A DNA stretch of 64,000 bases from Aquicella lusitana (GTDB lineage: Bacteria > Pseudomonadota > Gammaproteobacteria > DSM-16500), in the NCBI RefSeq assembly GCF_902459475.1, contig NZ_LR699114.1, forward strand, positions 558,001-622,000, written 5' to 3'. Shown here piece by piece: positions 1 to 64,000 of this stretch. The notes below the pieces were generated by a model that ran no database searches, was not told the origin of the DNA, and saw nothing but the letters and a program-made list of their open reading frames with translations. The first letter of the stretch is position 1; the number at the start of each line of letters is the position of its first letter. The translations under genes and the position numbers were made by a program.

Positions 1-2
1 AA

Positions 3-152
3 TCATATGATTTACCGTATAGGAAGGTTATTTCCATACCGGTTTATTTTGCGTGCCAGAAGGCTTTTAAGGGCATGAGTTTCGGGGTGTTAAAGAGCCC
101 GTTAATGCTGTTTTCTCAGAGCGAGTTATCAAATCGTTTACTTATTACCTAA
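3..152 (+). CDS. C-terminal end of an unidentified upstream gene (partial)
   Basis: A reading frame is open from the left edge of the window for 49 codons and stops with TAA, 17 bp before the next plus-strand gene. It encodes a basic, moderately hydrophobic tail with no recognisable motif. The close, same-strand spacing to the methyltransferase suggests one operon. The other two forward frames have stops in this stretch. The product cannot be named from 49 residues, and the call rests only on the open frame and spacing. Confidence 0.4.
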   Translation, partial: SYDLPYRKVISIPVYFACQKAFKGMSFGVLKSPLMLFSQSELSNRLLIT

Positions 153-169
153 TAGGCGAAAAGCAAGTA

Positions 170-1045
170 ATGAAATTATGCCTAGCTTGTGAAAGGGAAT
201 TTAACCAAGAAAGTTGGGTGTGTCCGTTTTGTAGCTGGATGCCATCTTTAATTGAAGGTTTTCCAGCTTTCTCGCCTGAGTTAGCCAATGAAAATGATGG
301 CTTTTCTCATGATGCGCACCATTTTTTAGATAAGATGCAGGAGAATTCATTTTGGTTTCGAGTACGTAATCGGATCATCCAGGATGCGATTAGAAAATAT
401 TTTCCTCTGCAAAAAAATGTACTGGAGATTGGGTGCGGTAGTGGGTATGTTTTAGGTGGGATTCGCGAAGTTTTACCGAGTGCAAAAATAACAGCTACCG
501 AGATATATTCACATTGTTTGCATTATGCTACCAAAAGAGTTAGACCACCAGCAGAATTTTTGCAAGTCGATGCCCGTAAACTTCCTTTTAAAAATGAATT
601 CGATCTCGTGGGTGCTTTTGATGTACTTGAGCACATTGAGGAGCATGAGGTTGTAATAAACAATATACATCAATCTTTGAAGCCGAGTGGTGGGTTAATA
701 CTGACGGTTCCTCAGCATCCTTGGTTATGGAGCAAAGTAGATGATATTTCCTATCATAAGCGCCGTTATACCCGTAACCAACTGGCATCAATATTGCGTC
801 AACATGGATTTAACATTAAGATGAATACCTCGTTTGTATTTTTTTTACTACCGTTAATGCTGGCGCAGCGTTTGATCAGAAATAAAAACGTATCTCAAGA
901 AACATCACGCATACTTTCGCTCCCAAAAATATTAGATAAAGCTTTTGAAAGCATACTGGAATTAGAACGCAAAGCAATTCATCGTCGCGTTAATTTCCCG
1001 ATAGGGGGCAGTCGGTTCGTGGTCGCTATGAAACCGCCCGAATAA
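170..1045 (+). CDS. Class I SAM methyltransferase with N-terminal zinc ribbon
   Basis: This is a 291-residue SAM-dependent methyltransferase, probably acting on a glycan or glycolipid. An N-terminal zinc-ribbon-like pair of CxxC motifs (Cys4/Cys7 and Cys18/Cys21) precedes a Rossmann methyltransferase domain. Motif I (LEIGCGSGYV) lies near residues 85-94, and an acidic motif (FDVLEHIEEHE) about 60 residues later is typical of Methyltransf_11/23 enzymes. The ATG follows a weak AGGCG Shine-Dalgarno. The last 20 bp overlap the convergent pseudogene on the minus strand. The exact acceptor is unknown; the polysaccharide-locus setting suggests a sugar or lipid-linked sugar. Confidence 0.8.
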   Translation: MKLCLACEREFNQESWVCPFCSWMPSLIEGFPAFSPELANENDGFSHDAHHFLDKMQENSFWFRVRNRIIQDAIRKYFPLQKNVLEIGCGSGYVLGGIREVLPSAKITATEIYSHCLHYATKRVRPPAEFLQVDARKLPFKNEFDLVGAFDVLEHIEEHEVVINNIHQSLKPSGGLILTVPQHPWLWSKVDDISYHKRRYTRNQLASILRQHGFNIKMNTSFVFFLLPLMLAQRLIRNKNVSQETSRILSLPKILDKAFESILELERKAIHRRVNFPIGGSRFVVAMKPPE

Positions 1046-3278
1046 TTTTTTTTAAGTCATTCCTATCTTCTAATCGGCAATTAGCATGTTGCATTAAGCC
1101 GTAACGGTAAATGATGTTTACATCAATGCTGTTATTGAAAATTATTAATGTTTCAGCCACATTAGCTCGTTGCACACTAAATGTTTCAGGTTTTTTGTTA
1201 TTGAATATGAAATGCAAGCAATGGCTATAGAGAATTGGCAATAAAATAGAAGATACGCCCTAGGCATTTGCAATTAGACGAACGCCATTTCTAATTTGAT
1301 ATAATTTGGCATTTTGCAACTTGGCAATTTTATGTGGTATATGCGATGTTACATAGGCAACACTATTAAAATCAATTCGTTGTCGATCGATTTGATCCAG
1401 AAATATATTAAGATTTTTTAATATCCTAAATTTTTTCGGTGAATAATTTGCAATATTAGTATGCAATATTTCATAAAGATAAAATGATCCATGTTCGCTA
1501 TTTATCGCTTCAGTTACAACAAGTCTAGTGTTGGGAAATTTGATTTCTTCATTTGTTATTATGTGGTGCACACCTAGTGCTTGTAGTAATGGTATATTGA
1601 TTTTAGTAAAAAGAAAGATGTTCCTTATATTATGGTCAATAGGTCTGGATAGCGTATTCTGTATTAAAGAAAAAAGTGCTGGGGATATGATGGGGCTATA
1701 TTTGTTTATAGTGGGAATGTTGAAGAACCAAAGCCCAACCATGCGATATGGGTAACCAACCTTTGACACCAATATTTGCGAATCAAAACCCATTTGTCTA
1801 TACCAATCAGAGGGTTGTTGCGGCTTAACTTTAGGATAAAAACTCTCTGTATAACCTTTGAAAAGTCCGCTTTGATCTATTGCTGAATTTTTTATGAGAT
1901 GTTGAATAATTGGCGGTGGATTTGTTTGAGGGTAAGAAAAAATTTCTTTCGGTTCATTGCTAGCACAAGCAATGTTGATTATTACTATTGTGGCAGTAAA
2001 TATAAAAACAAAGTATGGTGTTTTATTAGGGCGTGTCAGGCTTCGGTTATTTTTTTGATGGAACTGATGGGGTTGTTGATGTGTAAAAAATTTTAAAGCT
2101 GACTGGATGACCCATTTCAATAAGTTAAGACTATATTGCAACAGCATGACAGCGAAAGCCATGTAGAGTGGCCAGAGCATATATTCAAAATATAGCGGAT
2201 TGGGTCCGTGATACCAGCCAGGAAAAATGACAACGCTTGAACCAAAAAAAATAAAAATCAATACATAACTAAAGATAAGAATCGTAAATTTCTTTAACTC
2301 TCCATGACCAAAAAACAAAGTTGCTGCCATGCCGGCTAATCCTAATCCTGCAATGTATATGCCAGCTGGATAAAATGTATTTAATAATATGGAAATATCT
2401 GATAGCGTGAAATGAGTCGCTAATTTTTCAGGGAAGAAAAATGGAACAGAATATAAGAGTAGGCCAAATAAAAATTGGAAATAGTTTAAAAAAAACAGTG
2501 CGGCAATGGTAACTATTGAAAAAGTGATTTTAGAGAAAAATTCGAATTTGGATTTGGCAGTCAAAATGAATGCGCAACAAAAGAATGAAAAAAATGGAAC
2601 CACAATGAAAAAACCAACAGCGTTAACCAATAGAAGGTAAAGTGTTATAGCAAAAGCAGCACAACTTAATAAAATTGTAGGAACCAGTCTCGTACAGCCG
2701 ATATAAAAAAAACAATAAACGAGTAAACAGCAAAAAAAAAGAAAATTGATTAAATAGGGCGATATTGGTGTTATCTGATAGAAAGGTTGCCAACCATTAT
2801 GGGTTGGCAATAAAGGAAGCACAAAAAGTGTTATTAGCCAACTAGTTGATAGCGAAATATTTTTTGAAAATTGAAAAACACGGCAAAGTAAGAAAGCTGC
2901 AAAAAAATATTGCAAGGAAAGTGCAGTATACGTAACTATTGAATAAGGCAATCCGGGTTGCAGAAACAGATCAAACCATGATGAGGGAATTAAATTGATT
3001 AATAAAGGGAAAGACATATCACCTAATCCTTCGAGGATATTCATCCCGTAGGTGAAATAATTCATTCCTTGGTGTTGCTGTATGGTGAGATAGCGCATAA
3101 AAGAACCGTCTAGCCAGCTAAACATTCGATCTGCATGTAACGGTAAAACCATCACGCAGAGGACAATCAGGGCGAAAAAATGGAGTAATAATAACAAAAA
3201 AGAATCCCAGTTTTTACTTGTAAGTCTCACAATGATCTCCGTATCCCAGTAAGTTGGCTTAAAATACCTAATCGCCAC
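1026..3278 (-). pseudogene. GT-C-like polytopic membrane protein, interrupted by in-frame amber codon
   Basis: The N-terminal 672 codons encode a protein with about ten to twelve membrane segments. It is paralogous to the products at 42558-44885 and 46050-48626, sharing an acidic DG in the first periplasmic loop, an N-I-P-T-x-x-x-Y motif and a YLYE...N.GxYxP segment. A TAG at 1260-1262 ends the frame exactly where both paralogues continue. The same frame stays open after the TAG and encodes the missing tail (P-I-x-Y-S-H-C, then an A-N-x-x-x-T-L-I-I-F segment and a C-R-x-x-D motif), ending at 1026. Removing the single stop restores about 750 residues. The family is probably a lipid-sugar-dependent glycosyltransferase. 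The first possible start (3278) is GTG without a clear Shine-Dalgarno; GTG at 3230, preceded by GGAG, is an alternative. Confidence 0.75.
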
Positions 3279-3309
3279 AAGATAAATAAACCAACTTCGT
3301 TATTTATGA

Positions 3310-3627
3310 CTACAAATTAAACAAAATACATCCCAGAACCACAACAAGACAGGCTAATAATGTTTGCTGAGAGATTTTTTCTTTCAGGAGGATGTTAGCA
3401 AATAAAATAGTGGTAGGATAACTAAAGCTTATGATGATTGAAAAATATTTTAATGGTAAGGATCTCATCAGCAGCATCGATAACAAGATAACAATGATAA
3501 ATGTGCTATAGCCTAGCAAGACATATTTATTTAATAAAAGCCGTTTATTAAGCTGCGCTCCTTTTTTTAGAAGTACTTGTCCAATCGCAGTTAATAGCAC
3601 GATGAAAATGCTTAAATAGATAGTCAT
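3310..3627 (-). CDS. SMR/EamA-type small membrane transporter (ArnE/ArnF-like)
   Basis: This 105-residue protein has four predicted membrane helices and the size of the small multidrug resistance family. The N-terminal region has the Q-V-L-L-K-K-G-A pattern typical of ArnE/ArnF and related undecaprenyl-phosphate-sugar flippase subunits, and the last helix has V-V-L-G-C. The gene overlaps the upstream SMR gene by 4 bp (ATGA), implying coupled translation and a heterodimer. The next gene downstream is the GT-C-like pseudogene, which fits flipping a lipid-linked sugar for that enzyme. The assignment as a flippase is inferred from context; generic small-molecule export is the alternative. Confidence 0.7.
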   Translation of the reverse strand: MTIYLSIFIVLLTAIGQVLLKKGAQLNKRLLLNKYVLLGYSTFIIVILLSMLLMRSLPLKYFSIIISFSYPTTILFANILLKEKISQQTLLACLVVVLGCILFNL

Positions 3628-3992
3628 CGTTTTACTGTGCTCCTGATAAAGAGGGCTAATCCTGCCAAGATAATTAAAGAACCGAGAGCATTGAAAAGCG
3701 TGATTTGCTCATCAAAAAGGAAGTAACCTGCGAGTAATAGCAACGAAGGGATGATGGCATTTGGTAAATAACTTGAAGCTAAGTTATTCACTTTTAGAAT
3801 ATGCTGCCAGATAAAAGCCCTTAAAAAGGAGGCGCTAAAAGCTAGTAGGGTAATGTAGTTAATTAATTTAATCGTTGAATGTTGTGCATATACCCAAGAG
3901 AATTTCATTAAGCAAAAAGTGGTTATTTGTAAAGCAATATTTAAGCAGATTAATAAAAGAATATGAAATTTAAATTGCAGATTCGCTTGCAT
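3624..3992 (-). CDS. SMR/EamA-type small membrane transporter, partner subunit
   Basis: This is the larger partner (122 residues) of the SMR-like pair, with four hydrophobic helices and a C-terminal L-I-I-L-A-G-L helix typical of EamA/SMR half-proteins. The start at 3992 is chosen because AAGGGA lies 7 bp upstream of that ATG; an ATG 45 bp further upstream (4037) has no ribosome-binding site. The stop overlaps the next gene in an ATGA junction. It is probably the first gene of a three-gene minus-strand unit with the second SMR gene and the interrupted GT-C-like gene. Confidence 0.65.
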   Translation of the reverse strand: MQANLQFKFHILLLICLNIALQITTFCLMKFSWVYAQHSTIKLINYITLLAFSASFLRAFIWQHILKVNNLASSYLPNAIIPSLLLLAGYFLFDEQITLFNALGSLIILAGLALFIRSTVKR

Positions 3993-4168
3993 TTTAAGTC
4001 CCTTAAACCGGTCTTGCATGAGATTGCAATATGGCATTAGTTGTGGCAGTATACGGCATAAATTTACATAACTATTTATTTTTTATCTAGTAATATTTAT
4101 AAAAAGCGCGCTTGTTTAGGAAGCATTTGCAAATGGAAAATAATAAACGGGATATTATTATTTGTAAA

Positions 4169-4188
4169 AGTTCCGACTTGATCTGACA
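4169..4188. repeat. Left terminal inverted repeat of the IS481-type element
   Basis: It begins AGTTCCGA and ends ATCTGACA, matching the reverse complement of 5345-5364 at 17 of 20 positions. The 12 bases that follow (GTTACCCGTTTT) extend the repeat without a gap, unlike at the right end. Confidence 0.7.
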
Positions 4189-4218
4189 GTTACCCGTTTT
4201 TCAGTTACGGTTTTACTG

Positions 4219-5265
4219 TCAGTTCAAGTTGAGATTATCAACTTTTTCCTTCCAGATTCTTTTACCATCAATCAATGTCGCCATCGGAGTTCGGCCACAA
4301 CACATTTTACCCTGATGTGTGCGTTCATTGTTGTAATAACCGAGCCAATCATCCAGATCTTTTTGCAACTCGTCAATAGTTGTGTAAACTTTCTTTCGGA
4401 AAGCAACCTGATAAAACTCATTCAGAATCGTCCTATGAAAGCGTTCACAGATGCCATTGGTCTGGGGTGATTGAGCTTTCGTTTTGGTGTGCTCAATATC
4501 ATTGAGCGCCAAATACAACTCGTAATCGTGTTGCTCTACCTTGCCGCAAAACTCAGTGCCACGATCCGTTAATACGCGCAGCAAGCCCAAGCCTTGTTCT
4601 TCAAAGAATGGCAACACACGATCATTTAACAGGTCAGCAGATGTAATCGGTGTTTTTGTGGTATATAGCTTGCAATGAGCCACTTTGGAGTAGGTATCAA
4701 CAAATGTTTGCTGATAAATGCGCCCAACACCCTTGAGATTGCCAACATAAAAGGTATCTTGTGAACCAAGATAGCCAGGATGTGCTGTTTCAATTTCACC
4801 GCAGGCCATATCATCGTCTTTTTTGCGTTCTAGCGCGGCCAGTTGTGCTTCAGTTAGAATTAAGTTCTCCTCGGCAGATTTCTTTTCCAGTGCGGTTAGA
4901 CGCTGTTTAAATGATGCCAAATCATGCCTTAGCCAGATGCAACGAACACCGCTAGGAGAAACAAAAACACCTCTTTTCCTAAGCTCATTACTGACTCTTA
5001 ATTGACCATGCGCGGGGTACTCAATGGCATAGTCCAATACAGCATTCTCTGTAGCTTCATCGGTGCGGTTCTTGATGTTTGGCTGCCGTCTGCTCTTGTC
5101 GAACAAGGTCTCAATGCCTCCTTGCTCAACTGCTGATTTATAACGATAAAACGTATCTCTGGAGAAGCCCATTACCTTGCAGGCTCTTGATACATTCCCT
5201 AGCTCTTCTGCCAAATTTAACAGACCGACCTTGTTTTTAATGATTTTTTGCGTACACTCGTACAT
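4219..5265 (-). CDS. IS481-family transposase (DDE integrase core)
   Basis: The 348-residue transposase has an N-terminal helix-turn-helix region (residues about 15-60, with F-S-R-D-T-F-Y-R-Y) and a DDE integrase core. The core aspartate lies in T-F-V-D-T-Y-S, the second in L-T-D-R-G-T-E-F, and the catalytic glutamate in the N-G-I-C-E-R-F-H-R-T block, the standard rve signature. The Y-Y-N-N-E-R-T-H-Q-G motif near the C-terminus is typical of IS481/IS3-like enzymes. The frame is intact, so the element may be functional. No second frame with programmed frameshifting is seen, which favours IS481 over IS3. Confidence 0.9.
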   Translation of the reverse strand: MYECTQKIIKNKVGLLNLAEELGNVSRACKVMGFSRDTFYRYKSAVEQGGIETLFDKSRRQPNIKNRTDEATENAVLDYAIEYPAHGQLRVSNELRKRGVFVSPSGVRCIWLRHDLASFKQRLTALEKKSAEENLILTEAQLAALERKKDDDMACGEIETAHPGYLGSQDTFYVGNLKGVGRIYQQTFVDTYSKVAHCKLYTTKTPITSADLLNDRVLPFFEEQGLGLLRVLTDRGTEFCGKVEQHDYELYLALNDIEHTKTKAQSPQTNGICERFHRTILNEFYQVAFRKKVYTTIDELQKDLDDWLGYYNNERTHQGKMCCGRTPMATLIDGKRIWKEKVDNLNLN

Positions 5266-5344
5266 AAGGTTACCTCTTTAATGTTTTGATTTTTACTCGA
5301 CATAACTATCAAAACGGGTAACCTTACTTTTTTCAAGTAGCAAG

Positions 5345-5364
5345 TGTCAGATTAGATCGGAACT
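5345..5364. repeat. Right terminal inverted repeat of the IS481-type element
   Basis: It begins TGTCAGAT and ends TCGGAACT, pairing with 4169-4188. The inner extension AAAACGGGTAAC (5311-5322) is separated from it by 22 bp (5323-5344) that have no counterpart at the left end. Confidence 0.7.
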
Positions 5365-5365
5365 A

Positions 5366-6223
5366 ATGCATATTATTGCTGCAGGGATGCCAAGGGCTGG
5401 ATCGAGTTGGCTTTATCGGAATCTATCTTTACATCCTCACGCTGGTGTTTCAAAACTAAAAGAAATAAATTTTTTTAGCATCAATCATGATAGAGGCTAT
5501 GGTTGGTTTGATTCATTATATAACGATAAATCTTGTTTTGCTCGATTTGATGTGAGCCCATTTTATTTTTTAGATCCTGCCTTCCATCATCATGTTAAAA
5601 ATTCAAACCTTAATACTAAGATTGTCATTATATTGCGCGAGCCAAATTATTGGATAAGATCTTTATATTATCAAATTAAGAGTTTTACATTTAACATGCC
5701 GCCATTCTCTGATTTTATTAAGGAACATGTGATTAAATTTGACAATCGTTCTCTGGTTGTTCGGCTGTGTGAATTTGATTTTTTAGGTAGAGTGAATGAG
5801 CTGGCTTCTGCCTTCAAAGGCAATTTATTATTGGTAAATTTTGATTTGATAAAAAATAACCCTGTCAGATTGCTGAATGAGATCGAGAAATTTACCAATT
5901 TACCTCCATTTTTCAATCAAGCAAATGTTATTAGATCGCAAGTTAATGCTTCACAGTCTGGCTTTAGTTGGCTTTATTACATTAGCACCAACCGTTTTTT
6001 GCGATCTCTCTCTAGCCAGTTACCTTTGTCTGGATTGATTAAATTTATACAGCGTAAATTGTACAAAGAGGGTCAAGCTGATTTAATAGGTATTTCTGCA
6101 GATAAAAATATTTTAGATAGAAATAAATATGAAATTCTAGAAAATGAACAAGACATTGATAAGAAATTTCCGCCAGTATTTAAAGAAGCCTTTTTTAAAG
6201 AAAGTGATATCATCTACTTATAG
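5366..6223 (+). CDS. Sulfotransferase family protein
   Basis: This 285-residue putative PAPS-dependent sulfotransferase would transfer sulfate to a sugar hydroxyl. The N-terminus carries the 5'-phosphosulfate-binding loop (G-M-P-R-A-G-S-S-W-L-Y, residues 7-17), followed by L-H-P-H-A-G-V-S-K. The 3'-phosphate motif region (I-I-L-R-E-P-N-Y-W-I-R-S) lies near residue 92. The family core is complete although the ATG is only 1 bp from the IS481-type right end, so the element appears to have removed the native leader and ribosome-binding site. Expression may depend on read-out from the element, or be lost. The 3' end converges on wecE. Confidence 0.75.
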   Translation: MHIIAAGMPRAGSSWLYRNLSLHPHAGVSKLKEINFFSINHDRGYGWFDSLYNDKSCFARFDVSPFYFLDPAFHHHVKNSNLNTKIVIILREPNYWIRSLYYQIKSFTFNMPPFSDFIKEHVIKFDNRSLVVRLCEFDFLGRVNELASAFKGNLLLVNFDLIKNNPVRLLNEIEKFTNLPPFFNQANVIRSQVNASQSGFSWLYYISTNRFLRSLSSQLPLSGLIKFIQRKLYKEGQADLIGISADKNILDRNKYEILENEQDIDKKFPPVFKEAFFKESDIIYL

Positions 6224-6272
6224 TGGATTCAGCCTGTGTTAGGAAGTTGAAGAGAAAGGCAAAGCGTTTTCA

Positions 6273-7490
6273 TTAACCAACTTTTTTATCGTGGATAGTA
6301 ATCGTAGAACTCATATATTTTTTTTGTGCAATACTTAAAAGAAAACTATTGGTTAAGCTGATGACGCGCTCTTGTTGCATCGGAGTCATATCAGGGAAGA
6401 GCGGGAGGCGTATTAGACAGTGCCCAGCTTTTTCAGTATGAGGCAATGGAAATGGCGTACGGCCAAAGCGTTTTCCTGCTGGACTATCATGTAGCGGTAC
6501 ATAATGAAACGCAGCGCTTATGCCATTCGCTTTTAAATAGCCAAGCAATTCAGTCCGGGTTTCACCATCATTCAAAATAAGATAAAAAATATGGCCATTA
6601 TGTTTGCAATTAGCAGGAATATACGGCCGTCCACACACATTAAGCGCTTCTGCTTCAGCAAAACTCTCGTAATAATGATTCCAAAGATGGAGCCTAGCAT
6701 TGTTAATCTGCTCTACCCGCTCTAATTGACCTAACAAAAATGCAGCCGCAATCTCACTGGCTAGAAACGATGATCCTATGTCAACCCAAGTGTATTTATC
6801 CACTTCACCGCGTATAAATTTGCTACGGTTGGTCCCTTTTTCCCATAATATTTCGGCTCGTTCAATAAAATCTTCATCGTTTATCAACAAAGCGCCACCT
6901 TCGCCGCAAGAAATATTTTTGGAGTCATGGAAGCTAAACGCTCCAAGTTCGCCGAATGCTCCCAAGGCTTTACCGTTTCTCGTTGCTCCAATGGCTTGAG
7001 CTGCATCTTCGATAATTGCAAGCGAATTTTGTTTAGCTAGATCACCTAATGCTTCCATATCACATCCTACGCCTGCATAGTGTACTGGCAAGATAGCCCG
7101 CGTACGAGGAGTAATAAGTTCCCGGACAGAGTTGGGATCGAGGCATTGCGTGAGTGGGTCAATGTCTGCAAAAACAGGAACAGCTCCTTGTAGTGCCACT
7201 GCATTTGCTGTTGAGGAAAATGTAAAAGAAGGAAGAATAACTTCGTCGTCTTTTTGTATATTCATTAATAACATTGCAAGCTCTAATGCACCTGTACATG
7301 AGTGAGTAAGAAGGATTTTACTTACACCGGTTATATTTCTTAGTGCTGCAACTGAACGAACCGTAAAAGGGCCAGCTCCATGCCGATGCCGACTGTTCAT
7401 TGCTTCAAGCACGTAATTAACTTCAACCAAGTCTCGTGAAGGAAGGCTGAAGGGAACCAAAAATTCGTTATAAACCTCTTTTTTATCCAC
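6273..7490 (-). CDS. wecE: dTDP-4-amino-4,6-dideoxygalactose transaminase (WecE/RffA)
   Basis: This PLP-dependent sugar aminotransferase of the DegT/DnrJ/EryC1 family converts dTDP-4-keto-6-deoxyglucose to dTDP-Fuc4N, using glutamate. The length (405 residues) and blocks match WecE closely: L-L-T-H-S-C-T-G-A-L-E, P-S-F-T-F-S-S-T-A-N-A, P-V-H-Y-A-G-V, E-D-A-A-Q (Asp162), S-K-N (PLP lysine about residue 191) and E-K-G-T-N-R-S-x-F. About 25 extra residues follow the usual C-terminus. It is the last gene of the minus-strand run starting at 13443, which also holds a NeuD-like acyltransferase that could N-acylate the amino sugar. No dedicated rmlA/rmlB pair is seen nearby, so the dTDP-keto-sugar may come from elsewhere. 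Confidence 0.9.
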   Translation of the reverse strand: MDKKEVYNEFLVPFSLPSRDLVEVNYVLEAMNSRHRHGAGPFTVRSVAALRNITGVSKILLTHSCTGALELAMLLMNIQKDDEVILPSFTFSSTANAVALQGAVPVFADIDPLTQCLDPNSVRELITPRTRAILPVHYAGVGCDMEALGDLAKQNSLAIIEDAAQAIGATRNGKALGAFGELGAFSFHDSKNISCGEGGALLINDEDFIERAEILWEKGTNRSKFIRGEVDKYTWVDIGSSFLASEIAAAFLLGQLERVEQINNARLHLWNHYYESFAEAEALNVCGRPYIPANCKHNGHIFYLILNDGETRTELLGYLKANGISAAFHYVPLHDSPAGKRFGRTPFPLPHTEKAGHCLIRLPLFPDMTPMQQERVISLTNSFLLSIAQKKYMSSTITIHDKKVG

Positions 7491-7574
7491 GTTGAACTTC
7501 CTCTTTATTCAGCGCCTCTTTCATATCCATTTAATATCATTGTCATGATCGATAATTTCACGCTAAAACGCTAT

Positions 7575-8293
7575 TTATCCAGCTCTAATGAAATTTTCTC
7601 CCACAGCATTCTTGTTTATTGCGCCTTTAGGCGAGCTTTTTAAATACAAATGTGCCTCTGATCCCATATTCAGGATTAAATCAAGAATGGATACCCCATG
7701 CTCAAACTTGCCAAATAGCTGAGAATAAGGAAGGTAGCCTGAATAATCTGCATAAGAGATCTCAATACCCGCCGCTTCGAATAGGTTCGCTTGAATATAA
7801 GCTTGAGCCGATGGGCCAGAAAGATAATGTGTTGCCTTCGTTTTCTGGCATAAATCAATTAAACGTTCAGTTTTCTTCAATCTCTCATCTATTAAATAAT
7901 CAGACGACCAGCTAATCCTGGTATTAATATTTAAAAACGCGCAAATACCCTGTAAAAATTTAAAATTCACCCGGCTTAAATAATCCTCATTGACACAATT
8001 CAAATATAATTCTTCAAAATACCCACTATGTTGCTTAAAATAGCTCGCCTTTGAATAATTGTGCGTTATTGTTTTCCAATGCCTTTTTGTCCACGTTTTG
8101 TCTGAAATTTTGGTTTCATTAATCTTTTGAGAGTATTTTCCCTTAACCTCAACTGGTATGGTTAGCCACTGCAGTCCGTTTACCGTTTTTATAATATTGC
8201 GATTGCGCCAGTCGCGTTTTGTATATTGCATGTCATCATAGAGAATGAATTCATCTACCATGTTAATGAGATCAAAATATCCTTTCCAAGGAA
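7575..8293 (-). pseudogene. WbqC-like protein, 3' fragment (split by IS21 element)
   Basis: This is the larger part of a WbqC-family gene. The family core is present (W-K-G-Y-F-D-L-I, then E-F-I-L-Y-D-D-M-Q-Y and K-R-D-W-R-N-R-N), but the first 14 residues are missing because an IS21-family element entered at the 5' end. The open frame runs 49 bp into the element and could start at an ATG there (8342) without a ribosome-binding site, giving a chimeric N-terminus. Joining this fragment to 10896-10939 with one copy of the 7-bp duplication restores an uninterrupted 251-residue protein. WbqC proteins occur in O-antigen loci next to amino-sugar genes; their activity is not firmly known. Confidence 0.85.
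8287..8293. repeat. Target-site duplication of IS21 element, left copy
   Basis: CAAGGAA directly abuts the left end of the element and is repeated at 10896-10902. Confidence 0.85.
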
Positions 8294-8324
8294 TGTGTAT
8301 TCCGACCTTATTAGACCACCTATT

Positions 8325-8430
8325 CCGGTAACATTGGGCCATCCATTCTGATTTTTCTGGGCCACTGGTTCTGGCCGTATTGGATCATCTGTTACGGGAC
8401 ATTGGGCCAGTGATTACGGCGTCATTGGGC
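8325..8430. repeat. Subterminal repeats of the IS21 element
   Basis: Three related copies of a unit ending in (A/T)CATTGGGC lie at about 8325-8340, 8392-8408 and 8414-8430, the last two starting TTACGG. Such multiple terminal repeats are typical transposase-binding sites of IS21-family ends. Weaker related copies occur near the right end (about 10832-10865). Confidence 0.55.
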
Positions 8431-8501
8431 TACTTACCAGCTCACGATAGTTTATTTTTTATACAATATCCTCTTGTTTTCAAAGCGAGGGGGTAGTAAT
8501 C

Positions 8502-10034
8502 GTGAGATATATAAGTATGCGTAAAATCAGTGAAGTTTTAAGGCAATACCATGAGTTAAAATGCAGCCATCGAGTTATTGCAAGAAGTTTAAATATTGGA
8601 AAGACAACCGTTACAAGATACTTAGAACGGGCGAAAGCAGCAGGAATTAATTGGCCTTTGCCGCAATCGATGACAGAAGAAGATTTATACAATCGTCTTT
8701 TTCCATCTGCTGTAAAGGTCTCAAGACAGAAGGCATTTCCTGATTGGGAACGGGTCTATAAAGAGCTACGCAAAAAGGGCGTGACCTTACAACTACTCTG
8801 GCGAGAATATCGCGATGTTCAGCCGGAGGGCCTGGGTTATTCCCAATTTTGTACCCACTATCGAGCTTATCTCAAGGCGACATCACCCATCATGCGGCAA
8901 GTACACAAAGGTGGTGAAAAAACATTTGTAGACTATGCGGGCATGACAGTACCTTGGATTGATCCAGGGACAGGCGAAATTCATGAAGCACAAATTTTTG
9001 TAGGCTGTTTAGGCGCATCACAATTTACTTTTGCTGAAGCAACTGCCACGCAGCAAATACCTGATTGGATTCAATCACACGTCAGAATGTGGGAATATTT
9101 TGGCGGGGTCAGTGAAATCGTTGTACCAGACAATTTAAAAGCGGGTGTAAAAAAATCTCACCGCTATGATCCCGACATCAATGCAAACTATCAGCATGTG
9201 GGCGAGCATTATGGTTTTGCCATTGTTCCTGCGCGTGTTTATGAAGCAAAAGACAAAGCAAAAGTTGAAAATGCGGTTGGTATAGTTGAAAGACAAATTC
9301 TTGCGCCAATGCGGCATATCACTTTTACGAGTATTGCTGAAATTAACGCAGCCATCAAACCTCGTCTTGCTGTCCTTAACAATCAATCCTTTCAAAAAAT
9401 GAAAACATCAAGACGGGCATTATTTGAAGAAATAGATAAATCAGCGCTAAAGCCACTGCCACCCGAAAAATACCAATACGCCGAATGGCAACACGCAAAA
9501 GTTCATATCGATTATCATTTTGTATTTGACGATCATTATTACAGCGTGCCGTATAAATATATTCATCATGAAGTTGAGATCCGTGCTACAGCTAACACGG
9601 TGGAGTGTTTTTATGAGAGAAAACGTATTGCTTCACATCCACGCAGTTATCATCGGTATAAACACAGCACCATCAAGGAACACATGCCGCCTGCACATCG
9701 TGCACATGCGGAATGGTCGCCAGACCGCATGAAGCGATGGGCAAATAAAATTGGCCCGCATACGATGAAGTTTATTGATCGCTTAATCGCCTCGCGCGCG
9801 TTTCCAGAACAAGCTTATCGCGCTTGCCTTGGTGTGCTTCGCCTAGGCTCAAGATATGGCGAAAACCGTCTTGAAAAAGCCTGCGCTATCGCCAATGAAT
9901 CTGGTGCAACACGTTACAGCCAAGTCGAAGCAATATTAAAAAACAAACTTGATACTGTTCCCAATTCTCATTCGACGAATACGCCTGTTATTTCGTCGCA
10001 TGGAAATATCCGTGGTTCTGACTATTACAAATAA
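8502..10034 (+). CDS. istA: IS21-family transposase IstA
   Basis: The 510-residue transposase has an N-terminal helix-turn-helix (S-H-R-V-I-A-R-S-L-N-I-G, residues about 24-35) and an rve/DDE core: aspartate in F-V-D-Y-A-G-M, second aspartate in V-V-P-D-N-L-K-A-G-V, and glutamate in A-K-V-E-N-A-V-G. The Y-Y-S-V-P-Y segment and C-terminal region fit IstA length. The frame opens with GTG/ATG choices close together (8502 or ATG 8517); GAGGG lies upstream of the first. It is followed by istB after 16 bp. Confidence 0.92.
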   Translation: MRYISMRKISEVLRQYHELKCSHRVIARSLNIGKTTVTRYLERAKAAGINWPLPQSMTEEDLYNRLFPSAVKVSRQKAFPDWERVYKELRKKGVTLQLLWREYRDVQPEGLGYSQFCTHYRAYLKATSPIMRQVHKGGEKTFVDYAGMTVPWIDPGTGEIHEAQIFVGCLGASQFTFAEATATQQIPDWIQSHVRMWEYFGGVSEIVVPDNLKAGVKKSHRYDPDINANYQHVGEHYGFAIVPARVYEAKDKAKVENAVGIVERQILAPMRHITFTSIAEINAAIKPRLAVLNNQSFQKMKTSRRALFEEIDKSALKPLPPEKYQYAEWQHAKVHIDYHFVFDDHYYSVPYKYIHHEVEIRATANTVECFYERKRIASHPRSYHRYKHSTIKEHMPPAHRAHAEWSPDRMKRWANKIGPHTMKFIDRLIASRAFPEQAYRACLGVLRLGSRYGENRLEKACAIANESGATRYSQVEAILKNKLDTVPNSHSTNTPVISSHGNIRGSDYYK

Positions 10035-10050
10035 AACTGGAGATAAAAAG

Positions 10051-10797
10051 ATGTTAACTCAACCAACGTTAGAAAAACTAAGAGCGCTAAAATTATCTGG
10101 AATGGCAGAAGCTTTTTGTGAACAATTACAAAAACCCATGCCTGATCTGGATTTTGAAGCTCGCTTAGGGTTGTTGATCGATCGTGAATGGTATTTGAGA
10201 GAAAACCGCCGCTTAAACAGACGGCTTGCACAAGCAAAACTTAAAGCTCAGGCTTGCATCGAGGACATTGATTTTAAACATACCCGCAATTTAAACAAAA
10301 CTGTCGTACAAGAACTTGCCCGAGGGCAATGGATTCAACAACACTTGAACTTACTGATTACTGGGCCAACGGGTTGCGGCAAAACTTATATTGCCTGCGC
10401 GCTTGCACATAAGACTTGCTTGATTGGCATGTCTGCGCGTTATTATCGACTCCCACGTCTTTGGCATGAATTAAAAATCGCAAAAGCAAATGGTAGCTAT
10501 GCTAATTGGCTCGCACAACTAGCAAAAATTGATGTTCTTATCTTAGATGATTGGGGATTAGCAACTCCTGACGATGACCAACGCCGCGATCTGTTAGAAA
10601 TACTTGATGATCGCTACCAACGAAAATCAACTATCATCACCAGTCAGTTACCAATCACACATTGGCATGAACATTTGAATGATGCCACTCTTGCAGACGC
10701 TATCCTTGATAGATTAATTCACAACTCAATCAGATTGGAATTAGATGGCGATTCACTTAGAAAAAAACAAAAATCTTTACAGACCGATGAAGTTTAA
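10051..10797 (+). CDS. istB: IS21-family helper ATPase IstB
   Basis: This 248-residue AAA+ ATPase assists IstA. It has Walker A G-P-T-G-C-G-K-T near residue 108 and Walker B L-I-L-D-D-W-G-L about 60 residues later, followed by sensor-like I-I-T-S-Q-L-P. The start at 10051 is chosen because GGAG precedes it and M-L-T-Q-P-T-L-E-K-L is the usual IstB N-terminus; the longer frame to 9949 merely overlaps istA. Confidence 0.92.
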   Translation: MLTQPTLEKLRALKLSGMAEAFCEQLQKPMPDLDFEARLGLLIDREWYLRENRRLNRRLAQAKLKAQACIEDIDFKHTRNLNKTVVQELARGQWIQQHLNLLITGPTGCGKTYIACALAHKTCLIGMSARYYRLPRLWHELKIAKANGSYANWLAQLAKIDVLILDDWGLATPDDDQRRDLLEILDDRYQRKSTIITSQLPITHWHEHLNDATLADAILDRLIHNSIRLELDGDSLRKKQKSLQTDEV

Positions 10798-10895
10798 CAG
10801 ATAATGCCGTCGTGACTGGTAAAGTTGTCCCAATAAACCGGAATCATTGTCCCCTTACGGACTGGAATTAATGGTCCTTTCGATCGGAATACACA

Positions 10896-10902
10896 CAAGG
10901 AA
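10896..10902. repeat. Target-site duplication of IS21 element, right copy
   Basis: CAAGGAA directly follows the right terminal repeat and matches 8287-8293. Confidence 0.85.
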
Positions 10903-10939
10903 TGTAGCAGGATTGAACAATAGCTATTTTTTTCTTCAT
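10896..10939 (-). pseudogene. WbqC-like protein, 5' fragment (split by IS21 element)
   Basis: ATG at 10939 is preceded by AGGGA and begins the canonical WbqC N-terminus (M-K-K-K-I-A-I-V-Q-S-C-Y-I-P) before the frame meets the element. The next codons, W-K-G-Y-F-D, are found on the far side at 8286 and downstream. The join is in frame: 44 bp plus 712 bp gives 252 codons including the stop. It lies 79 bp downstream of the methyltransferase at 11019-12020 and was probably in the same operon. Confidence 0.85.
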
Positions 10940-11018
10940 CTATGTCTTCCCTGTTCCCAGATACATCGATCAGTGTAAAATCGCTTATATTGCAAATTGC
11001 CACTTTATCCCTGCATCT

Positions 11019-12020
11019 CTATAGCGATAACATTTTTTTGATAGATTCTTCAAGTAAAGCGTGAATGGAAGTATTTCTATTTTTAGCCTCCTGGATGAGT
11101 GCTTGTTTAGTCTCTAATGTAAGCCCCTCCACCTGCCCAAAGTACCTTGTTCGAGCAGTTCCCCCTCTTAAACCCTTGTGCAAAATGTCGATATTCATTG
11201 CTGGCAGCCCATCAGAAGGAGAAAATTGAATAATATAGAAGCAATTTCCCAAGATGTAGCTTAGTTCAATTTTCGATGCGTTGTAGGGCAGTAATTCCAT
11301 TGGGGGTTGGGAAGCCCAGAGTTTATTATTTGAAATAGCTATTTCAGCATACTGAGTATCTCTTAAATGAGATGCAATCCCTTCGTCGCCGAATAGTATT
11401 GTGCCATTCACTTTGCAGACACGTTCCATTTCAGCAATAGCCTTTTTTATATTTCCAAAAAGATTAATTCCTCCAAAATGAAATACAGCATCAAAATACC
11501 TTGACTTATATGGAAGCGCAGTAGCTGTTGATACAGAAAATCTTACATTGGATTGTTTAAATTTATTGCTGGCAGATAATACCATGGACTTACTTAAATC
11601 CTGAGCATGGATTTCACCGCTATTACCCACCATGTCATAAATGATCCCAATATCATCTCCAAAGCCACAACCCGTGATTAAAACTTTTTGACCTGCCGAC
11701 AACCGAAGTTTTTTAATTAGGTTTTGTCTAAATGACATCTCATCTTCGTTAAAAGTCGCGAACAACCAATCTAGAAAATTTCTATATACTTCAGCAGACG
11801 CCGGTGCATCATATATTTTGCTATTTGCTTTATCAAATTCGGTGAAATTTTTGGTATTAACGAAGTCAATAACTCTATAATCAGGATCTATAAATTTATA
11901 GAGCTCTCCTGCTTTATTTAAGAAGCCAACCTTGGGCTTTAATTCAAGGGAGGTAAGTTGATCAGGACAACAAAATGCGCGGTATAAATTTGAATCATCC
12001 TGCAAGGGCTTCCCTTTCAT
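11019..12020 (-). CDS. Class I SAM methyltransferase with N-terminal Trm112-like segment
   Basis: This is a 333-residue methyltransferase. A short N-terminal segment (residues about 15-55) beginning F-C-C-P-D resembles the Trm112-type metal-binding module found at the start of some sugar or lipid methyltransferases. SAM motif I is L-I-T-G-C-G-F-G-D-D near residues 114-123, and an acidic motif A-Q-D-L-S follows. The C-terminal 60 residues are helical and lack a known motif. It shares a minus-strand run with a second methyltransferase, a NeuD-like acyltransferase, the broken WbqC-like gene and wecE. The substrate is unknown. Confidence 0.72.
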   Translation of the reverse strand: MKGKPLQDDSNLYRAFCCPDQLTSLELKPKVGFLNKAGELYKFIDPDYRVIDFVNTKNFTEFDKANSKIYDAPASAEVYRNFLDWLFATFNEDEMSFRQNLIKKLRLSAGQKVLITGCGFGDDIGIIYDMVGNSGEIHAQDLSKSMVLSASNKFKQSNVRFSVSTATALPYKSRYFDAVFHFGGINLFGNIKKAIAEMERVCKVNGTILFGDEGIASHLRDTQYAEIAISNNKLWASQPPMELLPYNASKIELSYILGNCFYIIQFSPSDGLPAMNIDILHKGLRGGTARTRYFGQVEGLTLETKQALIQEAKNRNTSIHALLEESIKKMLSL

Positions 12021-12154
12021 ATGCGTGTTACCTGTTATGATCAGTCGTATGATCTCTTGGAGCTTGGGCGGTGATTTTAAGGCATGTTAATTGAGGCCGT
12101 CAAGTCAACTAATAAAAAATATAGCCATAAGTTTGTCTTATTAGGTTAAATGTA

Positions 12155-12817
12155 CTACAAAAGCCCCCTGGCTTGTCTATTTCTAGTTTTGCTCGGTTGA
12201 GGAATACAAACACTGTTAGCGGGTATGGTTTTGTTAACCCATGCAGCGGCACCTACTATACTCGATGCACCAATAGTAATTCCATCACGAATAGTTGAGT
12301 TCACTCCCAAAAAGCATTTTTCTTCTATATGTACATTTCCACAAATAACTACATGGGATGAGATGAAACAGTGGTCATCAATAATTGAGTGGTGTCCAAC
12401 GTGATTTCCGCTCCAAAGGGTTACATTATTCCCTATTTTGGTGAAAGGCTGGATGGTATTGTCTTCAAGAATAAAGCAATTTTCACCAATATTGGAAGGA
12501 TCAATTAAAACTGTTGCACGCGAGCTTATATAACGGCTAAGTGTATAGCCTCTTTGCTTGGCTTCATTTACTTTTTTCATGCGTGTCAAGTTTAAGCTTG
12601 AATATGCGAGAGCAACAAAGCAGTCAAACTCGCTCGGGGGATAAACATCGACGACATCTTCAAATGCAATAACAGGCAATTCTAATAAAGAAGTGTCTTT
12701 AATGTATTCTTTGTCTATAGTAAAAGCGGCAACTTTCTTATCAGAATCATTTGTAAAATAATAGTGAGCCAGTTCTGCAATTTGACCGGCGCCAAATATA
12801 ATGATGGGTTTACTCAT
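12155..12817 (-). CDS. NeuD/PglD-type sugar O/N-acyltransferase (left-handed beta helix)
   Basis: The 220-residue acyltransferase has an N-terminal Rossmann-like PglD_N domain (I-I-I-F-G-A-G-Q-I-A-E, residues 5-15) and a C-terminal hexapeptide-repeat left-handed beta helix (residues about 100-205, with I-G-E-N-C, I-G-N-N-V, G-N-V-H-I). The catalytic-type histidines in G-N-H-V-G-H-H-S-I lie near residue 138. The family acetylates nucleotide-linked amino sugars or sialic acids. With wecE in the same run, N-acylation of dTDP-Fuc4N or a related 4-amino sugar is a reasonable inference. The start overlaps the upstream gene in an ATGA junction. Confidence 0.8.
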   Translation of the reverse strand: MSKPIIIFGAGQIAELAHYYFTNDSDKKVAAFTIDKEYIKDTSLLELPVIAFEDVVDVYPPSEFDCFVALAYSSLNLTRMKKVNEAKQRGYTLSRYISSRATVLIDPSNIGENCFILEDNTIQPFTKIGNNVTLWSGNHVGHHSIIDDHCFISSHVVICGNVHIEEKCFLGVNSTIRDGITIGASSIVGAAAWVNKTIPANSVCIPQPSKTRNRQARGLL

Positions 12818-13443
12818 GATTTTTTTCTCACAATAATGGTGAATTCATAAAGATTATAATCATGTAATAGCGCTACATTTTTTGAAAATTTTTTTTTGCA
12901 GTAGTCAAAAGTCTCGAGCGGGTCTGCATAATAAAGATTATCCTTCATGTGCTCTTTATCGGAGTATATAGTTAGGCAATTAAAAGAAAAAGCTTGTATT
13001 GTGTTCGAGTTTAACGCGTTGAGGGTATTATAGTAGTATTCTTCCCAAGCAATTTTGCTATGGTCTAGCATCACATTAAAGATGCCGCTGGCAATACTAA
13101 AGTCTACTTTGTCGGGTATGCCTGATGCACATATGAAGAGCGCATTCCGAGTTAAGGAATGCTTTGTTTTTGCAGCCTCGATCATTTCATGGGAAATATC
13201 TACTCCGATGTAGCTAAAATCCTTGTAATTTTTGCTAAGATATTCAAAGTAGGCCCCATAGCCGCACCCAAGGTCAAGAATGGAAAAGTTATTTTTTTGC
13301 GTAATAGCTTTAGAAAGTTGTTGGAACCGTAAAAGTTGAGATGCTTCGGAGGACCAATCTACGCCTAAATTAGTAGTGCCAAATGTTTTAAGTTTATGAG
13401 CATAATATTTAGCCACATCGGATTTGATTGAATTAAATGTCAT
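12814..13443 (-). CDS. Class I SAM methyltransferase
   Basis: This is a 209-residue single-domain methyltransferase. Motif I (I-L-D-L-G-C-G-Y-G-A-Y) is at residues about 54-64, and the acidic end of strand 2 (G-V-D-I-S-H-E-M-I) follows. The later A-S-G-I-F-N-V-M-L segment replaces the usual motif IV. It is the first gene of the minus-strand run and overlaps the acyltransferase by 4 bp, suggesting tight translational coupling. A possible TTGACT -35 lies at 13505-13510 with an AT-rich -10 downstream. The substrate is unknown; the neighbours point to an amino-sugar decoration. Confidence 0.72.
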   Translation of the reverse strand: MTFNSIKSDVAKYYAHKLKTFGTTNLGVDWSSEASQLLRFQQLSKAITQKNNFSILDLGCGYGAYFEYLSKNYKDFSYIGVDISHEMIEAAKTKHSLTRNALFICASGIPDKVDFSIASGIFNVMLDHSKIAWEEYYYNTLNALNSNTIQAFSFNCLTIYSDKEHMKDNLYYADPLETFDYCKKKFSKNVALLHDYNLYEFTIIVRKKS

Positions 13444-13740
13444 AGCTTGACTTCTCTAAAGCTTTTTAAAAATAAATAAGCATATTTACTAACGTTTAAT
13501 AGAAAGTCAAGGAGGTGAAAGCTATTATCATAGCCAATATTGTAGTAAATAGGTTACTGAATTAAAAATGAATTGATTGCGTTGAAGCAAGCGCTATTCA
13601 GGGGTATGATGCGGGGCTTACTCATACTTTTCGTAAACAGTAAAATGGCAAGTCAGGCGTAAAAAATACTCAACCTGGCTTATTCTGCCTAGATATTTTA
13701 ACGTCAGATTTAGTTATTACCGATTGAATTATTAACTATT
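13444..13740. other. Divergent intergenic region
   Basis: About 300 bp of AT-rich DNA separate the minus-strand methyltransferase from the plus-strand propeller gene. It must hold both promoters. A minus-strand TTGACT (13505-13510) followed by an AT-rich stretch at 17 bp is the best candidate I see. No ORF, repeat or RNA structure is evident. Confidence 0.4.
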
Positions 13741-14640
13741 ATGAAGTTGGAAAAAATTGCCCATATTGAACTTCCGCATAACCGCCCGAAATGGATGAAG
13801 TCCCACTTGGCGAATCCTGTTGTACAAGTTCTCGATTCGTCCCACGTTAGGGTGTACTGCAATATTAGAAATCAGCTTAATCAAACGCATATAACTTATA
13901 TAGATGTGGATTTTAGCCAAAATTACAAAGTAACGTATTTCCATGAAGAACCTCTGTTATCTTTAGGTCCCGTAGGTGCTTTCGATGATAATGGCCAGTC
14001 TTTAGGATGTATTATTTCTCACGAGAGTAGAGATTATCTCTATTTTTTAGGCTGGAACTTAGCTGATAATGTACCGTTTAGAAATAGCATTGGATTGGCC
14101 TCTAGTCCTAGAGGAAGGAATCGATTTGAGAAAATCAGCTTAGGACCTATTATGGATAGGCATATTTTCGATCCATTTTGCCTATCTTATCCCTTTGTGC
14201 TTTGGCATAATGGAATTTATAAAATGTGGTATGGAAGCCATAAAATTTCTGGCGCTCAAGTCAGCGATGTCCGCCACTGCATAAAATATGCAGAGTCAGA
14301 AGATTTAATTTACTGGGATCGCAAAAATATCATTTGCTTAGATGTGACCAGTGTAGATATCGCCTTTACCCGTCCATTTGTGATGTTTGAAGATGGTATA
14401 TTCAAAATGTGGTACTCATATTTGAGGCAGAATTATCGCATTGGGTATGCCGAATCTAAAGATGGCTTGAACTGGATGCGCATGGATGAAAGGGTGGGCA
14501 TCGATGTTTCTATTGATGGGTGGGATTCTGATATGATTGAATATCCTTATGTTTTTGATTATCAAAGTGACAGATACCTTGCTTATTGCGGAAATCAGTT
14601 CGGCAAGACAGGTTTTGGTTTGGCAAAATTTGTGAAATAA
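13741..14640 (+). CDS. Five-bladed beta-propeller, glycosidase-like (GH43/GH130-type) protein
   Basis: This 299-residue cytoplasmic-type protein (no signal peptide) has recurring propeller-blade motifs: G-L-A-S-S-P, H-N-G-I-Y-K-M-W-Y-G-S, I-K-Y-A-E-S-E-D, E-D-G-I-F-K-M-W-Y-S and I-G-Y-A-E-S-K-D-G-L-N-W. This pattern is typical of GH43/GH32/GH130-like folds found in O-antigen loci. Whether it hydrolyses, phosphorolyses or only binds a glycan cannot be told. It begins a plus-strand trio with the GT2 enzyme 28 bp downstream and the PhyH dioxygenase. Confidence 0.65.
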   Translation: MKLEKIAHIELPHNRPKWMKSHLANPVVQVLDSSHVRVYCNIRNQLNQTHITYIDVDFSQNYKVTYFHEEPLLSLGPVGAFDDNGQSLGCIISHESRDYLYFLGWNLADNVPFRNSIGLASSPRGRNRFEKISLGPIMDRHIFDPFCLSYPFVLWHNGIYKMWYGSHKISGAQVSDVRHCIKYAESEDLIYWDRKNIICLDVTSVDIAFTRPFVMFEDGIFKMWYSYLRQNYRIGYAESKDGLNWMRMDERVGIDVSIDGWDSDMIEYPYVFDYQSDRYLAYCGNQFGKTGFGLAKFVK

Positions 14641-14668
14641 CCCTTTATATGGATATGAGGCGTGGAAA

Positions 14669-15613
14669 ATGGAACTATCTATTGTAACCACTTTGTATAA
14701 TTCATCCGAATATATCCAAGAATTTTATAAAAGAATCGTCACTTGTGCTGAAAAAATTTCAAACAACTACGAAATAGTTTTTGTCAATGATGCCTCTCCA
14801 GATGACTCGCTGAGAAAAGTTCTAGAGCTTTATGCTTCAAATAACAATATTCAGGTTGTTGATTTGGCTATAAACGCTGGTCATCATCAAGCTTTAATGT
14901 CAGGTCTTCAATATGCGAAAGGGGATTTAATTTTTCTGATTGATGTAGATTTAGAAGAGCCACCGGAGCTGCTTGCAACATTTTGGTCTGAATATCATGC
15001 AAGTAAGGGTATTGACATGATATATGGGGTACAAGACCAGAGAAAGGGGGGGTGGTTTGAGAAAATTTCAGGGAAACTGTTTTATAAGGCTTTTAATTTT
15101 TTAAGTAAAGTTAAAATACCAGAAAATTTTTTAACTGTAAGACTAATGAGTCGTCGATATGTTAATCAGCTATTGCGTTTTAAAGAAAGTGATTTAATGT
15201 TTTCTTTGGCAGTAGAGTTGACTGGCTTTGATAGAAGGGCCATTCCTGTATGTAAGGGAAGCAGAGAGACAACCTCCTATAATTTTCTTAAAAAAACATA
15301 TATCGCATTAAATGCAATCGTATCAGCAACCACCAAACCATTATGGATGGCATTTTTCCTTGGCTTGACTGTGGCTACGCTTTCATGCATCTATATCATC
15401 AAGATTATTATATTTGCGTTGATGTACTCTTCGATACCTAAAGGCTGGCCAGCGCTTATTGTTTCAGTATGGTTTTTCAGTGGCCTTATTATTATGTTTT
15501 TGGGACTCATAGGGCTTTATTTGGCTAAAATGTTTAACGAGGTTAAGAGAAGACCTGTTTCTATTCTTAGACAACACTATGTCTCGGAAAAAGGGAATAC
15601 GAACTGTGACTAA
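14669..15613 (+). CDS. Family 2 glycosyltransferase, DPM1/GtrB-like with two C-terminal membrane helices
   Basis: This probable polyprenyl-phosphate sugar transferase is 314 residues long. The GT-A domain (residues 1-220) starts L-S-I-V-T-T-L-Y-N, with V-N-D-A-S-P-D-D, G-H-H-Q-A-L-M-S-G and a D-V-D-L-E-E-P-P metal-binding motif. Two helices at about 235-260 and 270-300 anchor it, as in GtrB/ArnC/DPM1-type enzymes. It would load a sugar onto undecaprenyl phosphate for periplasmic transfer by GT-C-type enzymes, of which this window has three related genes. It overlaps the next gene. Confidence 0.82.
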   Translation: MELSIVTTLYNSSEYIQEFYKRIVTCAEKISNNYEIVFVNDASPDDSLRKVLELYASNNNIQVVDLAINAGHHQALMSGLQYAKGDLIFLIDVDLEEPPELLATFWSEYHASKGIDMIYGVQDQRKGGWFEKISGKLFYKAFNFLSKVKIPENFLTVRLMSRRYVNQLLRFKESDLMFSLAVELTGFDRRAIPVCKGSRETTSYNFLKKTYIALNAIVSATTKPLWMAFFLGLTVATLSCIYIIKIIIFALMYSSIPKGWPALIVSVWFFSGLIIMFLGLIGLYLAKMFNEVKRRPVSILRQHYVSEKGNTNCD

Positions 15614-16418
15614 TTTGTCTTATGGGTTAACTGAAGCTTCCGAGTGCTCATCTGATCTGGATATCTATTTAGAAGAAATAAGTTTGCAAGGATATACCGT
15701 CATAAAATCCGTGTTTAGCATTCAAAAATTGCCAGTGATACGAGAAAAAATCTATACAATTTACCGGCAGCAAGAATTAAAGATTGGTAGAGAAGCCTTG
15801 ATGAAAATTGGGGATGAGAATATCTGTCGTTGCCCTATGGCCTATGATCGTGATTTTGTTGAATATGCCACCAACAATATATTCATGACAATTTCTGAAT
15901 ATTTTTTAGGAAATTATTTTATTCTCAGTGTTCAGAATGCCAATATAAGCAAACCCAATCTAAAACATGTCCAAGCAGCATGGCATAGGGACTTGCCTTA
16001 CCAAAATTTCACAACATCCAAGCCGCTAGCTATAAATTTCCTTGTAGCCATCGATGATTTTACTGTTGATAATGGAGGGGTGGTTGTTCTTCCATTTAGC
16101 CATAAAATGGAAGCCATGCCATCAAAAGAGTACATCGAGAGACATGCTAAAATAATCACGGCTAAGGCAGGAGATGTTATTTCTTTTGATTCTATGTTGA
16201 TCCATAGAGCAGGCGTTAACCGATCTGCCAGTGACCGGTGCTCATTTAATCATATGTATACTCGCCCCTTCATTAAACAACAGTATGACTATGCCAGGTT
16301 GATGAAAGAGATGGGAACTTTAGATCAAAGTGCTTATCAACTTTCTGGCGCTTCTTCACGCACAGCGCATGATGATGTTGATTGGCGGGAAGTTCGAAAA
16401 GAAAAGATGGGGTTGTGA
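15606..16418 (+). CDS. Phytanoyl-CoA dioxygenase (PhyH) family Fe(II)/2-oxoglutarate oxygenase
   Basis: This is a putative non-heme iron 2-oxoglutarate dioxygenase of about 270 residues. The iron facial triad is visible as H-R-D (A-A-W-H-R-D-L-P) and the distal histidine in M-L-I-H-R-A-G, with a downstream arginine (R-S-A-S-D-R) fitting co-substrate binding. A GTG at 15606 preceded by AAAGGGA is the better supported start; an in-frame ATG at 15579 has no ribosome-binding site. The frame overlaps the upstream GT2 stop. In polysaccharide loci such enzymes hydroxylate or oxidise a sugar or lipid; the substrate is unknown. Confidence 0.75.
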   Translation: MTNLSYGLTEASECSSDLDIYLEEISLQGYTVIKSVFSIQKLPVIREKIYTIYRQQELKIGREALMKIGDENICRCPMAYDRDFVEYATNNIFMTISEYFLGNYFILSVQNANISKPNLKHVQAAWHRDLPYQNFTTSKPLAINFLVAIDDFTVDNGGVVVLPFSHKMEAMPSKEYIERHAKIITAKAGDVISFDSMLIHRAGVNRSASDRCSFNHMYTRPFIKQQYDYARLMKEMGTLDQSAYQLSGASSRTAHDDVDWREVRKEKMGL

Positions 16419-16627
16419 ATAAAATCCTTGGGTCAATCGCTGATTATCGATCCATGTTTGCCGCAGTATTTTTTAGGTAACGCAACTTGCGAGATAAAAA
16501 CGCCTGTTGCCGCATGCTTCCTGATTGTACTTAAAGCTGGATTGAATTAAACCCAATAGCAGTTCATCTTCAATCTCGCGGGCTTACAGGCGATTTTGTC
16601 ATACATACATCTGTACATTTGCAATGA

Positions 16628-17533
16628 TTATCTGGCTTCGGCGAAGCATGCGACAGGTTCCTGGCTCCAATTTAATGCGGTGCATTTTATTGCATCATCC
16701 ATAGACATGAGTGATGGCTGCAATTTTTGAAGCGATGGAGAGCATATAAGACTTGTGTTCAATGGACGATGCTCCATTCCGGGAATAGAGTGCAAAGGTA
16801 TGCTCTCCAAAAGCGAAGGCGAAACCTTTAATGCATCCGCAAGCTTCATGGCAATTTGATGCCTCGAATAGGAATTTGAGTTACAAAGATTAACGAGGCC
16901 CCTGATACCCTGTTCCTGAATATAAAGTGTCATGGATACGACATCATCAACATGAGTAGGACTAAAGAATTGATCTGTTGCAACTTTTTGTTTTTGGCCT
17001 TTTAGTAGATCAGCAGCAAGCGCATCAATCAATGTACCATCTTTCCATGTTGTCCCATATATTTTACTTAGACGCAGGATTGTGTAGTTATCTGTAATAT
17101 TCGCAATTTCCCGTTCTACCTCAGCTTTTTGTTTTCCATACTCAGTGATGGGATTGGTTTGCGCCTTATCGGAATAACTCCCCGTTTCGCCATTAAAAAC
17201 ATAATCGGAAGAGAAAAACAAAACATGGATAGACCGCCTCGCTAATTGTTTTACCAATTTTAAGGTGCCCAGCACATTCAATTCATAAGATTCTTTGGGG
17301 TGAGATTCACACCAGCCAACATTTGGTTTGGCAGAGGCGATGAGGACAGCTTGGTGTCCTGTTTCTTCTAATTTTAAACTATCACTGTCGGGATTGCGCA
17401 AGTCAAAAGGAGTTAGACCTTGTTTTACCTGTGAAAATCCCGTCCCAATACAATCTGGAAAAGTTTCGCGGTATTTGCGCCATAAATGATTGCCAATATA
17501 ACCGCTTGCCCCAATGACTGCTGTTTTAATCAT
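16628..17533 (-). CDS. RmlD-like NAD(P)-dependent sugar reductase (extended SDR)
   Basis: This 301-residue SDR resembles dTDP-4-dehydrorhamnose reductase. Cofactor motif G-A-S-G-Y-I-G is at residues 8-14, N-V-G-W-C-E near 70, F-F-S-S-D-Y-V-F-N-G near 105, and the catalytic Y-G-K-Q-K near 131-135. It would reduce a 4-keto nucleotide sugar. It overlaps the upstream Gfo/Idh/MocA gene by 4 bp (ATGA). No rmlA or rmlC of the dTDP type adjoins it, so its true substrate may be a product of the neighbouring oxidoreductase and methyltransferase rather than dTDP-rhamnose precursors. Confidence 0.78.
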   Translation of the reverse strand: MIKTAVIGASGYIGNHLWRKYRETFPDCIGTGFSQVKQGLTPFDLRNPDSDSLKLEETGHQAVLIASAKPNVGWCESHPKESYELNVLGTLKLVKQLARRSIHVLFFSSDYVFNGETGSYSDKAQTNPITEYGKQKAEVEREIANITDNYTILRLSKIYGTTWKDGTLIDALAADLLKGQKQKVATDQFFSPTHVDDVVSMTLYIQEQGIRGLVNLCNSNSYSRHQIAMKLADALKVSPSLLESIPLHSIPGMEHRPLNTSLICSPSLQKLQPSLMSMDDAIKCTALNWSQEPVACFAEAR

Positions 17534-18615
17534 ATCGCCACCTCCATTAGTTTATTTAGACTTCCAATTCGCTGCATTTCTGCTTCCCAAATAGCTTCTG
17601 TTAAAAGTACTTCCTTAAAGCCTTCCTCCGCTGAGTTGCGCATGGGTTTTTGTTCCAGAATATCGGTTACAAAGGCTTCAGCCTGACGGCGAAATGCCCA
17701 GCTCCAATTAATGTAGGGACGGATTTGCTCCTGAATTTTTCCTGCACGGTAAATTTCAACGGAAGCAGGAACGTTTCTCAGTAAAGCAGGCGGCAAAAAG
17801 AGTGTAATCTCACCATCGGTAAAAGTAATCCTCACTTCCTCGCTCCAGCCTCTGTGCGACATTTTTCCGGTTTGCAGCGTTGCGAGAAAGTTTTTGAATC
17901 CTAGCACAACCAGCTGACCTGTATGGTTTGTCAGATTTACAAATTCGATGGAGGGGGTATGGTCAAACAGATATCTGAGCAGGTTGGTAACATGACTGTA
18001 AGTGTTTAAATAAGCGCCGAAACGTTGATGATATTCTTCGGGTAACCATTTGGGTGCAATACTCCACCCAACAGAAGGATATTCTGCTGACTCTTGGGTA
18101 ACAACATGGCCATAGGGATTGCAATAGGAATTGCCCATGTAGCATGTGGCATGGACTGAAAGAATATCGCCCAGGCTGCCTGTCTGTAACGCTTCGTCAA
18201 GCGCATTTTTGGCTGCTTCGACGCCTTCGTCAAAGCGTTTCATATAACCGACAGCATATTTGACATTGTTTGCATTAGCTGCATCTAGTAAGCGTTTTCC
18301 TTGCTCTGAGCATCCCACCATGGGTTTTTCTGATAACACATGTTTCCTTGCGTTCAAGCAGTCTAATACAGTCGGCCCGGTAAATGGGCGGGGTGTCACC
18401 ACCACAACCGCATCTATTTCGTCATCCTGAAGAAGATCCAGATGAGAAGCGTATGTTTTTGGAATGCCAAAACGTGCGGCTACTTTATTTCGCAGCTCCG
18501 GTTTGAATTCGGCGAGTGCCTGGACTTTACAGTCAGGAATTTCTATAAAATTCATAAGATGTGCAAGCTGACCAATAAATCCAGCTCCAATCATTCCAAT
18601 ATTCAGTTTGCTCAT
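17530..18615 (-). CDS. Gfo/Idh/MocA family NAD(P)-dependent oxidoreductase
   Basis: This sugar oxidoreductase has about 361 residues. The N-terminal Rossmann motif G-M-I-G-A-G-F-I-G is at residues 6-14, and the family S-E-K-P-M motif near residue 96 supplies the catalytic lysine. The start at 18615 is chosen because GGAG lies 7 bp upstream; the longer frame to 18690 adds an unrelated basic N-terminus. Such enzymes oxidise or reduce nucleotide-linked hexoses, for example at C3 or C4. The gene is coupled to the RmlD-like reductase. Confidence 0.82.
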   Translation of the reverse strand: MSKLNIGMIGAGFIGQLAHLMNFIEIPDCKVQALAEFKPELRNKVAARFGIPKTYASHLDLLQDDEIDAVVVVTPRPFTGPTVLDCLNARKHVLSEKPMVGCSEQGKRLLDAANANNVKYAVGYMKRFDEGVEAAKNALDEALQTGSLGDILSVHATCYMGNSYCNPYGHVVTQESAEYPSVGWSIAPKWLPEEYHQRFGAYLNTYSHVTNLLRYLFDHTPSIEFVNLTNHTGQLVVLGFKNFLATLQTGKMSHRGWSEEVRITFTDGEITLFLPPALLRNVPASVEIYRAGKIQEQIRPYINWSWAFRRQAEAFVTDILEQKPMRNSAEEGFKEVLLTEAIWEAEMQRIGSLNKLMEVAI

Positions 18616-18801
18616 AAGTCTGCTCCTTATTTCTTTCCTAGTGTTATCGGCATGGTTGAGAATGGTTCTTTGGATGTCATCCCCTGCCACAGGAATATGT
18701 TCAGTATTACGAGATTTAGGGATGTTGTTTCAGCGCATCTGTTTTTTTTATTTGTAAAACAAATGGGCATTCGAGGCATTAAGACTTTTTACCTTAATTG
18801 C

Positions 18802-18824
18802 GTACCGCGCAAGAAGCGCGGTAC
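18802..18824 (-). terminator. GC-rich hairpin between the C-methyltransferase and oxidoreductase genes
   Basis: A perfect 9-bp stem, GTACCGCGC with GCGCGGTAC, closes a 5-nt loop. It lies downstream of the minus-strand gene ending at 18867 and has only a weak T-rich tail. It may attenuate transcription into the Gfo/RmlD pair, or be a dispersed repeat. Confidence 0.45.
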
Positions 18825-18841
18825 GATGGTAGAGTCAATTC

Positions 18842-18868
18842 AAGCAGCAAAATCCCTTTTTGCTGCTT
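18842..18868 (-). terminator. A/T-GC hairpin overlapping the stop of the C-methyltransferase gene
   Basis: An 11-bp stem, AAGCAGCAAAA with TTTTGCTGCTT, overlaps the TAA of the 18867-20129 gene. It has the shape of a terminator stem but no long T tract follows on the minus strand. Together with 18802-18824 it could form a tandem stop. Confidence 0.4.
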
Positions 18869-20129
18869 AAGTTAAAGGATGGTCTTTATCAATCACGCGA
18901 ACATCCGGTGTGCATATAACAAACTTTCCACCCGCATTTAAATATTCCTGGCTCTTCTCGATAATTGCACGCGCATGAATCCATGCAAGAATGATAACGA
19001 TGTCAGGTTTTTTGTTCATTAATTCGGAAGTGGGTAGAACAGGCACCCCGTTTCCAGGCGAGAATCGGTTAACTTTTTGAGGATGGTCATCAAAAATAAA
19101 CTGAATGGCTTTATCAAACTCAAACTGGGCCATCAGGGTTGGACCGCTTCTTGCTGCGCCATAACCTGCTACTGTCAATCCGAGTTGTTCCCAATTTTTA
19201 ACAAGTTCGCGAGCGATTCGCCTGTTTTGCTCAATTCGTTCATTGAATTGTTCCATCACTGCTAGCTGATCAAGTTTACGTTCTTCTTCCAATTTAACTA
19301 GCTCTGTCACCGAGGAGGAAATCTTGCGAGGACCGCCTTTAGGCTGTGCAATGCCGATAATGGATCCTTTCTGAATTGAAACTCTTTCTACATCGATGAG
19401 CTCAAGTTGATGCGCTTCGAGAAAACGTATCATGGGTTTTAATGAGTGATGTGACATATGTTCATGGAAAATTGTGCCGATCAATACCTTATCTACAATA
19501 TCCATCAAATACTGAACTTCAAAAACAAATATTCCGTCATCGGAAAGAAGTGATCGTATTGCATCCGTCATATCACCTAAATTGTCCGCATGCGCATATA
19601 CGTTAAAAGCGGTGACGACTGATGCGGTGCCATGCTTTTCTCGGATATTTTTGGCCACTTCCTTCGTGATAATTGAAGGAGTTGTTTCAATGCCTGATGC
19701 AGTCGCTTTTGCTGCGATTTCTTTGGCAGGATCTATGCCATGTACTCTGTAGCCAGCGTTTTTGAAAAAGCGAAGCAGTGTGCCATCGTTGCTGCCTACA
19801 TCAATCACCAGGCTGCCTGCGGTGGGTGCGTACATTGAAATGATTTTTTCAGATACTTCCTGGAAATGATTGACTATCCCTTGAGTTTGGCCCGAGTGAT
19901 AGGTATAGTCTGACCATAAATCTTTGGAATTAATGACATCCAGCAGTTGCACATGACTGCAATCGCGGCACATGTAAAGATCAATAGGATATTTTGGGGC
20001 TTGTCGCGCTTCCTCAGGTGACAGGGTGTACTTTTCAGCAAGTGGAACCGGGTTAAGATTAACAACCAGCTTCACAGCCTCACTATTACACAATCTACAC
20101 GTATCTCTGCGCGCTACTGCAACACTCAT
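18867..20129 (-). CDS. TylC3/NovU-like C-methyltransferase family protein
   Basis: The 420-residue enzyme is of the sugar C-methyltransferase type. The N-terminal zinc-binding module uses C-R-L-C (residues about 11-14) and C-R-D-C (about 54-57). The SAM domain has V-I-D-V-G-S-N-D-G-T-L-L near 108-119, with F-H-E-H-M-S-H-H-S-L corresponding to the family's Y-H-E-H-x-S-Y-x-S-L catalytic segment. The C-terminal Rossmann domain begins G-Y-G-A-A-R-S-G. The G-G-S-L-R motif of the second copy in this window (29854-31080) is replaced by G-S-I-I-G, so the substrate may differ. AAGGAG precedes the ATG, and a strong promoter lies about 30 bp upstream. Confidence 0.78.
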   Translation of the reverse strand: MSVAVARRDTCRLCNSEAVKLVVNLNPVPLAEKYTLSPEEARQAPKYPIDLYMCRDCSHVQLLDVINSKDLWSDYTYHSGQTQGIVNHFQEVSEKIISMYAPTAGSLVIDVGSNDGTLLRFFKNAGYRVHGIDPAKEIAAKATASGIETTPSIITKEVAKNIREKHGTASVVTAFNVYAHADNLGDMTDAIRSLLSDDGIFVFEVQYLMDIVDKVLIGTIFHEHMSHHSLKPMIRFLEAHQLELIDVERVSIQKGSIIGIAQPKGGPRKISSSVTELVKLEEERKLDQLAVMEQFNERIEQNRRIARELVKNWEQLGLTVAGYGAARSGPTLMAQFEFDKAIQFIFDDHPQKVNRFSPGNGVPVLPTSELMNKKPDIVIILAWIHARAIIEKSQEYLNAGGKFVICTPDVRVIDKDHPLT

Positions 20130-20492
20130 GTAATACTCCTTGTGTTATTCGAAAAGAAAATGATAATAGGGTTGATGCTGAGGTTGTGTCAATTAATATA
20201 AGATAAAATTGCCCTTTCCTTTGTCTGAGATGGCACTGTACCACCTTCCCAAACTTTTCTTGCCGCCAAGCGCTTCCGGTAAGCCTGCGAGTGGAGAGAG
20301 ACATACAATGCATGGCTTTTGAACAACGTGACATTCTCGCCGGTTTTAGCCGCGATTCGATAGATTAAAATGCATCTTTAAAGTGAAAACCAGCGGAGCA
20401 TTATCCTCGTCTTAGATTAGATTGCAATGCAGATACACTATGATACGATATGCAAAATCAAATTGTTTAAATTAAACAGGGTTGTGCTATTA
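20130..20492. other. Divergent intergenic region
   Basis: About 360 bp lie between the two divergent methyltransferase genes. It contains the minus-strand promoter at 20163-20192. I see no clear plus-strand promoter, although an AT-rich stretch near 20360-20425 could serve. The middle (20220-20320) is more GC-rich than its surroundings and has no recognisable gene. Confidence 0.4.
20163..20192 (-). promoter_or_regulatory. Sigma70-type promoter for the 20129 gene
   Basis: On the minus strand, TTGACA (20187-20192) is followed after 18 bp by TATTAT (20163-20168), placing the start of transcription near 20156 and giving a leader of about 27 nt. The flanking TAATTGACACAA is identical at the promoter at 37633-37662. 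Confidence 0.65.
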
Positions 20493-21689
20493 ATGGATTC
20501 AAATTTAATAAACTCGGATGTCACTTGTCATATTTGTTATGCGAAACAACTTAATCTGCTTCCCAGTTATCCAAGTTTACCACGCGTTGCTTCTGATTGT
20601 GTTCCCTGGCGTTCGGGTGGCAAATTAGCTGTATGCCCAGCTTGCTCATGCGTACAAAATCCCGTTGATAAACATTGGCACACTGAAACTGCCGAAATTT
20701 ACAGTCGATATAAAATTTATCGTCAAAGCGCGGGAAGCGAGCAAGGCGTTTTATGTGAAAACAAACAACTTATGCCCAGATCGGCGAAAATTTTTAAACA
20801 GGCAGCTCCTTTTTTTGACCTCAAAAAGACAGGGCGCTTGCTGGATATTGGATGTGCGAACGGCGAATTGCTGCGTTGCTTTGCGGCACTTGCGCCGCAC
20901 TGGAAAATGGTAGGATTCGAAATAGATGATAAGTGTCGCCAGGAAGTAGAAAGTATTCCGGGCGTTGAAGCGTTTGCTTCCGGCTCACTTGATAAATTAG
21001 ATAAGCCTTTCGATCTCATTACCTTGATGCATGTGTTGGAACATTTGCCTGATCCAAAACAATGGTTGAAGGATTTGCATCGATTGCTTAATCCGGATGG
21101 ATTGGTTCTTATCCAAGTACCTGATCCGAAAAAAAATCCTTACAATCTGCTCGTGGCAGACCATTGCTCACATTTTATTATGTCTGATCTTGTCAGTATT
21201 GCGCAGCAAGCAGGTTATGAGGTTGTGGCGCAGTCCGAAAGTTGGGTGTTGCGTGAGTTTACACTTTTAATTAGACCGCTTCCGTCACGTGGTACTGAGA
21301 GCAGTTCATCTGAAAACCAAGCCGGTGCTTTAAAGCAACTAGCTGACGACAAAGTGGCTACCTATCCAGCCAATGCCGTTCAGTGGCTCCATGATATCGT
21401 GCGTTTGGTTAAATCATTTCCCAACGACAAACCACGAGGCATTTGGGGAACGGCTATTGCGGCTACCTGGCTTTACTCCCTAATGGATCACGAGGTCGAT
21501 TTTTTTGTTGACGAGGATGCTAGTCGAATAGGTCAACAGCATCTGGGCAAACCCATTTATCACCCGGACACGGCGCCCAAAAATAGTAATGTTTTCATCG
21601 CGTTAACACCTGAAATTGCGGCAAATATTGTTAGCCGCTGGTCGCATTTGAATGTAACGCTGCACTCGCCCCCGAACCTGATTTATTAG
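20493..21689 (+). CDS. Zinc-ribbon class I methyltransferase with C-terminal Rossmann domain
   Basis: The product is about 398 residues. Its layout resembles the C-methyltransferase type: an N-terminal metal-binding C-H-I-C plus C-P-A-C, a SAM domain (L-L-D-I-G-C-A-N-G-E-L-L), an L-M-H-V-L-E-H-L-P acidic motif, and a C-terminal Rossmann-like domain (G-I-W-G-T-A-I-A-A). It lacks the Y-H-E-H catalytic segment of TylC3 enzymes, so O-methylation or an unknown reaction is equally possible. ATG 20493 fits the start of the conserved region; an ATG at 20427 adds a poorly conserved stretch. It opens the plus-strand cassette with the split transketolase. Confidence 0.7.
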   Translation: MDSNLINSDVTCHICYAKQLNLLPSYPSLPRVASDCVPWRSGGKLAVCPACSCVQNPVDKHWHTETAEIYSRYKIYRQSAGSEQGVLCENKQLMPRSAKIFKQAAPFFDLKKTGRLLDIGCANGELLRCFAALAPHWKMVGFEIDDKCRQEVESIPGVEAFASGSLDKLDKPFDLITLMHVLEHLPDPKQWLKDLHRLLNPDGLVLIQVPDPKKNPYNLLVADHCSHFIMSDLVSIAQQAGYEVVAQSESWVLREFTLLIRPLPSRGTESSSSENQAGALKQLADDKVATYPANAVQWLHDIVRLVKSFPNDKPRGIWGTAIAATWLYSLMDHEVDFFVDEDASRIGQQHLGKPIYHPDTAPKNSNVFIALTPEIAANIVSRWSHLNVTLHSPPNLIY

Positions 21690-21829
21690 GGGATCATGGA
21701 ATTAATTTCGCTGTATTTTTTCGCTGTGGATGGAATAAAATGCGAGGTTGTTGGTAGATTTGTATCACCTGAATAGATCGAATCTGTAGGAAAAGCAAAA
21801 GTAAAACCCAAGAGAAAAGGAAACCAACT

Positions 21830-22780
21830 ATGAAAGTGTTAGTAACTGGCGGCTGCGGGTATAAGGGACACGTTCTCATTCCAAAATTGCTGGATAGGGG
21901 ACATGAAGTAATAGCGTTTGATACACAATGGTTTGGTAACTATCTTCAGTCTCATCCCAAACTGTCTATTGTAAAAGGCGATGTGTGCAAGGCTGATGAC
22001 GTTCCGCTGGATGGCGTAGACTGTATTATTCACCTTTCCTCGATTGCAAACGATCCCTGTGGTGATTTGAATCCCAAATTGACATGGGAAGTGAGTGCGC
22101 TTGCTACCATGCAACTAGCTGATAAGGCAAAGAAACTGGGTATCAAACGATTCATTTACGCTTCTTCCGGCAGTGTCTATGGCGTGAAAGAAGAACCTCA
22201 GGTGACGGAAGACCTGGAATTAAACCCTATTTCCGAATACAACAAGACTAAAATGGTCGCGGAGCGCGTACTATTAAGTTACAAAGATGACATGGTTGTG
22301 CAAATTGTTCGCCCCGCGACGGTTTGTGGCTATTCTCCCCGTATGCGTTTGGATGTCTCTGTAAACATGTTAACCATGCAAGCCCTCTCAAAAGGCAAAA
22401 TTACGGTATTCGGTGGGAAACAAGTGAGACCCAATATTCATATTGATGATATTACTGATCTTTATCTATTTTTGATGGATCACCCCGAGATAACGGGTGT
22501 CTATAACGCTGGATTTGAAAACATTTCTATCCTCGATATTGCTAATATGGTTACTAAATATATCCCGGTTCCTGTTGAAGTAACCGAGTCAAATGATCCG
22601 CGCTCCTACCGTGTCAATTCCGATAAATTATTGGCAACCGGGTTTAAGCCAAAGAAAAAAGTGGAAGATGCGATTCGGGAAATTATTGAAGCCTTCAAAA
22701 AAGGGACAATTAAAGACGAAGACCGTTTTTATAATTTGAAATGGATGCAGCAAACCGTATTCCAAGGATCACCCGCTTAG
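21830..22780 (+). CDS. NAD-dependent epimerase/dehydratase (extended SDR)
   Basis: This 316-residue nucleotide-sugar SDR has NAD motif G-G-C-G-Y-K-G at residues 7-13, S-S-I-A-N-D near 70, A-S-S-G-S-V-Y-G near 110 and catalytic Y-N-K-T-K near 138-142. A phenylalanine or alanine usual in the glycine motif is replaced by tyrosine-lysine (G-Y-K-G), as in some UDP-sugar epimerase relatives. AAAGGA precedes the ATG. It lies directly upstream of the split transketolase and probably supplies a keto-sugar or 4-epimer to the cassette. Confidence 0.8.
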   Translation: MKVLVTGGCGYKGHVLIPKLLDRGHEVIAFDTQWFGNYLQSHPKLSIVKGDVCKADDVPLDGVDCIIHLSSIANDPCGDLNPKLTWEVSALATMQLADKAKKLGIKRFIYASSGSVYGVKEEPQVTEDLELNPISEYNKTKMVAERVLLSYKDDMVVQIVRPATVCGYSPRMRLDVSVNMLTMQALSKGKITVFGGKQVRPNIHIDDITDLYLFLMDHPEITGVYNAGFENISILDIANMVTKYIPVPVEVTESNDPRSYRVNSDKLLATGFKPKKKVEDAIREIIEAFKKGTIKDEDRFYNLKWMQQTVFQGSPA

Positions 22781-22875
22781 ACTCTGCGGATATGGATATT
22801 TCTTGTGATTATCTGTATGTCATTTCCAAACCTTTAGGTGTGCCGCTACTTTGTATTTGAACGCAGGGGCTGAAT

Positions 22876-23745
22876 ATGAATCGTCCTAATTACGCGCTAG
22901 TTGAAACAAACAATCAAGCCATGCTTGAAGATCTCAAAAAACGGGCAAAGCTATTGCGTTGGCGGATTATTGAAACCTCGCATAAAGCGGGCGTTCCTCA
23001 TCTTGGCTCCTGTCTTTCCTGTATTGATATTCTAACGGCGCTTTATTTTTCCGAACTGAGAATCGATCCTAAAAATCCACTCTGGCCAGGGCGCGATCGT
23101 TTTATCCTTAGTAAAGGCCATGGCGCCCCCGCATTGTTTCAAGTTTTGGCGATGCGTGGCTATTATCCTGAAAGTATGCTTGAAAATTATGGCGAGGATG
23201 GCGGTCTATTCGCAGAGCATCCGCCCGCACCACGTGAATTACCGGGGATTGAGGCGGCAACTGGTTCCCTAGGCCACGGGTTACCGATTGGTCTCGGAAT
23301 GGCTTTAGCAGCACGTATGCACAAGCAGGATTATCGTGTTTATGCATTGTTAGGTGATGGGGAATGCAACGAAGGTACGGTATGGGAAGCGGCCATGCTT
23401 GCAGCAGCGCAGAAATTAAATAATATCTGCGTCATTATTGATTTTAATAAATGGCAGGCAACAGATAGAAGCCAGGAAGTGATGGCGCTAGATCCCTTGG
23501 CAGATAAATGGCGAGCTTTTGGCTGGAATGCCTTCGAGATGGATGGTCATGATATGGAAAATATTTTAGATACCTTAAAGCATTTCCCTTCTGAAAATAG
23601 ACCGACTGCTATCATTGCCCATACAGTGAAAGGAAGTGGAATATCTTTTATGGAAGACAACAATAATTGGCATTATCGCATTCCTTCTCCTGAAGACCTT
23701 ATAAAAGCCAAAGCCGAGTTAAAGTTGGAGGTGGAACCGGTATGA
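22876..23745 (+). CDS. Transketolase N-terminal (TPP-binding) subunit
   Basis: The 289-residue alpha half of a split transketolase carries the thiamine diphosphate motif G-D-G-E-C-N-E-G near residue 158 with the N of I-D-F-N-K-W-Q about 30 residues later. S-K-G-H-G-A-P and H-G-L-P-I-G-L-G-M-A are typical transketolase segments. It transfers a two-carbon glycolaldehyde unit between sugars. It overlaps the beta subunit by 4 bp (ATGA). Placement among nucleotide-sugar genes, not with pentose-phosphate genes, suggests a dedicated role in making a special sugar. Confidence 0.88.
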   Translation: MNRPNYALVETNNQAMLEDLKKRAKLLRWRIIETSHKAGVPHLGSCLSCIDILTALYFSELRIDPKNPLWPGRDRFILSKGHGAPALFQVLAMRGYYPESMLENYGEDGGLFAEHPPAPRELPGIEAATGSLGHGLPIGLGMALAARMHKQDYRVYALLGDGECNEGTVWEAAMLAAAQKLNNICVIIDFNKWQATDRSQEVMALDPLADKWRAFGWNAFEMDGHDMENILDTLKHFPSENRPTAIIAHTVKGSGISFMEDNNNWHYRIPSPEDLIKAKAELKLEVEPV

Positions 23746-24662
23746 GAAATGCATTTGCTGATGAAATTACCCAACTCGCACGGTTAGATAAGCGAGTTGT
23801 GTTATTGTCCGGAGACATCGGAAATAAACTCTTTGACGATTTTAAACAAGTTGATCCTCAGCGTTTTTATAACTGCGGTATAGCGGAAGCTAATATGATG
23901 GGTGTGGCCGCAGGGATGGCGCTATCCGGTTTTCGTCCCATTATTTATACTATCACGCCTTTTACAACAACCCGATGTTTTGAGCAAATTCGAGTCGATG
24001 TTTGTTATCATGAAGCGCCAGTTATCATTGTAGGTACCGGTTCAGGTTTATCTTATACAGAACTCGGCCCTACCCATCACTCCCTCGAAGACATGGCTAT
24101 TTTAAGAACCTTGCCAGGCATGTGTGTGATGGCGCCAGGTGATGCGACGGAGTTACGGTTGGCGCTCAGGGCAGCTTTACAACAGAACCACCCTGTCTAT
24201 ATTCGTATCGGCAAAAAAGGCGAGCCTGATATACATGCGCATAGGACGCAGTTGAATATCGGCAAAGTGTTTATAGTGCGTGAAGGTACCGAAATTGGAA
24301 TATTAAGTGCGGGAACGATAATTACTGAAGTCATCAAGGCAGCTGATTTATTAAAAGAAAAGGGTATTTCAGCTGAAGTAGTAAGTTCCCACACGATTAA
24401 ACCGCTGGATGATGCGTATTTGAAATCAGCCGCTAAACGCTTTAAATTGCTGGTTACCGTAGAAGAGCATGGCTTGATTGGCGGATTGGGCGGTGCTGTT
24501 GCAGAATGGAGCGCAAGGGAAAACACAAAGGTGCCGCATCTTAGCATTGGTACGCCGGATGAATTTATGCACGAAACCGGCAGTCAGGCATATGCACGCA
24601 AAAAATATGGTTTAGTCGCCGATGCTATCGCTGAACGTGTGATTTCGTATTTAAACAATTAG
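23742..24662 (+). CDS. Transketolase C-terminal (pyrimidine-binding) subunit
   Basis: The 306-residue beta half has the pyrimidine-binding domain (G-I-A-E-A-N-M-M-G-V-A-A-G-M-A near residue 47, including the catalytic glutamate) and a C-terminal transketolase domain (V-E-E-H-G-L-I-G-G-L-G near 245). Together with the upstream half it forms a complete split transketolase of the two-gene type. No 1-deoxyxylulose synthase-specific insertion is seen. Confidence 0.88.
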   Translation: MRNAFADEITQLARLDKRVVLLSGDIGNKLFDDFKQVDPQRFYNCGIAEANMMGVAAGMALSGFRPIIYTITPFTTTRCFEQIRVDVCYHEAPVIIVGTGSGLSYTELGPTHHSLEDMAILRTLPGMCVMAPGDATELRLALRAALQQNHPVYIRIGKKGEPDIHAHRTQLNIGKVFIVREGTEIGILSAGTIITEVIKAADLLKEKGISAEVVSSHTIKPLDDAYLKSAAKRFKLLVTVEEHGLIGGLGGAVAEWSARENTKVPHLSIGTPDEFMHETGSQAYARKKYGLVADAIAERVISYLNN

Positions 24663-24691
24663 CCAAACGCCACCCTAAACAGGCAACTATT

Positions 24692-25297
24692 ATGCGGATT
24701 GGGTTTGATTTTGATAATACCATCGTCAGTTACGACGCGCTCTTCCATAAAGTAGCTATGGAGCAGGGCGCGATTGATCAAACCATTCCAGTTAACAAGC
24801 TTGCTGTGCGAGACCATTTGCGCGCTACTGACCGTGAACCCATTTGGACCGAAATGCAGGGCTATGTGTATGGTGCCCGCATGGATGAAGCACAAAGCTA
24901 TCCTGACGCATTAAAAGTGATGCGGCGCCTGAAACAGGTGGGGCATACCCTGGTTATTGTGAGTCATAAAACAAAATATCCCTATCTGGGCAAGCAGTAT
25001 GACTTACATGAAGCCGCCCGCAGTTGGATTGAAAAGCACCTTCGTGATGAAGCAGGCAGGTTAATTCCAGCTGATCATGTTTTCTTTGAAATTACTAAAG
25101 AGGATAAATTGTCTCGTATAGACCAATTGGATTGTGATGTATTCATAGATGATTTACCAGAAATTCTGTTAGCTTCGCTTTTTCCTGGAAAAACCAGGCG
25201 TTACTTATTTGATCCCGAGCAGTATCATATGAATGCGCATTTGCCTGATATTAAAGTTGTTTCATCCTGGCCTGTATTTGAAAGTTATTTGTTATGA
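24692..25297 (+). CDS. HAD-superfamily phosphatase-like protein
   Basis: This is a 201-residue haloacid dehalogenase-like hydrolase. Motif I is F-D-F-D-N-T (residues 4-9, nucleophile Asp5 or Asp7), motif II serine in I-V-S-H-K, a lysine in K-E-D-K-L, and the motif III acidic pair in I-D-D-L-P. The start follows a weak site 29 bp after the transketolase. Between the transketolase and a kinase it probably dephosphorylates a sugar-phosphate intermediate. Confidence 0.75.
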   Translation: MRIGFDFDNTIVSYDALFHKVAMEQGAIDQTIPVNKLAVRDHLRATDREPIWTEMQGYVYGARMDEAQSYPDALKVMRRLKQVGHTLVIVSHKTKYPYLGKQYDLHEAARSWIEKHLRDEAGRLIPADHVFFEITKEDKLSRIDQLDCDVFIDDLPEILLASLFPGKTRRYLFDPEQYHMNAHLPDIKVVSSWPVFESYLL

Positions 25298-26349
25298 GTC
25301 AATCAGACGATTATTTACCACAAATTAAATCATTGCTGCAAAAAGCCCGGCTTTCGACTGATATTTTGCAATTTAAAAATTGTGCGCACGGCGGAAATAA
25401 CCGTACTTACAGGCTAGAGACTGCGGATGGTGTGTTTGCTGTTAAAAAATATTTTCGCGGGCCAAACGATAAGCGAGACCGTTTGACATCAGAATTCTCA
25501 TTTTTGGAATATGCAAAAAGAGCCGCGCCTGATTTTGTTCCATTTGCCTATGCAAGCGATGCTGAATACGGATTGGCGCTTTATGAATTTATTGAGGGAT
25601 CCTCTCTGAAGCCGGGAGAGATTACAGAACATGAATTATCCCAAGCGATCGCGTTTTTTTGCTTACTTAATGACCCGAAGATGAAAGCATCTGCTCTGCA
25701 TTTACCGCTTGCCTCCGAAGCGGGTTTCAGCATCCAGGATCATTTATATTCCGTTAATACCCGGATTCGCGAGCTCCAACAGGCTGTTTCAAGTGATAAT
25801 GAAATAAATAGTCAGGATGCACGGGAATTGATTGAGACGTTAAGCGAGCGTTGGTGCTTGTTGGTGAATGAATGTAAAAAAATAGCAACCATGCAGCAGA
25901 TTGACATTGATGCTAAACTTGATGTGTCTCAGCGGTGTATTTCACCTTCGGATTTTGGGTTTCATAACGCCCTGCGGGCAGGTGCGAATAATAATATTCG
26001 CTTCATCGATTTTGAGTATGCAGGCTGGGATGATCCCGGTCGCATGGTCAATGATTTTTTTTCGCAATTGGCTGTGCCCATTCCTCCTGTTTACTATGAA
26101 AGATTTGTACAGGAAGTGATGACGCCCTTCCCGCAAGCAGACCAGTTAGTTCAGCGTGCCCGGTTATTAAAAGCGGTTTATCGCATTAAATGGTGCTGTA
26201 TTGCTTTAAATATCTTTATTCCTGTCCATATGGCAAGACGGCAGTTTGCTAATCCCAATCTTAACGTGGTTGATTTACGAAAAACACAGCTTGCAAAAGC
26301 TGAATTACTTTTAAAAACCGTGGAGGTTTCTAACTATGCCTCATATTGA
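25294..26349 (+). CDS. Aminoglycoside phosphotransferase/choline kinase-like kinase
   Basis: This 351-residue APH-fold kinase has the ATP-binding lysine in F-A-V-K-K-Y-F, catalytic loop S-D-F-G-F-H-N (Asp with the D-x4-N arrangement; the usual histidine two residues before the aspartate is replaced by proline), and D-F-E-Y-A-G-W-D-D-P supplying the metal ligand. It overlaps the HAD gene by 4 bp and the next gene by 14 bp, so the cassette is tightly coupled. In this setting it would phosphorylate a sugar or an alcohol such as glycerol, opposite to the HAD enzyme. The substrate is unknown. Confidence 0.72.
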   Translation: MSQSDDYLPQIKSLLQKARLSTDILQFKNCAHGGNNRTYRLETADGVFAVKKYFRGPNDKRDRLTSEFSFLEYAKRAAPDFVPFAYASDAEYGLALYEFIEGSSLKPGEITEHELSQAIAFFCLLNDPKMKASALHLPLASEAGFSIQDHLYSVNTRIRELQQAVSSDNEINSQDARELIETLSERWCLLVNECKKIATMQQIDIDAKLDVSQRCISPSDFGFHNALRAGANNNIRFIDFEYAGWDDPGRMVNDFFSQLAVPIPPVYYERFVQEVMTPFPQADQLVQRARLLKAVYRIKWCCIALNIFIPVHMARRQFANPNLNVVDLRKTQLAKAELLLKTVEVSNYASY

Positions 26350-27007
26350 TTTCATGTCCGTTCTACATAAAAGCACGCAGCGCGATTATTTGGCTCGCGT
26401 GAATGACGCAGATTATCCTAAAGCAAAGGCTTCGGAATTAGCCAAAAAATGGGATTTTGATTATTGGGATGGCGACAGACGTATTTGTTACGGCGGTTAT
26501 CGTTATATGGAAGGCCGTTGGGAAAAAGTAGCACGAGCGTTAGCGGAACATTATAACATCAAGCCGGGTGATAAAATTCTGGATGTAGGGTGTGGCAAGG
26601 GATTTCTTTTATATGACTTTACTAAAGTTGTTCCTGGGGTAGAAGTCTATGGCCTTGATATCTCCGGTTACGCAATTGCCAATTCAAAAGAAGAAATACG
26701 CGATCGCTTACAAGTCGGTAGTGCGACTTCTTTGCCATTTGCAGATAATTATTTTGATCTTGTTATTTCAATCAACACATTGCATAACTTGCATAATTAC
26801 GAACTGGAACTCGCCCTGCGTGAAATCGAGCGAGTGGGAAAAGAAAACAAATATATTTGCGTAGAATCTTATCGCAACGAAGCGGAAAAGGCTAATTTAC
26901 TCTATTGGCAAGTCACCTGCGAATCCTTTTGTACACCTAGGGAATGGCAATGGTGGTTCGAATTGACTGGATATACAGGTGATTATTCTTTTATTTATTT
27001 CGAATAA
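26336..27007 (+). CDS. Class I SAM methyltransferase
   Basis: This is a 223-residue methyltransferase with motif I I-L-D-V-G-C-G-K-G-F-L-L near residue 81 and a strand-2 end G-L-D-I-S-G-Y. The later S-I-N-T-L-H-N-L-H-N-Y stands for motif IV. It overlaps the kinase by 14 bp and is followed by the dehydrogenase after 25 bp. It is a member of the split-transketolase cassette and likely methylates the sugar or side chain made there. Confidence 0.75.
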   Translation: MPHIDFMSVLHKSTQRDYLARVNDADYPKAKASELAKKWDFDYWDGDRRICYGGYRYMEGRWEKVARALAEHYNIKPGDKILDVGCGKGFLLYDFTKVVPGVEVYGLDISGYAIANSKEEIRDRLQVGSATSLPFADNYFDLVISINTLHNLHNYELELALREIERVGKENKYICVESYRNEAEKANLLYWQVTCESFCTPREWQWWFELTGYTGDYSFIYFE

Positions 27008-27032
27008 TAAACGAGTTTAAAAGGGAACAACC

Positions 27033-28085
27033 ATGCAATCGTTACCCAAAAAAATGAAAGCCGCGATATTAACGGAGCTCAAAAAGCCCCTCACGGTTGC
27101 CGAAATTGAATTACCGGAAACACTTGCTGTTGGCCAGGTTCTGGTGAAAATTCATTTTAGCGGTATCTGTGGGTCGCAATTAGGCGAAATTGACGGTGCC
27201 AAAGGGGAAGATAAATATTTGCCGCATTTGCTGGGCCATGAAGCATCAGGTACGGTCTTAGCTGTTGGGCCGGGTGTGCGTCATGTCAAGCCGGGGAATA
27301 AAGTAGTTTTGCATTGGCGAAAGGGCGTCGGAATTGATGCAGAAACCCCGACGTATTACTGGGATGGGCGCAAGGTGAATGCCGGATGGGTGACGACATT
27401 GAGCGAATATGCCATTGTTTCAGAAAATCGTGTAACGGCCATTCCTGATGAGAGTGATCTGGAAGTTGCGGCGCTCTTTGGTTGTGCGGTAACGACAGGC
27501 TTCGGCATTATTGAAAACAATGCTAAAGTCCGGATTGGCGAATCCGTTGTTGTTTTTGGCGCAGGCGGAATTGGACTTAACATTATTCAGGCTGCGGCCT
27601 TAGTGTCAGCGTATCCCATCATCGCAGTTGATTTATATGAGAGTAAATTGAAATTAGCGAAAGAAATGGGCGCGACACATGTGATAAATAGCCGGGATAA
27701 AGATCCACGTACTGAGATTCTTTCAATTTTAAGCGCCAGGAAGTTAGATGTTTTTATTGATAACACAGGATTACCTAATGTTATTGAACTGGGGTACAGC
27801 TTAACTCATGCACAGGGTAAAGTTATTCTGGTAGGGGTGCCACGTAATGGCAGTAACATCAACATTTATTCCCTGCCATTACACTTTGGAAAACAAATCA
27901 CTGGATCACATGGGGGTGAAGCTATTCCTCAGCACGATATCTCACGTTATCACCATTTATATCAGGCAGGAAGAATCAAATTACGTGAACTGATTACAGA
28001 TTATTTTTCACTCGACGATATTAATGATGCAATTCAAAACATGCGTAATGGTGAAGTACATGGCAGGTGTTTAGTAAAAATGTAA
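27033..28085 (+). CDS. Zinc-type alcohol dehydrogenase (medium-chain)
   Basis: This 350-residue MDR-family dehydrogenase has catalytic zinc residues in G-I-C-G-S-Q and G-H-E-A-S-G and NAD motif G-A-G-G-I-G near 180. The four-cysteine structural zinc loop normally found around residues 95-115 is missing, replaced by a region with no cysteine. This is known in some MDR branches. It would oxidise or reduce an alcohol of the sugar or polyol made by the cassette. A GC hairpin terminator follows at 28101-28121. Confidence 0.8.
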   Translation: MQSLPKKMKAAILTELKKPLTVAEIELPETLAVGQVLVKIHFSGICGSQLGEIDGAKGEDKYLPHLLGHEASGTVLAVGPGVRHVKPGNKVVLHWRKGVGIDAETPTYYWDGRKVNAGWVTTLSEYAIVSENRVTAIPDESDLEVAALFGCAVTTGFGIIENNAKVRIGESVVVFGAGGIGLNIIQAAALVSAYPIIAVDLYESKLKLAKEMGATHVINSRDKDPRTEILSILSARKLDVFIDNTGLPNVIELGYSLTHAQGKVILVGVPRNGSNINIYSLPLHFGKQITGSHGGEAIPQHDISRYHHLYQAGRIKLRELITDYFSLDDINDAIQNMRNGEVHGRCLVKM

Positions 28086-28100
28086 TTCGTCTGTTGAAGG

Positions 28101-28121
28101 GGTGGGCGTGTTTGGCCCACC
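28101..28121 (+). terminator. Hairpin between convergent operons
   Basis: GGTGGGC pairs with GCCCACC across a 7-nt loop, 16 bp after the dehydrogenase stop and before the convergent gene ending at 28134. The T-rich tail is moderate, so termination is likely but not certain. Confidence 0.55.
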
Positions 28122-28133
28122 TTGCTCCATTTA

Positions 28134-28910
28134 TTATCCTGTTACCGGAACACGCTTTAACCAGGCACTGGGCCAGTGGGTAATGTTTTTATTTAATGCG
28201 CTTTCATTAAACGGCCAGGAAGGCTGTTCGAGGATAAACTCCGGATGTTTGGCTGCAAACTCACGGGCAGCGGCTGCCGGGTTGTCCGAATCCCAGTTTG
28301 CCGCGCCACGAGGAACATCATTCAGAAATTCCATACTGCCGTCAGTGGCAACAATGTACGAACCCGATGTCACAAAAGGCGAATAAGCTTCAAGTTCAGC
28401 AGCCACATGGCTCTTAGTATGGTTTGAGTCTAAAATGACTAAAACAGTTTGCCCTGGCACCACCTGGTTTGCTACTTCAGCGACTATTTGTGGGTCAACC
28501 GAATTGCCCTCAATCAGGGTAATGTACGAGCTTAATTCATGGGCTTCTATTGCCTGACGGTTATGCTTGCGAATTTCAATATCAACCCCTATAACGCGTC
28601 CTTTCCCCATGGCTTTGCACAAGCTTGCGTAGAGAATTAAGGAACCGCCATGTGCTACGCCAGTTTCAATAATCAGATCTGGTTTAATGCGATAAATTAC
28701 TTCCTGAATTCGCATCACATCTTCTGGTAGTTGAATAAGCGGACGGCCCATCCATGAAAAAGTGTAAGGATATTTTTCATTCCATCCCACTTTAAGCCAA
28801 AGATGAGATAAAGCTTCAAATGCTTCCCGAGAATATAAAGGATATTCACGCTGCTGGCCTTTTTCATTGATGCAAATAGTGGCATCAATCGTATTGATTT
28901 CCATTTTCAT
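28134..28910 (-). CDS. CmcI-like (cephalosporin hydroxylase/rhamnosyl O-methyltransferase family) protein
   Basis: This 258-residue SAM-dependent protein of the CmcI/rhamnosyl O-methyltransferase family has motif I I-I-E-T-G-V-A-H-G-G-S near residue 81, strand-2 end I-G-V-D-I-E-I-R near 104, and the characteristic L-D-S-N-H-T-K-S-H-V segment near 162. In sugar loci these enzymes O-methylate deoxysugars; the hydroxylase name is historical. It is the last gene of the minus-strand operon and is preceded by GGAG. Confidence 0.78.
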   Translation of the reverse strand: MKMEINTIDATICINEKGQQREYPLYSREAFEALSHLWLKVGWNEKYPYTFSWMGRPLIQLPEDVMRIQEVIYRIKPDLIIETGVAHGGSLILYASLCKAMGKGRVIGVDIEIRKHNRQAIEAHELSSYITLIEGNSVDPQIVAEVANQVVPGQTVLVILDSNHTKSHVAAELEAYSPFVTSGSYIVATDGSMEFLNDVPRGAANWDSDNPAAAAREFAAKHPEFILEQPSWPFNESALNKNITHWPSAWLKRVPVTG

Positions 28911-28913
28911 TTC

Positions 28914-29843
28914 TTACTCTCCGCGTATTAAATTCATCATTTCCAGATTGCGCCACCAGCTTATAGTACTTGATAAGCCTTCATCAAGTGGCAGTGTTGG
29001 CGTCCAGCCAACTTCATTTTTTAATTTATCAATATTGGCCAAAATCTTAGCCGGTGAGTGAGGTGGTTCAGGGATGCTGCCAAATTTAACCAATGTTTCG
29101 CCATCCAGCTTTTGTGCAATTCTTGTCACTATCTCTCGAATTTTTACGGGTGAACCAGAGCCAATATTGATTGCTCCTGTCACCTCCGAATCCAACACTG
29201 CTGCAAGCGCATGTCCCATGTCACTGACATGCAGAAAATCACGGATTTGATTGCCATGGGTACAGTTAGCGTGATTCCCTTGTAAAAGATTTGCGATAAC
29301 ATAAGGAATAAGTCGGTTTTTAGCTTCGCCGGGGCCATAGGGAAAAAAGATTCTTGCCCATGCCAGGTTACGGGACTTCGATTGGGCAAGTGCATTTAAA
29401 CATTCATAAGCAGATTTTTTAACTTTTCCATACAGGCTTGACGGGTTTTCAGCGGTTTTTCCTTCAACACACACACCTTCATTCCAGTCATATTCAGCGC
29501 ATGTTCCCAAACCCAATATTCGTTGGCCCCCTTCAGTGTAAAAGGCTTCAGCCAAGGAAATTGAGGCTTTGAGCCAGTAAACATTCTCGACTGCATCCCA
29601 GAATTTGCCATTTTCAGTGTACCAGGCAGTGTGTAACAGGTGAGTCGGGCGAATCTGTTTCATTAAAGCTAGATGCTTGTTGCAGTCAAGCAAATCGATA
29701 GAATGGACCGTGATCTTTTCTTGTGAGGAAGCGTGTGATTGTAATGTAGTAACATGCACATCGTAACCACGCTCGATTAAAGGTGCGAGTGTATGCTGGC
29801 CTATAAAGCCGAAGCCTCCTGTGACGAGCACTCTTTTTAGCAT
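28914..29843 (-). CDS. NAD-dependent epimerase/dehydratase, putative CDP-4-keto-sugar reductase
   Basis: This 309-residue extended SDR has cofactor motif T-G-G-F-G-F-I-G at residues 8-15, the Y-G-K-V-K catalytic pair near residue 138-142, R-I-F-F-P-Y-G-P-G near 166 and F-L-H-V-S-D-M near 202. Following the C-methyltransferase in the CDP-sugar operon, it most likely reduces C4 of a CDP-3-C-methyl-4-keto-6-deoxyhexose. Epimerase function is the alternative. Confidence 0.78.
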   Translation of the reverse strand: MLKRVLVTGGFGFIGQHTLAPLIERGYDVHVTTLQSHASSQEKITVHSIDLLDCNKHLALMKQIRPTHLLHTAWYTENGKFWDAVENVYWLKASISLAEAFYTEGGQRILGLGTCAEYDWNEGVCVEGKTAENPSSLYGKVKKSAYECLNALAQSKSRNLAWARIFFPYGPGEAKNRLIPYVIANLLQGNHANCTHGNQIRDFLHVSDMGHALAAVLDSEVTGAINIGSGSPVKIREIVTRIAQKLDGETLVKFGSIPEPPHSPAKILANIDKLKNEVGWTPTLPLDEGLSSTISWWRNLEMMNLIRGE

Positions 29844-29853
29844 GATAGCCCCA

Positions 29854-31080
29854 TTAAAAAATCGCCAGAGAAGGAATAGCGGTTACAAATTTTGCACCCC
29901 AATCCCGAACATAGGCAAGCTGTGCGGCAATTTCATCACGCAGATTCCAGGGCAATATGACAATCCAATGGGGCTTATCCAGTGACAGCTGGTTTTCTGC
30001 AACGATAGGGATGCGGCTGCCAGGTAAATATTTATGCTGTTTGGCAGGATTGCGGTCAACGACATATGCCAGCAAGTCTGGCCGCACGCCTGAAAAATTT
30101 AACAGTGTGTTGCCTTTTGCTGCCGCGCCATAACCAACGACTTTTTCCTGTTTGGATTGCGCTTCAAGCAGGAATTTTAAAAATTGCTGCTTGATATCAG
30201 TGATGCGATTTTGAAATCCGGCATAAAAAGATAAGTTTGCCATGCCAGCGTTGCTTTCAAGATTGAGCAATTCTGCGACACGTTGGCTGATCGGTTGTTT
30301 ACCCGTGTCTATCCGCTGCGCAAAAACCCGCAGGCTGCCGCCATGGGTAGGTAGTTCTTCAACATCGAACACGCTCAAGCCATTCTTTTCAAAAATACGT
30401 TTTACTGCAGAAAGCGAAAGATAGGAAAAATGCTCGTGATAAATCGTGTCAAATTGTGATTCAGTCATCAGCCGGTATAAATGGGGGAATTCAAACGTAG
30501 CGACTCCCTCGGGATTCAGCAGGAGGGAAAATCCTGAAACGAAGTCATTAATATTGGGAACGTGCGCCAGGACATTATTGGCAATGAGCAAGTCAGCCCC
30601 ATAATTATTTTTTACCAATTTTTTGGCAAAGTCGACTCCGAAGAATTCCATAAAAACGGTTAAATTTTTATTAATTGCGACAGTTGCGGTGCTTTCGGTC
30701 GGTTCAACGCCATAGCAGGGAATGCCTTTTTCCTGAAAGAATTGCAGGAGATAGCCATCGTTGGAAGCAATTTCTCCGACCATGCTATTCGGTCCTAATT
30801 TAAAGCGCTCAATCATAGCCAGTGCATATTTTTTGCTGTGTTCCAGCCAAGTGGAGGAATAAGAGCTGAAATAAGCGTATTCCGAAGAAAATAATTCTTC
30901 CCGGCCCGTGTAGTCCTCTGTTTGAGCTAGCCAGCAATTTGAACAGATCGAAACTTTCAAGGGATACCATTTCTCAGGTGCGCTCAGGCTCTGGCGAGTC
31001 AGATAGGCGTTCGAGGGGGGGGCACTGCCCAGATTGGCCAGGGGAATTTCTAGTTCAGCAAAACAATGTCTACATTTCAT
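29854..31080 (-). CDS. TylC3/NovU-like sugar C3-methyltransferase
   Basis: This is a 408-residue canonical nucleotide-sugar C-methyltransferase. A four-cysteine zinc module (C3, C6 and C-S-N-C near 47-50) precedes the SAM domain (E-I-A-S-N-D-G-Y-L-L) and the catalytic Y-H-E-H-F-S-Y-L-S-L with downstream L-P-T-H-G-G-S-L-R. The C-terminal Rossmann domain starts G-Y-G-A-A-A-K-G-N. It is expected to transfer a methyl to C3 of a 4-keto-6-deoxyhexose. It overlaps the 3,5-epimerase gene by 11 bp and is in the CDP-glucose operon, predicting a CDP-6-deoxy-3-C-methyl-hexose (virenose-like). That product is an inference. Confidence 0.87.
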   Translation of the reverse strand: MKCRHCFAELEIPLANLGSAPPSNAYLTRQSLSAPEKWYPLKVSICSNCWLAQTEDYTGREELFSSEYAYFSSYSSTWLEHSKKYALAMIERFKLGPNSMVGEIASNDGYLLQFFQEKGIPCYGVEPTESTATVAINKNLTVFMEFFGVDFAKKLVKNNYGADLLIANNVLAHVPNINDFVSGFSLLLNPEGVATFEFPHLYRLMTESQFDTIYHEHFSYLSLSAVKRIFEKNGLSVFDVEELPTHGGSLRVFAQRIDTGKQPISQRVAELLNLESNAGMANLSFYAGFQNRITDIKQQFLKFLLEAQSKQEKVVGYGAAAKGNTLLNFSGVRPDLLAYVVDRNPAKQHKYLPGSRIPIVAENQLSLDKPHWIVILPWNLRDEIAAQLAYVRDWGAKFVTAIPSLAIF

Positions 31081-31639
31081 TCATGAGTCCCTTGAATTCG
31101 GCTGTTAAGAGGGGATGGTTCCTGTCGCGATCAGACATCTGCGTGATAGCTAATGGCCAGCTAATTTTAAGCATGGGATCCATGGGAGACAAGCCGCCTT
31201 CGGATGGCTGATGATATGGTGCCGTGTGAAAATAAAGGAGTTCGCAATCACCACTTAAAGTTTGAAATCCGTGGGCAAATCCTTTTGGGATGAGGAGGCT
31301 GTTACAAAGCTCGGGGGAGAGTATCTCGCCATGCCATTGCAGAAAGGTGGGCGAATTTTCACGCAAATCAACAGCAACATCAAATACACGCCCGCGCAAA
31401 CAAGTCACTATTTTAGTTTCTGCGTAGGGAGCGCGCTGGAAATGCATACCCCTCACGGATCCGCAGGCTTGCGTGAGAGTTAAGTTTATTTGAGCAATGG
31501 ATTCAGATAAACCGAATCCGGATAATATTTCCTGGCAGTACATACGCTGTAAAAAACCACGACTATCCCCAATGGGATTCCGCTTAATGAGCGCCAATCC
31601 TGGGAGAGGTAAATCCTGTAAACTGATTCGATTATCCAT
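31070..31639 (-). CDS. dTDP-4-dehydrorhamnose 3,5-epimerase-like (RmlC-type) protein
   Basis: The product is about 189 residues of the RmlC cupin type. The catalytic histidine is in S-V-R-G-M-H-F-Q-R-A, and the acid/base tyrosine and sugar loop appear as L-L-Y-F-H-T-A-P-Y. F-A-H-G-F-Q-T is the usual end of the active-site strand. ATG 31639 (D-N-R-I-S-L follows) is preferred; the longer frame to 31693 runs into rfbG and has no ribosome-binding site. It overlaps rfbG by 8 bp. With rfbFG it acts on CDP-4-keto-6-deoxyglucose, epimerising C3 and/or C5. Confidence 0.83.
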   Translation of the reverse strand: MDNRISLQDLPLPGLALIKRNPIGDSRGFLQRMYCQEILSGFGLSESIAQINLTLTQACGSVRGMHFQRAPYAETKIVTCLRGRVFDVAVDLRENSPTFLQWHGEILSPELCNSLLIPKGFAHGFQTLSGDCELLYFHTAPYHQPSEGGLSPMDPMLKISWPLAITQMSDRDRNHPLLTAEFKGLMNEM

Positions 31640-32702
31640 TCGCAGCTTCTTGATAGCGTTTGATTTGTGATTGGCTAAATTGCAACATATCATTGCCTTC
31701 CAGCCAATGACGATACCATTCTACTGTTTCAGTGATCGTTTTTTGCAATTGCCAACGAGGCGTCCATTTCAGGTATTCTTTTGCTTTGGTGGAATCTAAC
31801 AGCAAAAGCGAGGCTTCGTGTCTTTCATGCGCTTGTGCTGGCATATGATAGGGTACATTAAGTAAATGACAAACCCGGTTTGCTATTTCGCCTACCGGCC
31901 GCATGTCTTCAACGCGAGGCCCAAAATTCCAGGCTTCAGCAAAGCGCGAGCCGTTTTCACCGAGAAGATGCTCAGCGAGCAAGATATACCCATGAATGGA
32001 TTCCAGCACATGCTGCCAGGGCCGCACTGCCTGGGGATAACGGAGTGTAACGGAGCCGGATGAAGAAAATGCTCTGACACAATCAGGGATTAGGCGGTTA
32101 TCAGCCCAATCGCCTCCGCCTATGACATTTCCGGCTCGTGCTGTAGCCAAATGCATATTGCGGCTGGAAGAAAAAAAACTGGCACGATAGGCGGCGCTGA
32201 CTAATTCGGCGCAGGCTTTGCTGTTACTGTAGGGATCGATACCGCCCAGTCTGTCAGGTTCGCGATAGGGGTAAATCCATTCCCTGTTCTCATAACATTT
32301 ATCGGTAGTCACAATAACAGCAGCACGCACGGCATCGCAGCATCGTATGGCTTCGAGCACATTTGCTGTTCCCATTACATTAACGGCATACGTTTCGATG
32401 GGGGCATCATAGGAATATTGCACTAGGGATTGAGCGGCGAGATGAAACACGACCTCAGGTTTGACCGTGTTTATTAATTTTTTTAATTCAGTGAGATTGC
32501 AAATATCCAGATATGTATCCGATGCCAGCAGAGTGGGAATACGGGCAGTATTGTAAAGGTTAGGTTGTGTTGCAGGTGGAAGCGCCACACCATGAACTTC
32601 TGCTCCGAGGTCTGCCAGCCATAAGCTTAGCCAGCTGCCTTTAAATCCTGTATGGCCGGTCAATAAAATCCGTTTGTTTTTCCAAAGCATATCATCTTTC
32701 AT
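31632..32702 (-). CDS. rfbG: CDP-glucose 4,6-dehydratase
   Basis: This 356-residue NAD-dependent dehydratase makes CDP-4-keto-6-deoxyglucose from CDP-glucose. Diagnostic blocks are L-L-T-G-H-T-G-F-K-G-S-W near residue 12, V-T-T-D-K-C-Y-E-N-R-E-W near 131, and D-P-Y-S-N-S-K-A-C-A-E near 155 with the catalytic Tyr/Lys. The 4-bp ATGA overlap with rfbF confirms the operon. Confidence 0.95.
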   Translation of the reverse strand: MKDDMLWKNKRILLTGHTGFKGSWLSLWLADLGAEVHGVALPPATQPNLYNTARIPTLLASDTYLDICNLTELKKLINTVKPEVVFHLAAQSLVQYSYDAPIETYAVNVMGTANVLEAIRCCDAVRAAVIVTTDKCYENREWIYPYREPDRLGGIDPYSNSKACAELVSAAYRASFFSSSRNMHLATARAGNVIGGGDWADNRLIPDCVRAFSSSGSVTLRYPQAVRPWQHVLESIHGYILLAEHLLGENGSRFAEAWNFGPRVEDMRPVGEIANRVCHLLNVPYHMPAQAHERHEASLLLLDSTKAKEYLKWTPRWQLQKTITETVEWYRHWLEGNDMLQFSQSQIKRYQEAANG

Positions 32703-33514
32703 CCGGAGATCGCCTTCAGTTTTTTCACCTGATCCTGATTGTTCGATAAAACCCAGGGGGCTTTTCCGCGCGACCAGAGATCTTCCAGATAATTTTTATC
32801 ACGCAAGGTATCCATTGCGTGCCAAAAACCATTATGCCGGTAAGCCATCAATTGCCCCGATGTGGCAAGGGAAGTCAAGGGTTCTGCTTCCCAGACGCTT
32901 TGGTCATCAGCGATGTAGTTAATTACTTTGGGTGACAGGACAAAAAAACCGCCATTGATCCAACCGCCTTCGCCTTTGGGTTTTTCTACAAATCCATTCA
33001 CAATGTCATTATCGCCCAGATCCAATGCGCCATAACGTCCTGGTGGTTGTATGGTTGTGACGGTAGCGAGTTTACCATGAGCACGATGGAAATCGATTTG
33101 CTCCTGGATATTGATGTCACCCAAGCCATCGCCATAGGTAAAACAAAACATTTCTTCATCTGCAATATAGGATGCAACCCGCTTTAAGCGGCCGCCGGTG
33201 AGGGTATGTTCACCCGTATCCAGCAAAGTCACACGCCAAGGTTCAGCATAGTGCTGATGCACTTCCATTCTGTTATCACGCATATGAAAGGTAACATCGG
33301 ACATATGAAGAAAATAATTGGCAAAATATTCTTTAATTACATAGCCGCGATAACCGCAACAGATAATAAAATCATTGATGCCGTAAGCTGAATAAATCTT
33401 CATGATATGCCATAGAATAGGCCGCCCACCGATCTCTATCATTGGTTTGGGCTTGAGTGAGGTTTCTTCACTGATACGGGTTCCTAAACCACCTGCCAAT
33501 ATAACCGCCTTCAT
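32699..33514 (-). CDS. rfbF: Glucose-1-phosphate cytidylyltransferase
   Basis: This 271-residue nucleotidyltransferase forms CDP-glucose from CTP and glucose-1-phosphate. The N-terminal A-V-I-L-A-G-G-L-G-T-R-I-S-E-E-T, then K-P-M-I-E-I-G-G-R-P-I-L-W-H, F-T-Y-G-D-G-L-G-D and F-W-H-A-M-D-T-L-R-D are typical of RfbF. It is the committed step of the CDP-deoxysugar branch, upstream of rfbG in one transcript. Confidence 0.95.
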   Translation of the reverse strand: MKAVILAGGLGTRISEETSLKPKPMIEIGGRPILWHIMKIYSAYGINDFIICCGYRGYVIKEYFANYFLHMSDVTFHMRDNRMEVHQHYAEPWRVTLLDTGEHTLTGGRLKRVASYIADEEMFCFTYGDGLGDINIQEQIDFHRAHGKLATVTTIQPPGRYGALDLGDNDIVNGFVEKPKGEGGWINGGFFVLSPKVINYIADDQSVWEAEPLTSLATSGQLMAYRHNGFWHAMDTLRDKNYLEDLWSRGKAPWVLSNNQDQVKKLKAISG

Positions 33515-33541
33515 GCAGAATGATCTCCTTCTAATTTTCTC

Positions 33542-34765
33542 TCATTGAGGTTGACCCAAATATAAACAAAGTTCCTGATAAGCATGGCCAAAGCTGTCGA
33601 CACCGGCTAACCATTTTAATTCCCTGGCCAGCGCACATTTCCAATTCGCCTTGGTGTATCGTTGAATCTTTTTATTCAACTTTCTCATATCCCATAAGGA
33701 ATAATAAGACAATAATATTTTAGGCATCCATTTAATGATGTTTTCAATCGACGCTTCCAGCCAGACTCTGCGTGTGCTTTTCAAATGATTACAAACGTTT
33801 TCTGAAAACAGATTTGATTTTTGATAAACATCTGCTGGCCATTTATTCTGAAGTACAGAATGGAAATATTCAGGCGGGCATCCCACTCCAAAATACATAG
33901 CATGCGCAATGTCCATGATTTGGAAAAAGGTTTCCTTGGAATATTTTTGCTCAGCCACATGATTTTGATAAAAATTCCATAGTTCTTCACGATAAAGAAG
34001 ATAATGTTCCATAAATTCTTTAGGATTTTCAGCAAACCAATAGTAGGTTTGCCATTTATCCCGGTTCATATCGGCGGGATCGCAGTGCTGCCGGGCTGCA
34101 TAAAATATAGGTAAACGATGGCTTTTTCCGATCAGTAAGGCAGAGGTTGCCTGGAAAAGCTCCTGGTAATGAAGACTCGGGTTCTTGCTCACGCCGGAAA
34201 AAATATCTAAAGCATTTTTTGTCCGGAAAACACCATAGAATAATGATTCATATTTTTGATAGAGCTTAAAAACGCGTGCTCCAGGATCTTCGGCGCCAAT
34301 CCCTTTGGTGGCATATTCAATCCTCAGATGGACGTTATTTTGAACTTGATTAAAATTCAGATAAATTCCATCCACACAAACGTAATCCGGATTGCTTTGA
34401 AGGGTTGTCAAGGCTTGCAGCAAGCCATCTATAAATACTAAATCATCATCTGCGCAAAAAGCGCAATACGGCGTTTCAACCAGCTTCAGGCCTTCGAAAA
34501 GTTTTGCGGCAACGGGTATGGTTGAGGGAAAATTAACATAGCGAGCTTTGTCGCCTAGTGCGGCAACGGCTTGTTCATTCGATGTTTTTGATTGTGTATC
34601 GCTTGAATCGAGAATAAGGAAACGGATGGGCGTTTGCTTTGATGCGTAATAGTTCAGTAAACGAGTAAGATAGTGAGGTCTATTATAGGTTGGAATAATC
34701 AGGGTAACGTTCTGTAGGTTATTCCATTGTTTTTCTTTTTTATTTACCTGTTTTTTGTTAGGCAT
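33542..34765 (-). CDS. TIGR00180-type family 2 glycosyltransferase
   Basis: The 407-residue GT2 enzyme has V-T-L-I-I-P-T-Y-N-R-P near residue 20, L-I-L-D-S-S-D-T, and the D-x-D-type motif in C-A-D-D-D-L-V near residue 106. The C-terminal half is helix-rich with no membrane segment. The gene sits between Wzt and rfbF, so it probably adds the CDP-derived sugar or another repeat sugar. GGTGA precedes the ATG. Confidence 0.82.
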   Translation of the reverse strand: MPNKKQVNKKEKQWNNLQNVTLIIPTYNRPHYLTRLLNYYASKQTPIRFLILDSSDTQSKTSNEQAVAALGDKARYVNFPSTIPVAAKLFEGLKLVETPYCAFCADDDLVFIDGLLQALTTLQSNPDYVCVDGIYLNFNQVQNNVHLRIEYATKGIGAEDPGARVFKLYQKYESLFYGVFRTKNALDIFSGVSKNPSLHYQELFQATSALLIGKSHRLPIFYAARQHCDPADMNRDKWQTYYWFAENPKEFMEHYLLYREELWNFYQNHVAEQKYSKETFFQIMDIAHAMYFGVGCPPEYFHSVLQNKWPADVYQKSNLFSENVCNHLKSTRRVWLEASIENIIKWMPKILLSYYSLWDMRKLNKKIQRYTKANWKCALARELKWLAGVDSFGHAYQELCLYLGQPQ

Positions 34766-34767
34766 TT

Positions 34768-36213
34768 TTATTCACCATTCGCAACGCTTTGACATTTAAG
34801 TTTAATTGAATGCATCGGGATACCTACCAGTCCATGTCTTGCACCGGATGTCACCGAATGAATGGCTAAAGCATTCGGAACAGTATGCAATATTTCAGCT
34901 TCGCCTTCCTGGTTAACAAGGGCTGCTAAAATCCTGAAGACATAGTTGCCGGGTGGAAGCAGTGGTAACTGAAAAATGAACTTGACTGAAAATGTGTCTC
35001 CCTGATCAACCTCAAAAGGTTGATTACGTGTAATCAGATAAGAATTATCTGAAAAGAGGATCTGGCCGAGCCGATCCAATACCTGGAAGCTAACAACAGG
35101 CGAGTTGAGTCTGGATTCAGCCTTCACCTGAACAGTTAGTTTTACTGTCTCACCGCCTATCATTTGAGAAAAGGGTTCTTCTTTTTCATTGGTGAGGGTA
35201 ACGCTCAAGATGGTTGCTCCCCCTTTATCTTGACTGGCAATGGCGTCAAAAACAGGGATCTTGAGAGTGCTATCCGATATGAGACGGGTTGGATTCGCTG
35301 ATCTGGCATCCTTGAGATGCTGCGTTTGAGATTGGCTTAATGCCGGTTGCCCAAGGACAATCACGGGCTTTTCATTTTCATTCGAGCCTGCTTGCAAAGA
35401 TTCATTTTCATTTGAAGAGACGTTTTTTGTGTGGCTAGTATGATCTTTATCCAGATACGCTTTTGCCACTTTGAGTGCTGGGCCAACCGCTTTAATAGTA
35501 CCTTGCTCAAGCCATACGGCGTTTTGACAAAGGGACAAGACGTCATTTATAGAATGCGAAACGAATAGAAATGTTCCTTTTTTAAGAAAAGCACGGATGA
35601 AATTCATACACTTCTGGATGAAAAAAACATCGCCAACGGCTAAAGCTTCATCTGTGATAATAATATCTGCATCCACATGTGCCATGATTGCAAAGCCAAG
35701 TCTTGAGATCATGCCGCTGGAATAGGTTTTAACGGGTTGATTAATAAATTCCCCCAGTTCAGCGAATTCAACGATAGACTGATAGCGCTCGTGGATTTTT
35801 TTTCTTGTTAAACCTAATAAGGTGGCTTTAATGTAAATATTTTCCTTGCCGGTAAACTCGCCGTTGAAGCCGCTGCCATAATCGAGGATAGCGACTTTGC
35901 CATCAATCTCTACATGTCCCGTGGAAGGACGTAAATTACCAGAGATAATTTTAAGCAAAGTGGATTTACCGCTTCCATTTACGCCAACAAAACCCCAGCT
36001 TTCTCCTTTGCGAATATCAAGCGAAATGTTGTTTAATGCGTAAAAGTCGCGGTAATTTGGTGATTCCTGTTTTTCATTCCATTCAGATTTGGAAGGCAAA
36101 AGAGTTGTTAATAATCCCCTTACGGTAGTAACAAGCCGATCTCGTGGGGAATTCCAGAGCCGGTAGATTTTGGAAACACCATTGACGCGAACAGCAAAAT
36201 CATCCGAGACCAT
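34768..36213 (-). CDS. wzt: Wzt-type O-antigen ABC transporter ATPase with C-terminal carbohydrate-binding domain (copy 1)
   Basis: This 481-residue polysaccharide exporter ATPase has Walker A G-V-N-G-S-G-K-S-T near 75, the signature Y-S-S-G-M near 165 and Walker B I-I-I-T-D-E-A near 182. A long C-terminal Wzt_C domain (about 330-480) recognises the polymer end. ATG 36213 overlaps the previous stop by one base (TAATG), and the first TTG upstream is not needed. No Wzm permease lies next to it; the only one seen is at 53482-54339. Confidence 0.9.
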   Translation of the reverse strand: MVSDDFAVRVNGVSKIYRLWNSPRDRLVTTVRGLLTTLLPSKSEWNEKQESPNYRDFYALNNISLDIRKGESWGFVGVNGSGKSTLLKIISGNLRPSTGHVEIDGKVAILDYGSGFNGEFTGKENIYIKATLLGLTRKKIHERYQSIVEFAELGEFINQPVKTYSSGMISRLGFAIMAHVDADIIITDEALAVGDVFFIQKCMNFIRAFLKKGTFLFVSHSINDVLSLCQNAVWLEQGTIKAVGPALKVAKAYLDKDHTSHTKNVSSNENESLQAGSNENEKPVIVLGQPALSQSQTQHLKDARSANPTRLISDSTLKIPVFDAIASQDKGGATILSVTLTNEKEEPFSQMIGGETVKLTVQVKAESRLNSPVVSFQVLDRLGQILFSDNSYLITRNQPFEVDQGDTFSVKFIFQLPLLPPGNYVFRILAALVNQEGEAEILHTVPNALAIHSVTSGARHGLVGIPMHSIKLKCQSVANGE

Positions 36214-37460
36214 TAAAAACCCCAATTGCCTATTCTAGCCAAACTTCTAGGTATCATTCTGGTTAACCGCTTAAGGATAGAGGAATGATCCGCGCTGATT
36301 TGGCGGGTTTGCATTGTTTCAAGGTAAAAATTCGCAAGCCGGTGGGCATTATTTAAAATGGACAAAGTGGATTTTGCCGCTGCAACTTTTGTTTTTATCG
36401 GTGTGGTTTTCAATACATTTTGCAATTCTGCTTTAAATCCGGATTTTTCGACGCCTTTTAAATCGATAGCAACGCCATATCTTTTTAAAAGCCAATAATC
36501 AAAAACAACTTCTTCGTTAATTAATACGGGCAAATGTGCATCCAGATAATCGGCAATCCTGCCAGAATAACAGGATTTGACGTATTCCGGCTTAAAATGA
36601 CTATATCTTTGTCCAAATCCTTCATATCCTCCGGAGATAATTCCAAAATCATATTGAGGAAGTTCATGAATCAGCTGTTCCGCCGGCAAACTGTCATGAA
36701 TGTGTAAATAGGGGTTATTGCGCTCAAGCTCTAAAAACTGTGCATAATCCCGTTCAAAATTGACGTTTGGATCGAGATGATGATCTTTTCGATAAGACCA
36801 TGGCGGATAAATATGAAAGTGAATATGCTGGTTTAAGATGAGTTTAACGAGTTCTAAATAGCAGCAATCATACATACCATATGTTTCCAGGCTGATTGTT
36901 CCTACAGAAACAATATGGATCTCGTCGCTGGACGTTTTAGGAGTTAAGACCGGACGGTCATTCCAGCAATATTCAGGGAAGAAAATGATTTGGGGTGGAA
37001 TCTTGAGATGGTCCAATCGTTCTGCGCATTTGACTTGTAAATCTCGCGCGCAGAACCCATCCGCCAATGCTAAAGCCTCTTTGGTAGTGCTATAGCGTTC
37101 TGGACAATAATCCATTAACGAGGGGGAAAAGACGTCATTGAGATCAATGACAACGGGTGCAACTTTGTCATGGCAAAATAGCAGAACATAATCGTCAATT
37201 GCACCTGAAAATACATGAACAAGCCGCGGAGCCAGCATTTTGGCGTATTTATGGGCTTTTTTGGCAGATTTAACTTCCAAAAAAAAGTCAAAATGGCCAT
37301 CGGGTTTAAATGGGGTTGAATTATAATAGAGTAAGCCTACCACCCAGCCAAGTGATTTTAAAGCATGAGCCATTTTAATTTCTCTTTGCCGTAGTTGAGA
37401 AGTGACAAAGAGTATTGATTTATTAGTTCGCAATTGTTTAGCGGCAGCAAAAAAATCCAT
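36213..37460 (-). CDS. GT-B-fold glycosyltransferase (GT4-like)
   Basis: The roughly 415-residue product has two Rossmann-like halves without membrane segments. Features are I-L-F-V-T-S-Q-L near residue 15, V-S-V-G-T-I-S-L near 185 as the start of the C-terminal nucleotide-binding domain, and a C-terminal helical tail. The start at 37460 is preferred because AGGA lies 7 bp before it; ATG 37475 has none. It heads the CDP-sugar operon. Family membership is weakly resolved: no complete E-x7-E motif is evident, so the exact GT class is uncertain. Confidence 0.65.
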   Translation of the reverse strand: MDFFAAAKQLRTNKSILFVTSQLRQREIKMAHALKSLGWVVGLLYYNSTPFKPDGHFDFFLEVKSAKKAHKYAKMLAPRLVHVFSGAIDDYVLLFCHDKVAPVVIDLNDVFSPSLMDYCPERYSTTKEALALADGFCARDLQVKCAERLDHLKIPPQIIFFPEYCWNDRPVLTPKTSSDEIHIVSVGTISLETYGMYDCCYLELVKLILNQHIHFHIYPPWSYRKDHHLDPNVNFERDYAQFLELERNNPYLHIHDSLPAEQLIHELPQYDFGIISGGYEGFGQRYSHFKPEYVKSCYSGRIADYLDAHLPVLINEEVVFDYWLLKRYGVAIDLKGVEKSGFKAELQNVLKTTPIKTKVAAAKSTLSILNNAHRLANFYLETMQTRQISADHSSILKRLTRMIPRSLARIGNWGF

Positions 37461-37475
37461 TTTATTTCCTGACAT

Positions 37476-37819
37476 AAATGATCATTGTGACATCCAATTC
37501 AAACTAACCCCTTTAATTGCACATTCCCTGGAGTATAAAGGATTCATCTCTTAAAATAACGAGACAGCAAGTTGATAACAGTAATGCTTATGTATTACCC
37601 CTTGTAAAAATTTGTGTAATAAAATTGCGCTTATAATAAAGTTAACGCTTTGTTTGTGTCAATTAGAATAAGTAGTTTGCCGTATTAAATTAACTAGGTT
37701 TACTGCCTGTTTTTTTCTTTACATTTGCAAATTAATTAATGGAGGTTGGACGAACTCTAGATGGTATTCATTTGTCACTTCATGGCGTTTCGATAAAATT
37801 ATGGTCATTTTAAAGTGAG
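37476..37819. other. Intergenic region with operon promoter
   Basis: 344 bp separate two same-strand genes. It contains the strong minus-strand promoter at 37633-37662 and a leader of about 150 nt. I see no obvious terminator for the upstream methyltransferase and no ORF. Confidence 0.45.
37633..37662 (-). promoter_or_regulatory. Sigma70-type promoter for the CDP-sugar/Wzt operon
   Basis: Minus strand: TTGACA (37657-37662), 18-bp spacer, TATTAT (37633-37638). The 12 bp TAATTGACACAA around the -35 are identical to the promoter at 20163-20192 with the same spacer and -10, suggesting shared control of two polysaccharide units. Confidence 0.7.
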
Positions 37820-38614
37820 TTAAAAAACCGGGCGATCGCCTTGCCAGGAAGCTTTAGCCAAAACCGTCCATCCGAAACGAGTATTCAATAAATTAAATTT
37901 GAATAACCAATCAAAACAATTCATGACGAATGAGACAAAACTACTGTTGCCTTGTTCTTGTTGTTTTGCATCGTTAAGGATGGACTCGCCTCTTAAAATA
38001 AAAGCTAATCGATATAAATTATGAAAAGGAAAGCCAGCACATGCAGTTTTTTCAACTTTATAACCCGCTTGTGTCAACTCATTTTCCAACATCTTGGCAG
38101 TGTAGTGTTTTCTATGGCCTACTTGATGGTCAAAGCTAGACATGGGTCCACCTGGTACACTAACCACAAGCGTGGCATTGTTTTGTAAAAATTTACCGGC
38201 ATTATTTAAAAAGATGACTGGTTCATCCAGGTGTTCAAGTACTTCAGAACAGATAGCGTGCGTAGCCCATTCCCGATGGGGAGCGGGAGGCTCGTATTGC
38301 TGAGTGCACAAATCAGCTTGAAAAAAAATCCCTTGAGGCAGGCTTTGTTTAGCAATTTCTAATCCAACAAAGCTATTGTCTGTTCCCTTGAGCTGGATAT
38401 TGCTATAGCAGTTTGAAAAATACTTTAACAACCTTCCTGTTCCGCAGCCGATATCTATTAGTTTGGCAGGAGACGAGGTTTGATGATTGAGGCCAATTAA
38501 TCGCTCAAGGCATTTCCAGCGATATCTGACTGCTGGCGTATTGAAATAGATATCTTTGGACAATTCTTGCCAATGACTATCCCAATTATCAGCTTTTGGA
38601 GAATTTTCCAGCAT
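37820..38614 (-). CDS. Class I SAM methyltransferase
   Basis: This is a methyltransferase of about 264 residues with motif I L-I-D-I-G-C-G-T-G-R-L-L near residue 50 and the acidic motif C-S-E-V-L-E-H-L-D-E-P near 125. G-H-R-K-H-Y-T resembles the segment after the core in glycolipid methyltransferases. ATG 38614 has AAGGA upstream; the longer frame to 38668 does not. It is divergent from the next methyltransferase. Confidence 0.75.
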   Translation of the reverse strand: MLENSPKADNWDSHWQELSKDIYFNTPAVRYRWKCLERLIGLNHQTSSPAKLIDIGCGTGRLLKYFSNCYSNIQLKGTDNSFVGLEIAKQSLPQGIFFQADLCTQQYEPPAPHREWATHAICSEVLEHLDEPVIFLNNAGKFLQNNATLVVSVPGGPMSSFDHQVGHRKHYTAKMLENELTQAGYKVEKTACAGFPFHNLYRLAFILRGESILNDAKQQEQGNSSFVSFVMNCFDWLFKFNLLNTRFGWTVLAKASWQGDRPVF

Positions 38615-38742
38615 ATATCGCTCATCCTTAAGTTTAAAACCAAAAATTATAGAAGAATCAGGATGCAATGTATATTTGTTTTGGTTTATTTCAGGTACGA
38701 GGATGTTTTGTGGAGGGATACTGGTGAAGAGTCAATTTGTCT

Positions 38743-38751
38743 GATAATATT
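38743..38751 (+). promoter_or_regulatory. Extended -10 promoter of the 38769 operon
   Basis: TGATAATAT 18 bp before the gene resembles an extended -10. The same element and surrounding sequence recur at 45270-45278 in the decayed duplicate block, supporting its relevance. The -35 is poor. Confidence 0.45.
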
Positions 38752-38768
38752 TCCACGCAATAAGGACA

Positions 38769-39767
38769 ATGGCAGGCGATAATATGGAAATTGCAGATAA
38801 TTTGGATATAAGACCAGCCGATTTAACTTTGGTATTTTCTTACCTTAAGCGGCAAGCATGCCCTGGCTGTTTTGCAGCTTCTAGAGAGGGCACTTTAGAA
38901 GTGCAATCTGCTCCCGCCGCGGAGGAACTTCCCATCAACCAGCATGGAAAATTCCTTTCTGGTTATACAAACCAACGGGTTTTCTTTTCTTACTTTCGTT
39001 GTTCTGCGTGTGAATTACTTTATTGCCCAATTTATTTTACCCAAGAACAGCTGGATAGTTTATACAAAAGCCAGTTAGAAAATATGGCAGAAGTTCCATT
39101 ACCTGCTCGAGAGCGCACTCAAAAAGCCTATTATCAACTGCTTGAAAAATATCATACGCCCACAGGAGGATATCTTGAAATCGGTGCCGATATTGGCCTT
39201 TTTGCCAAATTTGTTTCGATAAGCCCGAAGGTAGATAAATTATTTTTATATGAGCCTAATTGTGAAGTACATGAAATCCTGGCGCATCAGATAGGAAACA
39301 AGCCTCACAAAATAATAACTAAAAATTACAGTGCTGCAGATATTGAGCCAGAAACGATCAGCACAGCTGTCATTATTCACGCGCTGGATCACATTTTGGA
39401 GCCTCGGCAATTAATGCGGGATATTTACCTTAACTTAAAGCCGGGCGGCGTTGTATTTATCGTCACGCATGACGAATCATCCTTATTGGCACGCCTTTTA
39501 GGGAAAAAATGGCCACCATTTACTTTGCAGCATCCCCAACTCTTTAAACCCACGACCATTCAAGCTTTATTAAAAGCCGAAGGATTTGATATTTTAGCTA
39601 GTGAAAAAACAGCAAATTATTTTCCACTGACGCATTTTATTAAAGGTGGATTGACTGCAATAGGATTAGATAAAATTCCTGTACCGGCCTTGCCCAAGTT
39701 CATTCTCCCTATAAAGCTAGGTAATATAGCTACTATTGCACAAAAGCCGTTGGACGCAATGTCATGA
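38769..39767 (+). CDS. Zinc-ribbon class I SAM methyltransferase
   Basis: This is a 332-residue protein whose first 85 residues hold a metal-binding pair (C-P-G-C near 31-34; C-S-A-C near 78-81). A SAM domain follows with Y-L-E-I-G-A-D-I-G-L near 129, a variant of motif I lacking the usual second glycine pattern. L-N-L-K-P-G-G-V-V-F-I is the common post-motif strand. It heads a plus-strand unit of five overlapping or closely spaced genes. ATG 38784 preceded by AGGCG is an alternative start. Confidence 0.65.
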   Translation: MAGDNMEIADNLDIRPADLTLVFSYLKRQACPGCFAASREGTLEVQSAPAAEELPINQHGKFLSGYTNQRVFFSYFRCSACELLYCPIYFTQEQLDSLYKSQLENMAEVPLPARERTQKAYYQLLEKYHTPTGGYLEIGADIGLFAKFVSISPKVDKLFLYEPNCEVHEILAHQIGNKPHKIITKNYSAADIEPETISTAVIIHALDHILEPRQLMRDIYLNLKPGGVVFIVTHDESSLLARLLGKKWPPFTLQHPQLFKPTTIQALLKAEGFDILASEKTANYFPLTHFIKGGLTAIGLDKIPVPALPKFILPIKLGNIATIAQKPLDAMS

Positions 39768-40294
39768 TAAATGGAATAGATTTTTCAATGGATTATTCTA
39801 TTCAAATTACCCTTGTAGCTTGTCTTTTTTTTCCTTTCTTATTAATGATTCTGGCAAGAATACCAAAATTTACTGGAAGAAACGCCGCGCAATTTTTTCT
39901 GAGTTTTATTATGACAACATTAGGTTGGATAATCGCATTAGGGTTGCTCATTACGAAAAATAGCAGTGGATTTGGTTGGGCAAGCTTTTTTTTATACGGC
40001 GCGTTAATGCTCATATACCTTGAAATTTGGGGGCTGCTATCCCGTGGTTATACTATAGGATTATTACTGACTTTCTATAAGGCAAAAAAATCACTTACCG
40101 CGGAAGAATTAGCTAATTTATATCGGGGTGGTCATGGCCTGGATTGGTTGATAAAGCATCGGCTTGCGGGATTAATATCCACAAAATTGATTAAATTACA
40201 TGACAATAAAGTGACCCTTACCATCAGAGGAAGGATAGTTGCGTTTTTATATAAGTTATCTGTGTTATTTTTAGGTTTGAGGTATTCAGGATAA
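39764..40294 (+). CDS. Membrane protein with C-terminal winged-helix-like domain, unknown function (A)
   Basis: This is a 176-residue protein with three predicted membrane helices (about residues 9-30, 42-62, 71-95) and a charged cytoplasmic tail whose pattern (L-T-A-E-E-L-A, then I-S-T-K-L-I, L-T-I-R-G-R) resembles a winged helix. It overlaps its neighbours by 4 bp (ATGA) upstream and 1 bp downstream. The next gene encodes a protein of the same plan. Function is unknown; the coupled position between a methyltransferase and an AglD-like protein suggests a role in lipid-linked glycan handling. Confidence 0.6.
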   Translation: MINGIDFSMDYSIQITLVACLFFPFLLMILARIPKFTGRNAAQFFLSFIMTTLGWIIALGLLITKNSSGFGWASFFLYGALMLIYLEIWGLLSRGYTIGLLLTFYKAKKSLTAEELANLYRGGHGLDWLIKHRLAGLISTKLIKLHDNKVTLTIRGRIVAFLYKLSVLFLGLRYSG

Positions 40295-40782
40295 TGGAAT
40301 TAAATTTAAGTTTAAGCTTAATATGCTTCGGAATTTATTTAATTCTTACACCGCTATTACTTCGTCTAACGAGAAATATTTCACCTTCTATGCTAGTTTG
40401 CGGTCATGCCTTGTTGATCTATATTTTCGCGTTGGGCTTGATAGCCATCAAGGGATTATCTATCAATTTTTTTTCCTTTTCTTCCTTTTATTGGTTTTTA
40501 ACGCTAAGTTTCTTGATGATTTTTGGAGCAATATATAAGTCAATTTCGTTGCGTATGATGTTACATCTGCTTAAAAAACCAGATTACACGGATGAATATA
40601 ATGAAATTTTAAAGAATTACATAAGAAACCAAAGCTATCAAAACCGTATTGATATCTTAATTGAGAAAGAGTGGATTGAGAAATATGATGATGTTTCTTT
40701 TAAATTGACTAAAAATGGCCAGAGATTTGCGCGAAAATTATTAATGATGCAACAACTATTTTACATCAAGGAAAGTGGCTAA
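40294..40782 (+). CDS. Membrane protein with C-terminal winged-helix-like domain, unknown function (B)
   Basis: This is a 162-residue protein with three or four predicted helices in the first 90 residues and a C-terminal charged domain containing R-I-D-I-L-I-E-K-E-W-I-E and L-T-K-N-G-Q-R-F-A, typical of a winged-helix wing. Architecture and length match the preceding gene, but sequence identity is low. A paired membrane-anchored regulator or complex is possible. I do not recognise a family. Confidence 0.58.
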   Translation: MELNLSLSLICFGIYLILTPLLLRLTRNISPSMLVCGHALLIYIFALGLIAIKGLSINFFSFSSFYWFLTLSFLMIFGAIYKSISLRMMLHLLKKPDYTDEYNEILKNYIRNQSYQNRIDILIEKEWIEKYDDVSFKLTKNGQRFARKLLMMQQLFYIKESG

Positions 40783-40799
40783 TCATTAGGAGAAGCAGT

Positions 40800-41816
40800 T
40801 TGAAAATACTAAAATTGCTCATCTGTTTTACTGTCAGTGGCGTTTGCCTACTTCTCATTTTTAGGAAAGTTGACGTAAATGAAGTGTCGCATTTGTTGTC
40901 AAATATAAGTTATATATGGTTATTGATAGGTACCATTATTGGTGTATTGAAAATGTGGATGACTGGATTCCGTTGGCGTTATTTGGTTCCACTTCGCAAC
41001 AGATTGACTGCTATGCATAGCTTTTATTTTTATTCTATTGGCACCATGATTAATATGGTATTACCCTTCAGAATTGGCGATATTTTAAGGGCTAGGCTAA
41101 TAGCGGAAACTTTAAAAATTCCTAACACAAATGTGCTAGGAACGATTGCCCGAGAACACATTATGGATTTGGTGTTACTCTGTAGTTTATTGTTAGGTTG
41201 CTTAACCATCTATTCTTATCGTTTACCTAGTCAGGTCATCTCTACCGTAAATACTTTTCTCACTATTGTCGCTGTTGTATTCGGGGCCGCTTTTTTGCTT
41301 AAAAAAAATAATTTTCTAATGGCGAAGTTAAAAAAGTTAAATAGTTTAACGCTGCCTAAGCCACTATTATTTTTTTCCGGAATGCTCACCAATTTTTATT
41401 CTGGTTTTTTTCAGCTAGGCGATTTAAAAAATATTACCAAAATGTTCGGCATGTCCGTTTGTATTTGGATTGCGCAAGGATTTTGGATATACACATTGCT
41501 TTGTTCATTGGGAATCGCTGGAAGCTACCAATTAGGAGTCGAAGCAACTGTTGCTCTGATGATCATGATGGGGATTGCTGTGATGATTCCAGCTTCGCCA
41601 GGGTACATAGGCACTTTTCATTTAATGGTTATTTTAGGTTTGACCCAAATGGGTGTGCCAAAATCCGTATCACTATCGTATGCCATCCTTGCCCATGCTC
41701 ACGCAGTAGGTGTGGCTGTCTTAATGGGAATATATAGTCTTTGGAAAGGAAATATTAAATTATCATTTTATTTTAATTTAACGGATAAATCTGCGGCAAT
41801 ACAAGAGGTCCTATGA
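40800..41816 (+). CDS. Lysylphosphatidylglycerol synthase-like/AglD-type flippase-like membrane protein
   Basis: The 338-residue polytopic protein has about eight helices of the UPF0104/LPG_synthase_TM type, with motifs W-R-Y-L-V-P, M-V-L-P-F-R-I-G-D-I-L-R and P-A-S-P-G-Y-I-G-T-F-H. The catalytic cytosolic domain of true MprF is absent. It starts with TTG preceded by AGGAG at 7 bp. The family is often linked to lipid-linked sugar transfer or flipping in archaeal and bacterial glycan loci. It overlaps the GT2 gene by 4 bp. Confidence 0.75.
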   Translation: MKILKLLICFTVSGVCLLLIFRKVDVNEVSHLLSNISYIWLLIGTIIGVLKMWMTGFRWRYLVPLRNRLTAMHSFYFYSIGTMINMVLPFRIGDILRARLIAETLKIPNTNVLGTIAREHIMDLVLLCSLLLGCLTIYSYRLPSQVISTVNTFLTIVAVVFGAAFLLKKNNFLMAKLKKLNSLTLPKPLLFFSGMLTNFYSGFFQLGDLKNITKMFGMSVCIWIAQGFWIYTLLCSLGIAGSYQLGVEATVALMIMMGIAVMIPASPGYIGTFHLMVILGLTQMGVPKSVSLSYAILAHAHAVGVAVLMGIYSLWKGNIKLSFYFNLTDKSAAIQEVL

Positions 41817-42517
41817 CAGATATCAGTTTTATCGTAACTTGCTACAATGAAGAAAAGCATGTTATTGGAGCGATTGAAACAGTTCATAAAGTGGCGACTT
41901 TTTTAGGGTTAACACATGAAATTCTTGTTTTTGACGATGCTTCAAAGGATGGCACGTCAGCCGTGGTGAAAGCATATATGCAACAATTTCCTCATGTCCC
42001 TGTCCAACTATACCAGAATAAAACAAATAAAGGCGTTGCTTATAATTTTGTTGAGGGTGCTTTTCAAGGTAAAGGCAAATATTGTCGTCTTATATGCGGT
42101 GATAATATTGAATCGATTGAGACGCATACAACGATTCTTAAAGCCATAGGTCAAGCGGATATGGTAATACCTTTTTACAGGGTAATAGAAGGACGTACTT
42201 TATTGAGGCATCTGATTTCTAAAGGTTTTACTCGGGTAGTTAATTTAATTAGCGGTTTTTCAATTAAATATTATAATGGATGCCCAGTTTTTAAACGCAC
42301 TGATATTATGCGTTGGCATGTTGAGGCGACCGGGCTTGGTTATCAGGCCGAATTGATTATTCGGTTGTTGAGACAGGGCAAAAGTTATATTGAAGTGGCT
42401 GTAGACGGTTTTGATCGTGAAGGATCTGTTTCATTTCGCTTAAGAAATGTTTTATCGGTTTGCCATTCAATAGTTAAAATTTCTCTATCAAGGCTTCGGG
42501 TGGCTGTATTGAAATAA
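41813..42517 (+). CDS. Family 2 glycosyltransferase (DPM1-like, soluble)
   Basis: The 234-residue GT-A domain has F-I-V-T-C-Y-N-E-E near residue 6, F-D-D-A-S-K-D-G-T near 44 and G-D-N-I-E near 101 as the metal-site region. It has no membrane helices. It probably makes a polyprenyl-phosphate sugar used by the GT-C-like protein nearby. A decayed copy lies at 45534-45993. Confidence 0.78.
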   Translation: MTDISFIVTCYNEEKHVIGAIETVHKVATFLGLTHEILVFDDASKDGTSAVVKAYMQQFPHVPVQLYQNKTNKGVAYNFVEGAFQGKGKYCRLICGDNIESIETHTTILKAIGQADMVIPFYRVIEGRTLLRHLISKGFTRVVNLISGFSIKYYNGCPVFKRTDIMRWHVEATGLGYQAELIIRLLRQGKSYIEVAVDGFDREGSVSFRLRNVLSVCHSIVKISLSRLRVAVLK

Positions 42518-42557
42518 ACAGTATTGGTTTAAAAATTTGATGCGTCCTATTTTTTAA

Positions 42558-44885
42558 TTACAAACCTATATTGTTCATATCTATGACATCTTGTTGGCGA
42601 CACTTGCTGTGTCTCCAACGAAATGACCACTCCAAATTGATATCGAGGTTGCCTTTAAAAATAAGCAAAGTGTGAATTAAATTTGCACGCATTATTTTAC
42701 TATTTTCACTGGAGGGTCCTTTGAGCTTGTAGCAATGTGAAAACTGAATTGGGAGTAAAAGAGTAGAAGTTGCTTTGCTTTTGGCCGTTATATGGATACT
42801 TCCTTTTTTAAAGATCATTTTAACTTCACGAGCAGGTATGAAATCAATTTTATCAGGCAACTCAACGTAGGCTGTGGTTTCAAGAAGTTCCGGATCAGCT
42901 TTTATTTTTTGATAAAATTCTTCCACATTATGTAAGGGCAAGAGCCGAGTTGGTGAATAATTACCTAGATTAGGTTTGGATAATTCATACAAATAAAGCG
43001 TTGCATGTTTACCTGCTTTAAGTTTGTGGCGCAACCTTACGTTTGTATTGGAAACCGGCGCGTCGATGATGATGAAGCGTACTCCCATAGCACGTAAGAT
43101 ATTTATATTTGCTGCGTGTGGAAAGGCGAAGTGCGTTTCGGCAGCATCTCCTGGATTGCTAAGAAATTTTATTATGTAAAATGTTAAGGGACGAGACAGT
43201 CCTTGTCCATATTCTGAAAGAGTAGGAATATTCCAAGTCCAAAGGTCTAACAGATCATGACTACTGCCAGTTTCTTTAGCGGCTGCTGTAAGAAATTCCT
43301 CAAATTGTCCTGCTTCAACAGCAGTAGTTTTTCTTACCCCTGCTACTTGCCTTAGGCTTCCATTTTTATTTCCATATAGGGTAGCAACTATACCCTTAAA
43401 GGACTTACCAGGGTGCAAAGCGGCCTCTTGTTGTAATATGTTAATAATGGGCGTTAATTTATGGCGATTCTCAAGCATAATAGAAGTTTGGGGAATTTTT
43501 GCCTCAGTTTTAATTGCTTTTATGGTTTCTCCAGGGTTGGTGTAAAGCACAATCCCAACGAAAGTAATTATGCCAAGGGTGAATAGAAAATAGATTGATA
43601 ATAAAATTGAGCTGAAAGGGCGTTTTAATCGATAGGTGATTATATTAATTGGCAGAAACAAAATATATAAACTATAGAGTGCGAATAGCGAATACATCAT
43701 TAAAAAATAACAGACGGGCGCAACAAGAGAAGAAAGAATGCTAAGGCTCATTAGCACAAACATGACCAACAGAGCTGTCCAACAAGCCGCGATGAGAATT
43801 CCTACGCGAGCAACTGATAAAGGCATTGTCAGCCACGCGGTGATACCGCCAGCGATTATTGCAATGTTTAACCAAAGAGCACTGACTGAAATTGGCCAGT
43901 TGGGGAAGGGCGGACAGTATACTCCCCAAATACAAAGCGTGTTCCACACACCAGCAATATTTTCTTTGTTAAGTGCATTGAAAAAATTATGAAAGTTTAT
44001 GGATAAAATAGGTTGGTGTACCAAAAATCGCGCTGAATAAGCCTTTGCGCTGGCATAAAATTCCGGTAACCCTAATATAAGCAAGGTACCAATAACTACC
44101 AATCCACCGAAACATCGCCAAAGAAATTGTTCTCTTGTTTGCGAAGAGATAACTATGCAACTCAACAAAAGCACTGTTCCTATCATCACACCAGCATTAT
44201 AAAAAGGCGCAACTACCAAAATCATAGTAATGAGTAATGTCAAAAGCCCTACTAGAAGGAGATTTTTCCAAAACCTTTTTAACTTAGGTAGATTAGATTT
44301 GTTTCCGATGTTTAAGCATGTTATTAGGCAGGTATTAGACAATGCTAACGTGTGGCCAAACATAGGCGCTACAGTGAACCATCCCGCAAGGCCAAAATAA
44401 AAGTTAAAAGGTGGAAATAGGAGAAGACACGCCCAAATTGAAGCTGCAAAGGAGTGTAGAGGTTTGAAATGAAGCGTAAGCCCCAGTGCAAAAGTTGATA
44501 GGATTACCTCTAAAGCGTAAATTGTATAAGATGCAAGTATTTTTATACTCTGAGGCATTCCTGAGAAAAAAACCCACTGTCCCGGATCAAAATACGGATT
44601 AATCGTGACTAGCATACTAGTCATCCCTTGTAGGGGATTCATTGAAGTCAAATCGTAAAGGCCAGACCATTCAGCAGTTTTAAGGCTAATCCACAAATTA
44701 TATTCGCCATCACGATACATATATAAAAGCTGAGGGAAGCGCATCCAACCTGGGATTAGAACTACTAATATAATAATAAATGCAAGCCCAAGTAAAAAAG
44801 TGTTTAAAAAAAACCTCCAAGTTATGCCTTCGCTAGATAGGATACGCTTTTTTGCGATTGGCAAATTTATTTTATCTAAATTCAT
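42558..44885 (-). CDS. GT-C-like polytopic membrane protein (paralogue 2)
   Basis: This large membrane protein has about ten to twelve helices and a C-terminal periplasmic part of about 320 residues. It shares with 46050-48626 an acidic DG in loop 1, a M-N-P/I-N-P-(L/F)-Q-G-M motif, N-I-P-T-L-x-E-Y-G, L-Y-L-Y-E...N-L-G-x-Y-x-P-T and the terminal C-R-Q-Q-D. The likely start is ATG 44885, where the spacing to the first helix matches the paralogues; the longest frame opens with TTG at 44969 without a ribosome-binding site. Probably a periplasmic glycosyltransferase using a lipid-linked donor; the activity is inferred from fold and context. Confidence 0.7.
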   Translation of the reverse strand: MNLDKINLPIAKKRILSSEGITWRFFLNTFLLGLAFIIILVVLIPGWMRFPQLLYMYRDGEYNLWISLKTAEWSGLYDLTSMNPLQGMTSMLVTINPYFDPGQWVFFSGMPQSIKILASYTIYALEVILSTFALGLTLHFKPLHSFAASIWACLLLFPPFNFYFGLAGWFTVAPMFGHTLALSNTCLITCLNIGNKSNLPKLKRFWKNLLLVGLLTLLITMILVVAPFYNAGVMIGTVLLLSCIVISSQTREQFLWRCFGGLVVIGTLLILGLPEFYASAKAYSARFLVHQPILSINFHNFFNALNKENIAGVWNTLCIWGVYCPPFPNWPISVSALWLNIAIIAGGITAWLTMPLSVARVGILIAACWTALLVMFVLMSLSILSSLVAPVCYFLMMYSLFALYSLYILFLPINIITYRLKRPFSSILLSIYFLFTLGIITFVGIVLYTNPGETIKAIKTEAKIPQTSIMLENRHKLTPIINILQQEAALHPGKSFKGIVATLYGNKNGSLRQVAGVRKTTAVEAGQFEEFLTAAAKETGSSHDLLDLWTWNIPTLSEYGQGLSRPLTFYIIKFLSNPGDAAETHFAFPHAANINILRAMGVRFIIIDAPVSNTNVRLRHKLKAGKHATLYLYELSKPNLGNYSPTRLLPLHNVEEFYQKIKADPELLETTAYVELPDKIDFIPAREVKMIFKKGSIHITAKSKATSTLLLPIQFSHCYKLKGPSSENSKIMRANLIHTLLIFKGNLDINLEWSFRWRHSKCRQQDVIDMNNIGL

Positions 44886-44969
44886 CCATGAAGTCCGTAG
44901 TCTGTTGAGTGCAGTGATCAGCTTTATACCATTTTTTTTAGACCCAAAAAAGGCATAAATTTTTATCAA

Positions 44970-45533
44970 GCTTGTTGAAAGGATTTAAAATTGCTCTAAG
45001 ATAATTTTAAGAAAAGAGATTCCCATCTGTTTACGCTATCAAGACTGATTTCAGTATCATCCGAGGTTGTGTATGTGAATAGAGATTATTGATATCGATT
45101 GTCAATTATTTTTTCAAATATAATATTTTGGTGAATTTTATATCAGCCAGCTTAACTTTAAATGCAAATCCCAAAATCAGAGGAACTTCAAGTTACTAGA
45201 TATTTATTTAATCTGGCCTAAGTTGGGATTTTTATGCCGTGTTTGATGCTGGTGAATAGCTAGTTAGTCTGATAATATTTCTTCGAAATCAGTGTAATGG
45301 CATAAAGGTACATACAGATCTAGCGAATGATTTTTGCTTTTTTTTAGGCGCGATTGCTAATTTTTTTATTCCGCTTTTTTAATTAGGAGATAAAGGCTAT
45401 TTCAAAATAGTTGAGTACAACAGTCTGCATTAGATAGCGCTAGGATAAACATATTGGCTTGTTAAGAGGGATTGTAGAAAGATTATCAACCGGATAATTT
45501 AATGGATAAATCTACAGCGATACAAGAGGTTCT
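44970..45533. other. Intergenic region with degraded duplicate sequence
   Basis: No intact gene is visible in 564 bp. The stretch 45246-45303 matches the promoter region before the 38769 methyltransferase (about 38715-38773), including TGATAATAT. The 35 bp before 45534 match the end of the AglD-like gene. The middle genes of the original block have been deleted. The leftmost 250 bp show nothing I recognise. Confidence 0.6.
45246..45303 (+). repeat. Duplicate of the 38769 upstream region
   Basis: It is about 75% identical by eye to 38715-38773, including the extended -10 TGATAATAT. It is the left anchor of a collapsed copy of the 38.7-42.5 kb block. Confidence 0.6.
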
Positions 45534-45993
45534 ATGACAGATATCAGTTTTATCGCAACTTGCTACAATGAAGAAAAGCATGTCATTGGTGAGATTAAAA
45601 CGCTTCAAAAAGTAGCGACTATTTTAGAGTTAACACATGAAATTCTTGTTTTTAACGACGCTTCAATGGATGGCACGTCATCCGTAGTTAAAGCATCTAT
45701 GCAACAATTTTCTCATATTCCTGCCCATGTTTACCAGAATAAAGCAAACAAAGCGTTACCTATAATTTTGTTGAGGACGCTTTATGCGTTGGCATGTTGA
45801 AGCGACCGGACTTGATAAGCAGGCCGAGTTGATTATTCGGTTGTTGAGACAGGGCAAAAGTTATATTGAAGTGGCTGTAGACGGTTTTGATCGTGAAGAA
45901 TCTGTTTTATTTAGCTTAAGAAATGTTTTATCGATTTGCCATTCAATAGTTAAAATTTCGCTATCAAGGCTTCTGGTGGTTGTATTGAAATAA
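45534..45993 (+). pseudogene. Decayed copy of the GT2 gene at 41813-42517
   Basis: The first 75 or so codons match the N-terminus of the 41813-42517 enzyme (I-S-F-I-A-T-C-Y-N-E-E-K-H). A one-base loss in A-A-A-G-G-C-G shifts the frame near 45750, and about 240 bp of the middle are deleted. The last 69 codons match the intact enzyme's C-terminus from M-R-W-H-V-E-A-T-G-L onward. Neither fragment can fold as a glycosyltransferase. Confidence 0.88.
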
Positions 45994-46049
45994 ACAGTAT
46001 AGGATTTAAAAAATTCTATTAGCATAATTAGTCTTATCAGGAAGATATT

Positions 46050-48626
46050 ATGGAGTTAAAAATGATAAAGGTTGTTTCCAAGGGAAATTTGATTATTGCG
46101 GCTTCTATATTTTGTTTTTTTCTCATTTTTCTTTTTAGTTGGCTTGTTAATGGAGGTGCATGGGTATGGGGCTTATATTCAGAGGTTGATGGTCAACTTG
46201 CCGCATGGCTTTCAAAATTCTTGATTGGGTGGGGAAAGCCCTTTGATATGAGTACCATTAACCCTTTTCAGGGCATGGGATCTATATTTATGCCCATGAA
46301 CCCATGGTGGAATCCTGGCGCCTTAGTTTTGGGATTTTCCAGCAATACATTAATTAATTTTACTATTTCCTATTCGATTTATTGGGTGGAAATTTTTCTT
46401 GCTACCTTTTTTTTGGCAAAGACAATAGGTTTAAATAAAATAGAATCGATTCTTGCCGCAGAGATATATGTTTTATTTTTTTTTCCTCCATTTTCTGCTT
46501 ATTTTCAAGCCATCCCTTTTTTTTCGCTCGCCCCAATGTATGCGCATTGGATGGCAATTATAAGCGTAATGACAATTGCTTATATCAAATTGGGCGAATA
46601 TGGAACGTTTTATAATATTTTGCTGGTTTTTTTTCTCGTGGTTGCGAGTTTCTTATTGGCTCTGACAGCGGGGGCTTATTTTATTCCTTATGTTCCTGTA
46701 TATGCGTTATTGGTTTTTGGATTTTTCCTTTACAAAATCAATCGCCAGCACCTGTTTTGGAAGATAGGAGCAATTTCCTTAGTAGCGTGTCTTTTTTTAA
46801 TTATGCATGGTTATCATTACTATACAGACACATTTAAATATATCTCCGCTGCTGCTGATATGCCCAATAATAAAATATCATTTTCCATGCCTAAGGCATG
46901 GAATAATCACGCACATGTTTTATTTGCCCCGCCAATCTTTTTTATCTATTTTCATGTTGTTGCACTTCTAGGTGGATTGGTTGGGTTATTTTCCCAACAT
47001 GGTAAATATAGATGGATTGCCGTTAGTTTTCTTTTAATTGCTTTAATCCCGGATGGCGTAGCGTTTGTACTCGAGAATGGTATAGTTTCTGGTGGAAGCA
47101 TTAGTCAAATCAATAACTATTATTATCTTTGGGCTGCCTATCCTATATACTGTGTTTTTGCAATTATATTCGTATCGTTTTTATGGCGCCAAGTTGTTAG
47201 ATTGAAATGCGTACTAGTAAGAAATTTTTCAATTAATTTGGCCCAGCCTATTTTCATAAAGAGTTGGAATACTCTTTTTCCTTTTATAATATTATTGATA
47301 CCACTTATTATACCAGTGTTAGCAATCAAAATTTGGCTTGATACTTTCGCGAATAATTCCGAGTCTCTTAAGGTTCCCAATAAAACACCTATTGTGGACT
47401 ATCTCGAAAAGCAAACAGCGCTTAAACCAGGCGTGATTTTCAGAGGCACAACGGTTACCTATCTTGCCAGCCAAAATTCTCCATTGAGGCAGCTTTTTGA
47501 ATCAAGTGATGCAGATCATCACTTTAATCCAAATAAATATATATTAGCACGAGAATTTTTAAATAAGCGATTTGGTAATAGACATATGTTTTCTGATTTG
47601 TGGAATTTTAATATTCCTACTCTCGAGGAATATGGGCACTTGATATCCTTACCCATCTATGTTTTTTTTAAAGCTATGTTAGCTGAAAAAGATGATGTTT
47701 ATAATCGTCATTTTTTAAATGTCTATAAATTGAATTTAAAGGTTCTGAAAGCATTAGGTGTGAGATATATTATCTCTGATAAAGCTTTGCATGGTACCGA
47801 CCTATCTTTGGTGATGATTCAAAGAATGCAAGGGTCTGCGGCAGCTGCTTACGTAGATTATAATGTCTCCATTTCTGCTAAAAGGGCTTTTGACGAATTA
47901 CAAAAAAAATACAAGATTAATGATGTCATATCGAGCTCAGTATTCAGAGCAGAATTTAAAAACAAATTGAATAAAATTCACCCTCATATGCAGCAAGAGA
48001 ATGAAAAAACTGCTACCTATTTAGAATCAGCAATAAATTCTGCATTAGGAGCAAATCAGCAGGCAAATTGGTCATACGCTGATTTGGAAAAAATTAAAAG
48101 CTATTTCAATATTGTCATGTTTACGTGGATGGCTAGTCCTCCTTTATATTTATACGAAATTAAAAATGCTAATCTTGGGACTTATAATCCAACCAATATA
48201 ATTCGAGAAAATTCAGCCAAGGAAATATTTCTCCAGCTGTCAAGGCCAAACTTCTCGTTTGATAAGTCGGTTATTGTTCAAAATGTATTGCCCAAGAATA
48301 TAGTTAATCAATTGGTTAAAGCAAAAAACTCAGAGATGCGATTTGGACGGAACGTTATACGAGTTAAGGCTGAGAGTGCTGGGTGGTCTTTATTGCTTTT
48401 ACCTTTACAGTACTCCCATTGTTTCAGCGTTACTGAAGTACAACGTTCGCCCAGCACAGAACCCACCACCCGTTTGATTCGCGCTAATTTGATACATAGT
48501 GCCTTATTATTTAAAGGGAAATTGGATGCTAAATTAAATTTTAATTTCGGAATAGGTAGTAATGTTCACTGTAGGCAGCAGGATATCAACGATATGAAGG
48601 AGCTTGGAATAATTACAAGTGTTTAG
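46050..48626 (+). CDS. GT-C-like polytopic membrane protein (paralogue 3)
   Basis: The 858-residue protein starts at ATG with AGGA upstream. About ten to twelve helices span residues 12-400, with loop 1 holding E-V-D-G-Q-L and I-N-P-F-Q-G-M-G. The periplasmic C-terminal half holds N-I-P-T-L-E-E-Y-G, a unique insertion of roughly 110 residues not seen in the other two (about 605-710), then L-Y-L-Y-E-I and terminal C-R-Q-Q-D. Likely the same type of lipid-linked sugar transferase, with a different acceptor or donor. Confidence 0.7.
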   Translation: MELKMIKVVSKGNLIIAASIFCFFLIFLFSWLVNGGAWVWGLYSEVDGQLAAWLSKFLIGWGKPFDMSTINPFQGMGSIFMPMNPWWNPGALVLGFSSNTLINFTISYSIYWVEIFLATFFLAKTIGLNKIESILAAEIYVLFFFPPFSAYFQAIPFFSLAPMYAHWMAIISVMTIAYIKLGEYGTFYNILLVFFLVVASFLLALTAGAYFIPYVPVYALLVFGFFLYKINRQHLFWKIGAISLVACLFLIMHGYHYYTDTFKYISAAADMPNNKISFSMPKAWNNHAHVLFAPPIFFIYFHVVALLGGLVGLFSQHGKYRWIAVSFLLIALIPDGVAFVLENGIVSGGSISQINNYYYLWAAYPIYCVFAIIFVSFLWRQVVRLKCVLVRNFSINLAQPIFIKSWNTLFPFIILLIPLIIPVLAIKIWLDTFANNSESLKVPNKTPIVDYLEKQTALKPGVIFRGTTVTYLASQNSPLRQLFESSDADHHFNPNKYILAREFLNKRFGNRHMFSDLWNFNIPTLEEYGHLISLPIYVFFKAMLAEKDDVYNRHFLNVYKLNLKVLKALGVRYIISDKALHGTDLSLVMIQRMQGSAAAAYVDYNVSISAKRAFDELQKKYKINDVISSSVFRAEFKNKLNKIHPHMQQENEKTATYLESAINSALGANQQANWSYADLEKIKSYFNIVMFTWMASPPLYLYEIKNANLGTYNPTNIIRENSAKEIFLQLSRPNFSFDKSVIVQNVLPKNIVNQLVKAKNSEMRFGRNVIRVKAESAGWSLLLLPLQYSHCFSVTEVQRSPSTEPTTRLIRANLIHSALLFKGKLDAKLNFNFGIGSNVHCRQQDINDMKELGIITSV

Positions 48627-48635
48627 CAATTTCTA

Positions 48636-49475
48636 TTATAGAACTTCCTGAGCACTTCGAAACCAGGTTCGAACGTTTTTTATCCAGATTTGGATGGGTA
48701 GTAATGCTGCATGCCTGAGAGTGGATACCCTTTCACCAGCGATGCCTGTTGGTGGAAATTCTCCGCGCTGTGGATGATAGTAAGTCTTGAAAACAATATC
48801 CCATAGAGGAAAAAAAGCAGCGAAATTTCTGTCGAAATGCTTATCTAGGCGACTATGATGGATTCTATGTACCTGAGGTCCTCCAAAAAATCGGGTTAAA
48901 GGTCCAAGTTCAAAGCGTAGATTGGCATGTATGAAATAACCCCATGAAGTGAAAAGCATGCCAATGACGCCCGCCGGCATGGGATCGAGCTTAAATAACA
49001 CAGCAAGCGGTATTGCAAGAAAAGGAATGCGAAAAAGCTCTTCTAGCCAATGATGACGACTTGCTGACGATGCATTGACATGCTCGTCTAAATGATGAAT
49101 TTTATGCTGAGCCCAAAGCATAGGAATAATGTGTTGAAAGCGATGGAACCAGTAATAGAAGAAGTCAGCAATAATTACGCCTAATAACCCCGCTGCTACT
49201 TGCAAGCCAATGTTGCTACCGGAGGCAAAGCGCAAATCGATTAGCCCCATGCCCACTAATGCTCCTGCTTTGGTTACAGCGGCTGCACTTACTCCTCCCC
49301 AGTAACTGCTTGCAATAAGATAGAGGAGCGTGATGCGTATATTGAGAAAGTAAGCGTTCAACGGCTGTTCCAACTCAGCTGGCATCCAACGTTCCACTAC
49401 AGCAAAGGCGACCAAATTAGCGATAGTTACTGGTAACCCTAAGCCAGAAATAAAAGTAACGAGCGTTTCCCACAT
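48636..49475 (-). CDS. Sterol desaturase/fatty acid hydroxylase superfamily protein
   Basis: This 279-residue integral membrane diiron hydroxylase has histidine boxes H-R-F-Q-H, H-K-I-H-H and H-R-I-H-H in the standard order, with helices between. ATG 49475 fits the GGAG ribosome site better than the GTG 6 bp upstream. It may hydroxylate lipid A acyl chains or another lipid. It sits between GT-C-like genes, but a link to the glycan is not shown. Confidence 0.83.
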   Translation of the reverse strand: MWETLVTFISGLGLPVTIANLVAFAVVERWMPAELEQPLNAYFLNIRITLLYLIASSYWGGVSAAAVTKAGALVGMGLIDLRFASGSNIGLQVAAGLLGVIIADFFYYWFHRFQHIIPMLWAQHKIHHLDEHVNASSASRHHWLEELFRIPFLAIPLAVLFKLDPMPAGVIGMLFTSWGYFIHANLRFELGPLTRFFGGPQVHRIHHSRLDKHFDRNFAAFFPLWDIVFKTYYHPQRGEFPPTGIAGERVSTLRHAALLPIQIWIKNVRTWFRSAQEVL

Positions 49476-49588
49476 TTTCACTCCCTGAATGTATCATAGA
49501 TTAAGTCTATAATATTATAGACGAGCTCCCTCATTTTCTACCTGACGAAGATTTTAGCCATCTTTAAATTAAACTTTACATTTGATAA

Positions 49589-51844
49589 TTAGCAGTGTCC
49601 GTTTTGATTTCGCTTTGCAACAAGCCATCCACCTATTAACTGAGGGTTGCAGTAGTCATTCTGTAATGTCGCAAGGAGCTTTTGATTAAATGAAGTTTCT
49701 GGTAATCGGGGCTGTATAAATGAATCAGCCGGATCATCAAAAAGTAAAAAGTCAATTTTTTTATCTTTGATTTTCTGTATGAGGTTATTGAAGTTGCTGT
49801 TTGTTAATGACAGGCCAAAAAGGTTGCCTGTCCAAAAAGGTCCAGGGGTATTAGCAGTTTGATCAGTAAGCACAGGTATTGAAGTTGACCATGCAATTGA
49901 ACCTTGCGATGCGAGATTCCTCAGGGTTTTGGCACGTTCCTGTAAATGAGAGCAATAATCCGCTGGTAGTACTAGTCCGCCCGCACAACCTGGCTGAAAT
50001 CCCGAACGCCACTGGTTGCTATATAGCGGATCAATTACAAAGTAGGGTAGATTTTTTGCTGCGATTGGAAGCAATATCAACGATCCAATAACGAATGGTA
50101 CCATGCTTTGGTAGCCTTTTGTAAACATTGGAATGAGCAAAAGGCTATAAAGAGCAATAAAAGTCCATAAATTCCAATCATCAGGTCGATTTATGTAATA
50201 AGGGAACCAGACCAAAAGCATTGTTGCAATCGCACTCGTCATTGCATCGGGTGCAATGGATTTCCGATCAAATATACATTGCATAGATTGCATAAATTTG
50301 TAACTGGCGTGTGCCATGATGACGATTACTAGAGAACGCAAAGGTAACGCAAGCCCCCCAAAACCGCCGGTAAATAATAAAAAGAAAGACGCCAATGATT
50401 TTATATCGGTTGGAAAAGGCCATGCTTTAAAAAAATAGCGATAACTCAATGCAAGCATGAGGAAAACGGAGAACAAGGCCACCATGCCGCTTATAGCGGA
50501 AGTCACCCACGCTCGAAGAGGCTGATGACGTAATTGTACTAGCCATGCCATGCCTAAACCGGCAGTCGCAACTACACCAGTTTCGAAATTGGCAATAAGC
50601 GCAAATCCTGAAACTCCACCAGCAATGCCCCCTGCCCAGATTGTTGATGTTCGGTTGATTAGAAGCACAAAGCAAATTGCGACAGGTACCATTAAGAAAC
50701 GTAATCCTGATTGATTGGGGTACCATACGGCAAAGCCATCAGTACTAAGCCAAGGCACAACGGCAACGGCGAGAAAAGTCATTGCTACAGCACGACTGCT
50801 TTGACAACGTATGCGAAGCCACCCAGCCAAAGCAAATGCAACAAGACAGAGTACTTGGCCTGCTTGAGTGATGCGGATTAACATTGCAAATGTTGGAATC
50901 TGTATCTCTTTCGCTATAATGCCAATCAAGGAAGACCAGAGCATGCTATAATAGGGCGGACTGTCAATAGAAAATAAATGCCCAGCAGCTAGCTGTCGTC
51001 CTCGATACATAACCATATCATAATGCTGGTCAAAGCCTTTCAATGCCGAAGCAACTGGTTCAGGCGTATGAAGCCATCCGGGTAGTAGTGCGCTGATGAT
51101 TAGGATAGCTATAAAAGCCCACGCAATCCAGCGTAATCTTGCATAATAAGCTGTTAAGGCTACGATAATCGTGATTAACAGAACCATCCATGCTCTAACA
51201 TCAAGGCTGGAAGTCCATACACTTACCACTGCGGAAATTAAAATCAAGATACCAAACATAGCTGACGAACTTTTTTTAATAACAAAGTGATCACTATTAT
51301 TTTTGGAGAGTAGTCCGATAATGAAAGACGAACCTATAATAAAGCACAAAAAAACTTCATATGCGGCTCGCTGGGGAAACGAGTCGATGATACCGTATAA
51401 ATCAACCTGCTCTGGCAAGAATATTTGTAATGTTTGGGGATTATAAGGAATCAGAAAATACGTTCCAGCAAATAAGATGAGGGCTATTCCTACAGATAAA
51501 CATAATCGCTGATCCAAATGGCAAAAATGATTGCTGGTACTGTTGTTCCATTCAGTAATGCCATTCATAATAAAGGCAAAAAAAGCTTTGAGGGTAAATT
51601 TTTTATTTATATGTGTTGATGCTGAGGGGGGTGTTTTTTTATAGACAATGGCTAACCAAAGTGATGCGATTAACAATAGTTGTGTTGCTACAAGAGAAAA
51701 TCTAATACCAATTGAATTGTTCCAATGAACAAGTAAATAAAAATAAATAAGTATTTGGCTGATCAATAAACAAAAAAGTAATCCGTGTAGAGCAAGATGC
51801 TTTGCAAATTTCATGCGGATTATTTCTACTGTATTTTTTATCAT
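49589..51844 (-). CDS. Large polytopic membrane protein, unknown (GT-C-like topology)
   Basis: The 751-residue protein has 14 or more helices with a periplasmic C-terminal tail of about 120 residues. A loop with F-D-Q-H-Y-D-M-V (near residue 270) is acidic and sits about where GT-C enzymes keep their catalytic residue. It shows no clear identity to the three-member family in this window. Function cannot be named beyond a possible oligosaccharide or lipid-sugar transferase. Confidence 0.55.
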   Translation of the reverse strand: MIKNTVEIIRMKFAKHLALHGLLFCLLISQILIYFYLLVHWNNSIGIRFSLVATQLLLIASLWLAIVYKKTPPSASTHINKKFTLKAFFAFIMNGITEWNNSTSNHFCHLDQRLCLSVGIALILFAGTYFLIPYNPQTLQIFLPEQVDLYGIIDSFPQRAAYEVFLCFIIGSSFIIGLLSKNNSDHFVIKKSSSAMFGILILISAVVSVWTSSLDVRAWMVLLITIIVALTAYYARLRWIAWAFIAILIISALLPGWLHTPEPVASALKGFDQHYDMVMYRGRQLAAGHLFSIDSPPYYSMLWSSLIGIIAKEIQIPTFAMLIRITQAGQVLCLVAFALAGWLRIRCQSSRAVAMTFLAVAVVPWLSTDGFAVWYPNQSGLRFLMVPVAICFVLLINRTSTIWAGGIAGGVSGFALIANFETGVVATAGLGMAWLVQLRHQPLRAWVTSAISGMVALFSVFLMLALSYRYFFKAWPFPTDIKSLASFFLLFTGGFGGLALPLRSLVIVIMAHASYKFMQSMQCIFDRKSIAPDAMTSAIATMLLVWFPYYINRPDDWNLWTFIALYSLLLIPMFTKGYQSMVPFVIGSLILLPIAAKNLPYFVIDPLYSNQWRSGFQPGCAGGLVLPADYCSHLQERAKTLRNLASQGSIAWSTSIPVLTDQTANTPGPFWTGNLFGLSLTNSNFNNLIQKIKDKKIDFLLFDDPADSFIQPRLPETSFNQKLLATLQNDYCNPQLIGGWLVAKRNQNGHC

Positions 51845-51979
51845 ATACTTTTTCTCATCGTTAGCAATAAGTTTAAGCTAGCATGGTTTAAGCATGTTAT
51901 GCCAAACATATAACATGCGCATGTCATATCTCGCTTCGTTTTTGCAAAGCAAACAAAAAAAATTACAATGGCTATTTCG

Positions 51980-53470
51980 TTAACCAACCGTCGCACTAGA
52001 GTGCCACTTGGTCAGCGCTGCCTGATTAAGCGGATTAGATCTAATTTCAGTAGACTGCATAGGTATACCAACAAGTCCTTGCATTGTATAAGCGTTTACA
52101 GATCGAAAAACCAGCGCTTTATTTATAGTTTGCAGTAATACGGCATTACCTTCTTCTTCGCCTACAGCTATCGCAACCCGAATGGTATATTCCCCTGTAG
52201 GAAGTAAAGGCATTTGATAAGTAAATTCAGCAACAAAAGTAGTTCCTGCTTTTATTGCCACACGTTGATTTTTAGTCACTAAATAGGAATTATCAGCAAA
52301 AAGTACTTGTCCAAAACTATCTAGTGCCTGAAAACCTATCATCGGGGATTGCAGCTCACACTTGGCTAGAATCTTAATGTTAAGTGTTACTATTTCTCCA
52401 CCTCGGGTCGACAAAAGTGCTGTGCCTGCTTTATCACATAAAGTCACCTTTGTTATGCTAGCTTCGCCAGTTCCTATATTGTCTTCTAATTCACAAGGTA
52501 AAATTTCAATATCATTAAATAAATTGACATTATTTGTATGATTTAATTGGCCATCTATTAAATATTCAGAAATTTTATAATCCATCAGCTTGCTTAAAGC
52601 AGACTGTTCCAGTGCGATTTCTGATTTTATGATCTCAATTACATTAGATTTCTGTTGAAGCTCACTTTCCCCTTTGGATAAATTCTTAACATAATCCAAA
52701 TGCTGCTGGTCCAGATAATTTTGCGTAACACTTGGGGCCGGTCCTATTGCCTTAATAACCCCATGCTCAAGCCACATGGCATTTTGACACAGCGATAAAA
52801 CGTCATTGGTGGAATGCGAGACAAATAAAAAAGTGCCTTTTTTAAGAAATGACCGAATAAACTTCATGCACTTTTGAACAAAGAAAACATCTCCAACCGC
52901 TAATGCCTCATCTGTGATGATAATATCCGCATCCACATGAGCCATAATGGCAAATCCCAGCCGGGAAACCATGCCGCTAGAATAGGTTTTTACTGGCTGG
53001 TTGATGAAATCCCCGATTTCAGCAAATTCGATGATAGAATCAAGGCGTTCTTGAATCTGTTTTTTAGTTAATCCCAGTATGGTTCCTTTAATAAAAACAT
53101 TTTCCCGCCCGGTAAAGTCGCCATTAAATCCGCTGCCGTAATCGAGAATGGCAACTTTGCCATCCACTTCCACACGGCCGGTAGATAAGCGTAAATTGCC
53201 TGAGATGATCTTGAGCAAGGTTGACTTGCCACTGCCATTGACACCGACAAAGCCCCAGCTTTCGCCTTTCTTGATTTCAAATGAAACGTTATTCAGAGCA
53301 TAAAACTCACGATGACCATGAGAATGCTTTGCGTTTGTTTTTTTAAATCCCGGCCATAACCTGGCCAGGACGCTTTTTATCAAAAAAAACAGCTTATCTT
53401 CTGGCGTTCCTCGTAATTGGTATATCTTGGATACATTCTCAACCCGAACAGCCACTTCGTCCTTGCTCAT
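51980..53470 (-). CDS. wzt: Wzt-type O-antigen ABC transporter ATPase (copy 2)
   Basis: This 496-residue exporter ATPase is adjacent to its Wzm. Residues 1-250 are near-identical to copy 1 at 34768-36213 (same Walker A, Y-S-S-G-M and V-D-A-D-I-I-I-T-D-E-A-L blocks), whereas residues 255-330 and the Wzt_C domain have diverged. This is expected when two Wzt recognise different polymer ends. GAGAGG precedes the ATG. Confidence 0.92.
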   Translation of the reverse strand: MSKDEVAVRVENVSKIYQLRGTPEDKLFFLIKSVLARLWPGFKKTNAKHSHGHREFYALNNVSFEIKKGESWGFVGVNGSGKSTLLKIISGNLRLSTGRVEVDGKVAILDYGSGFNGDFTGRENVFIKGTILGLTKKQIQERLDSIIEFAEIGDFINQPVKTYSSGMVSRLGFAIMAHVDADIIITDEALAVGDVFFVQKCMKFIRSFLKKGTFLFVSHSTNDVLSLCQNAMWLEHGVIKAIGPAPSVTQNYLDQQHLDYVKNLSKGESELQQKSNVIEIIKSEIALEQSALSKLMDYKISEYLIDGQLNHTNNVNLFNDIEILPCELEDNIGTGEASITKVTLCDKAGTALLSTRGGEIVTLNIKILAKCELQSPMIGFQALDSFGQVLFADNSYLVTKNQRVAIKAGTTFVAEFTYQMPLLPTGEYTIRVAIAVGEEEGNAVLLQTINKALVFRSVNAYTMQGLVGIPMQSTEIRSNPLNQAALTKWHSSATVG

Positions 53471-53481
53471 TCAAATTCCTC

Positions 53482-54339
53482 TCACATTACATCAGCAAAG
53501 GCTGTTTTAGAACGCATGAACAAACAATATCCCATCACGGCAAAAATTAAGGAGAATAAAAATACATAAATGATAGAAGATAGACTGGGCCATACGCCGT
53601 AAAGCATGCAGGCTCTAACATTTTCAATCATAACAGCGATTGGGTTTACCTCAATGACCCATTTAATCCGCTTGGGCACCATACTGGCGGGATAAAAAAT
53701 AGGGCACATAAACATGAGAATAATAGTTAGAGGGGATATAAACGCGCTGATGTCCCTGAAAAAGACGGCTAGTGTTGAAAGAATCCAGGAAACACCCAGC
53801 GTGGTCAGTAAAATACAGAGTAAATAAAAAATGGTGCAAATTGAACTGGCATGAATGTTTCCCTTGGCAAGCAAAAAAACAATCATGGTGATGCCAACAT
53901 TAATCACTAAGGTGATAAATGAAGTAAGAACAGTCGTCACCGGCAGCACCTCAAGCGGAAAAGCCAGGGACTTCACATAGGCCATATTGGATAGAATCAC
54001 CGAGGGGGCAGCGCCAATATTCTGCGCTAAAAAATTGAAAAAACCCAAGCCCACAAATAATGCCAATGCATAATCTAATCGGGACTCTGTCGCGATACTA
54101 GAAAATCTGCCGCCGAGAATAACGCCAAATACAAAGTAAAAAATTGACAACATAATGAGCGGCAAGACAACTTGCCAGGCGATACCAAGATAGCTTGCTT
54201 GATACGTTGAGCGAAAGTTCTGAATTGTCATGGAAGTAATTAATTCACGGTATCTTGACAGATCGGCCAAGATCGCAACCGGATTGATAAGCCTTGAGCT
54301 GAATCGTTCGGGTGTGCTGACGTAAATTACTTTGCTCAT
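53482..54339 (-). CDS. wzm: Wzm-type polysaccharide ABC exporter permease
   Basis: This 285-residue ABC-2 permease has six predicted helices, the N-terminal Y-R-E-L-I-T-S-M-T-I-Q-N-F and L-G-I-A-W-Q-V-V-L-P blocks of the Wzm/TagG family, and the M-F-M-C-P-I-F-Y-P-A-S-M-V-P loop. It overlaps the gene at 54336 by 4 bp and precedes wzt copy 2 by 11 bp. It is the only Wzm found in the window. Confidence 0.92.
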   Translation of the reverse strand: MSKVIYVSTPERFSSRLINPVAILADLSRYRELITSMTIQNFRSTYQASYLGIAWQVVLPLIMLSIFYFVFGVILGGRFSSIATESRLDYALALFVGLGFFNFLAQNIGAAPSVILSNMAYVKSLAFPLEVLPVTTVLTSFITLVINVGITMIVFLLAKGNIHASSICTIFYLLCILLTTLGVSWILSTLAVFFRDISAFISPLTIILMFMCPIFYPASMVPKRIKWVIEVNPIAVMIENVRACMLYGVWPSLSSIIYVFLFSLIFAVMGYCLFMRSKTAFADVM

Positions 54340-55802
54340 TCAAAAGCCTCTTCTGCTTTTTGCATAATTCTTTTTTCCAGTGATAAATATTCAGGCAGTC
54401 TATTGCAAAGATCGGAAAAGTTGTTTTTCAATTTAAGCAAGATAGCCTGGGCTGTTTCAGGTTCATTATTTTCAACCGCTTCGCGCGCTTTTTCCAAGTA
54501 GGGCAATAAAAGATAAGCCGTTTCTTCGTTGCGATATTTCTCATCCTTATAAAACCGGCTGGTTGTTCTTGATGAATGAAACGGGTTTGTATGCAGCTTC
54601 AGCCAATTCTCAATATTAATTTCTTGTGATATCGATGTATTCTCCGCAGAAGGAACGGTTTCTTTTAATTCCAGCCCGGCCTCGAGGAGAGTCATTAATA
54701 ATTTAGACGTTTCTTTTTCATATACCAGTTTCTGGTTTTCGTTAGCAAAGGGCAATTTTTCTGCACCTTCTGGGATAGCATAAGCATGACAGGATCCAGG
54801 GTTCATTTTGGTGATAAAATAGGGGATCGCTGAGAAATTAGCCAGTGCTGCAAAGCCACTCGAGGTGCCAATGAAGAGATCGCTTTTTAGCATCAGCGTC
54901 AATTCATGACCTAACCCCATCCCATAGATTCTAAGGCTGGTCACGTTGGGCAAGCGAAGAATTTCAAGGGGTTTTTCCTGTAACCGGCCTAGCACAACAA
55001 ACTGGACTTCGGGGTGTTTTGTTCCGGCCTCACGCAAGAAATCGTACCATTCAAGAAAGTCAGAATCCCGTGTATAAGTGTGGTCACCACCGTAACCGAC
55101 ATCGAGCCGGCGCAAACGCAAATGAAAGGGAACGATTTTCTTTCCTTTAAATTGCCGGGCAATGACTTCATCAATGTCAGGACCGCATCCCAGTGAGGGT
55201 TGTAAAAAAGGAATATAGCCTTTTTGCGCAGCAAACTGATTGATACTTTCGTGAGAGTAAACATATTTGATGAAGTAATCATTCAACCTTTTTTCATCTG
55301 AAAGACTATTGCCAACGGTTTTTTGAATTTGCTCAGGAACAACGCGTTGAATAATTTTTTTCATTAACGCATTACGGCGTATTTTCTGCTCAATGATATT
55401 GTAAGCTTTTCTTAACAGCCCATCGCTGACTTTATCTTTTAACATGGCTAAATAGTCATTAATGGCCTCTAAATTATGTTCGTCTGCTTTAGCAGCGATT
55501 TCTTCCAGTGTTTCAAGCATAGCGTCTCTTTGGCGAAAAATGTAAATATTCCCCAATCTGGGATTGGTACCAAAGGCGCCATAGAGTTCATTAAAGAAAA
55601 GTTCAAAATTATCCGGGTTAATCAGACCACGCTGATAAATGCTTGCGGGATGTTCCTTATCGAGGCAAATATAAACGTCAACACTACTTTTGCCCGTTTC
55701 TTCGCAACGCATAGCCGTACGCACATTCCATGTTAATACGTCACCTAGCGCATAAGGGAAAAACTCAAAATCGTAGATAGCAATTAGATTATTGGATTTC
55801 AT
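54336..55802 (-). CDS. Putative glycosyltransferase (GT-B-like), unknown family
   Basis: The 488-residue soluble protein has a C-terminal half resembling GT-B enzymes (V-P-F-H-L-R, V-V-L-G-R, T-S-S-G-F-A-A-L-A). The charged C-terminal 60 residues form a helical tail. The overlap with both Wzm and the O-methyltransferase gene suggests assembly or capping of the exported chain. I cannot assign a CAZy family. Confidence 0.6.
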   Translation of the reverse strand: MKSNNLIAIYDFEFFPYALGDVLTWNVRTAMRCEETGKSSVDVYICLDKEHPASIYQRGLINPDNFELFFNELYGAFGTNPRLGNIYIFRQRDAMLETLEEIAAKADEHNLEAINDYLAMLKDKVSDGLLRKAYNIIEQKIRRNALMKKIIQRVVPEQIQKTVGNSLSDEKRLNDYFIKYVYSHESINQFAAQKGYIPFLQPSLGCGPDIDEVIARQFKGKKIVPFHLRLRRLDVGYGGDHTYTRDSDFLEWYDFLREAGTKHPEVQFVVLGRLQEKPLEILRLPNVTSLRIYGMGLGHELTLMLKSDLFIGTSSGFAALANFSAIPYFITKMNPGSCHAYAIPEGAEKLPFANENQKLVYEKETSKLLMTLLEAGLELKETVPSAENTSISQEINIENWLKLHTNPFHSSRTTSRFYKDEKYRNEETAYLLLPYLEKAREAVENNEPETAQAILLKLKNNFSDLCNRLPEYLSLEKRIMQKAEEAFE

Positions 55803-57109
55803 GTGAGGTTCACTTGATATAATGTTTCAAAGAATTCATTTTGGACGGCACAGTTACGTGAATAGATTTCTTGCCAATTTTCAAGGCAGGGATAATCGTT
55901 TTTGTGTAACACCAAGCCATCGAAAGGATTTTTGGAGAGATCCCATTGTTTCATGTAAAAATAGGAGCCAAGCCGGTTGATTTGCTCAAAATACCATTGA
56001 ATCTGGTCAAGATTCATTTCGCCAAATGAAGATATATTAATGCACAAGTCAAATTGCTTGTCTGGCAGCAAAGTAAGCTGGTGTGGAAGCAGAAAAACAA
56101 TGGATGCTCGCTCTATTTCATCCCTTACTTCTTCGTAACTGTCAAAATTCCTGGCTCTGAATATATTACGATCATGAAATACAGATGAGAGATATCGCTG
56201 CGCAATATATAAAGCAGGCATAATATCAACTAATACTACTCTGGCTTTGGGGTTAAGCGTCAGAATAACATGCGCGTTCCGCCCGTAGCCGCTCCCGATC
56301 TCAAGCACCGTATTAATATTTTTAAACGAAATAGCATTATCTATTGAATAATATTCGATAAGGGAATTAGCTAAATCCTGAGACATGCTTTTTCCATTTG
56401 AAAATACCAGAAGGGGATTTCCTTCTCTTGGTTCTTCAAGCCGATCAAGATAACGCTTGGTATCTATTTTCTTTGCATATTCCCATAATAATAAGACGAA
56501 ATAGTTATAACTGAATTGTTCATTGGCAGGGAAGGTCGGGTCATGCGGTATGGAAAGTGCTGTGTTGCGGCAGGATTCAATAATGTCTTCGGATAATAAT
56601 GATTCAACAGCCTGAATTTGGGCGTCGCCTTTTTGAACAAGAAAATTAAAATAATTATGACCAATGGTTCGTTTGAAATTATTATATCCATGTTCCAATA
56701 ATTGGTCGCAATTCTTGGCGGCGAGCAAGACCCAACAATTGGAAGACTTGCTCACGCTATTTTTTTCATTGGCATAGAGGTTAAAGAGCCGAATCAATTC
56801 ATTGAATCCATTCATTCTTTTTACATCATCCAGCACTTCGGGCCAATTTAATAAGCCGGCAATCTCATCGATTGGGATAAGTATCTGTGCCATTTTTTGT
56901 TGATCTGTCACATTTGCGCTATTGTCCCTTAACAAAACAAAGGGCTCTTTGGGTCGGTTTTTTTTGGAGGGAACTTTAAATTTCTCTATTGTTTTCCAAG
57001 AAAAAATTGTCTGTGCTAAAGCCACGAATTTGTTTATATGAAGGAAACCATTAAAAAACCGGTAAATCGTCTTTAAACTCATGGTTTGAGATTTGTAATT
57101 ATTTTCCAT
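55799..57109 (-). CDS. Putative sugar O-methyltransferase (TIGR04371-like)
   Basis: The product is about 436 residues. An N-terminal helical region of 240 residues precedes the SAM domain (V-L-E-I-G-S-G-Y-G-R-N-A near residue 275) with I-S-S-F-G-E-M near 368, the segment typical of this putative sugar O-methyltransferase family. ATG 57109 with GGTGGA at 7 bp is better than GTG 57121. Methylation of a terminal sugar often ends ABC-exported O-chains and is read by Wzt; that role is inferred. Confidence 0.78.
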   Translation of the reverse strand: MENNYKSQTMSLKTIYRFFNGFLHINKFVALAQTIFSWKTIEKFKVPSKKNRPKEPFVLLRDNSANVTDQQKMAQILIPIDEIAGLLNWPEVLDDVKRMNGFNELIRLFNLYANEKNSVSKSSNCWVLLAAKNCDQLLEHGYNNFKRTIGHNYFNFLVQKGDAQIQAVESLLSEDIIESCRNTALSIPHDPTFPANEQFSYNYFVLLLWEYAKKIDTKRYLDRLEEPREGNPLLVFSNGKSMSQDLANSLIEYYSIDNAISFKNINTVLEIGSGYGRNAHVILTLNPKARVVLVDIMPALYIAQRYLSSVFHDRNIFRARNFDSYEEVRDEIERASIVFLLPHQLTLLPDKQFDLCINISSFGEMNLDQIQWYFEQINRLGSYFYMKQWDLSKNPFDGLVLHKNDYPCLENWQEIYSRNCAVQNEFFETLYQVNLT

Positions 57110-57528
57110 TAAATATTCCACCTTCCTATTTTACGCAATCCATAAATAGAACGACATCCTCATAGACATCTACTATAGGTTCGCCAACCTTATCATAAGT
57201 TTAAATAAAATACACAAATTTCAGAAAGCTTTTCTAATAGTAAGGCTTCATGAATATGAAGATAAGAATGGAGCTTGCCTAGCTTTCCTAGTACAGTCGT
57301 TTAGCTTGCTGCACTGATCCCAATATGGCTGGAACCGATAGCGAATACTGACGAACCTGTTGAATCAGCGTTTTCGATTATATATGATGCTGTCAATACT
57401 GGAAAGCCAAAAAATTAAGGCTAAAAAGGCTGTTCGTATTTGACTAAGATTGGCCAGCGCATTAATTTTTGTCTGCTTTCTTATCTTGTGGCTCATCCAT
57501 TTTCGAGGGAGAGGATTTGTTAATTTCT
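57110..57528. other. Divergent intergenic region
   Basis: About 420 bp lie between the divergent export operon and the second sulfotransferase gene. It contains the putative plus-strand promoter at 57440-57468 and a small CTTCAT/ATGAAG inverted repeat at 57246-57261. A minus-strand TTGACA (57392-57397) lacks a well-spaced -10. Confidence 0.4.
57440..57468 (+). promoter_or_regulatory. Possible promoter for the second sulfotransferase gene
   Basis: TTGACT and TAATTT are separated by 17 bp and would start transcription near 57475, about 55 nt before the ATG at 57529. Motif quality is moderate. Confidence 0.45.
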
Positions 57529-58578
57529 ATGGGGAAAAAATCAATATTTTTTGTTTCACTTCCAAAGAGTGGAACCGTCTATACGTGGAATGCGGTAAGC
57601 AGCGTGACAGGTCTTAAGATACCTAATTTTCAGAAACTTAAAGGATGGAAATTTTATAATCAGGGGCGAGATTTCTCCTGCCGGAAATTATATGCCTGTG
57701 GTGATTACAACACACAAATGCTGTTACCCGATAAATTAAAGCATTATTCACGAGGATATTTTTTTGGCAGCCACATGCAGGCTTCATACCATAACATGAC
57801 CGTGCTGGAAGAATCCAGGATTGATCGTATCGTCGTACTCTTGCGTGATCCTCGGGATGCATTTGTCTCATGGGTGCACCATCTACGGAAATTGGGACCC
57901 TCAGCGAGAAACTATCATTCAAAAATTTACCATATCCCCCGTGCCTATTATGACTGGTCACTGGAAAAGCAATTCGACTTTCAGATTAGAAGCTTTTTCC
58001 CCAATATCGCTAATTGGATAGAAGGCTGGCTGGATTATTATGCTTCGCCTGATCGAAAAATTGATATTTTGTTTGTCTTATATGATGAACTTAAGCGTAA
58101 TCCGGTTAATTATGTCAAAAAAATTGCCGAATTCAATCAGATTAAAGATGCAGATTATTCCAAAATACCTGTTCCTGAAAACGGAAAACTGCATTTTCGT
58201 AAGGGTGAACATGAGCAATGGAAGGTCGAGTTTTCCGAAGAGAATAAACGGCTAGTCGATAACCTTCTGGGGGATAGAATAGCCCAGAGCTTTGAATTGG
58301 CAGCCCAGTCGCATCGCGGCTTTCTTAAGGGCAAAGATGAATTTAAAAAAGGGAATATGGTCGCTGCAGCTAAATCCGCGTTAGAGGCGATAAAGCAGTT
58401 TCCAAACAGCATGAACTCCTATGAATTATTTTTCCAGGCGGTTAATGCTGCAGGATTAGCCGTTTCGCAGTACCACGATCAAATTAGAATGGAATTAAAT
58501 GGATTAACAATAGGTGATTATTTCCGCTATCCTAATCAGCTTGTTGCTAGCTGCCAGCAGATAGCGGAGAAACTGTAG
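57529..58578 (+). CDS. Sulfotransferase family protein
   Basis: This 349-residue putative PAPS-dependent sulfotransferase has the 5'-phosphosulfate-binding loop V-S-L-P-K-S-G-T-V-Y-T-W near residues 8-19 and the 3'-phosphate motif V-V-L-L-R-D-P-R-D-A-F-V-S-W near 100. A C-terminal helical extension of about 90 residues follows the core. ATG 57529 puts the loop at the usual place; a TTG 60 bp upstream lies too close to the promoter. The target may be an O-chain sugar. Confidence 0.78.
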   Translation: MGKKSIFFVSLPKSGTVYTWNAVSSVTGLKIPNFQKLKGWKFYNQGRDFSCRKLYACGDYNTQMLLPDKLKHYSRGYFFGSHMQASYHNMTVLEESRIDRIVVLLRDPRDAFVSWVHHLRKLGPSARNYHSKIYHIPRAYYDWSLEKQFDFQIRSFFPNIANWIEGWLDYYASPDRKIDILFVLYDELKRNPVNYVKKIAEFNQIKDADYSKIPVPENGKLHFRKGEHEQWKVEFSEENKRLVDNLLGDRIAQSFELAAQSHRGFLKGKDEFKKGNMVAAAKSALEAIKQFPNSMNSYELFFQAVNAAGLAVSQYHDQIRMELNGLTIGDYFRYPNQLVASCQQIAEKL

Positions 58579-58675
58579 CTATCCAAGGGGGCTTTTTCTT
58601 AACCCAATCCTTTGATACCATCTGCGGGTTTTTGTGAAGGATTTTTACAAAGATTGATAAGGAAGTTTGCCAGTC

Positions 58676-60256
58676 ATGCTGTTTAATTCCTATGTGTTTA
58701 TTTTCATCTTTCTGCCTATTGTACTGCTCGGTTTTTTATTGCTCAGAAATAAAACGCCCCTCTTGCCAATAGGATGGGTTGCACTCGCATCACTTTTTTA
58801 TTACAGCTGGTGGAAGCCGCAATTTCTACTGCTACTGCTAGGTTCCATTACGATTAATCTGATTTTTGGCAAGATTCTGATTGACGGCCGCCTTTCACGG
58901 ACACTGTCACGGGTGGTACTGACGTTTGGCATCATCTTCAACCTTGGTGTTCTCGCTTATTTTAAATATGCTGGTTTCCTGGTTGCTAACGTCAATGAAA
59001 TCTTTGGCACCGGTTTATCTATGCCGAACATCCTCTTGCCCATTGGTATTTCCTTTATCACATTCCAGAAGATTGCTTTCCTGGTAGATGCGCATCGCGG
59101 GCTGGCACGTAATTTTACCATTCTCAACTACATTTTCTTCGTAACTTTCTTTCCGCAGCTAATTGCTGGTCCTATTGTCCATCACTCGGAGATTATGCCT
59201 CAGTTAGAAGCTGCACTACGAAGAGATTTCAAGGCCGACTTTGCGGTCGGTATTAGTATTTTCATTGTCGGTTTGTTTAAGAAAGTTGTAATTGCAGACA
59301 GTCTGGCTATTTACGCCGATGCAGGTTATGCGATGGTGAAGGCAGGGCATCCCATTGACACTGCCTCAGCCTGGATCACCGTTATCGCCTATGCGCTTCA
59401 ACTTTATTATGATTTTTCCGCTTATTCGGACATGGCGGTAGGGCTTGGACGGATATTCGGCTTTCGCTTGCCGCTCAATTTCTATTCCCCTTACAAGGCA
59501 AGTTCTATCATTGATTTCTGGCGCCGCTGGCATATTACCCTGTCGCGATTCTTGCGTGATTATCTCTATATTCCGCTAGGCGGCAATCGGCATAGCACCC
59601 TTCGCCGGTATTTTAATCTCGCTATCGTCATGCTGCTCGGCGGACTTTGGCATGGAGCAAATTGGACGTTTGCCGTATGGGGCGGCGTGCATGGATTATT
59701 ACTGGGGCTGAATCATGCCTGGCGGCAGTTGCCTTTTACGCGGCATCGTTTCTATCATTCAGCGCCTGTGCGCATGATCGCAATCGTATTTACCTTTCTT
59801 CTGGTGACACTGGCCTGGATTCCTTTTCGTGCTGAGACGATTGGCGAGGCGCGCATCATGCTTGCCCATTTATTCCCTTTTAATGGCGGGCCTTTGGGTC
59901 TGGAATCCTTCACCCATTTCTGGAAAGCACAATTTACGCATCGGGGTTCCTTTGAAAATTGGTTCAAACCGCATGAATTATGGCCTGCTGTGCTTTCTCC
60001 TGATTATCTTTCAACAGTGGCACGACCGGTTGGCATCCTGTTAGCAGTTAACCTGCTTGTCATCTTCCTGATGCCAAATACTTCTCAAATCTTCGGGAAT
60101 TTCAGGCCTGTACTCGGCACAGAAGCACATCGCCATACGTTACGCGGTGCGCTGCAGCGCCTGGATGCGCGGGCGGCTTTCGTGCTTGCGTTTCTATTTG
60201 TACTTTCCGTATTGGGGCTGTCGCATATCAGCCCATTTCTCTACTTCCAATTTTAA
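58676..60256 (+). CDS. MBOAT-family O-acyltransferase (AlgI/DltB-like)
   Basis: This 526-residue membrane O-acyltransferase has about 11 helices, with the S-I-I-D-F-W-R-R-W-H-I-T-L-S segment (first invariant histidine) and G-G-L-W-H-G-A-N-W-T (catalytic histidine). ATG 58676 yields the standard M-L-F-N-S-Y start of this family and has AAGGA upstream. It brings acetyl from the cytoplasm across the membrane to the SGNH partner encoded next. Confidence 0.9.
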   Translation: MLFNSYVFIFIFLPIVLLGFLLLRNKTPLLPIGWVALASLFYYSWWKPQFLLLLLGSITINLIFGKILIDGRLSRTLSRVVLTFGIIFNLGVLAYFKYAGFLVANVNEIFGTGLSMPNILLPIGISFITFQKIAFLVDAHRGLARNFTILNYIFFVTFFPQLIAGPIVHHSEIMPQLEAALRRDFKADFAVGISIFIVGLFKKVVIADSLAIYADAGYAMVKAGHPIDTASAWITVIAYALQLYYDFSAYSDMAVGLGRIFGFRLPLNFYSPYKASSIIDFWRRWHITLSRFLRDYLYIPLGGNRHSTLRRYFNLAIVMLLGGLWHGANWTFAVWGGVHGLLLGLNHAWRQLPFTRHRFYHSAPVRMIAIVFTFLLVTLAWIPFRAETIGEARIMLAHLFPFNGGPLGLESFTHFWKAQFTHRGSFENWFKPHELWPAVLSPDYLSTVARPVGILLAVNLLVIFLMPNTSQIFGNFRPVLGTEAHRHTLRGALQRLDARAAFVLAFLFVLSVLGLSHISPFLYFQF

Positions 60257-60279
60257 AGGATAATTTGAAAGGAATTCCA

Positions 60280-62253
60280 GTGGCAACCAATGAATTAGAA
60301 ATCAACAAAACGGATGAAGCCGTAACTATTTTTGATTCCAGCAAAGAAAACGATGCGGTTATCTCGGATCGTTATTTGAGTAAGCTTTTTTGGTACATTG
60401 CACTTTGGTTTCTCCTTCTTCTCGCTTTTGTCTGGATAATCGATCCTTATGGTGTTTCACCCTTTCAAATCCACCTACCGGGAATTAATACAAATAAACC
60501 CTTGCGTCTGGATATTGATCGGTTGATCAAACCCTATGAAGTCTGGCGTTATCAACCCAAGACCGTGTTTCTTGGGACATCTCGAATACAGCAATCTATT
60601 GATCCTTCCCTGTTCGACGGGACTGACTTTGCACCTGCTTATAATGCCGCGATACCAGCCAGCACCCTTGCCGAAAATGCTGCTCATATCGAACAATATT
60701 TGAAACTGGACCCCAATATAAAAGATATTTTTATTGAACTGTTCCTCTATAATTTTACGACCAAACAATCTGAACCCGCTCCAAAAACCTGGAAAGAATT
60801 CTTCAGCAACTATCTCTCGTTGCAGCTTAGTACTGATGCGATCATCGATTCAATCAAAACCATTTCATCTAGTCATGGTGATGGTCCAACGCCCGCTCAT
60901 ATAGCCAAACTTGGGTACAGAGTGCCAAGCAGCGATTATGATCCAGCGTCTACATTTAGTGATACGCTGTACACCCGCACGGTGCTTGGGTGGGATCGCG
61001 CTGCCAAACTACATTTGGAACCTAGCGCAATGGAAGCTTTAGATCGGATAGTGGCGCTTGCCCGTCGTCATGGTGTGAAACTACATATGCTACTGACACC
61101 CAATTATCCCTGGGACGATTACAGGCTGATGTCGCTCGGCTACTGGCCGCTCCTGGAAGAGTGGATGCGCAAGATGGCTTCTTATTCGGATGTTGTCAGT
61201 TTTTCGCAATATAATAAATTCCTTGAAGAGCCTCCTACGCAGACGCCAAAAATGAAATGGTGGAATGACCCAACCCATTTCAGTTTGAATATGGGCAAAG
61301 CTATGATGAATACGTATTTAGGGCACCCCGATAAGGATACGCCAGCGAACCTCATGCGACCATTAAATCCGGATACGGTCGAATCCGTGATTGCAGAGCG
61401 TCGGGCAGGGGCCTTGCGGTGGGCAGCAGCTCATCCTGATTTTGTAATGGATTTTGAAGAAGCCAAAACAATCAGTGATACCGTGAGCGGTACACTCAAT
61501 GCTTCGGATATGACATTGACGGTGAATGGGCGCAAGCACCCTATTGTGCTGGGTGTGGGCTCGGTATCGATTGCGGACAAGCAGGGCGGCTTTTTGAGTG
61601 CTAGTGGCTGGGCAGCGGATGAAACGGCAAGGCGGCGTGTCAGCCAGCTCGTTGCTACAATCGGCTCTTCCGTTATCGCGCAAGGATTCCCCACGGTGAA
61701 ACGGCCTGATATTAATCTCGCGCTGGGTAAGAACACTGTCTCCAGCGGCTTTAACATACAAATACCACTTGAAAGTGGGAAGGAATCGGAACCCATTCGT
61801 GTTTTCGCCTTGATGCAGGATGGACGTGCAGTGCAGCTTACTTCCGAGATTTCGTTAATCGATGGAGCGCCTCTTAGATCACTTGGTAGGGTGAAAGCGG
61901 ATAAACTGGTCATCAATAACCGAGCCTATCCTATCGCCAAGGGGACGGCCGGATTAATCGAGGGTATTATACCAACGCCTTATGGTTACAGTGTAAATGG
62001 CTGGGCAGCAGACGTTAAAGCACATAGGCCGGTTGTTGCAATTATAGCAGCGATTGGTTCCGAAATTGTGGCTAAAAGCCTGCCATCTATTACTCGCGAT
62101 GACATTACTGCTGTTCCCAAAACGATTCCATCCGGGTTTCTCATCAATGTACCCCTCCGTGCTGATCAGGTTAATAACCACGAGCAGATGCGATTGTACG
62201 CTTTAATGGCGGATGGTGTGGTTTCACCGTTAGTGCCGAATACGAAAGGATGA
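60280..62253 (+). CDS. SGNH/AlgX-like acetyltransferase with duplicated C-terminal domain
   Basis: The 657-residue protein has one N-terminal helix (about 35-60) and then a periplasmic SGNH-like domain: F-L-G-T-S-R-I-Q-Q-S as block I and N-D-P-T-H-F-S (catalytic Asp-His) near residue 330. From about 415 two copies of an approximately 115-residue domain follow, each with a P-I-x-x-G start, (S)-G-W-A-A-D, an A-x-I-G-S segment, S-G-F-x-I-x-(I/V)-P-L and A-L-M-x-D-G. GTG 60280 with AAAGGA is the preferred start. It is paired with MBOAT, 23 bp upstream. Confidence 0.75.
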   Translation: MATNELEINKTDEAVTIFDSSKENDAVISDRYLSKLFWYIALWFLLLLAFVWIIDPYGVSPFQIHLPGINTNKPLRLDIDRLIKPYEVWRYQPKTVFLGTSRIQQSIDPSLFDGTDFAPAYNAAIPASTLAENAAHIEQYLKLDPNIKDIFIELFLYNFTTKQSEPAPKTWKEFFSNYLSLQLSTDAIIDSIKTISSSHGDGPTPAHIAKLGYRVPSSDYDPASTFSDTLYTRTVLGWDRAAKLHLEPSAMEALDRIVALARRHGVKLHMLLTPNYPWDDYRLMSLGYWPLLEEWMRKMASYSDVVSFSQYNKFLEEPPTQTPKMKWWNDPTHFSLNMGKAMMNTYLGHPDKDTPANLMRPLNPDTVESVIAERRAGALRWAAAHPDFVMDFEEAKTISDTVSGTLNASDMTLTVNGRKHPIVLGVGSVSIADKQGGFLSASGWAADETARRRVSQLVATIGSSVIAQGFPTVKRPDINLALGKNTVSSGFNIQIPLESGKESEPIRVFALMQDGRAVQLTSEISLIDGAPLRSLGRVKADKLVINNRAYPIAKGTAGLIEGIIPTPYGYSVNGWAADVKAHRPVVAIIAAIGSEIVAKSLPSITRDDITAVPKTIPSGFLINVPLRADQVNNHEQMRLYALMADGVVSPLVPNTKG

Positions 62254-62380
62254 GGTTCTGCTCAAGGATTAATATAAAAACCATTATCCTTCCCCTGCGC
62301 TGCTCGCGAAGAGCTTGCTATTTCAATAATTTTTTATGCTTTTGAGGTTATTACTTTTTGCCGTTATGGATCGGAAAAGA

Positions 62381-62400
62381 TCCCGCTGCTTTCTGCGGGA
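62381..62400 (-). terminator. Minus-strand terminator candidate for the 62467 gene
   Basis: TCCCGC and GCGGGA form a 6-bp stem over an 8-nt loop, and the minus strand continues TCTTTTCC. It lies 66 bp after the stop of the RmlB-like gene. Confidence 0.5.
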
Positions 62401-62416
62401 AGATGATTGAATGGCT

Positions 62417-62463
62417 GAGGCAGGTTGACAAAACAGTGTGATGAACCTGCCTCTTCATTTTTA
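62417..62463 (+). terminator. Plus-strand terminator of the O-acetylation operon
   Basis: GAGGCAGGTT pairs with AACCTGCCTC across 17 nt, followed by a T-rich run. It lies 163 bp after the SGNH gene and is the best terminator in this half of the window. Confidence 0.6.
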
Positions 62464-62466
62464 GAA

Positions 62467-63453
62467 TTAAGGCTTATGAGAATAGTCAAATGGCTGAGCT
62501 TTTAACTCATCAAAATGGTTACGAGCCCAAGCAATACAATCATCCAGTCCCTGATCCAGGGAAATGTGGTCTTCCCAGTTGAGTTCTTTACGAAGTTTGG
62601 CGCTTTCGAGGTGATAAGCCGCATCCTTTCCTAATCGTTCGCCCACTACTTCCACATGGTCATTAAAATCAACGTTCAGTTTGTTGCAAATACGCTCAAC
62701 AAGATCCCGAATAGAAATCACTTCATTGGTAGAAATATGATAAGTGTCACCATTATTGCCATTTAGCATAATCTGCCATGTAGCTTCCGATACATCTTTC
62801 ATGTGAATAAATGAGCGTGTAGAGACGCCTCCACCATGCAACTGAAGTTTGCGGCCTAGCATAATGAATAAAATAGTGCGGGGAATAATGCGATAAAGCT
62901 GCTGGCCGGGGCCATAGACATTTGCTGCTCGGGTTGTCACAACCGGAAATTGGTAGGCATTATAAAAGGTACGTAAACTCATGTCAGCAGCCGCACGGGA
63001 AACGGCGTAAGGGGTACTGGGGTTAAAGGGATAATTCTCATTCACAAAACCCGAGCAACTACCATACACTTCCGGAGTTGAAACATGAACATACCGCTTA
63101 AGAAAATCACACTTGCGTAATTCATCATGTAATTTTACGGTTGAGACGGCATTTGTCATAAACCAGTCGCTAGGATATTTCCAGCTCTCCGCCACCATGC
63201 TCTGCGCGGCAAAGTTAACAATGTAATCGGGCTTGACTTGATGTATCAAATCCATTATTTCAGGCAAGTGGTGATTGAGATCGAGTTTATGAAAACTAAA
63301 GTTTTGATGATCACGCCATTTGTAGGGCAGCAATGCGTTGGCTGGCTCGGATGAGCGACTGGTACCAATAATTTTGACATTTTTATCGAGCGCATAATCA
63401 ATAAAGCTTGCGCCCGAAAATGAATTGCTGCCAATAACCATAAGTTTATGCAT
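62467..63453 (-). CDS. dTDP-glucose 4,6-dehydratase/GDP-mannose 4,6-dehydratase-like SDR
   Basis: This 328-residue extended SDR has an N-terminal motif I-G-S-N-S-F-S-G in place of the usual G-G-A-G-F-I-G, V-S-T-P-E-V-Y-G near 118 and R-A-A-N-V-Y-G-P-G-Q-Q. The catalytic tetrad reads Y-A-V-S-R, with arginine where lysine is expected (Y-x3-K). I recall related proteins that seem to share this Arg, so it may be a subfamily trait. It may make 4-keto-6-deoxy sugars for wecE or the RmlD-like enzyme, but with uncertain activity. Confidence 0.7.
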   Translation of the reverse strand: MHKLMVIGSNSFSGASFIDYALDKNVKIIGTSRSSEPANALLPYKWRDHQNFSFHKLDLNHHLPEIMDLIHQVKPDYIVNFAAQSMVAESWKYPSDWFMTNAVSTVKLHDELRKCDFLKRYVHVSTPEVYGSCSGFVNENYPFNPSTPYAVSRAAADMSLRTFYNAYQFPVVTTRAANVYGPGQQLYRIIPRTILFIMLGRKLQLHGGGVSTRSFIHMKDVSEATWQIMLNGNNGDTYHISTNEVISIRDLVERICNKLNVDFNDHVEVVGERLGKDAAYHLESAKLRKELNWEDHISLDQGLDDCIAWARNHFDELKAQPFDYSHKP

Positions 63454-63610
63454 AAGACATGGCCTCTTCTTTTTTTACTACGATTAAATGTGTTTGATTA
63501 GCGTAGAGCGATAGCATAGATACAATAAAGTGGGGGCTCAGCGTTGTCATTGCAAATTTCCTTCACTTCATATTCGCAAGGCGGGGATGACACAACAATC
63601 TGTTTAACCT

Positions 63611-63648
63611 ATCCCTGCACGCCTTTAAAAAACGGAGAGTGCAGGGAT
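63611..63648. terminator. Inverted repeat downstream of metK
   Basis: ATCCCTGCAC and GTGCAGGGAT form a 10-bp perfect stem over an 18-nt loop, 15 bp after the metK stop on the minus strand. The T-tract is weak, so its role as terminator is tentative. Confidence 0.45.
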
Positions 63649-63662
63649 GATGGAAGTGATTC

Positions 63663-64000
63663 CTAGTTATTCGCCACTTCACGCAGATTACTATGTGCAT
63701 CACTGCGCAATAAATCTGCTTTGTCTGTTTTTTCCCAGCTCACATTCAAGTCTTCACGACCAAAATGCCCATACGCTGCAGTTTGACGATACATCGGTTT
63801 CAATAAATCCAGCATTTTGATGATGCCGTAAGGCCGTAAATCAAAATGTTCACGGATTAATTGAATGATTTTCTCATCAGCAATCTTGCCTGTGCCGAAG
63901 GTTTCAACATGAATTGAAATGGGTTCGGCAACGCCGATTGCATAAGAAAGTTGAATTTCACAACGGTCCGCAATGCCAGCTGCAACGATATTTTTGGCTA
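63663..64000 (-). CDS. metK: S-adenosylmethionine synthetase, C-terminal part (runs off window)
   Basis: The last 112 codons of MetK are present. The C-terminal signature [31 protein letters not shown] and A-Y-G-H-F-G-R-E-D is nearly identical to the classical enzyme. Stop codon TAG is at 63663. The 5' part is outside the window. It makes the SAM used by the many methyltransferases here, but it is a housekeeping gene marking the locus border. Confidence 0.95.

What the first reader, a model, noticed from the sequence alone, without database searches (positions are those of the whole stretch)
20493..28085. Tightly coupled cassette: methyltransferase, epimerase, split transketolase, HAD, APH-kinase, methyltransferase, Zn-dehydrogenase
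Several of the eight same-strand genes overlap by 4-14 bp. A transketolase inside a polysaccharide locus suggests a two-carbon transfer onto a nucleotide or phospho-sugar, with the HAD and kinase acting in sequence. I know of no established pathway with exactly this gene set. This is the best candidate in the window for an undescribed sugar or side-chain pathway; the linear order of enzymes is hypothetical.
Basis: partly seen in the sequence, partly recalled or inferred. Interest (0 to 1): 0.75.

Follow-up and report, generated by a model that had tools for sequence, protein, structure and literature searches.

The report
Transketolase cassette for unusual surface sugar
A tight group of genes, shared by bacteria from many phyla, appears to build an undescribed activated sugar for the cell surface using a dedicated two-part transketolase whose substrate pocket differs from that of the ordinary enzyme.

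Summary
In detail: eight intact same-strand genes; three of seven junctions overlap, by 4, 4 and 14 bp. Adjacency is not incidental: among 80 loci found with the kinase alone, HAD is present in 78 and the transketolase C half in 67; 12 of the other 13 genomes hold a split C half elsewhere (7 of these a divergent subtype). The core is epimerase, TK-N, TK-C, HAD, kinase, methyltransferase and Zn-dehydrogenase, plus an SDR (window 62467-63453), often accompanied by heptose-type genes. The first gene (420-aa methyltransferase) is not core. The genome has a separate full-length transketolase. In the split enzyme the published RSFHR phosphate-orienting motif reads R-[K/R]-F-G-R in most of 68 sequences, and the Asp469 position is Leu or Asn. 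The epimerase's closest solved relative is, I recall, Cj1427, a GDP-heptose C4-dehydrogenase. I favour C2 transfer onto a keto (nucleotide) sugar; chain extension to an unusual ketose phosphate is nearly as likely. Product, substrates and step order are unproven. New variant of a known kind (an NDP-sugar cassette).

The parts
20493..21689 (+). Methyltransferase (398 aa from this start, 420 from 20427); neighbour, not a core member
   Evidence: Methyltransf_23 2.1e-27; family found in 12 of 80 cassette loci
21830..22780 (+). EPI: extended SDR, candidate C4-dehydrogenase (or epimerase) of an NDP-sugar
   Evidence: Best solved relative 6vo6 E 1.8e-38, next 6.5e-22; Tyr and Lys of the YxxxK motif 56 of 56 rows; in 55 of 80 loci
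22876..23745 (+). TKN: N half of split transketolase (diphosphate-binding part)
   Evidence: Transketolase_N 1.2e-38; closest solved 6yak, C. hydrogenoformans split TK N chain, 1.8e-73; substrate-site His of the PHLG, SKGH and NWH motifs kept in every row with a letter, a fourth His is H 55, Q 10
23742..24662 (+). TKC: C half of split transketolase, non-canonical pocket R-K-F-G-R with Leu at the Asp469 position
   Evidence: Pfam; closest solved 6yaj 1.6e-58; pocket columns in 67 to 68 of 69 rows, controls
24692..25297 (+). HAD-type phosphatase, nearest fold 5'(3')-deoxyribonucleotidase
   Evidence: DxDNT, SH[K/R]T, Lys and DD motifs invariant or nearly so in 78-79 rows; model pLDDT 97.5; Foldseek 3bwv 4.6e-7; in 78 of 80 loci
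25294..26349 (+). APH/choline-kinase-fold small-molecule kinase
   Evidence: APH 6e-10; catalytic motifs conserved; model pLDDT 94.0; Foldseek corramycin phosphotransferase, ethanolamine kinase, APH(9), LicA
26336..27007 (+). MT223: SAM-dependent methyltransferase
   Evidence: Methyltransf_31 4.5e-22; family in 65 of 80 loci
27033..28085 (+). Zn-dependent medium-chain dehydrogenase
   Evidence: ADH_zinc_N 2.6e-23; likely catalytic-zinc residues: Cys of ICG/ICH 67/67, His of GHE 67/67, later Cys 64/67 with Asp 3; family in 66 of 80 loci
62467..63453 (-). SDR_c1: dTDP-glucose/GDP-mannose dehydratase-like SDR that sits inside the cassette in most other genomes
   Evidence: 560 bits to the cassette SDR_c1 profile; family in 69 of 80 loci; GDP_Man_Dehyd 5.2e-52

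Best explanation
Genes 21830-28085 are a shared biosynthetic cassette for one unusual activated sugar of a surface polysaccharide. Shown here: the gene set, its conserved order, co-variation of most core genes, intact catalytic motifs, an altered transketolase pocket, and relatives of heptose-activating enzymes in the same locus. Inferred, and the model I commit to: (1) a sugar phosphate is isomerised, phosphorylated and nucleotide-activated by the SIS protein and the domain-reversed HldE relative; (2) EPI, a relative of a GDP-heptose C4-dehydrogenase, makes a 4-keto nucleotide sugar, with SDR_c1 changing it further; (3) the split transketolase (expected to be an alpha2beta2 enzyme) moves a two-carbon ketol group onto that keto-sugar, giving a C2-branched sugar; (4) the Zn-dehydrogenase reduces the new side-chain ketone; (5) MT223 adds a methyl group. 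The HAD phosphatase and APH kinase move a phosphate somewhere in this route, most likely on the precursor or on the ketol donor; their exact step is unknown. About 0.9 that it is one functional unit for an unusual sugar; about 0.4 for the ketone-acceptor step as written.
For: Conserved unit: kinase-only search, then HAD in 78 of 80 loci, TKN 65, TKC 67, MT223 65, ADH 66, EPI 55, SDR_c1 69; TKN+TKC+HAD+APH on one strand in 64 of 80, these plus EPI, MT223, ADH and SDR_c1 in 45 of 80. Thirteen loci lacked TKC: the genomes of all 10 first checked hold a split TKC elsewhere (3 at 55-57 percent identity, 7 at 38-41 percent), then 2 of 3. Two genomes hold complementary parts, HAD-APH in one place and SDR_c1-TKN-TKC-MT223-ADH in another. 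Distances co-vary (TKN-HAD 0.73, MT223-ADH 0.77, TKN-EPI 0.70), unlike the neighbouring CMT14 (-0.27 to 0.09). Not housekeeping: a 694-aa transketolase lies elsewhere. Pocket: S385 position Lys 31/Arg 33 of 68, H461 position Gly 68/68, D469 position Leu 61/Asn 7, both flanking Arg kept, against RSFHR in ordinary and C. hydrogenoformans enzymes. Mutation at R358, S385, D469 and R520 of E. coli TK is reported to improve activity on aromatic aldehydes. Closest solved relative of EPI is 6vo6. Reversed HldE and SIS relatives upstream of the window. Precedent: split TKs proposed, not proven, to add hydroxyacetyl to a keto sugar in miharamycin and amipurimycin.
Against: No product or activity is known. 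The pocket change suggests altered specificity, not specifically a ketone acceptor; R358 and R520 are kept and Lys/Arg is gained, which could equally mean a differently placed phosphate. The first residue of the TPP-site [G]DG motif is Ser in 49 of 66 N halves (Gly 17). The HAD-APH pair, the most constant partner, has no clear role in the branching model. Co-variation controls are mixed: the cupin c11 (0.17-0.44) and SDR c16 (0.24-0.40) overlap the kinase's own values (0.31-0.62). The HldE relative co-varies weakly with the cassette (0.12-0.45), so heptose-type activation may be a swappable neighbour. EPI's link to Cj1427 is one sequence match plus recall that 6vo6 is Cj1427. A CDP-sugar-like set beside the cassette (31632-33514) could supply a different acceptor in this genome.
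Confidence: 0.42

Rival explanations
1. Chain extension: the split transketolase joins a C2 unit to an unusual aldose (phosphate), giving a non-standard heptulose or octulose phosphate; the SIS protein isomerises it, APH or the HldE-type kinase phosphorylates C1, HAD removes the terminal phosphate, a nucleotidyltransferase activates it; SDRs, ADH and MT223 tailor it. This works like the lincosamide octose route (recalled) with transketolase in place of transaldolase.
For: Gives every gene a job, including the HAD-APH pair (78 of 80 loci). EPI-SIS and SIS-SDR_c1 adjacencies each occur 27 times. 38 of 41 long TKN-bearing loci hold an SIS or reversed HldE gene.
Against: Four loci also hold a GmhB-like phosphatase (cluster c31: L022, L024, L031, L032; L022 and L032 scanned), so HAD need not be the terminal phosphatase. 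Absence of Asp at the 469 position in all 68 scored sequences disfavours an ordinary 2-hydroxy-aldehyde acceptor. The SIS proteins depart from GmhA at E65 (Asp in 40 of 41) and c8 at H180 (Gln 28 of 28).
Confidence: 0.3
2. Ordinary transketolase that simply supplies sedoheptulose 7-phosphate for heptose synthesis inside the polysaccharide locus.
For: Heptose-type genes nearby; split transketolases with normal activity exist.
Against: The genome already has a full-length transketolase. Neither the RSFHR His nor Asp469 is kept in any of 68 scored sequences, while the active C. hydrogenoformans enzyme keeps them.
Confidence: 0.1
3. Polyol branch: transketolase makes a ketose (phosphate), the Zn-dehydrogenase reduces it to a polyol, HAD and APH shift its phosphate, and it is attached as a CDP- or phospho-polyol.
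For: TKC-ADH adjacency occurs 16 times and ADH-HAD 23 times. ADH matches galactitol-1-phosphate 5-dehydrogenase at 3.1e-35, though its best model is NDMA-dependent alcohol dehydrogenase at 3.1e-64 and all are under their cut-offs. The nucleotidyltransferase domain of this genome's reversed HldE matches cytidylyltransferases.
Against: Leaves EPI and SDR_c1, which look like sugar-nucleotide SDRs, unexplained. I did not search for polyol-specific cytidylyltransferases.
Confidence: 0.1
4. Incidental adjacency in a polysaccharide locus.
For: Polysaccharide loci are mosaics, and this window has IS481 and IS21 elements.
Against: Conserved order and recurrence across phyla.
Confidence: 0.02

Closest known systems
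[quoted passage not shown] passages and section 12 read)
   Same: Two-chain arrangement and substrate-site His and cofactor Glu; best solved match of both halves.
   Different: It has RSFHR and, by alignment, the Asp469 position; the cassette enzyme has mostly R-[K/R]-F-G-R and Leu/Asn. The cassette pair sits among NDP-sugar genes of a genome that also has a full-length enzyme.
Split transketolases of miharamycin/amipurimycin clusters (PMC12247030, passages read)
   Same: Split TK acting after a proposed oxidoreductase; [quoted passage not shown]
   Different: Those are secondary-metabolite genes, and the 13 further ones listed there are all streptomycete; this cassette is in polysaccharide-type loci of many phyla, with HAD, APH, MT and heptose-type genes. 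Sequences were not compared here.
YerE/ErwE branching enzymes for yersiniose A and erwiniose (PMC12247030, passages)
   Same: C-C branching of a 4-keto nucleotide sugar in O-antigen synthesis.
   Different: YerE-like enzymes are of the decarboxylase superfamily and take 2-keto acids; here the enzyme is a transketolase by Pfam.
GDP-heptose modification of Campylobacter jejuni (Cj1427 and partners, PMC10680097, passages read)
   Same: EPI resembles 6vo6 (recalled to be Cj1427); GmhA-like, HldE-like, sugar-1-phosphate nucleotidyltransferase and SDR genes occur in cassette loci.
   Different: That paper's main text has no mention of transketolase. I did not look there for a HAD-APH pair of this kind.
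Coxiella burnetii O-antigen locus with reversed HldE CBU0678 (PMC5843353, passages read)
   Same: Domain-reversed HldE; phosphoheptose isomerase and epimerase genes close by; CBU0678 is required for full-length LPS there.
   Different: I did not test for a transketolase cassette in that species; the main texts of three papers searched hold no mention of transketolase.
6-Deoxy-6-sulfofructose transketolase SqwGH (PMC11659671, section 22 and passages read)
   Same: Split TK with altered phosphate-orienting motif, read by its authors as most likely altering specificity.
   Different: RAFDR motif, catabolic cluster.

Membership tests
Transketolase (split-gene) | Cofactor Glu411, substrate-site His residues | tested here: met
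   Glu 68/68; His of PHLG 65/65, SKGH 66/66, NWH 67/67 of rows with a letter; a fourth is His 55, Gln 10
Transketolase (split-gene) | GDG start of the TPP-binding motif | tested here: inconclusive
   Asp and second Gly 66/66, but the first residue is Ser 49, Gly 17; the window protein has Gly
Transketolase (split-gene) | RSFHR phosphate-orienting motif and Asp469 of ordinary enzymes | tested here: not met
   Arg 67/67, Lys 31/Arg 33/other 4, Phe 68, Gly 68, Arg 68; Asp469 position Leu 61, Asn 7
Transketolase (split-gene) | Ketol transfer activity | not testable with these tools
   no assay
YerE-like branching enzymes | Decarboxylase-superfamily ThDP domain order | tested here: not met
   Transketolase_N, Transket_pyr, Transketolase_C are the best families; TPP_enzyme_C only weakly (1.8e-5)
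ADP/GDP-heptose pathway | GmhA equivalog with E65 and H180 | tested here: not met
   gmhA is the best family but below cut-off (102.6 and 119.1 against 209.45 bits); Asp at E65 in 40 of 41, Gln at H180 in c8 28 of 28, His kept in c27 13 of 13
ADP/GDP-heptose pathway | HldE kinase and adenylyltransferase domains | tested here: inconclusive
   both domains present in reversed order, 123.9 and 105.9 bits against cut-offs 345 and 181.5
ADP/GDP-heptose pathway | GmhB phosphatase | tested here: not met
   the cassette HAD matches no NCBIfam model at E 1e-3; a separate GmhB-like gene occurs in 4 of 80 loci (two of the four scanned)
Cj1427-type C4-dehydrogenase | Sequence closeness and Tyr-Lys pair | tested here: inconclusive
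   6vo6 best by 16 orders of magnitude; Tyr/Lys 56/56; identity of 6vo6 as Cj1427 is recalled; activity untested
Lincosamide octose pathway | Transaldolase, SIS, kinase, HAD, GDP-transferase set | not tested
   recalled analogy only
APH/choline kinase fold | Fold and catalytic Asp, Asn, metal-binding Asp | tested here: met

The most novel reading that the evidence does not exclude
A family of split transketolases, spread by cassette through more than a dozen phyla (by record titles), uses a keto nucleotide sugar as acceptor and builds C2-branched (up to nine-carbon) sugars of O-antigens and capsules, a reaction proposed for miharamycin but, according to a 2025 review, not yet shown in vitro for a transketolase.
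Probability: 0.33. Interest if true: 0.82.

Novelty: new variant of a known kind. Interest (0 to 1): 0.62.

Why it matters
If the model holds, a widespread class of surface sugars has been missed, and the open question whether any transketolase accepts a ketone sugar becomes directly testable with proteins from environmental bacteria. Even if only the chain-extension version holds, the cassette predicts a new long-chain sugar and gives a marker (HAD-APH-split TK with an R-[K/R]-F-G-R pocket) for annotating polysaccharide loci in many phyla. It also contrasts with the remark that mesophilic bacteria seem to have only full-length transketolase (PMC7661550, passage seen).

Tried and rejected
Incidental adjacency: rejected (with mixed controls). 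Housekeeping transketolase: disfavoured. The 420-aa methyltransferase as a core gene: rejected (12 of 80). HAD as the GmhB replacement: weakened, since 4 of 80 loci carry a GmhB-like gene as well.

My own errors and limits: I counted cluster c31 as SIS; one search showed it to be a GmhB-like phosphatase. SIS counts therefore fall from 42 to 40 of 80, from 31 to 29 of 41 long TKN loci, and 'both SIS and HldE' from 19 to 17 of 41; 'either' stays 38 of 41. In one search the full-length reference was misaligned at the S385, H473 and R520 columns; one search repeats the alignment on a subset (the S385 column still has a gap against the full-length enzyme), and the S385 assignment rests on the pairwise alignment. 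The 69 rows include this genome, the second pair of L026 (which is not beside HAD-APH) and a fragment (L025) that scored nowhere. Residue numbers printed belong to extracted stretches, so I name motifs instead; E. coli TK numbering beyond that given is recalled. In one search greedy ORF picking appears to have hidden genes in some loci; with profiles replaced it. Profiles were built from the same loci, so hits inside them are not independent of the clustering; the loci themselves were chosen by the kinase alone. For structure prediction I gave 52 of 77 HAD and 45 of 80 kinase relatives plus the window protein. The tree dropped hits under 150 bits, under 231 residues, with 20 or more X, and identical copies; the window's place in its 74-leaf clade follows by elimination from the printed clades.

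Only the best 80 of 245 kinase relatives were kept by the tool. Some record titles are doubtful (metagenome bins labelled Bordetella parapertussis). L021's genome had no split TKC, only a 650-aa ORF at 32 percent that I take for DXS. The co-occurrence P of 1.1e-5 in 95 genomes of one family used a threshold chosen after seeing data and ignores kinship. PDB sequence search gave nothing for the kinase and only spurious repeat proteins for HAD. A plasmid search with HAD found one hit, 36.7 percent, hypothetical. Literature: ten searches, listings only partly shown where many papers matched (15 of 50, 5 of 7), none showed a described cassette; most subscription journals are not held.

Full report
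What is there. Eight open reading frames lie on the + strand between 20427 and 28085. Junctions are +140, +95, -4, +29, -4, -14 and +25 bp, so the described tight packing is right for the run from the transketolase N half to the dehydrogenase. Pfam supports the labels, the HAD one weakly. In the NCBIfam rows shown no model reached its cut-off for any of the eight, and HAD and the kinase had no hit at all. Catalytic motifs are conserved across relatives: HAD DxDNT, SH[K/R]T, Lys and DD; kinase Asn, Lys, Asp, Asn and metal-binding Asp; dehydrogenase Cys, His and Cys; EPI Tyr and Lys. AlphaFold models of HAD and kinase are confident (pLDDT 97.5 and 94.0). Foldseek puts HAD nearest 5'(3')-deoxyribonucleotidases and the kinase among antibiotic, ethanolamine and choline kinases.

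Is it a unit? I searched one genome per species with the kinase alone (245 relatives, best 80 kept, 80 loci). By profile, HAD is in 78 of 80, TKN 65, TKC 67, MT223 65, ADH 66, EPI 55, SDR_c1 69; the first methyltransferase family in only 12. TKN, TKC, HAD and APH share a strand in 64 of 80, and with EPI, MT223, ADH and SDR_c1 in 45 of 80; the commonest order, EPI-SIS-SDR_c1-TKN-TKC-HAD-APH-MT223-ADH, occurs in 23 loci and EPI-TKN-TKC-ADH-HAD-APH-SDR_c1-MT223 in 7. Record titles span Proteobacteria, Cyanobacteria, Planctomycetes, Verrucomicrobia, Elusimicrobia, Omnitrophota, Nitrospirae, Nitrospina, Neomarinimicrobiota, SAR324, Acidobacteria, Poribacteria, Dehalococcoidia and others (many are metagenome bins). 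Thirteen loci lacked TKC in reach: the genomes of all ten first checked have a split TKC elsewhere (three at 55-57 percent identity, seven, all in the family of G278, at 38-41 percent), and two of the other three do. In two genomes the cassette is in complementary parts, HAD-APH here and SDR_c1-TKN-TKC-MT223-ADH there (L059/L124, L081/L126). In three genomes of the family of G278 (record title Gemmataceae) TKC lies about 11 kb from the kinase on the same contig. In 95 genomes of that family the kinase is in 11 and TKC (E at most 1e-50) in 37, including all 11 (P 1.1e-5 by hypergeometric test, threshold chosen afterwards, kinship ignored). Pairwise distances co-vary within the core (TKN-TKC 0.75, TKN-HAD 0.73, MT223-ADH 0.77, ADH-EPI 0.74; the kinase less, 0.31-0.62) and not with the neighbouring C-methyltransferase CMT14 (-0.27 to 0.09); but two other neighbours, c11 (0.17-0.44) and c16 (0.24-0.40), overlap the kinase's values, so this control is mixed.

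The rest of the gene set. In other genomes the cassette often includes or touches a reversed HldE (nucleotidyltransferase then PfkB kinase), a GmhA-like SIS protein, a sugar-1-phosphate nucleotidyltransferase and SDR_c1. Of 41 long TKN-bearing loci, 38 hold SIS or reversed HldE; the three without are L019, L068, L083 (corrected counts SIS 29, HldE 26, both 17). In this genome SDR_c1 is at 62467-63453 on the minus strand, and a reversed HldE (702 bits), a frameshifted SDR and an SIS gene lie 1.0 to 4.6 kb upstream of the window start. In two same-genus genomes such genes lie close to HAD-APH-TKN-TKC: in L156 HldE, SIS and EPI come before it, in L155 EPI, SIS and the SDR. The genome also has an HldE match in the usual domain order and two further GmhA-like genes, so the locus copies are extra. 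The HldE relative co-varies weakly with the cassette (0.12-0.45), so it may be a swappable neighbour.

The transketolase. A 694-aa full-length enzyme is elsewhere in the genome. The split halves match the C. hydrogenoformans split enzyme best among solved structures, which was shown to be an active alpha2beta2 enzyme (PMC7661550, passages and section 12). A published comparison names the phosphate-orienting residues RSFHR in S. stipitis and C. hydrogenoformans enzymes and RAFDR in the sulfofructose enzyme (PMC11659671, section 22). In the C halves of the cassette loci (69 rows, one an unscored fragment, one the second pair of L026) the motif is Arg 67 of 67, Lys 31 or Arg 33 (four others), Phe 68, Gly 68, Arg 68, and the Asp469 position is Leu 61 or Asn 7. 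In the tree of 119 C halves the window-type clade has 74 leaves (support 0.86); a second clade of 13 (support 1.0), four of them directly beside HAD-APH and seven from genomes with HAD-APH elsewhere, also has Gly and Leu. Split TKs outside these clades vary: L106 and L134 keep His and Asp, L113 has Gly and Asp. So the pocket is altered throughout the cassette, while the cofactor Glu and most substrate-site His residues are kept; the first residue of the N half's GDG motif is Ser in 49 of 66 and Gly in 17, Gly in this window. Mutations at R358, S385, D469 and R520 of the E. coli enzyme are reported to improve activity on aromatic aldehydes, so these positions do bear on the acceptor.

The keto-sugar side. 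The best solved relative of EPI is 6vo6 (1.8e-38; next 6.5e-22), deposited as a putative sugar-nucleotide epimerase/dehydratase; I recall, but no call shows, that it is Cj1427. [quoted passage not shown]). SDR_c1 resembles 4,6-dehydratases, but the residue after the Thr/Ser of the usual Thr-Asp-Glu (recalled) is Pro in 67 of 72 rows (Ala 2, Asp 2, gap 1) and the usual Lys is Lys 34, Arg 33, His 4, so it may not dehydrate. SIS proteins depart from GmhA's E65 and, in c8, H180 (residue roles in PMC5387315, passages).

How it works, and what is known. I favour ketol transfer to a keto nucleotide sugar because a C4-dehydrogenase relative, a pocket without Asp469 (which I recall as the residue that reads the acceptor's hydroxyl), and a dehydrogenase able to reduce the new ketone recur together, and because the same reaction is proposed for split TKs of miharamycin and amipurimycin. 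A 2025 review says that reaction is still pending proof and that 13 further candidate TKs listed by an earlier survey are all from streptomycetes (PMC12247030, passages). Chain extension to an unusual ketose phosphate explains the HAD-APH pair better and is nearly as likely. Four loci carry a GmhB-like phosphatase as well, which suggests that HAD has another substrate. The closest studied locus in spirit is the Coxiella burnetii O-antigen region with its reversed HldE CBU0678, required for full-length LPS (PMC5843353, passages); I did not establish whether a transketolase cassette exists there.

Distribution near home. In a sample of 274 genomes of the class, C halves of cassette type (49 percent identity or more to the window's) are in 6; of the five other than this genome, four have HAD and APH within the short fetched stretch and the fifth has a partial APH match with MT223. 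In the 36 genomes held for the order, the HAD profile (E at most 1e-20) is in 11, six at 262-303 bits and five at 177-201 bits; in four of those five stretches a TKC of the second clade lies beside it, in the fifth none was in reach. The patchiness and the cross-phylum spread point to horizontal transfer (inference).

Verdict. Real, conserved, not described in the open literature that I could search, mechanism open between two concrete and testable models. It is a new variant of a known kind (an NDP-sugar cassette), with a credible chance of a new enzyme reaction.

Noticed in passing
window 4219-5265 (-) and 8502-10797 (+): IS481-family transposase and an IS21-type pair (IstA/IstB), above NCBIfam cut-offs, between the upstream HldE/SIS module and the cassette; they may explain the scattering of the gene set.
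   Followed up: partly
L086:17271-18300 (about 2.7 to 1.7 kb upstream of the window start): SDR gene of the SDR309 type between reversed HldE and SIS has a shifted reading frame; broken gene or assembly error.
   Followed up: partly
window 29854-33514 (-): C-methyltransferase (Methyltransf_13/14), a dehydratase-like SDR and a nucleotidyltransferase plus an RfbC-like gene (by reading): a separate sugar-nucleotide set right beside the cassette that could make a branched methyl sugar or supply a keto-sugar.
   Followed up: no
window 42558-44969 (-), 46050-48626 (+), perhaps 1260-3278 (-): Large membrane-type proteins that look alike by eye; the first two match no Pfam family.
   Followed up: no
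L014, L028, L038, L040, L054, L055 and others, downstream of the cassette: A second recurring group (c13 methyltransferase, WbuC-type cupin c11, SDR c16, C-methyltransferase CMT14, PhyH c22); CMT14 and c16 co-vary at 0.83, but CMT14 does not co-vary with the cassette.
   Followed up: partly
L026:12165-13863: A second, divergent TKN-TKC pair in the same locus as the cassette pair, also with Gly and Leu at the H461 and D469 positions.
   Followed up: no
SIS_c8 family, 28 sequences: GmhA-like proteins with Asp for E65 and Gln for H180 in all 28: a possible new SIS isomerase specificity.
   Followed up: partly
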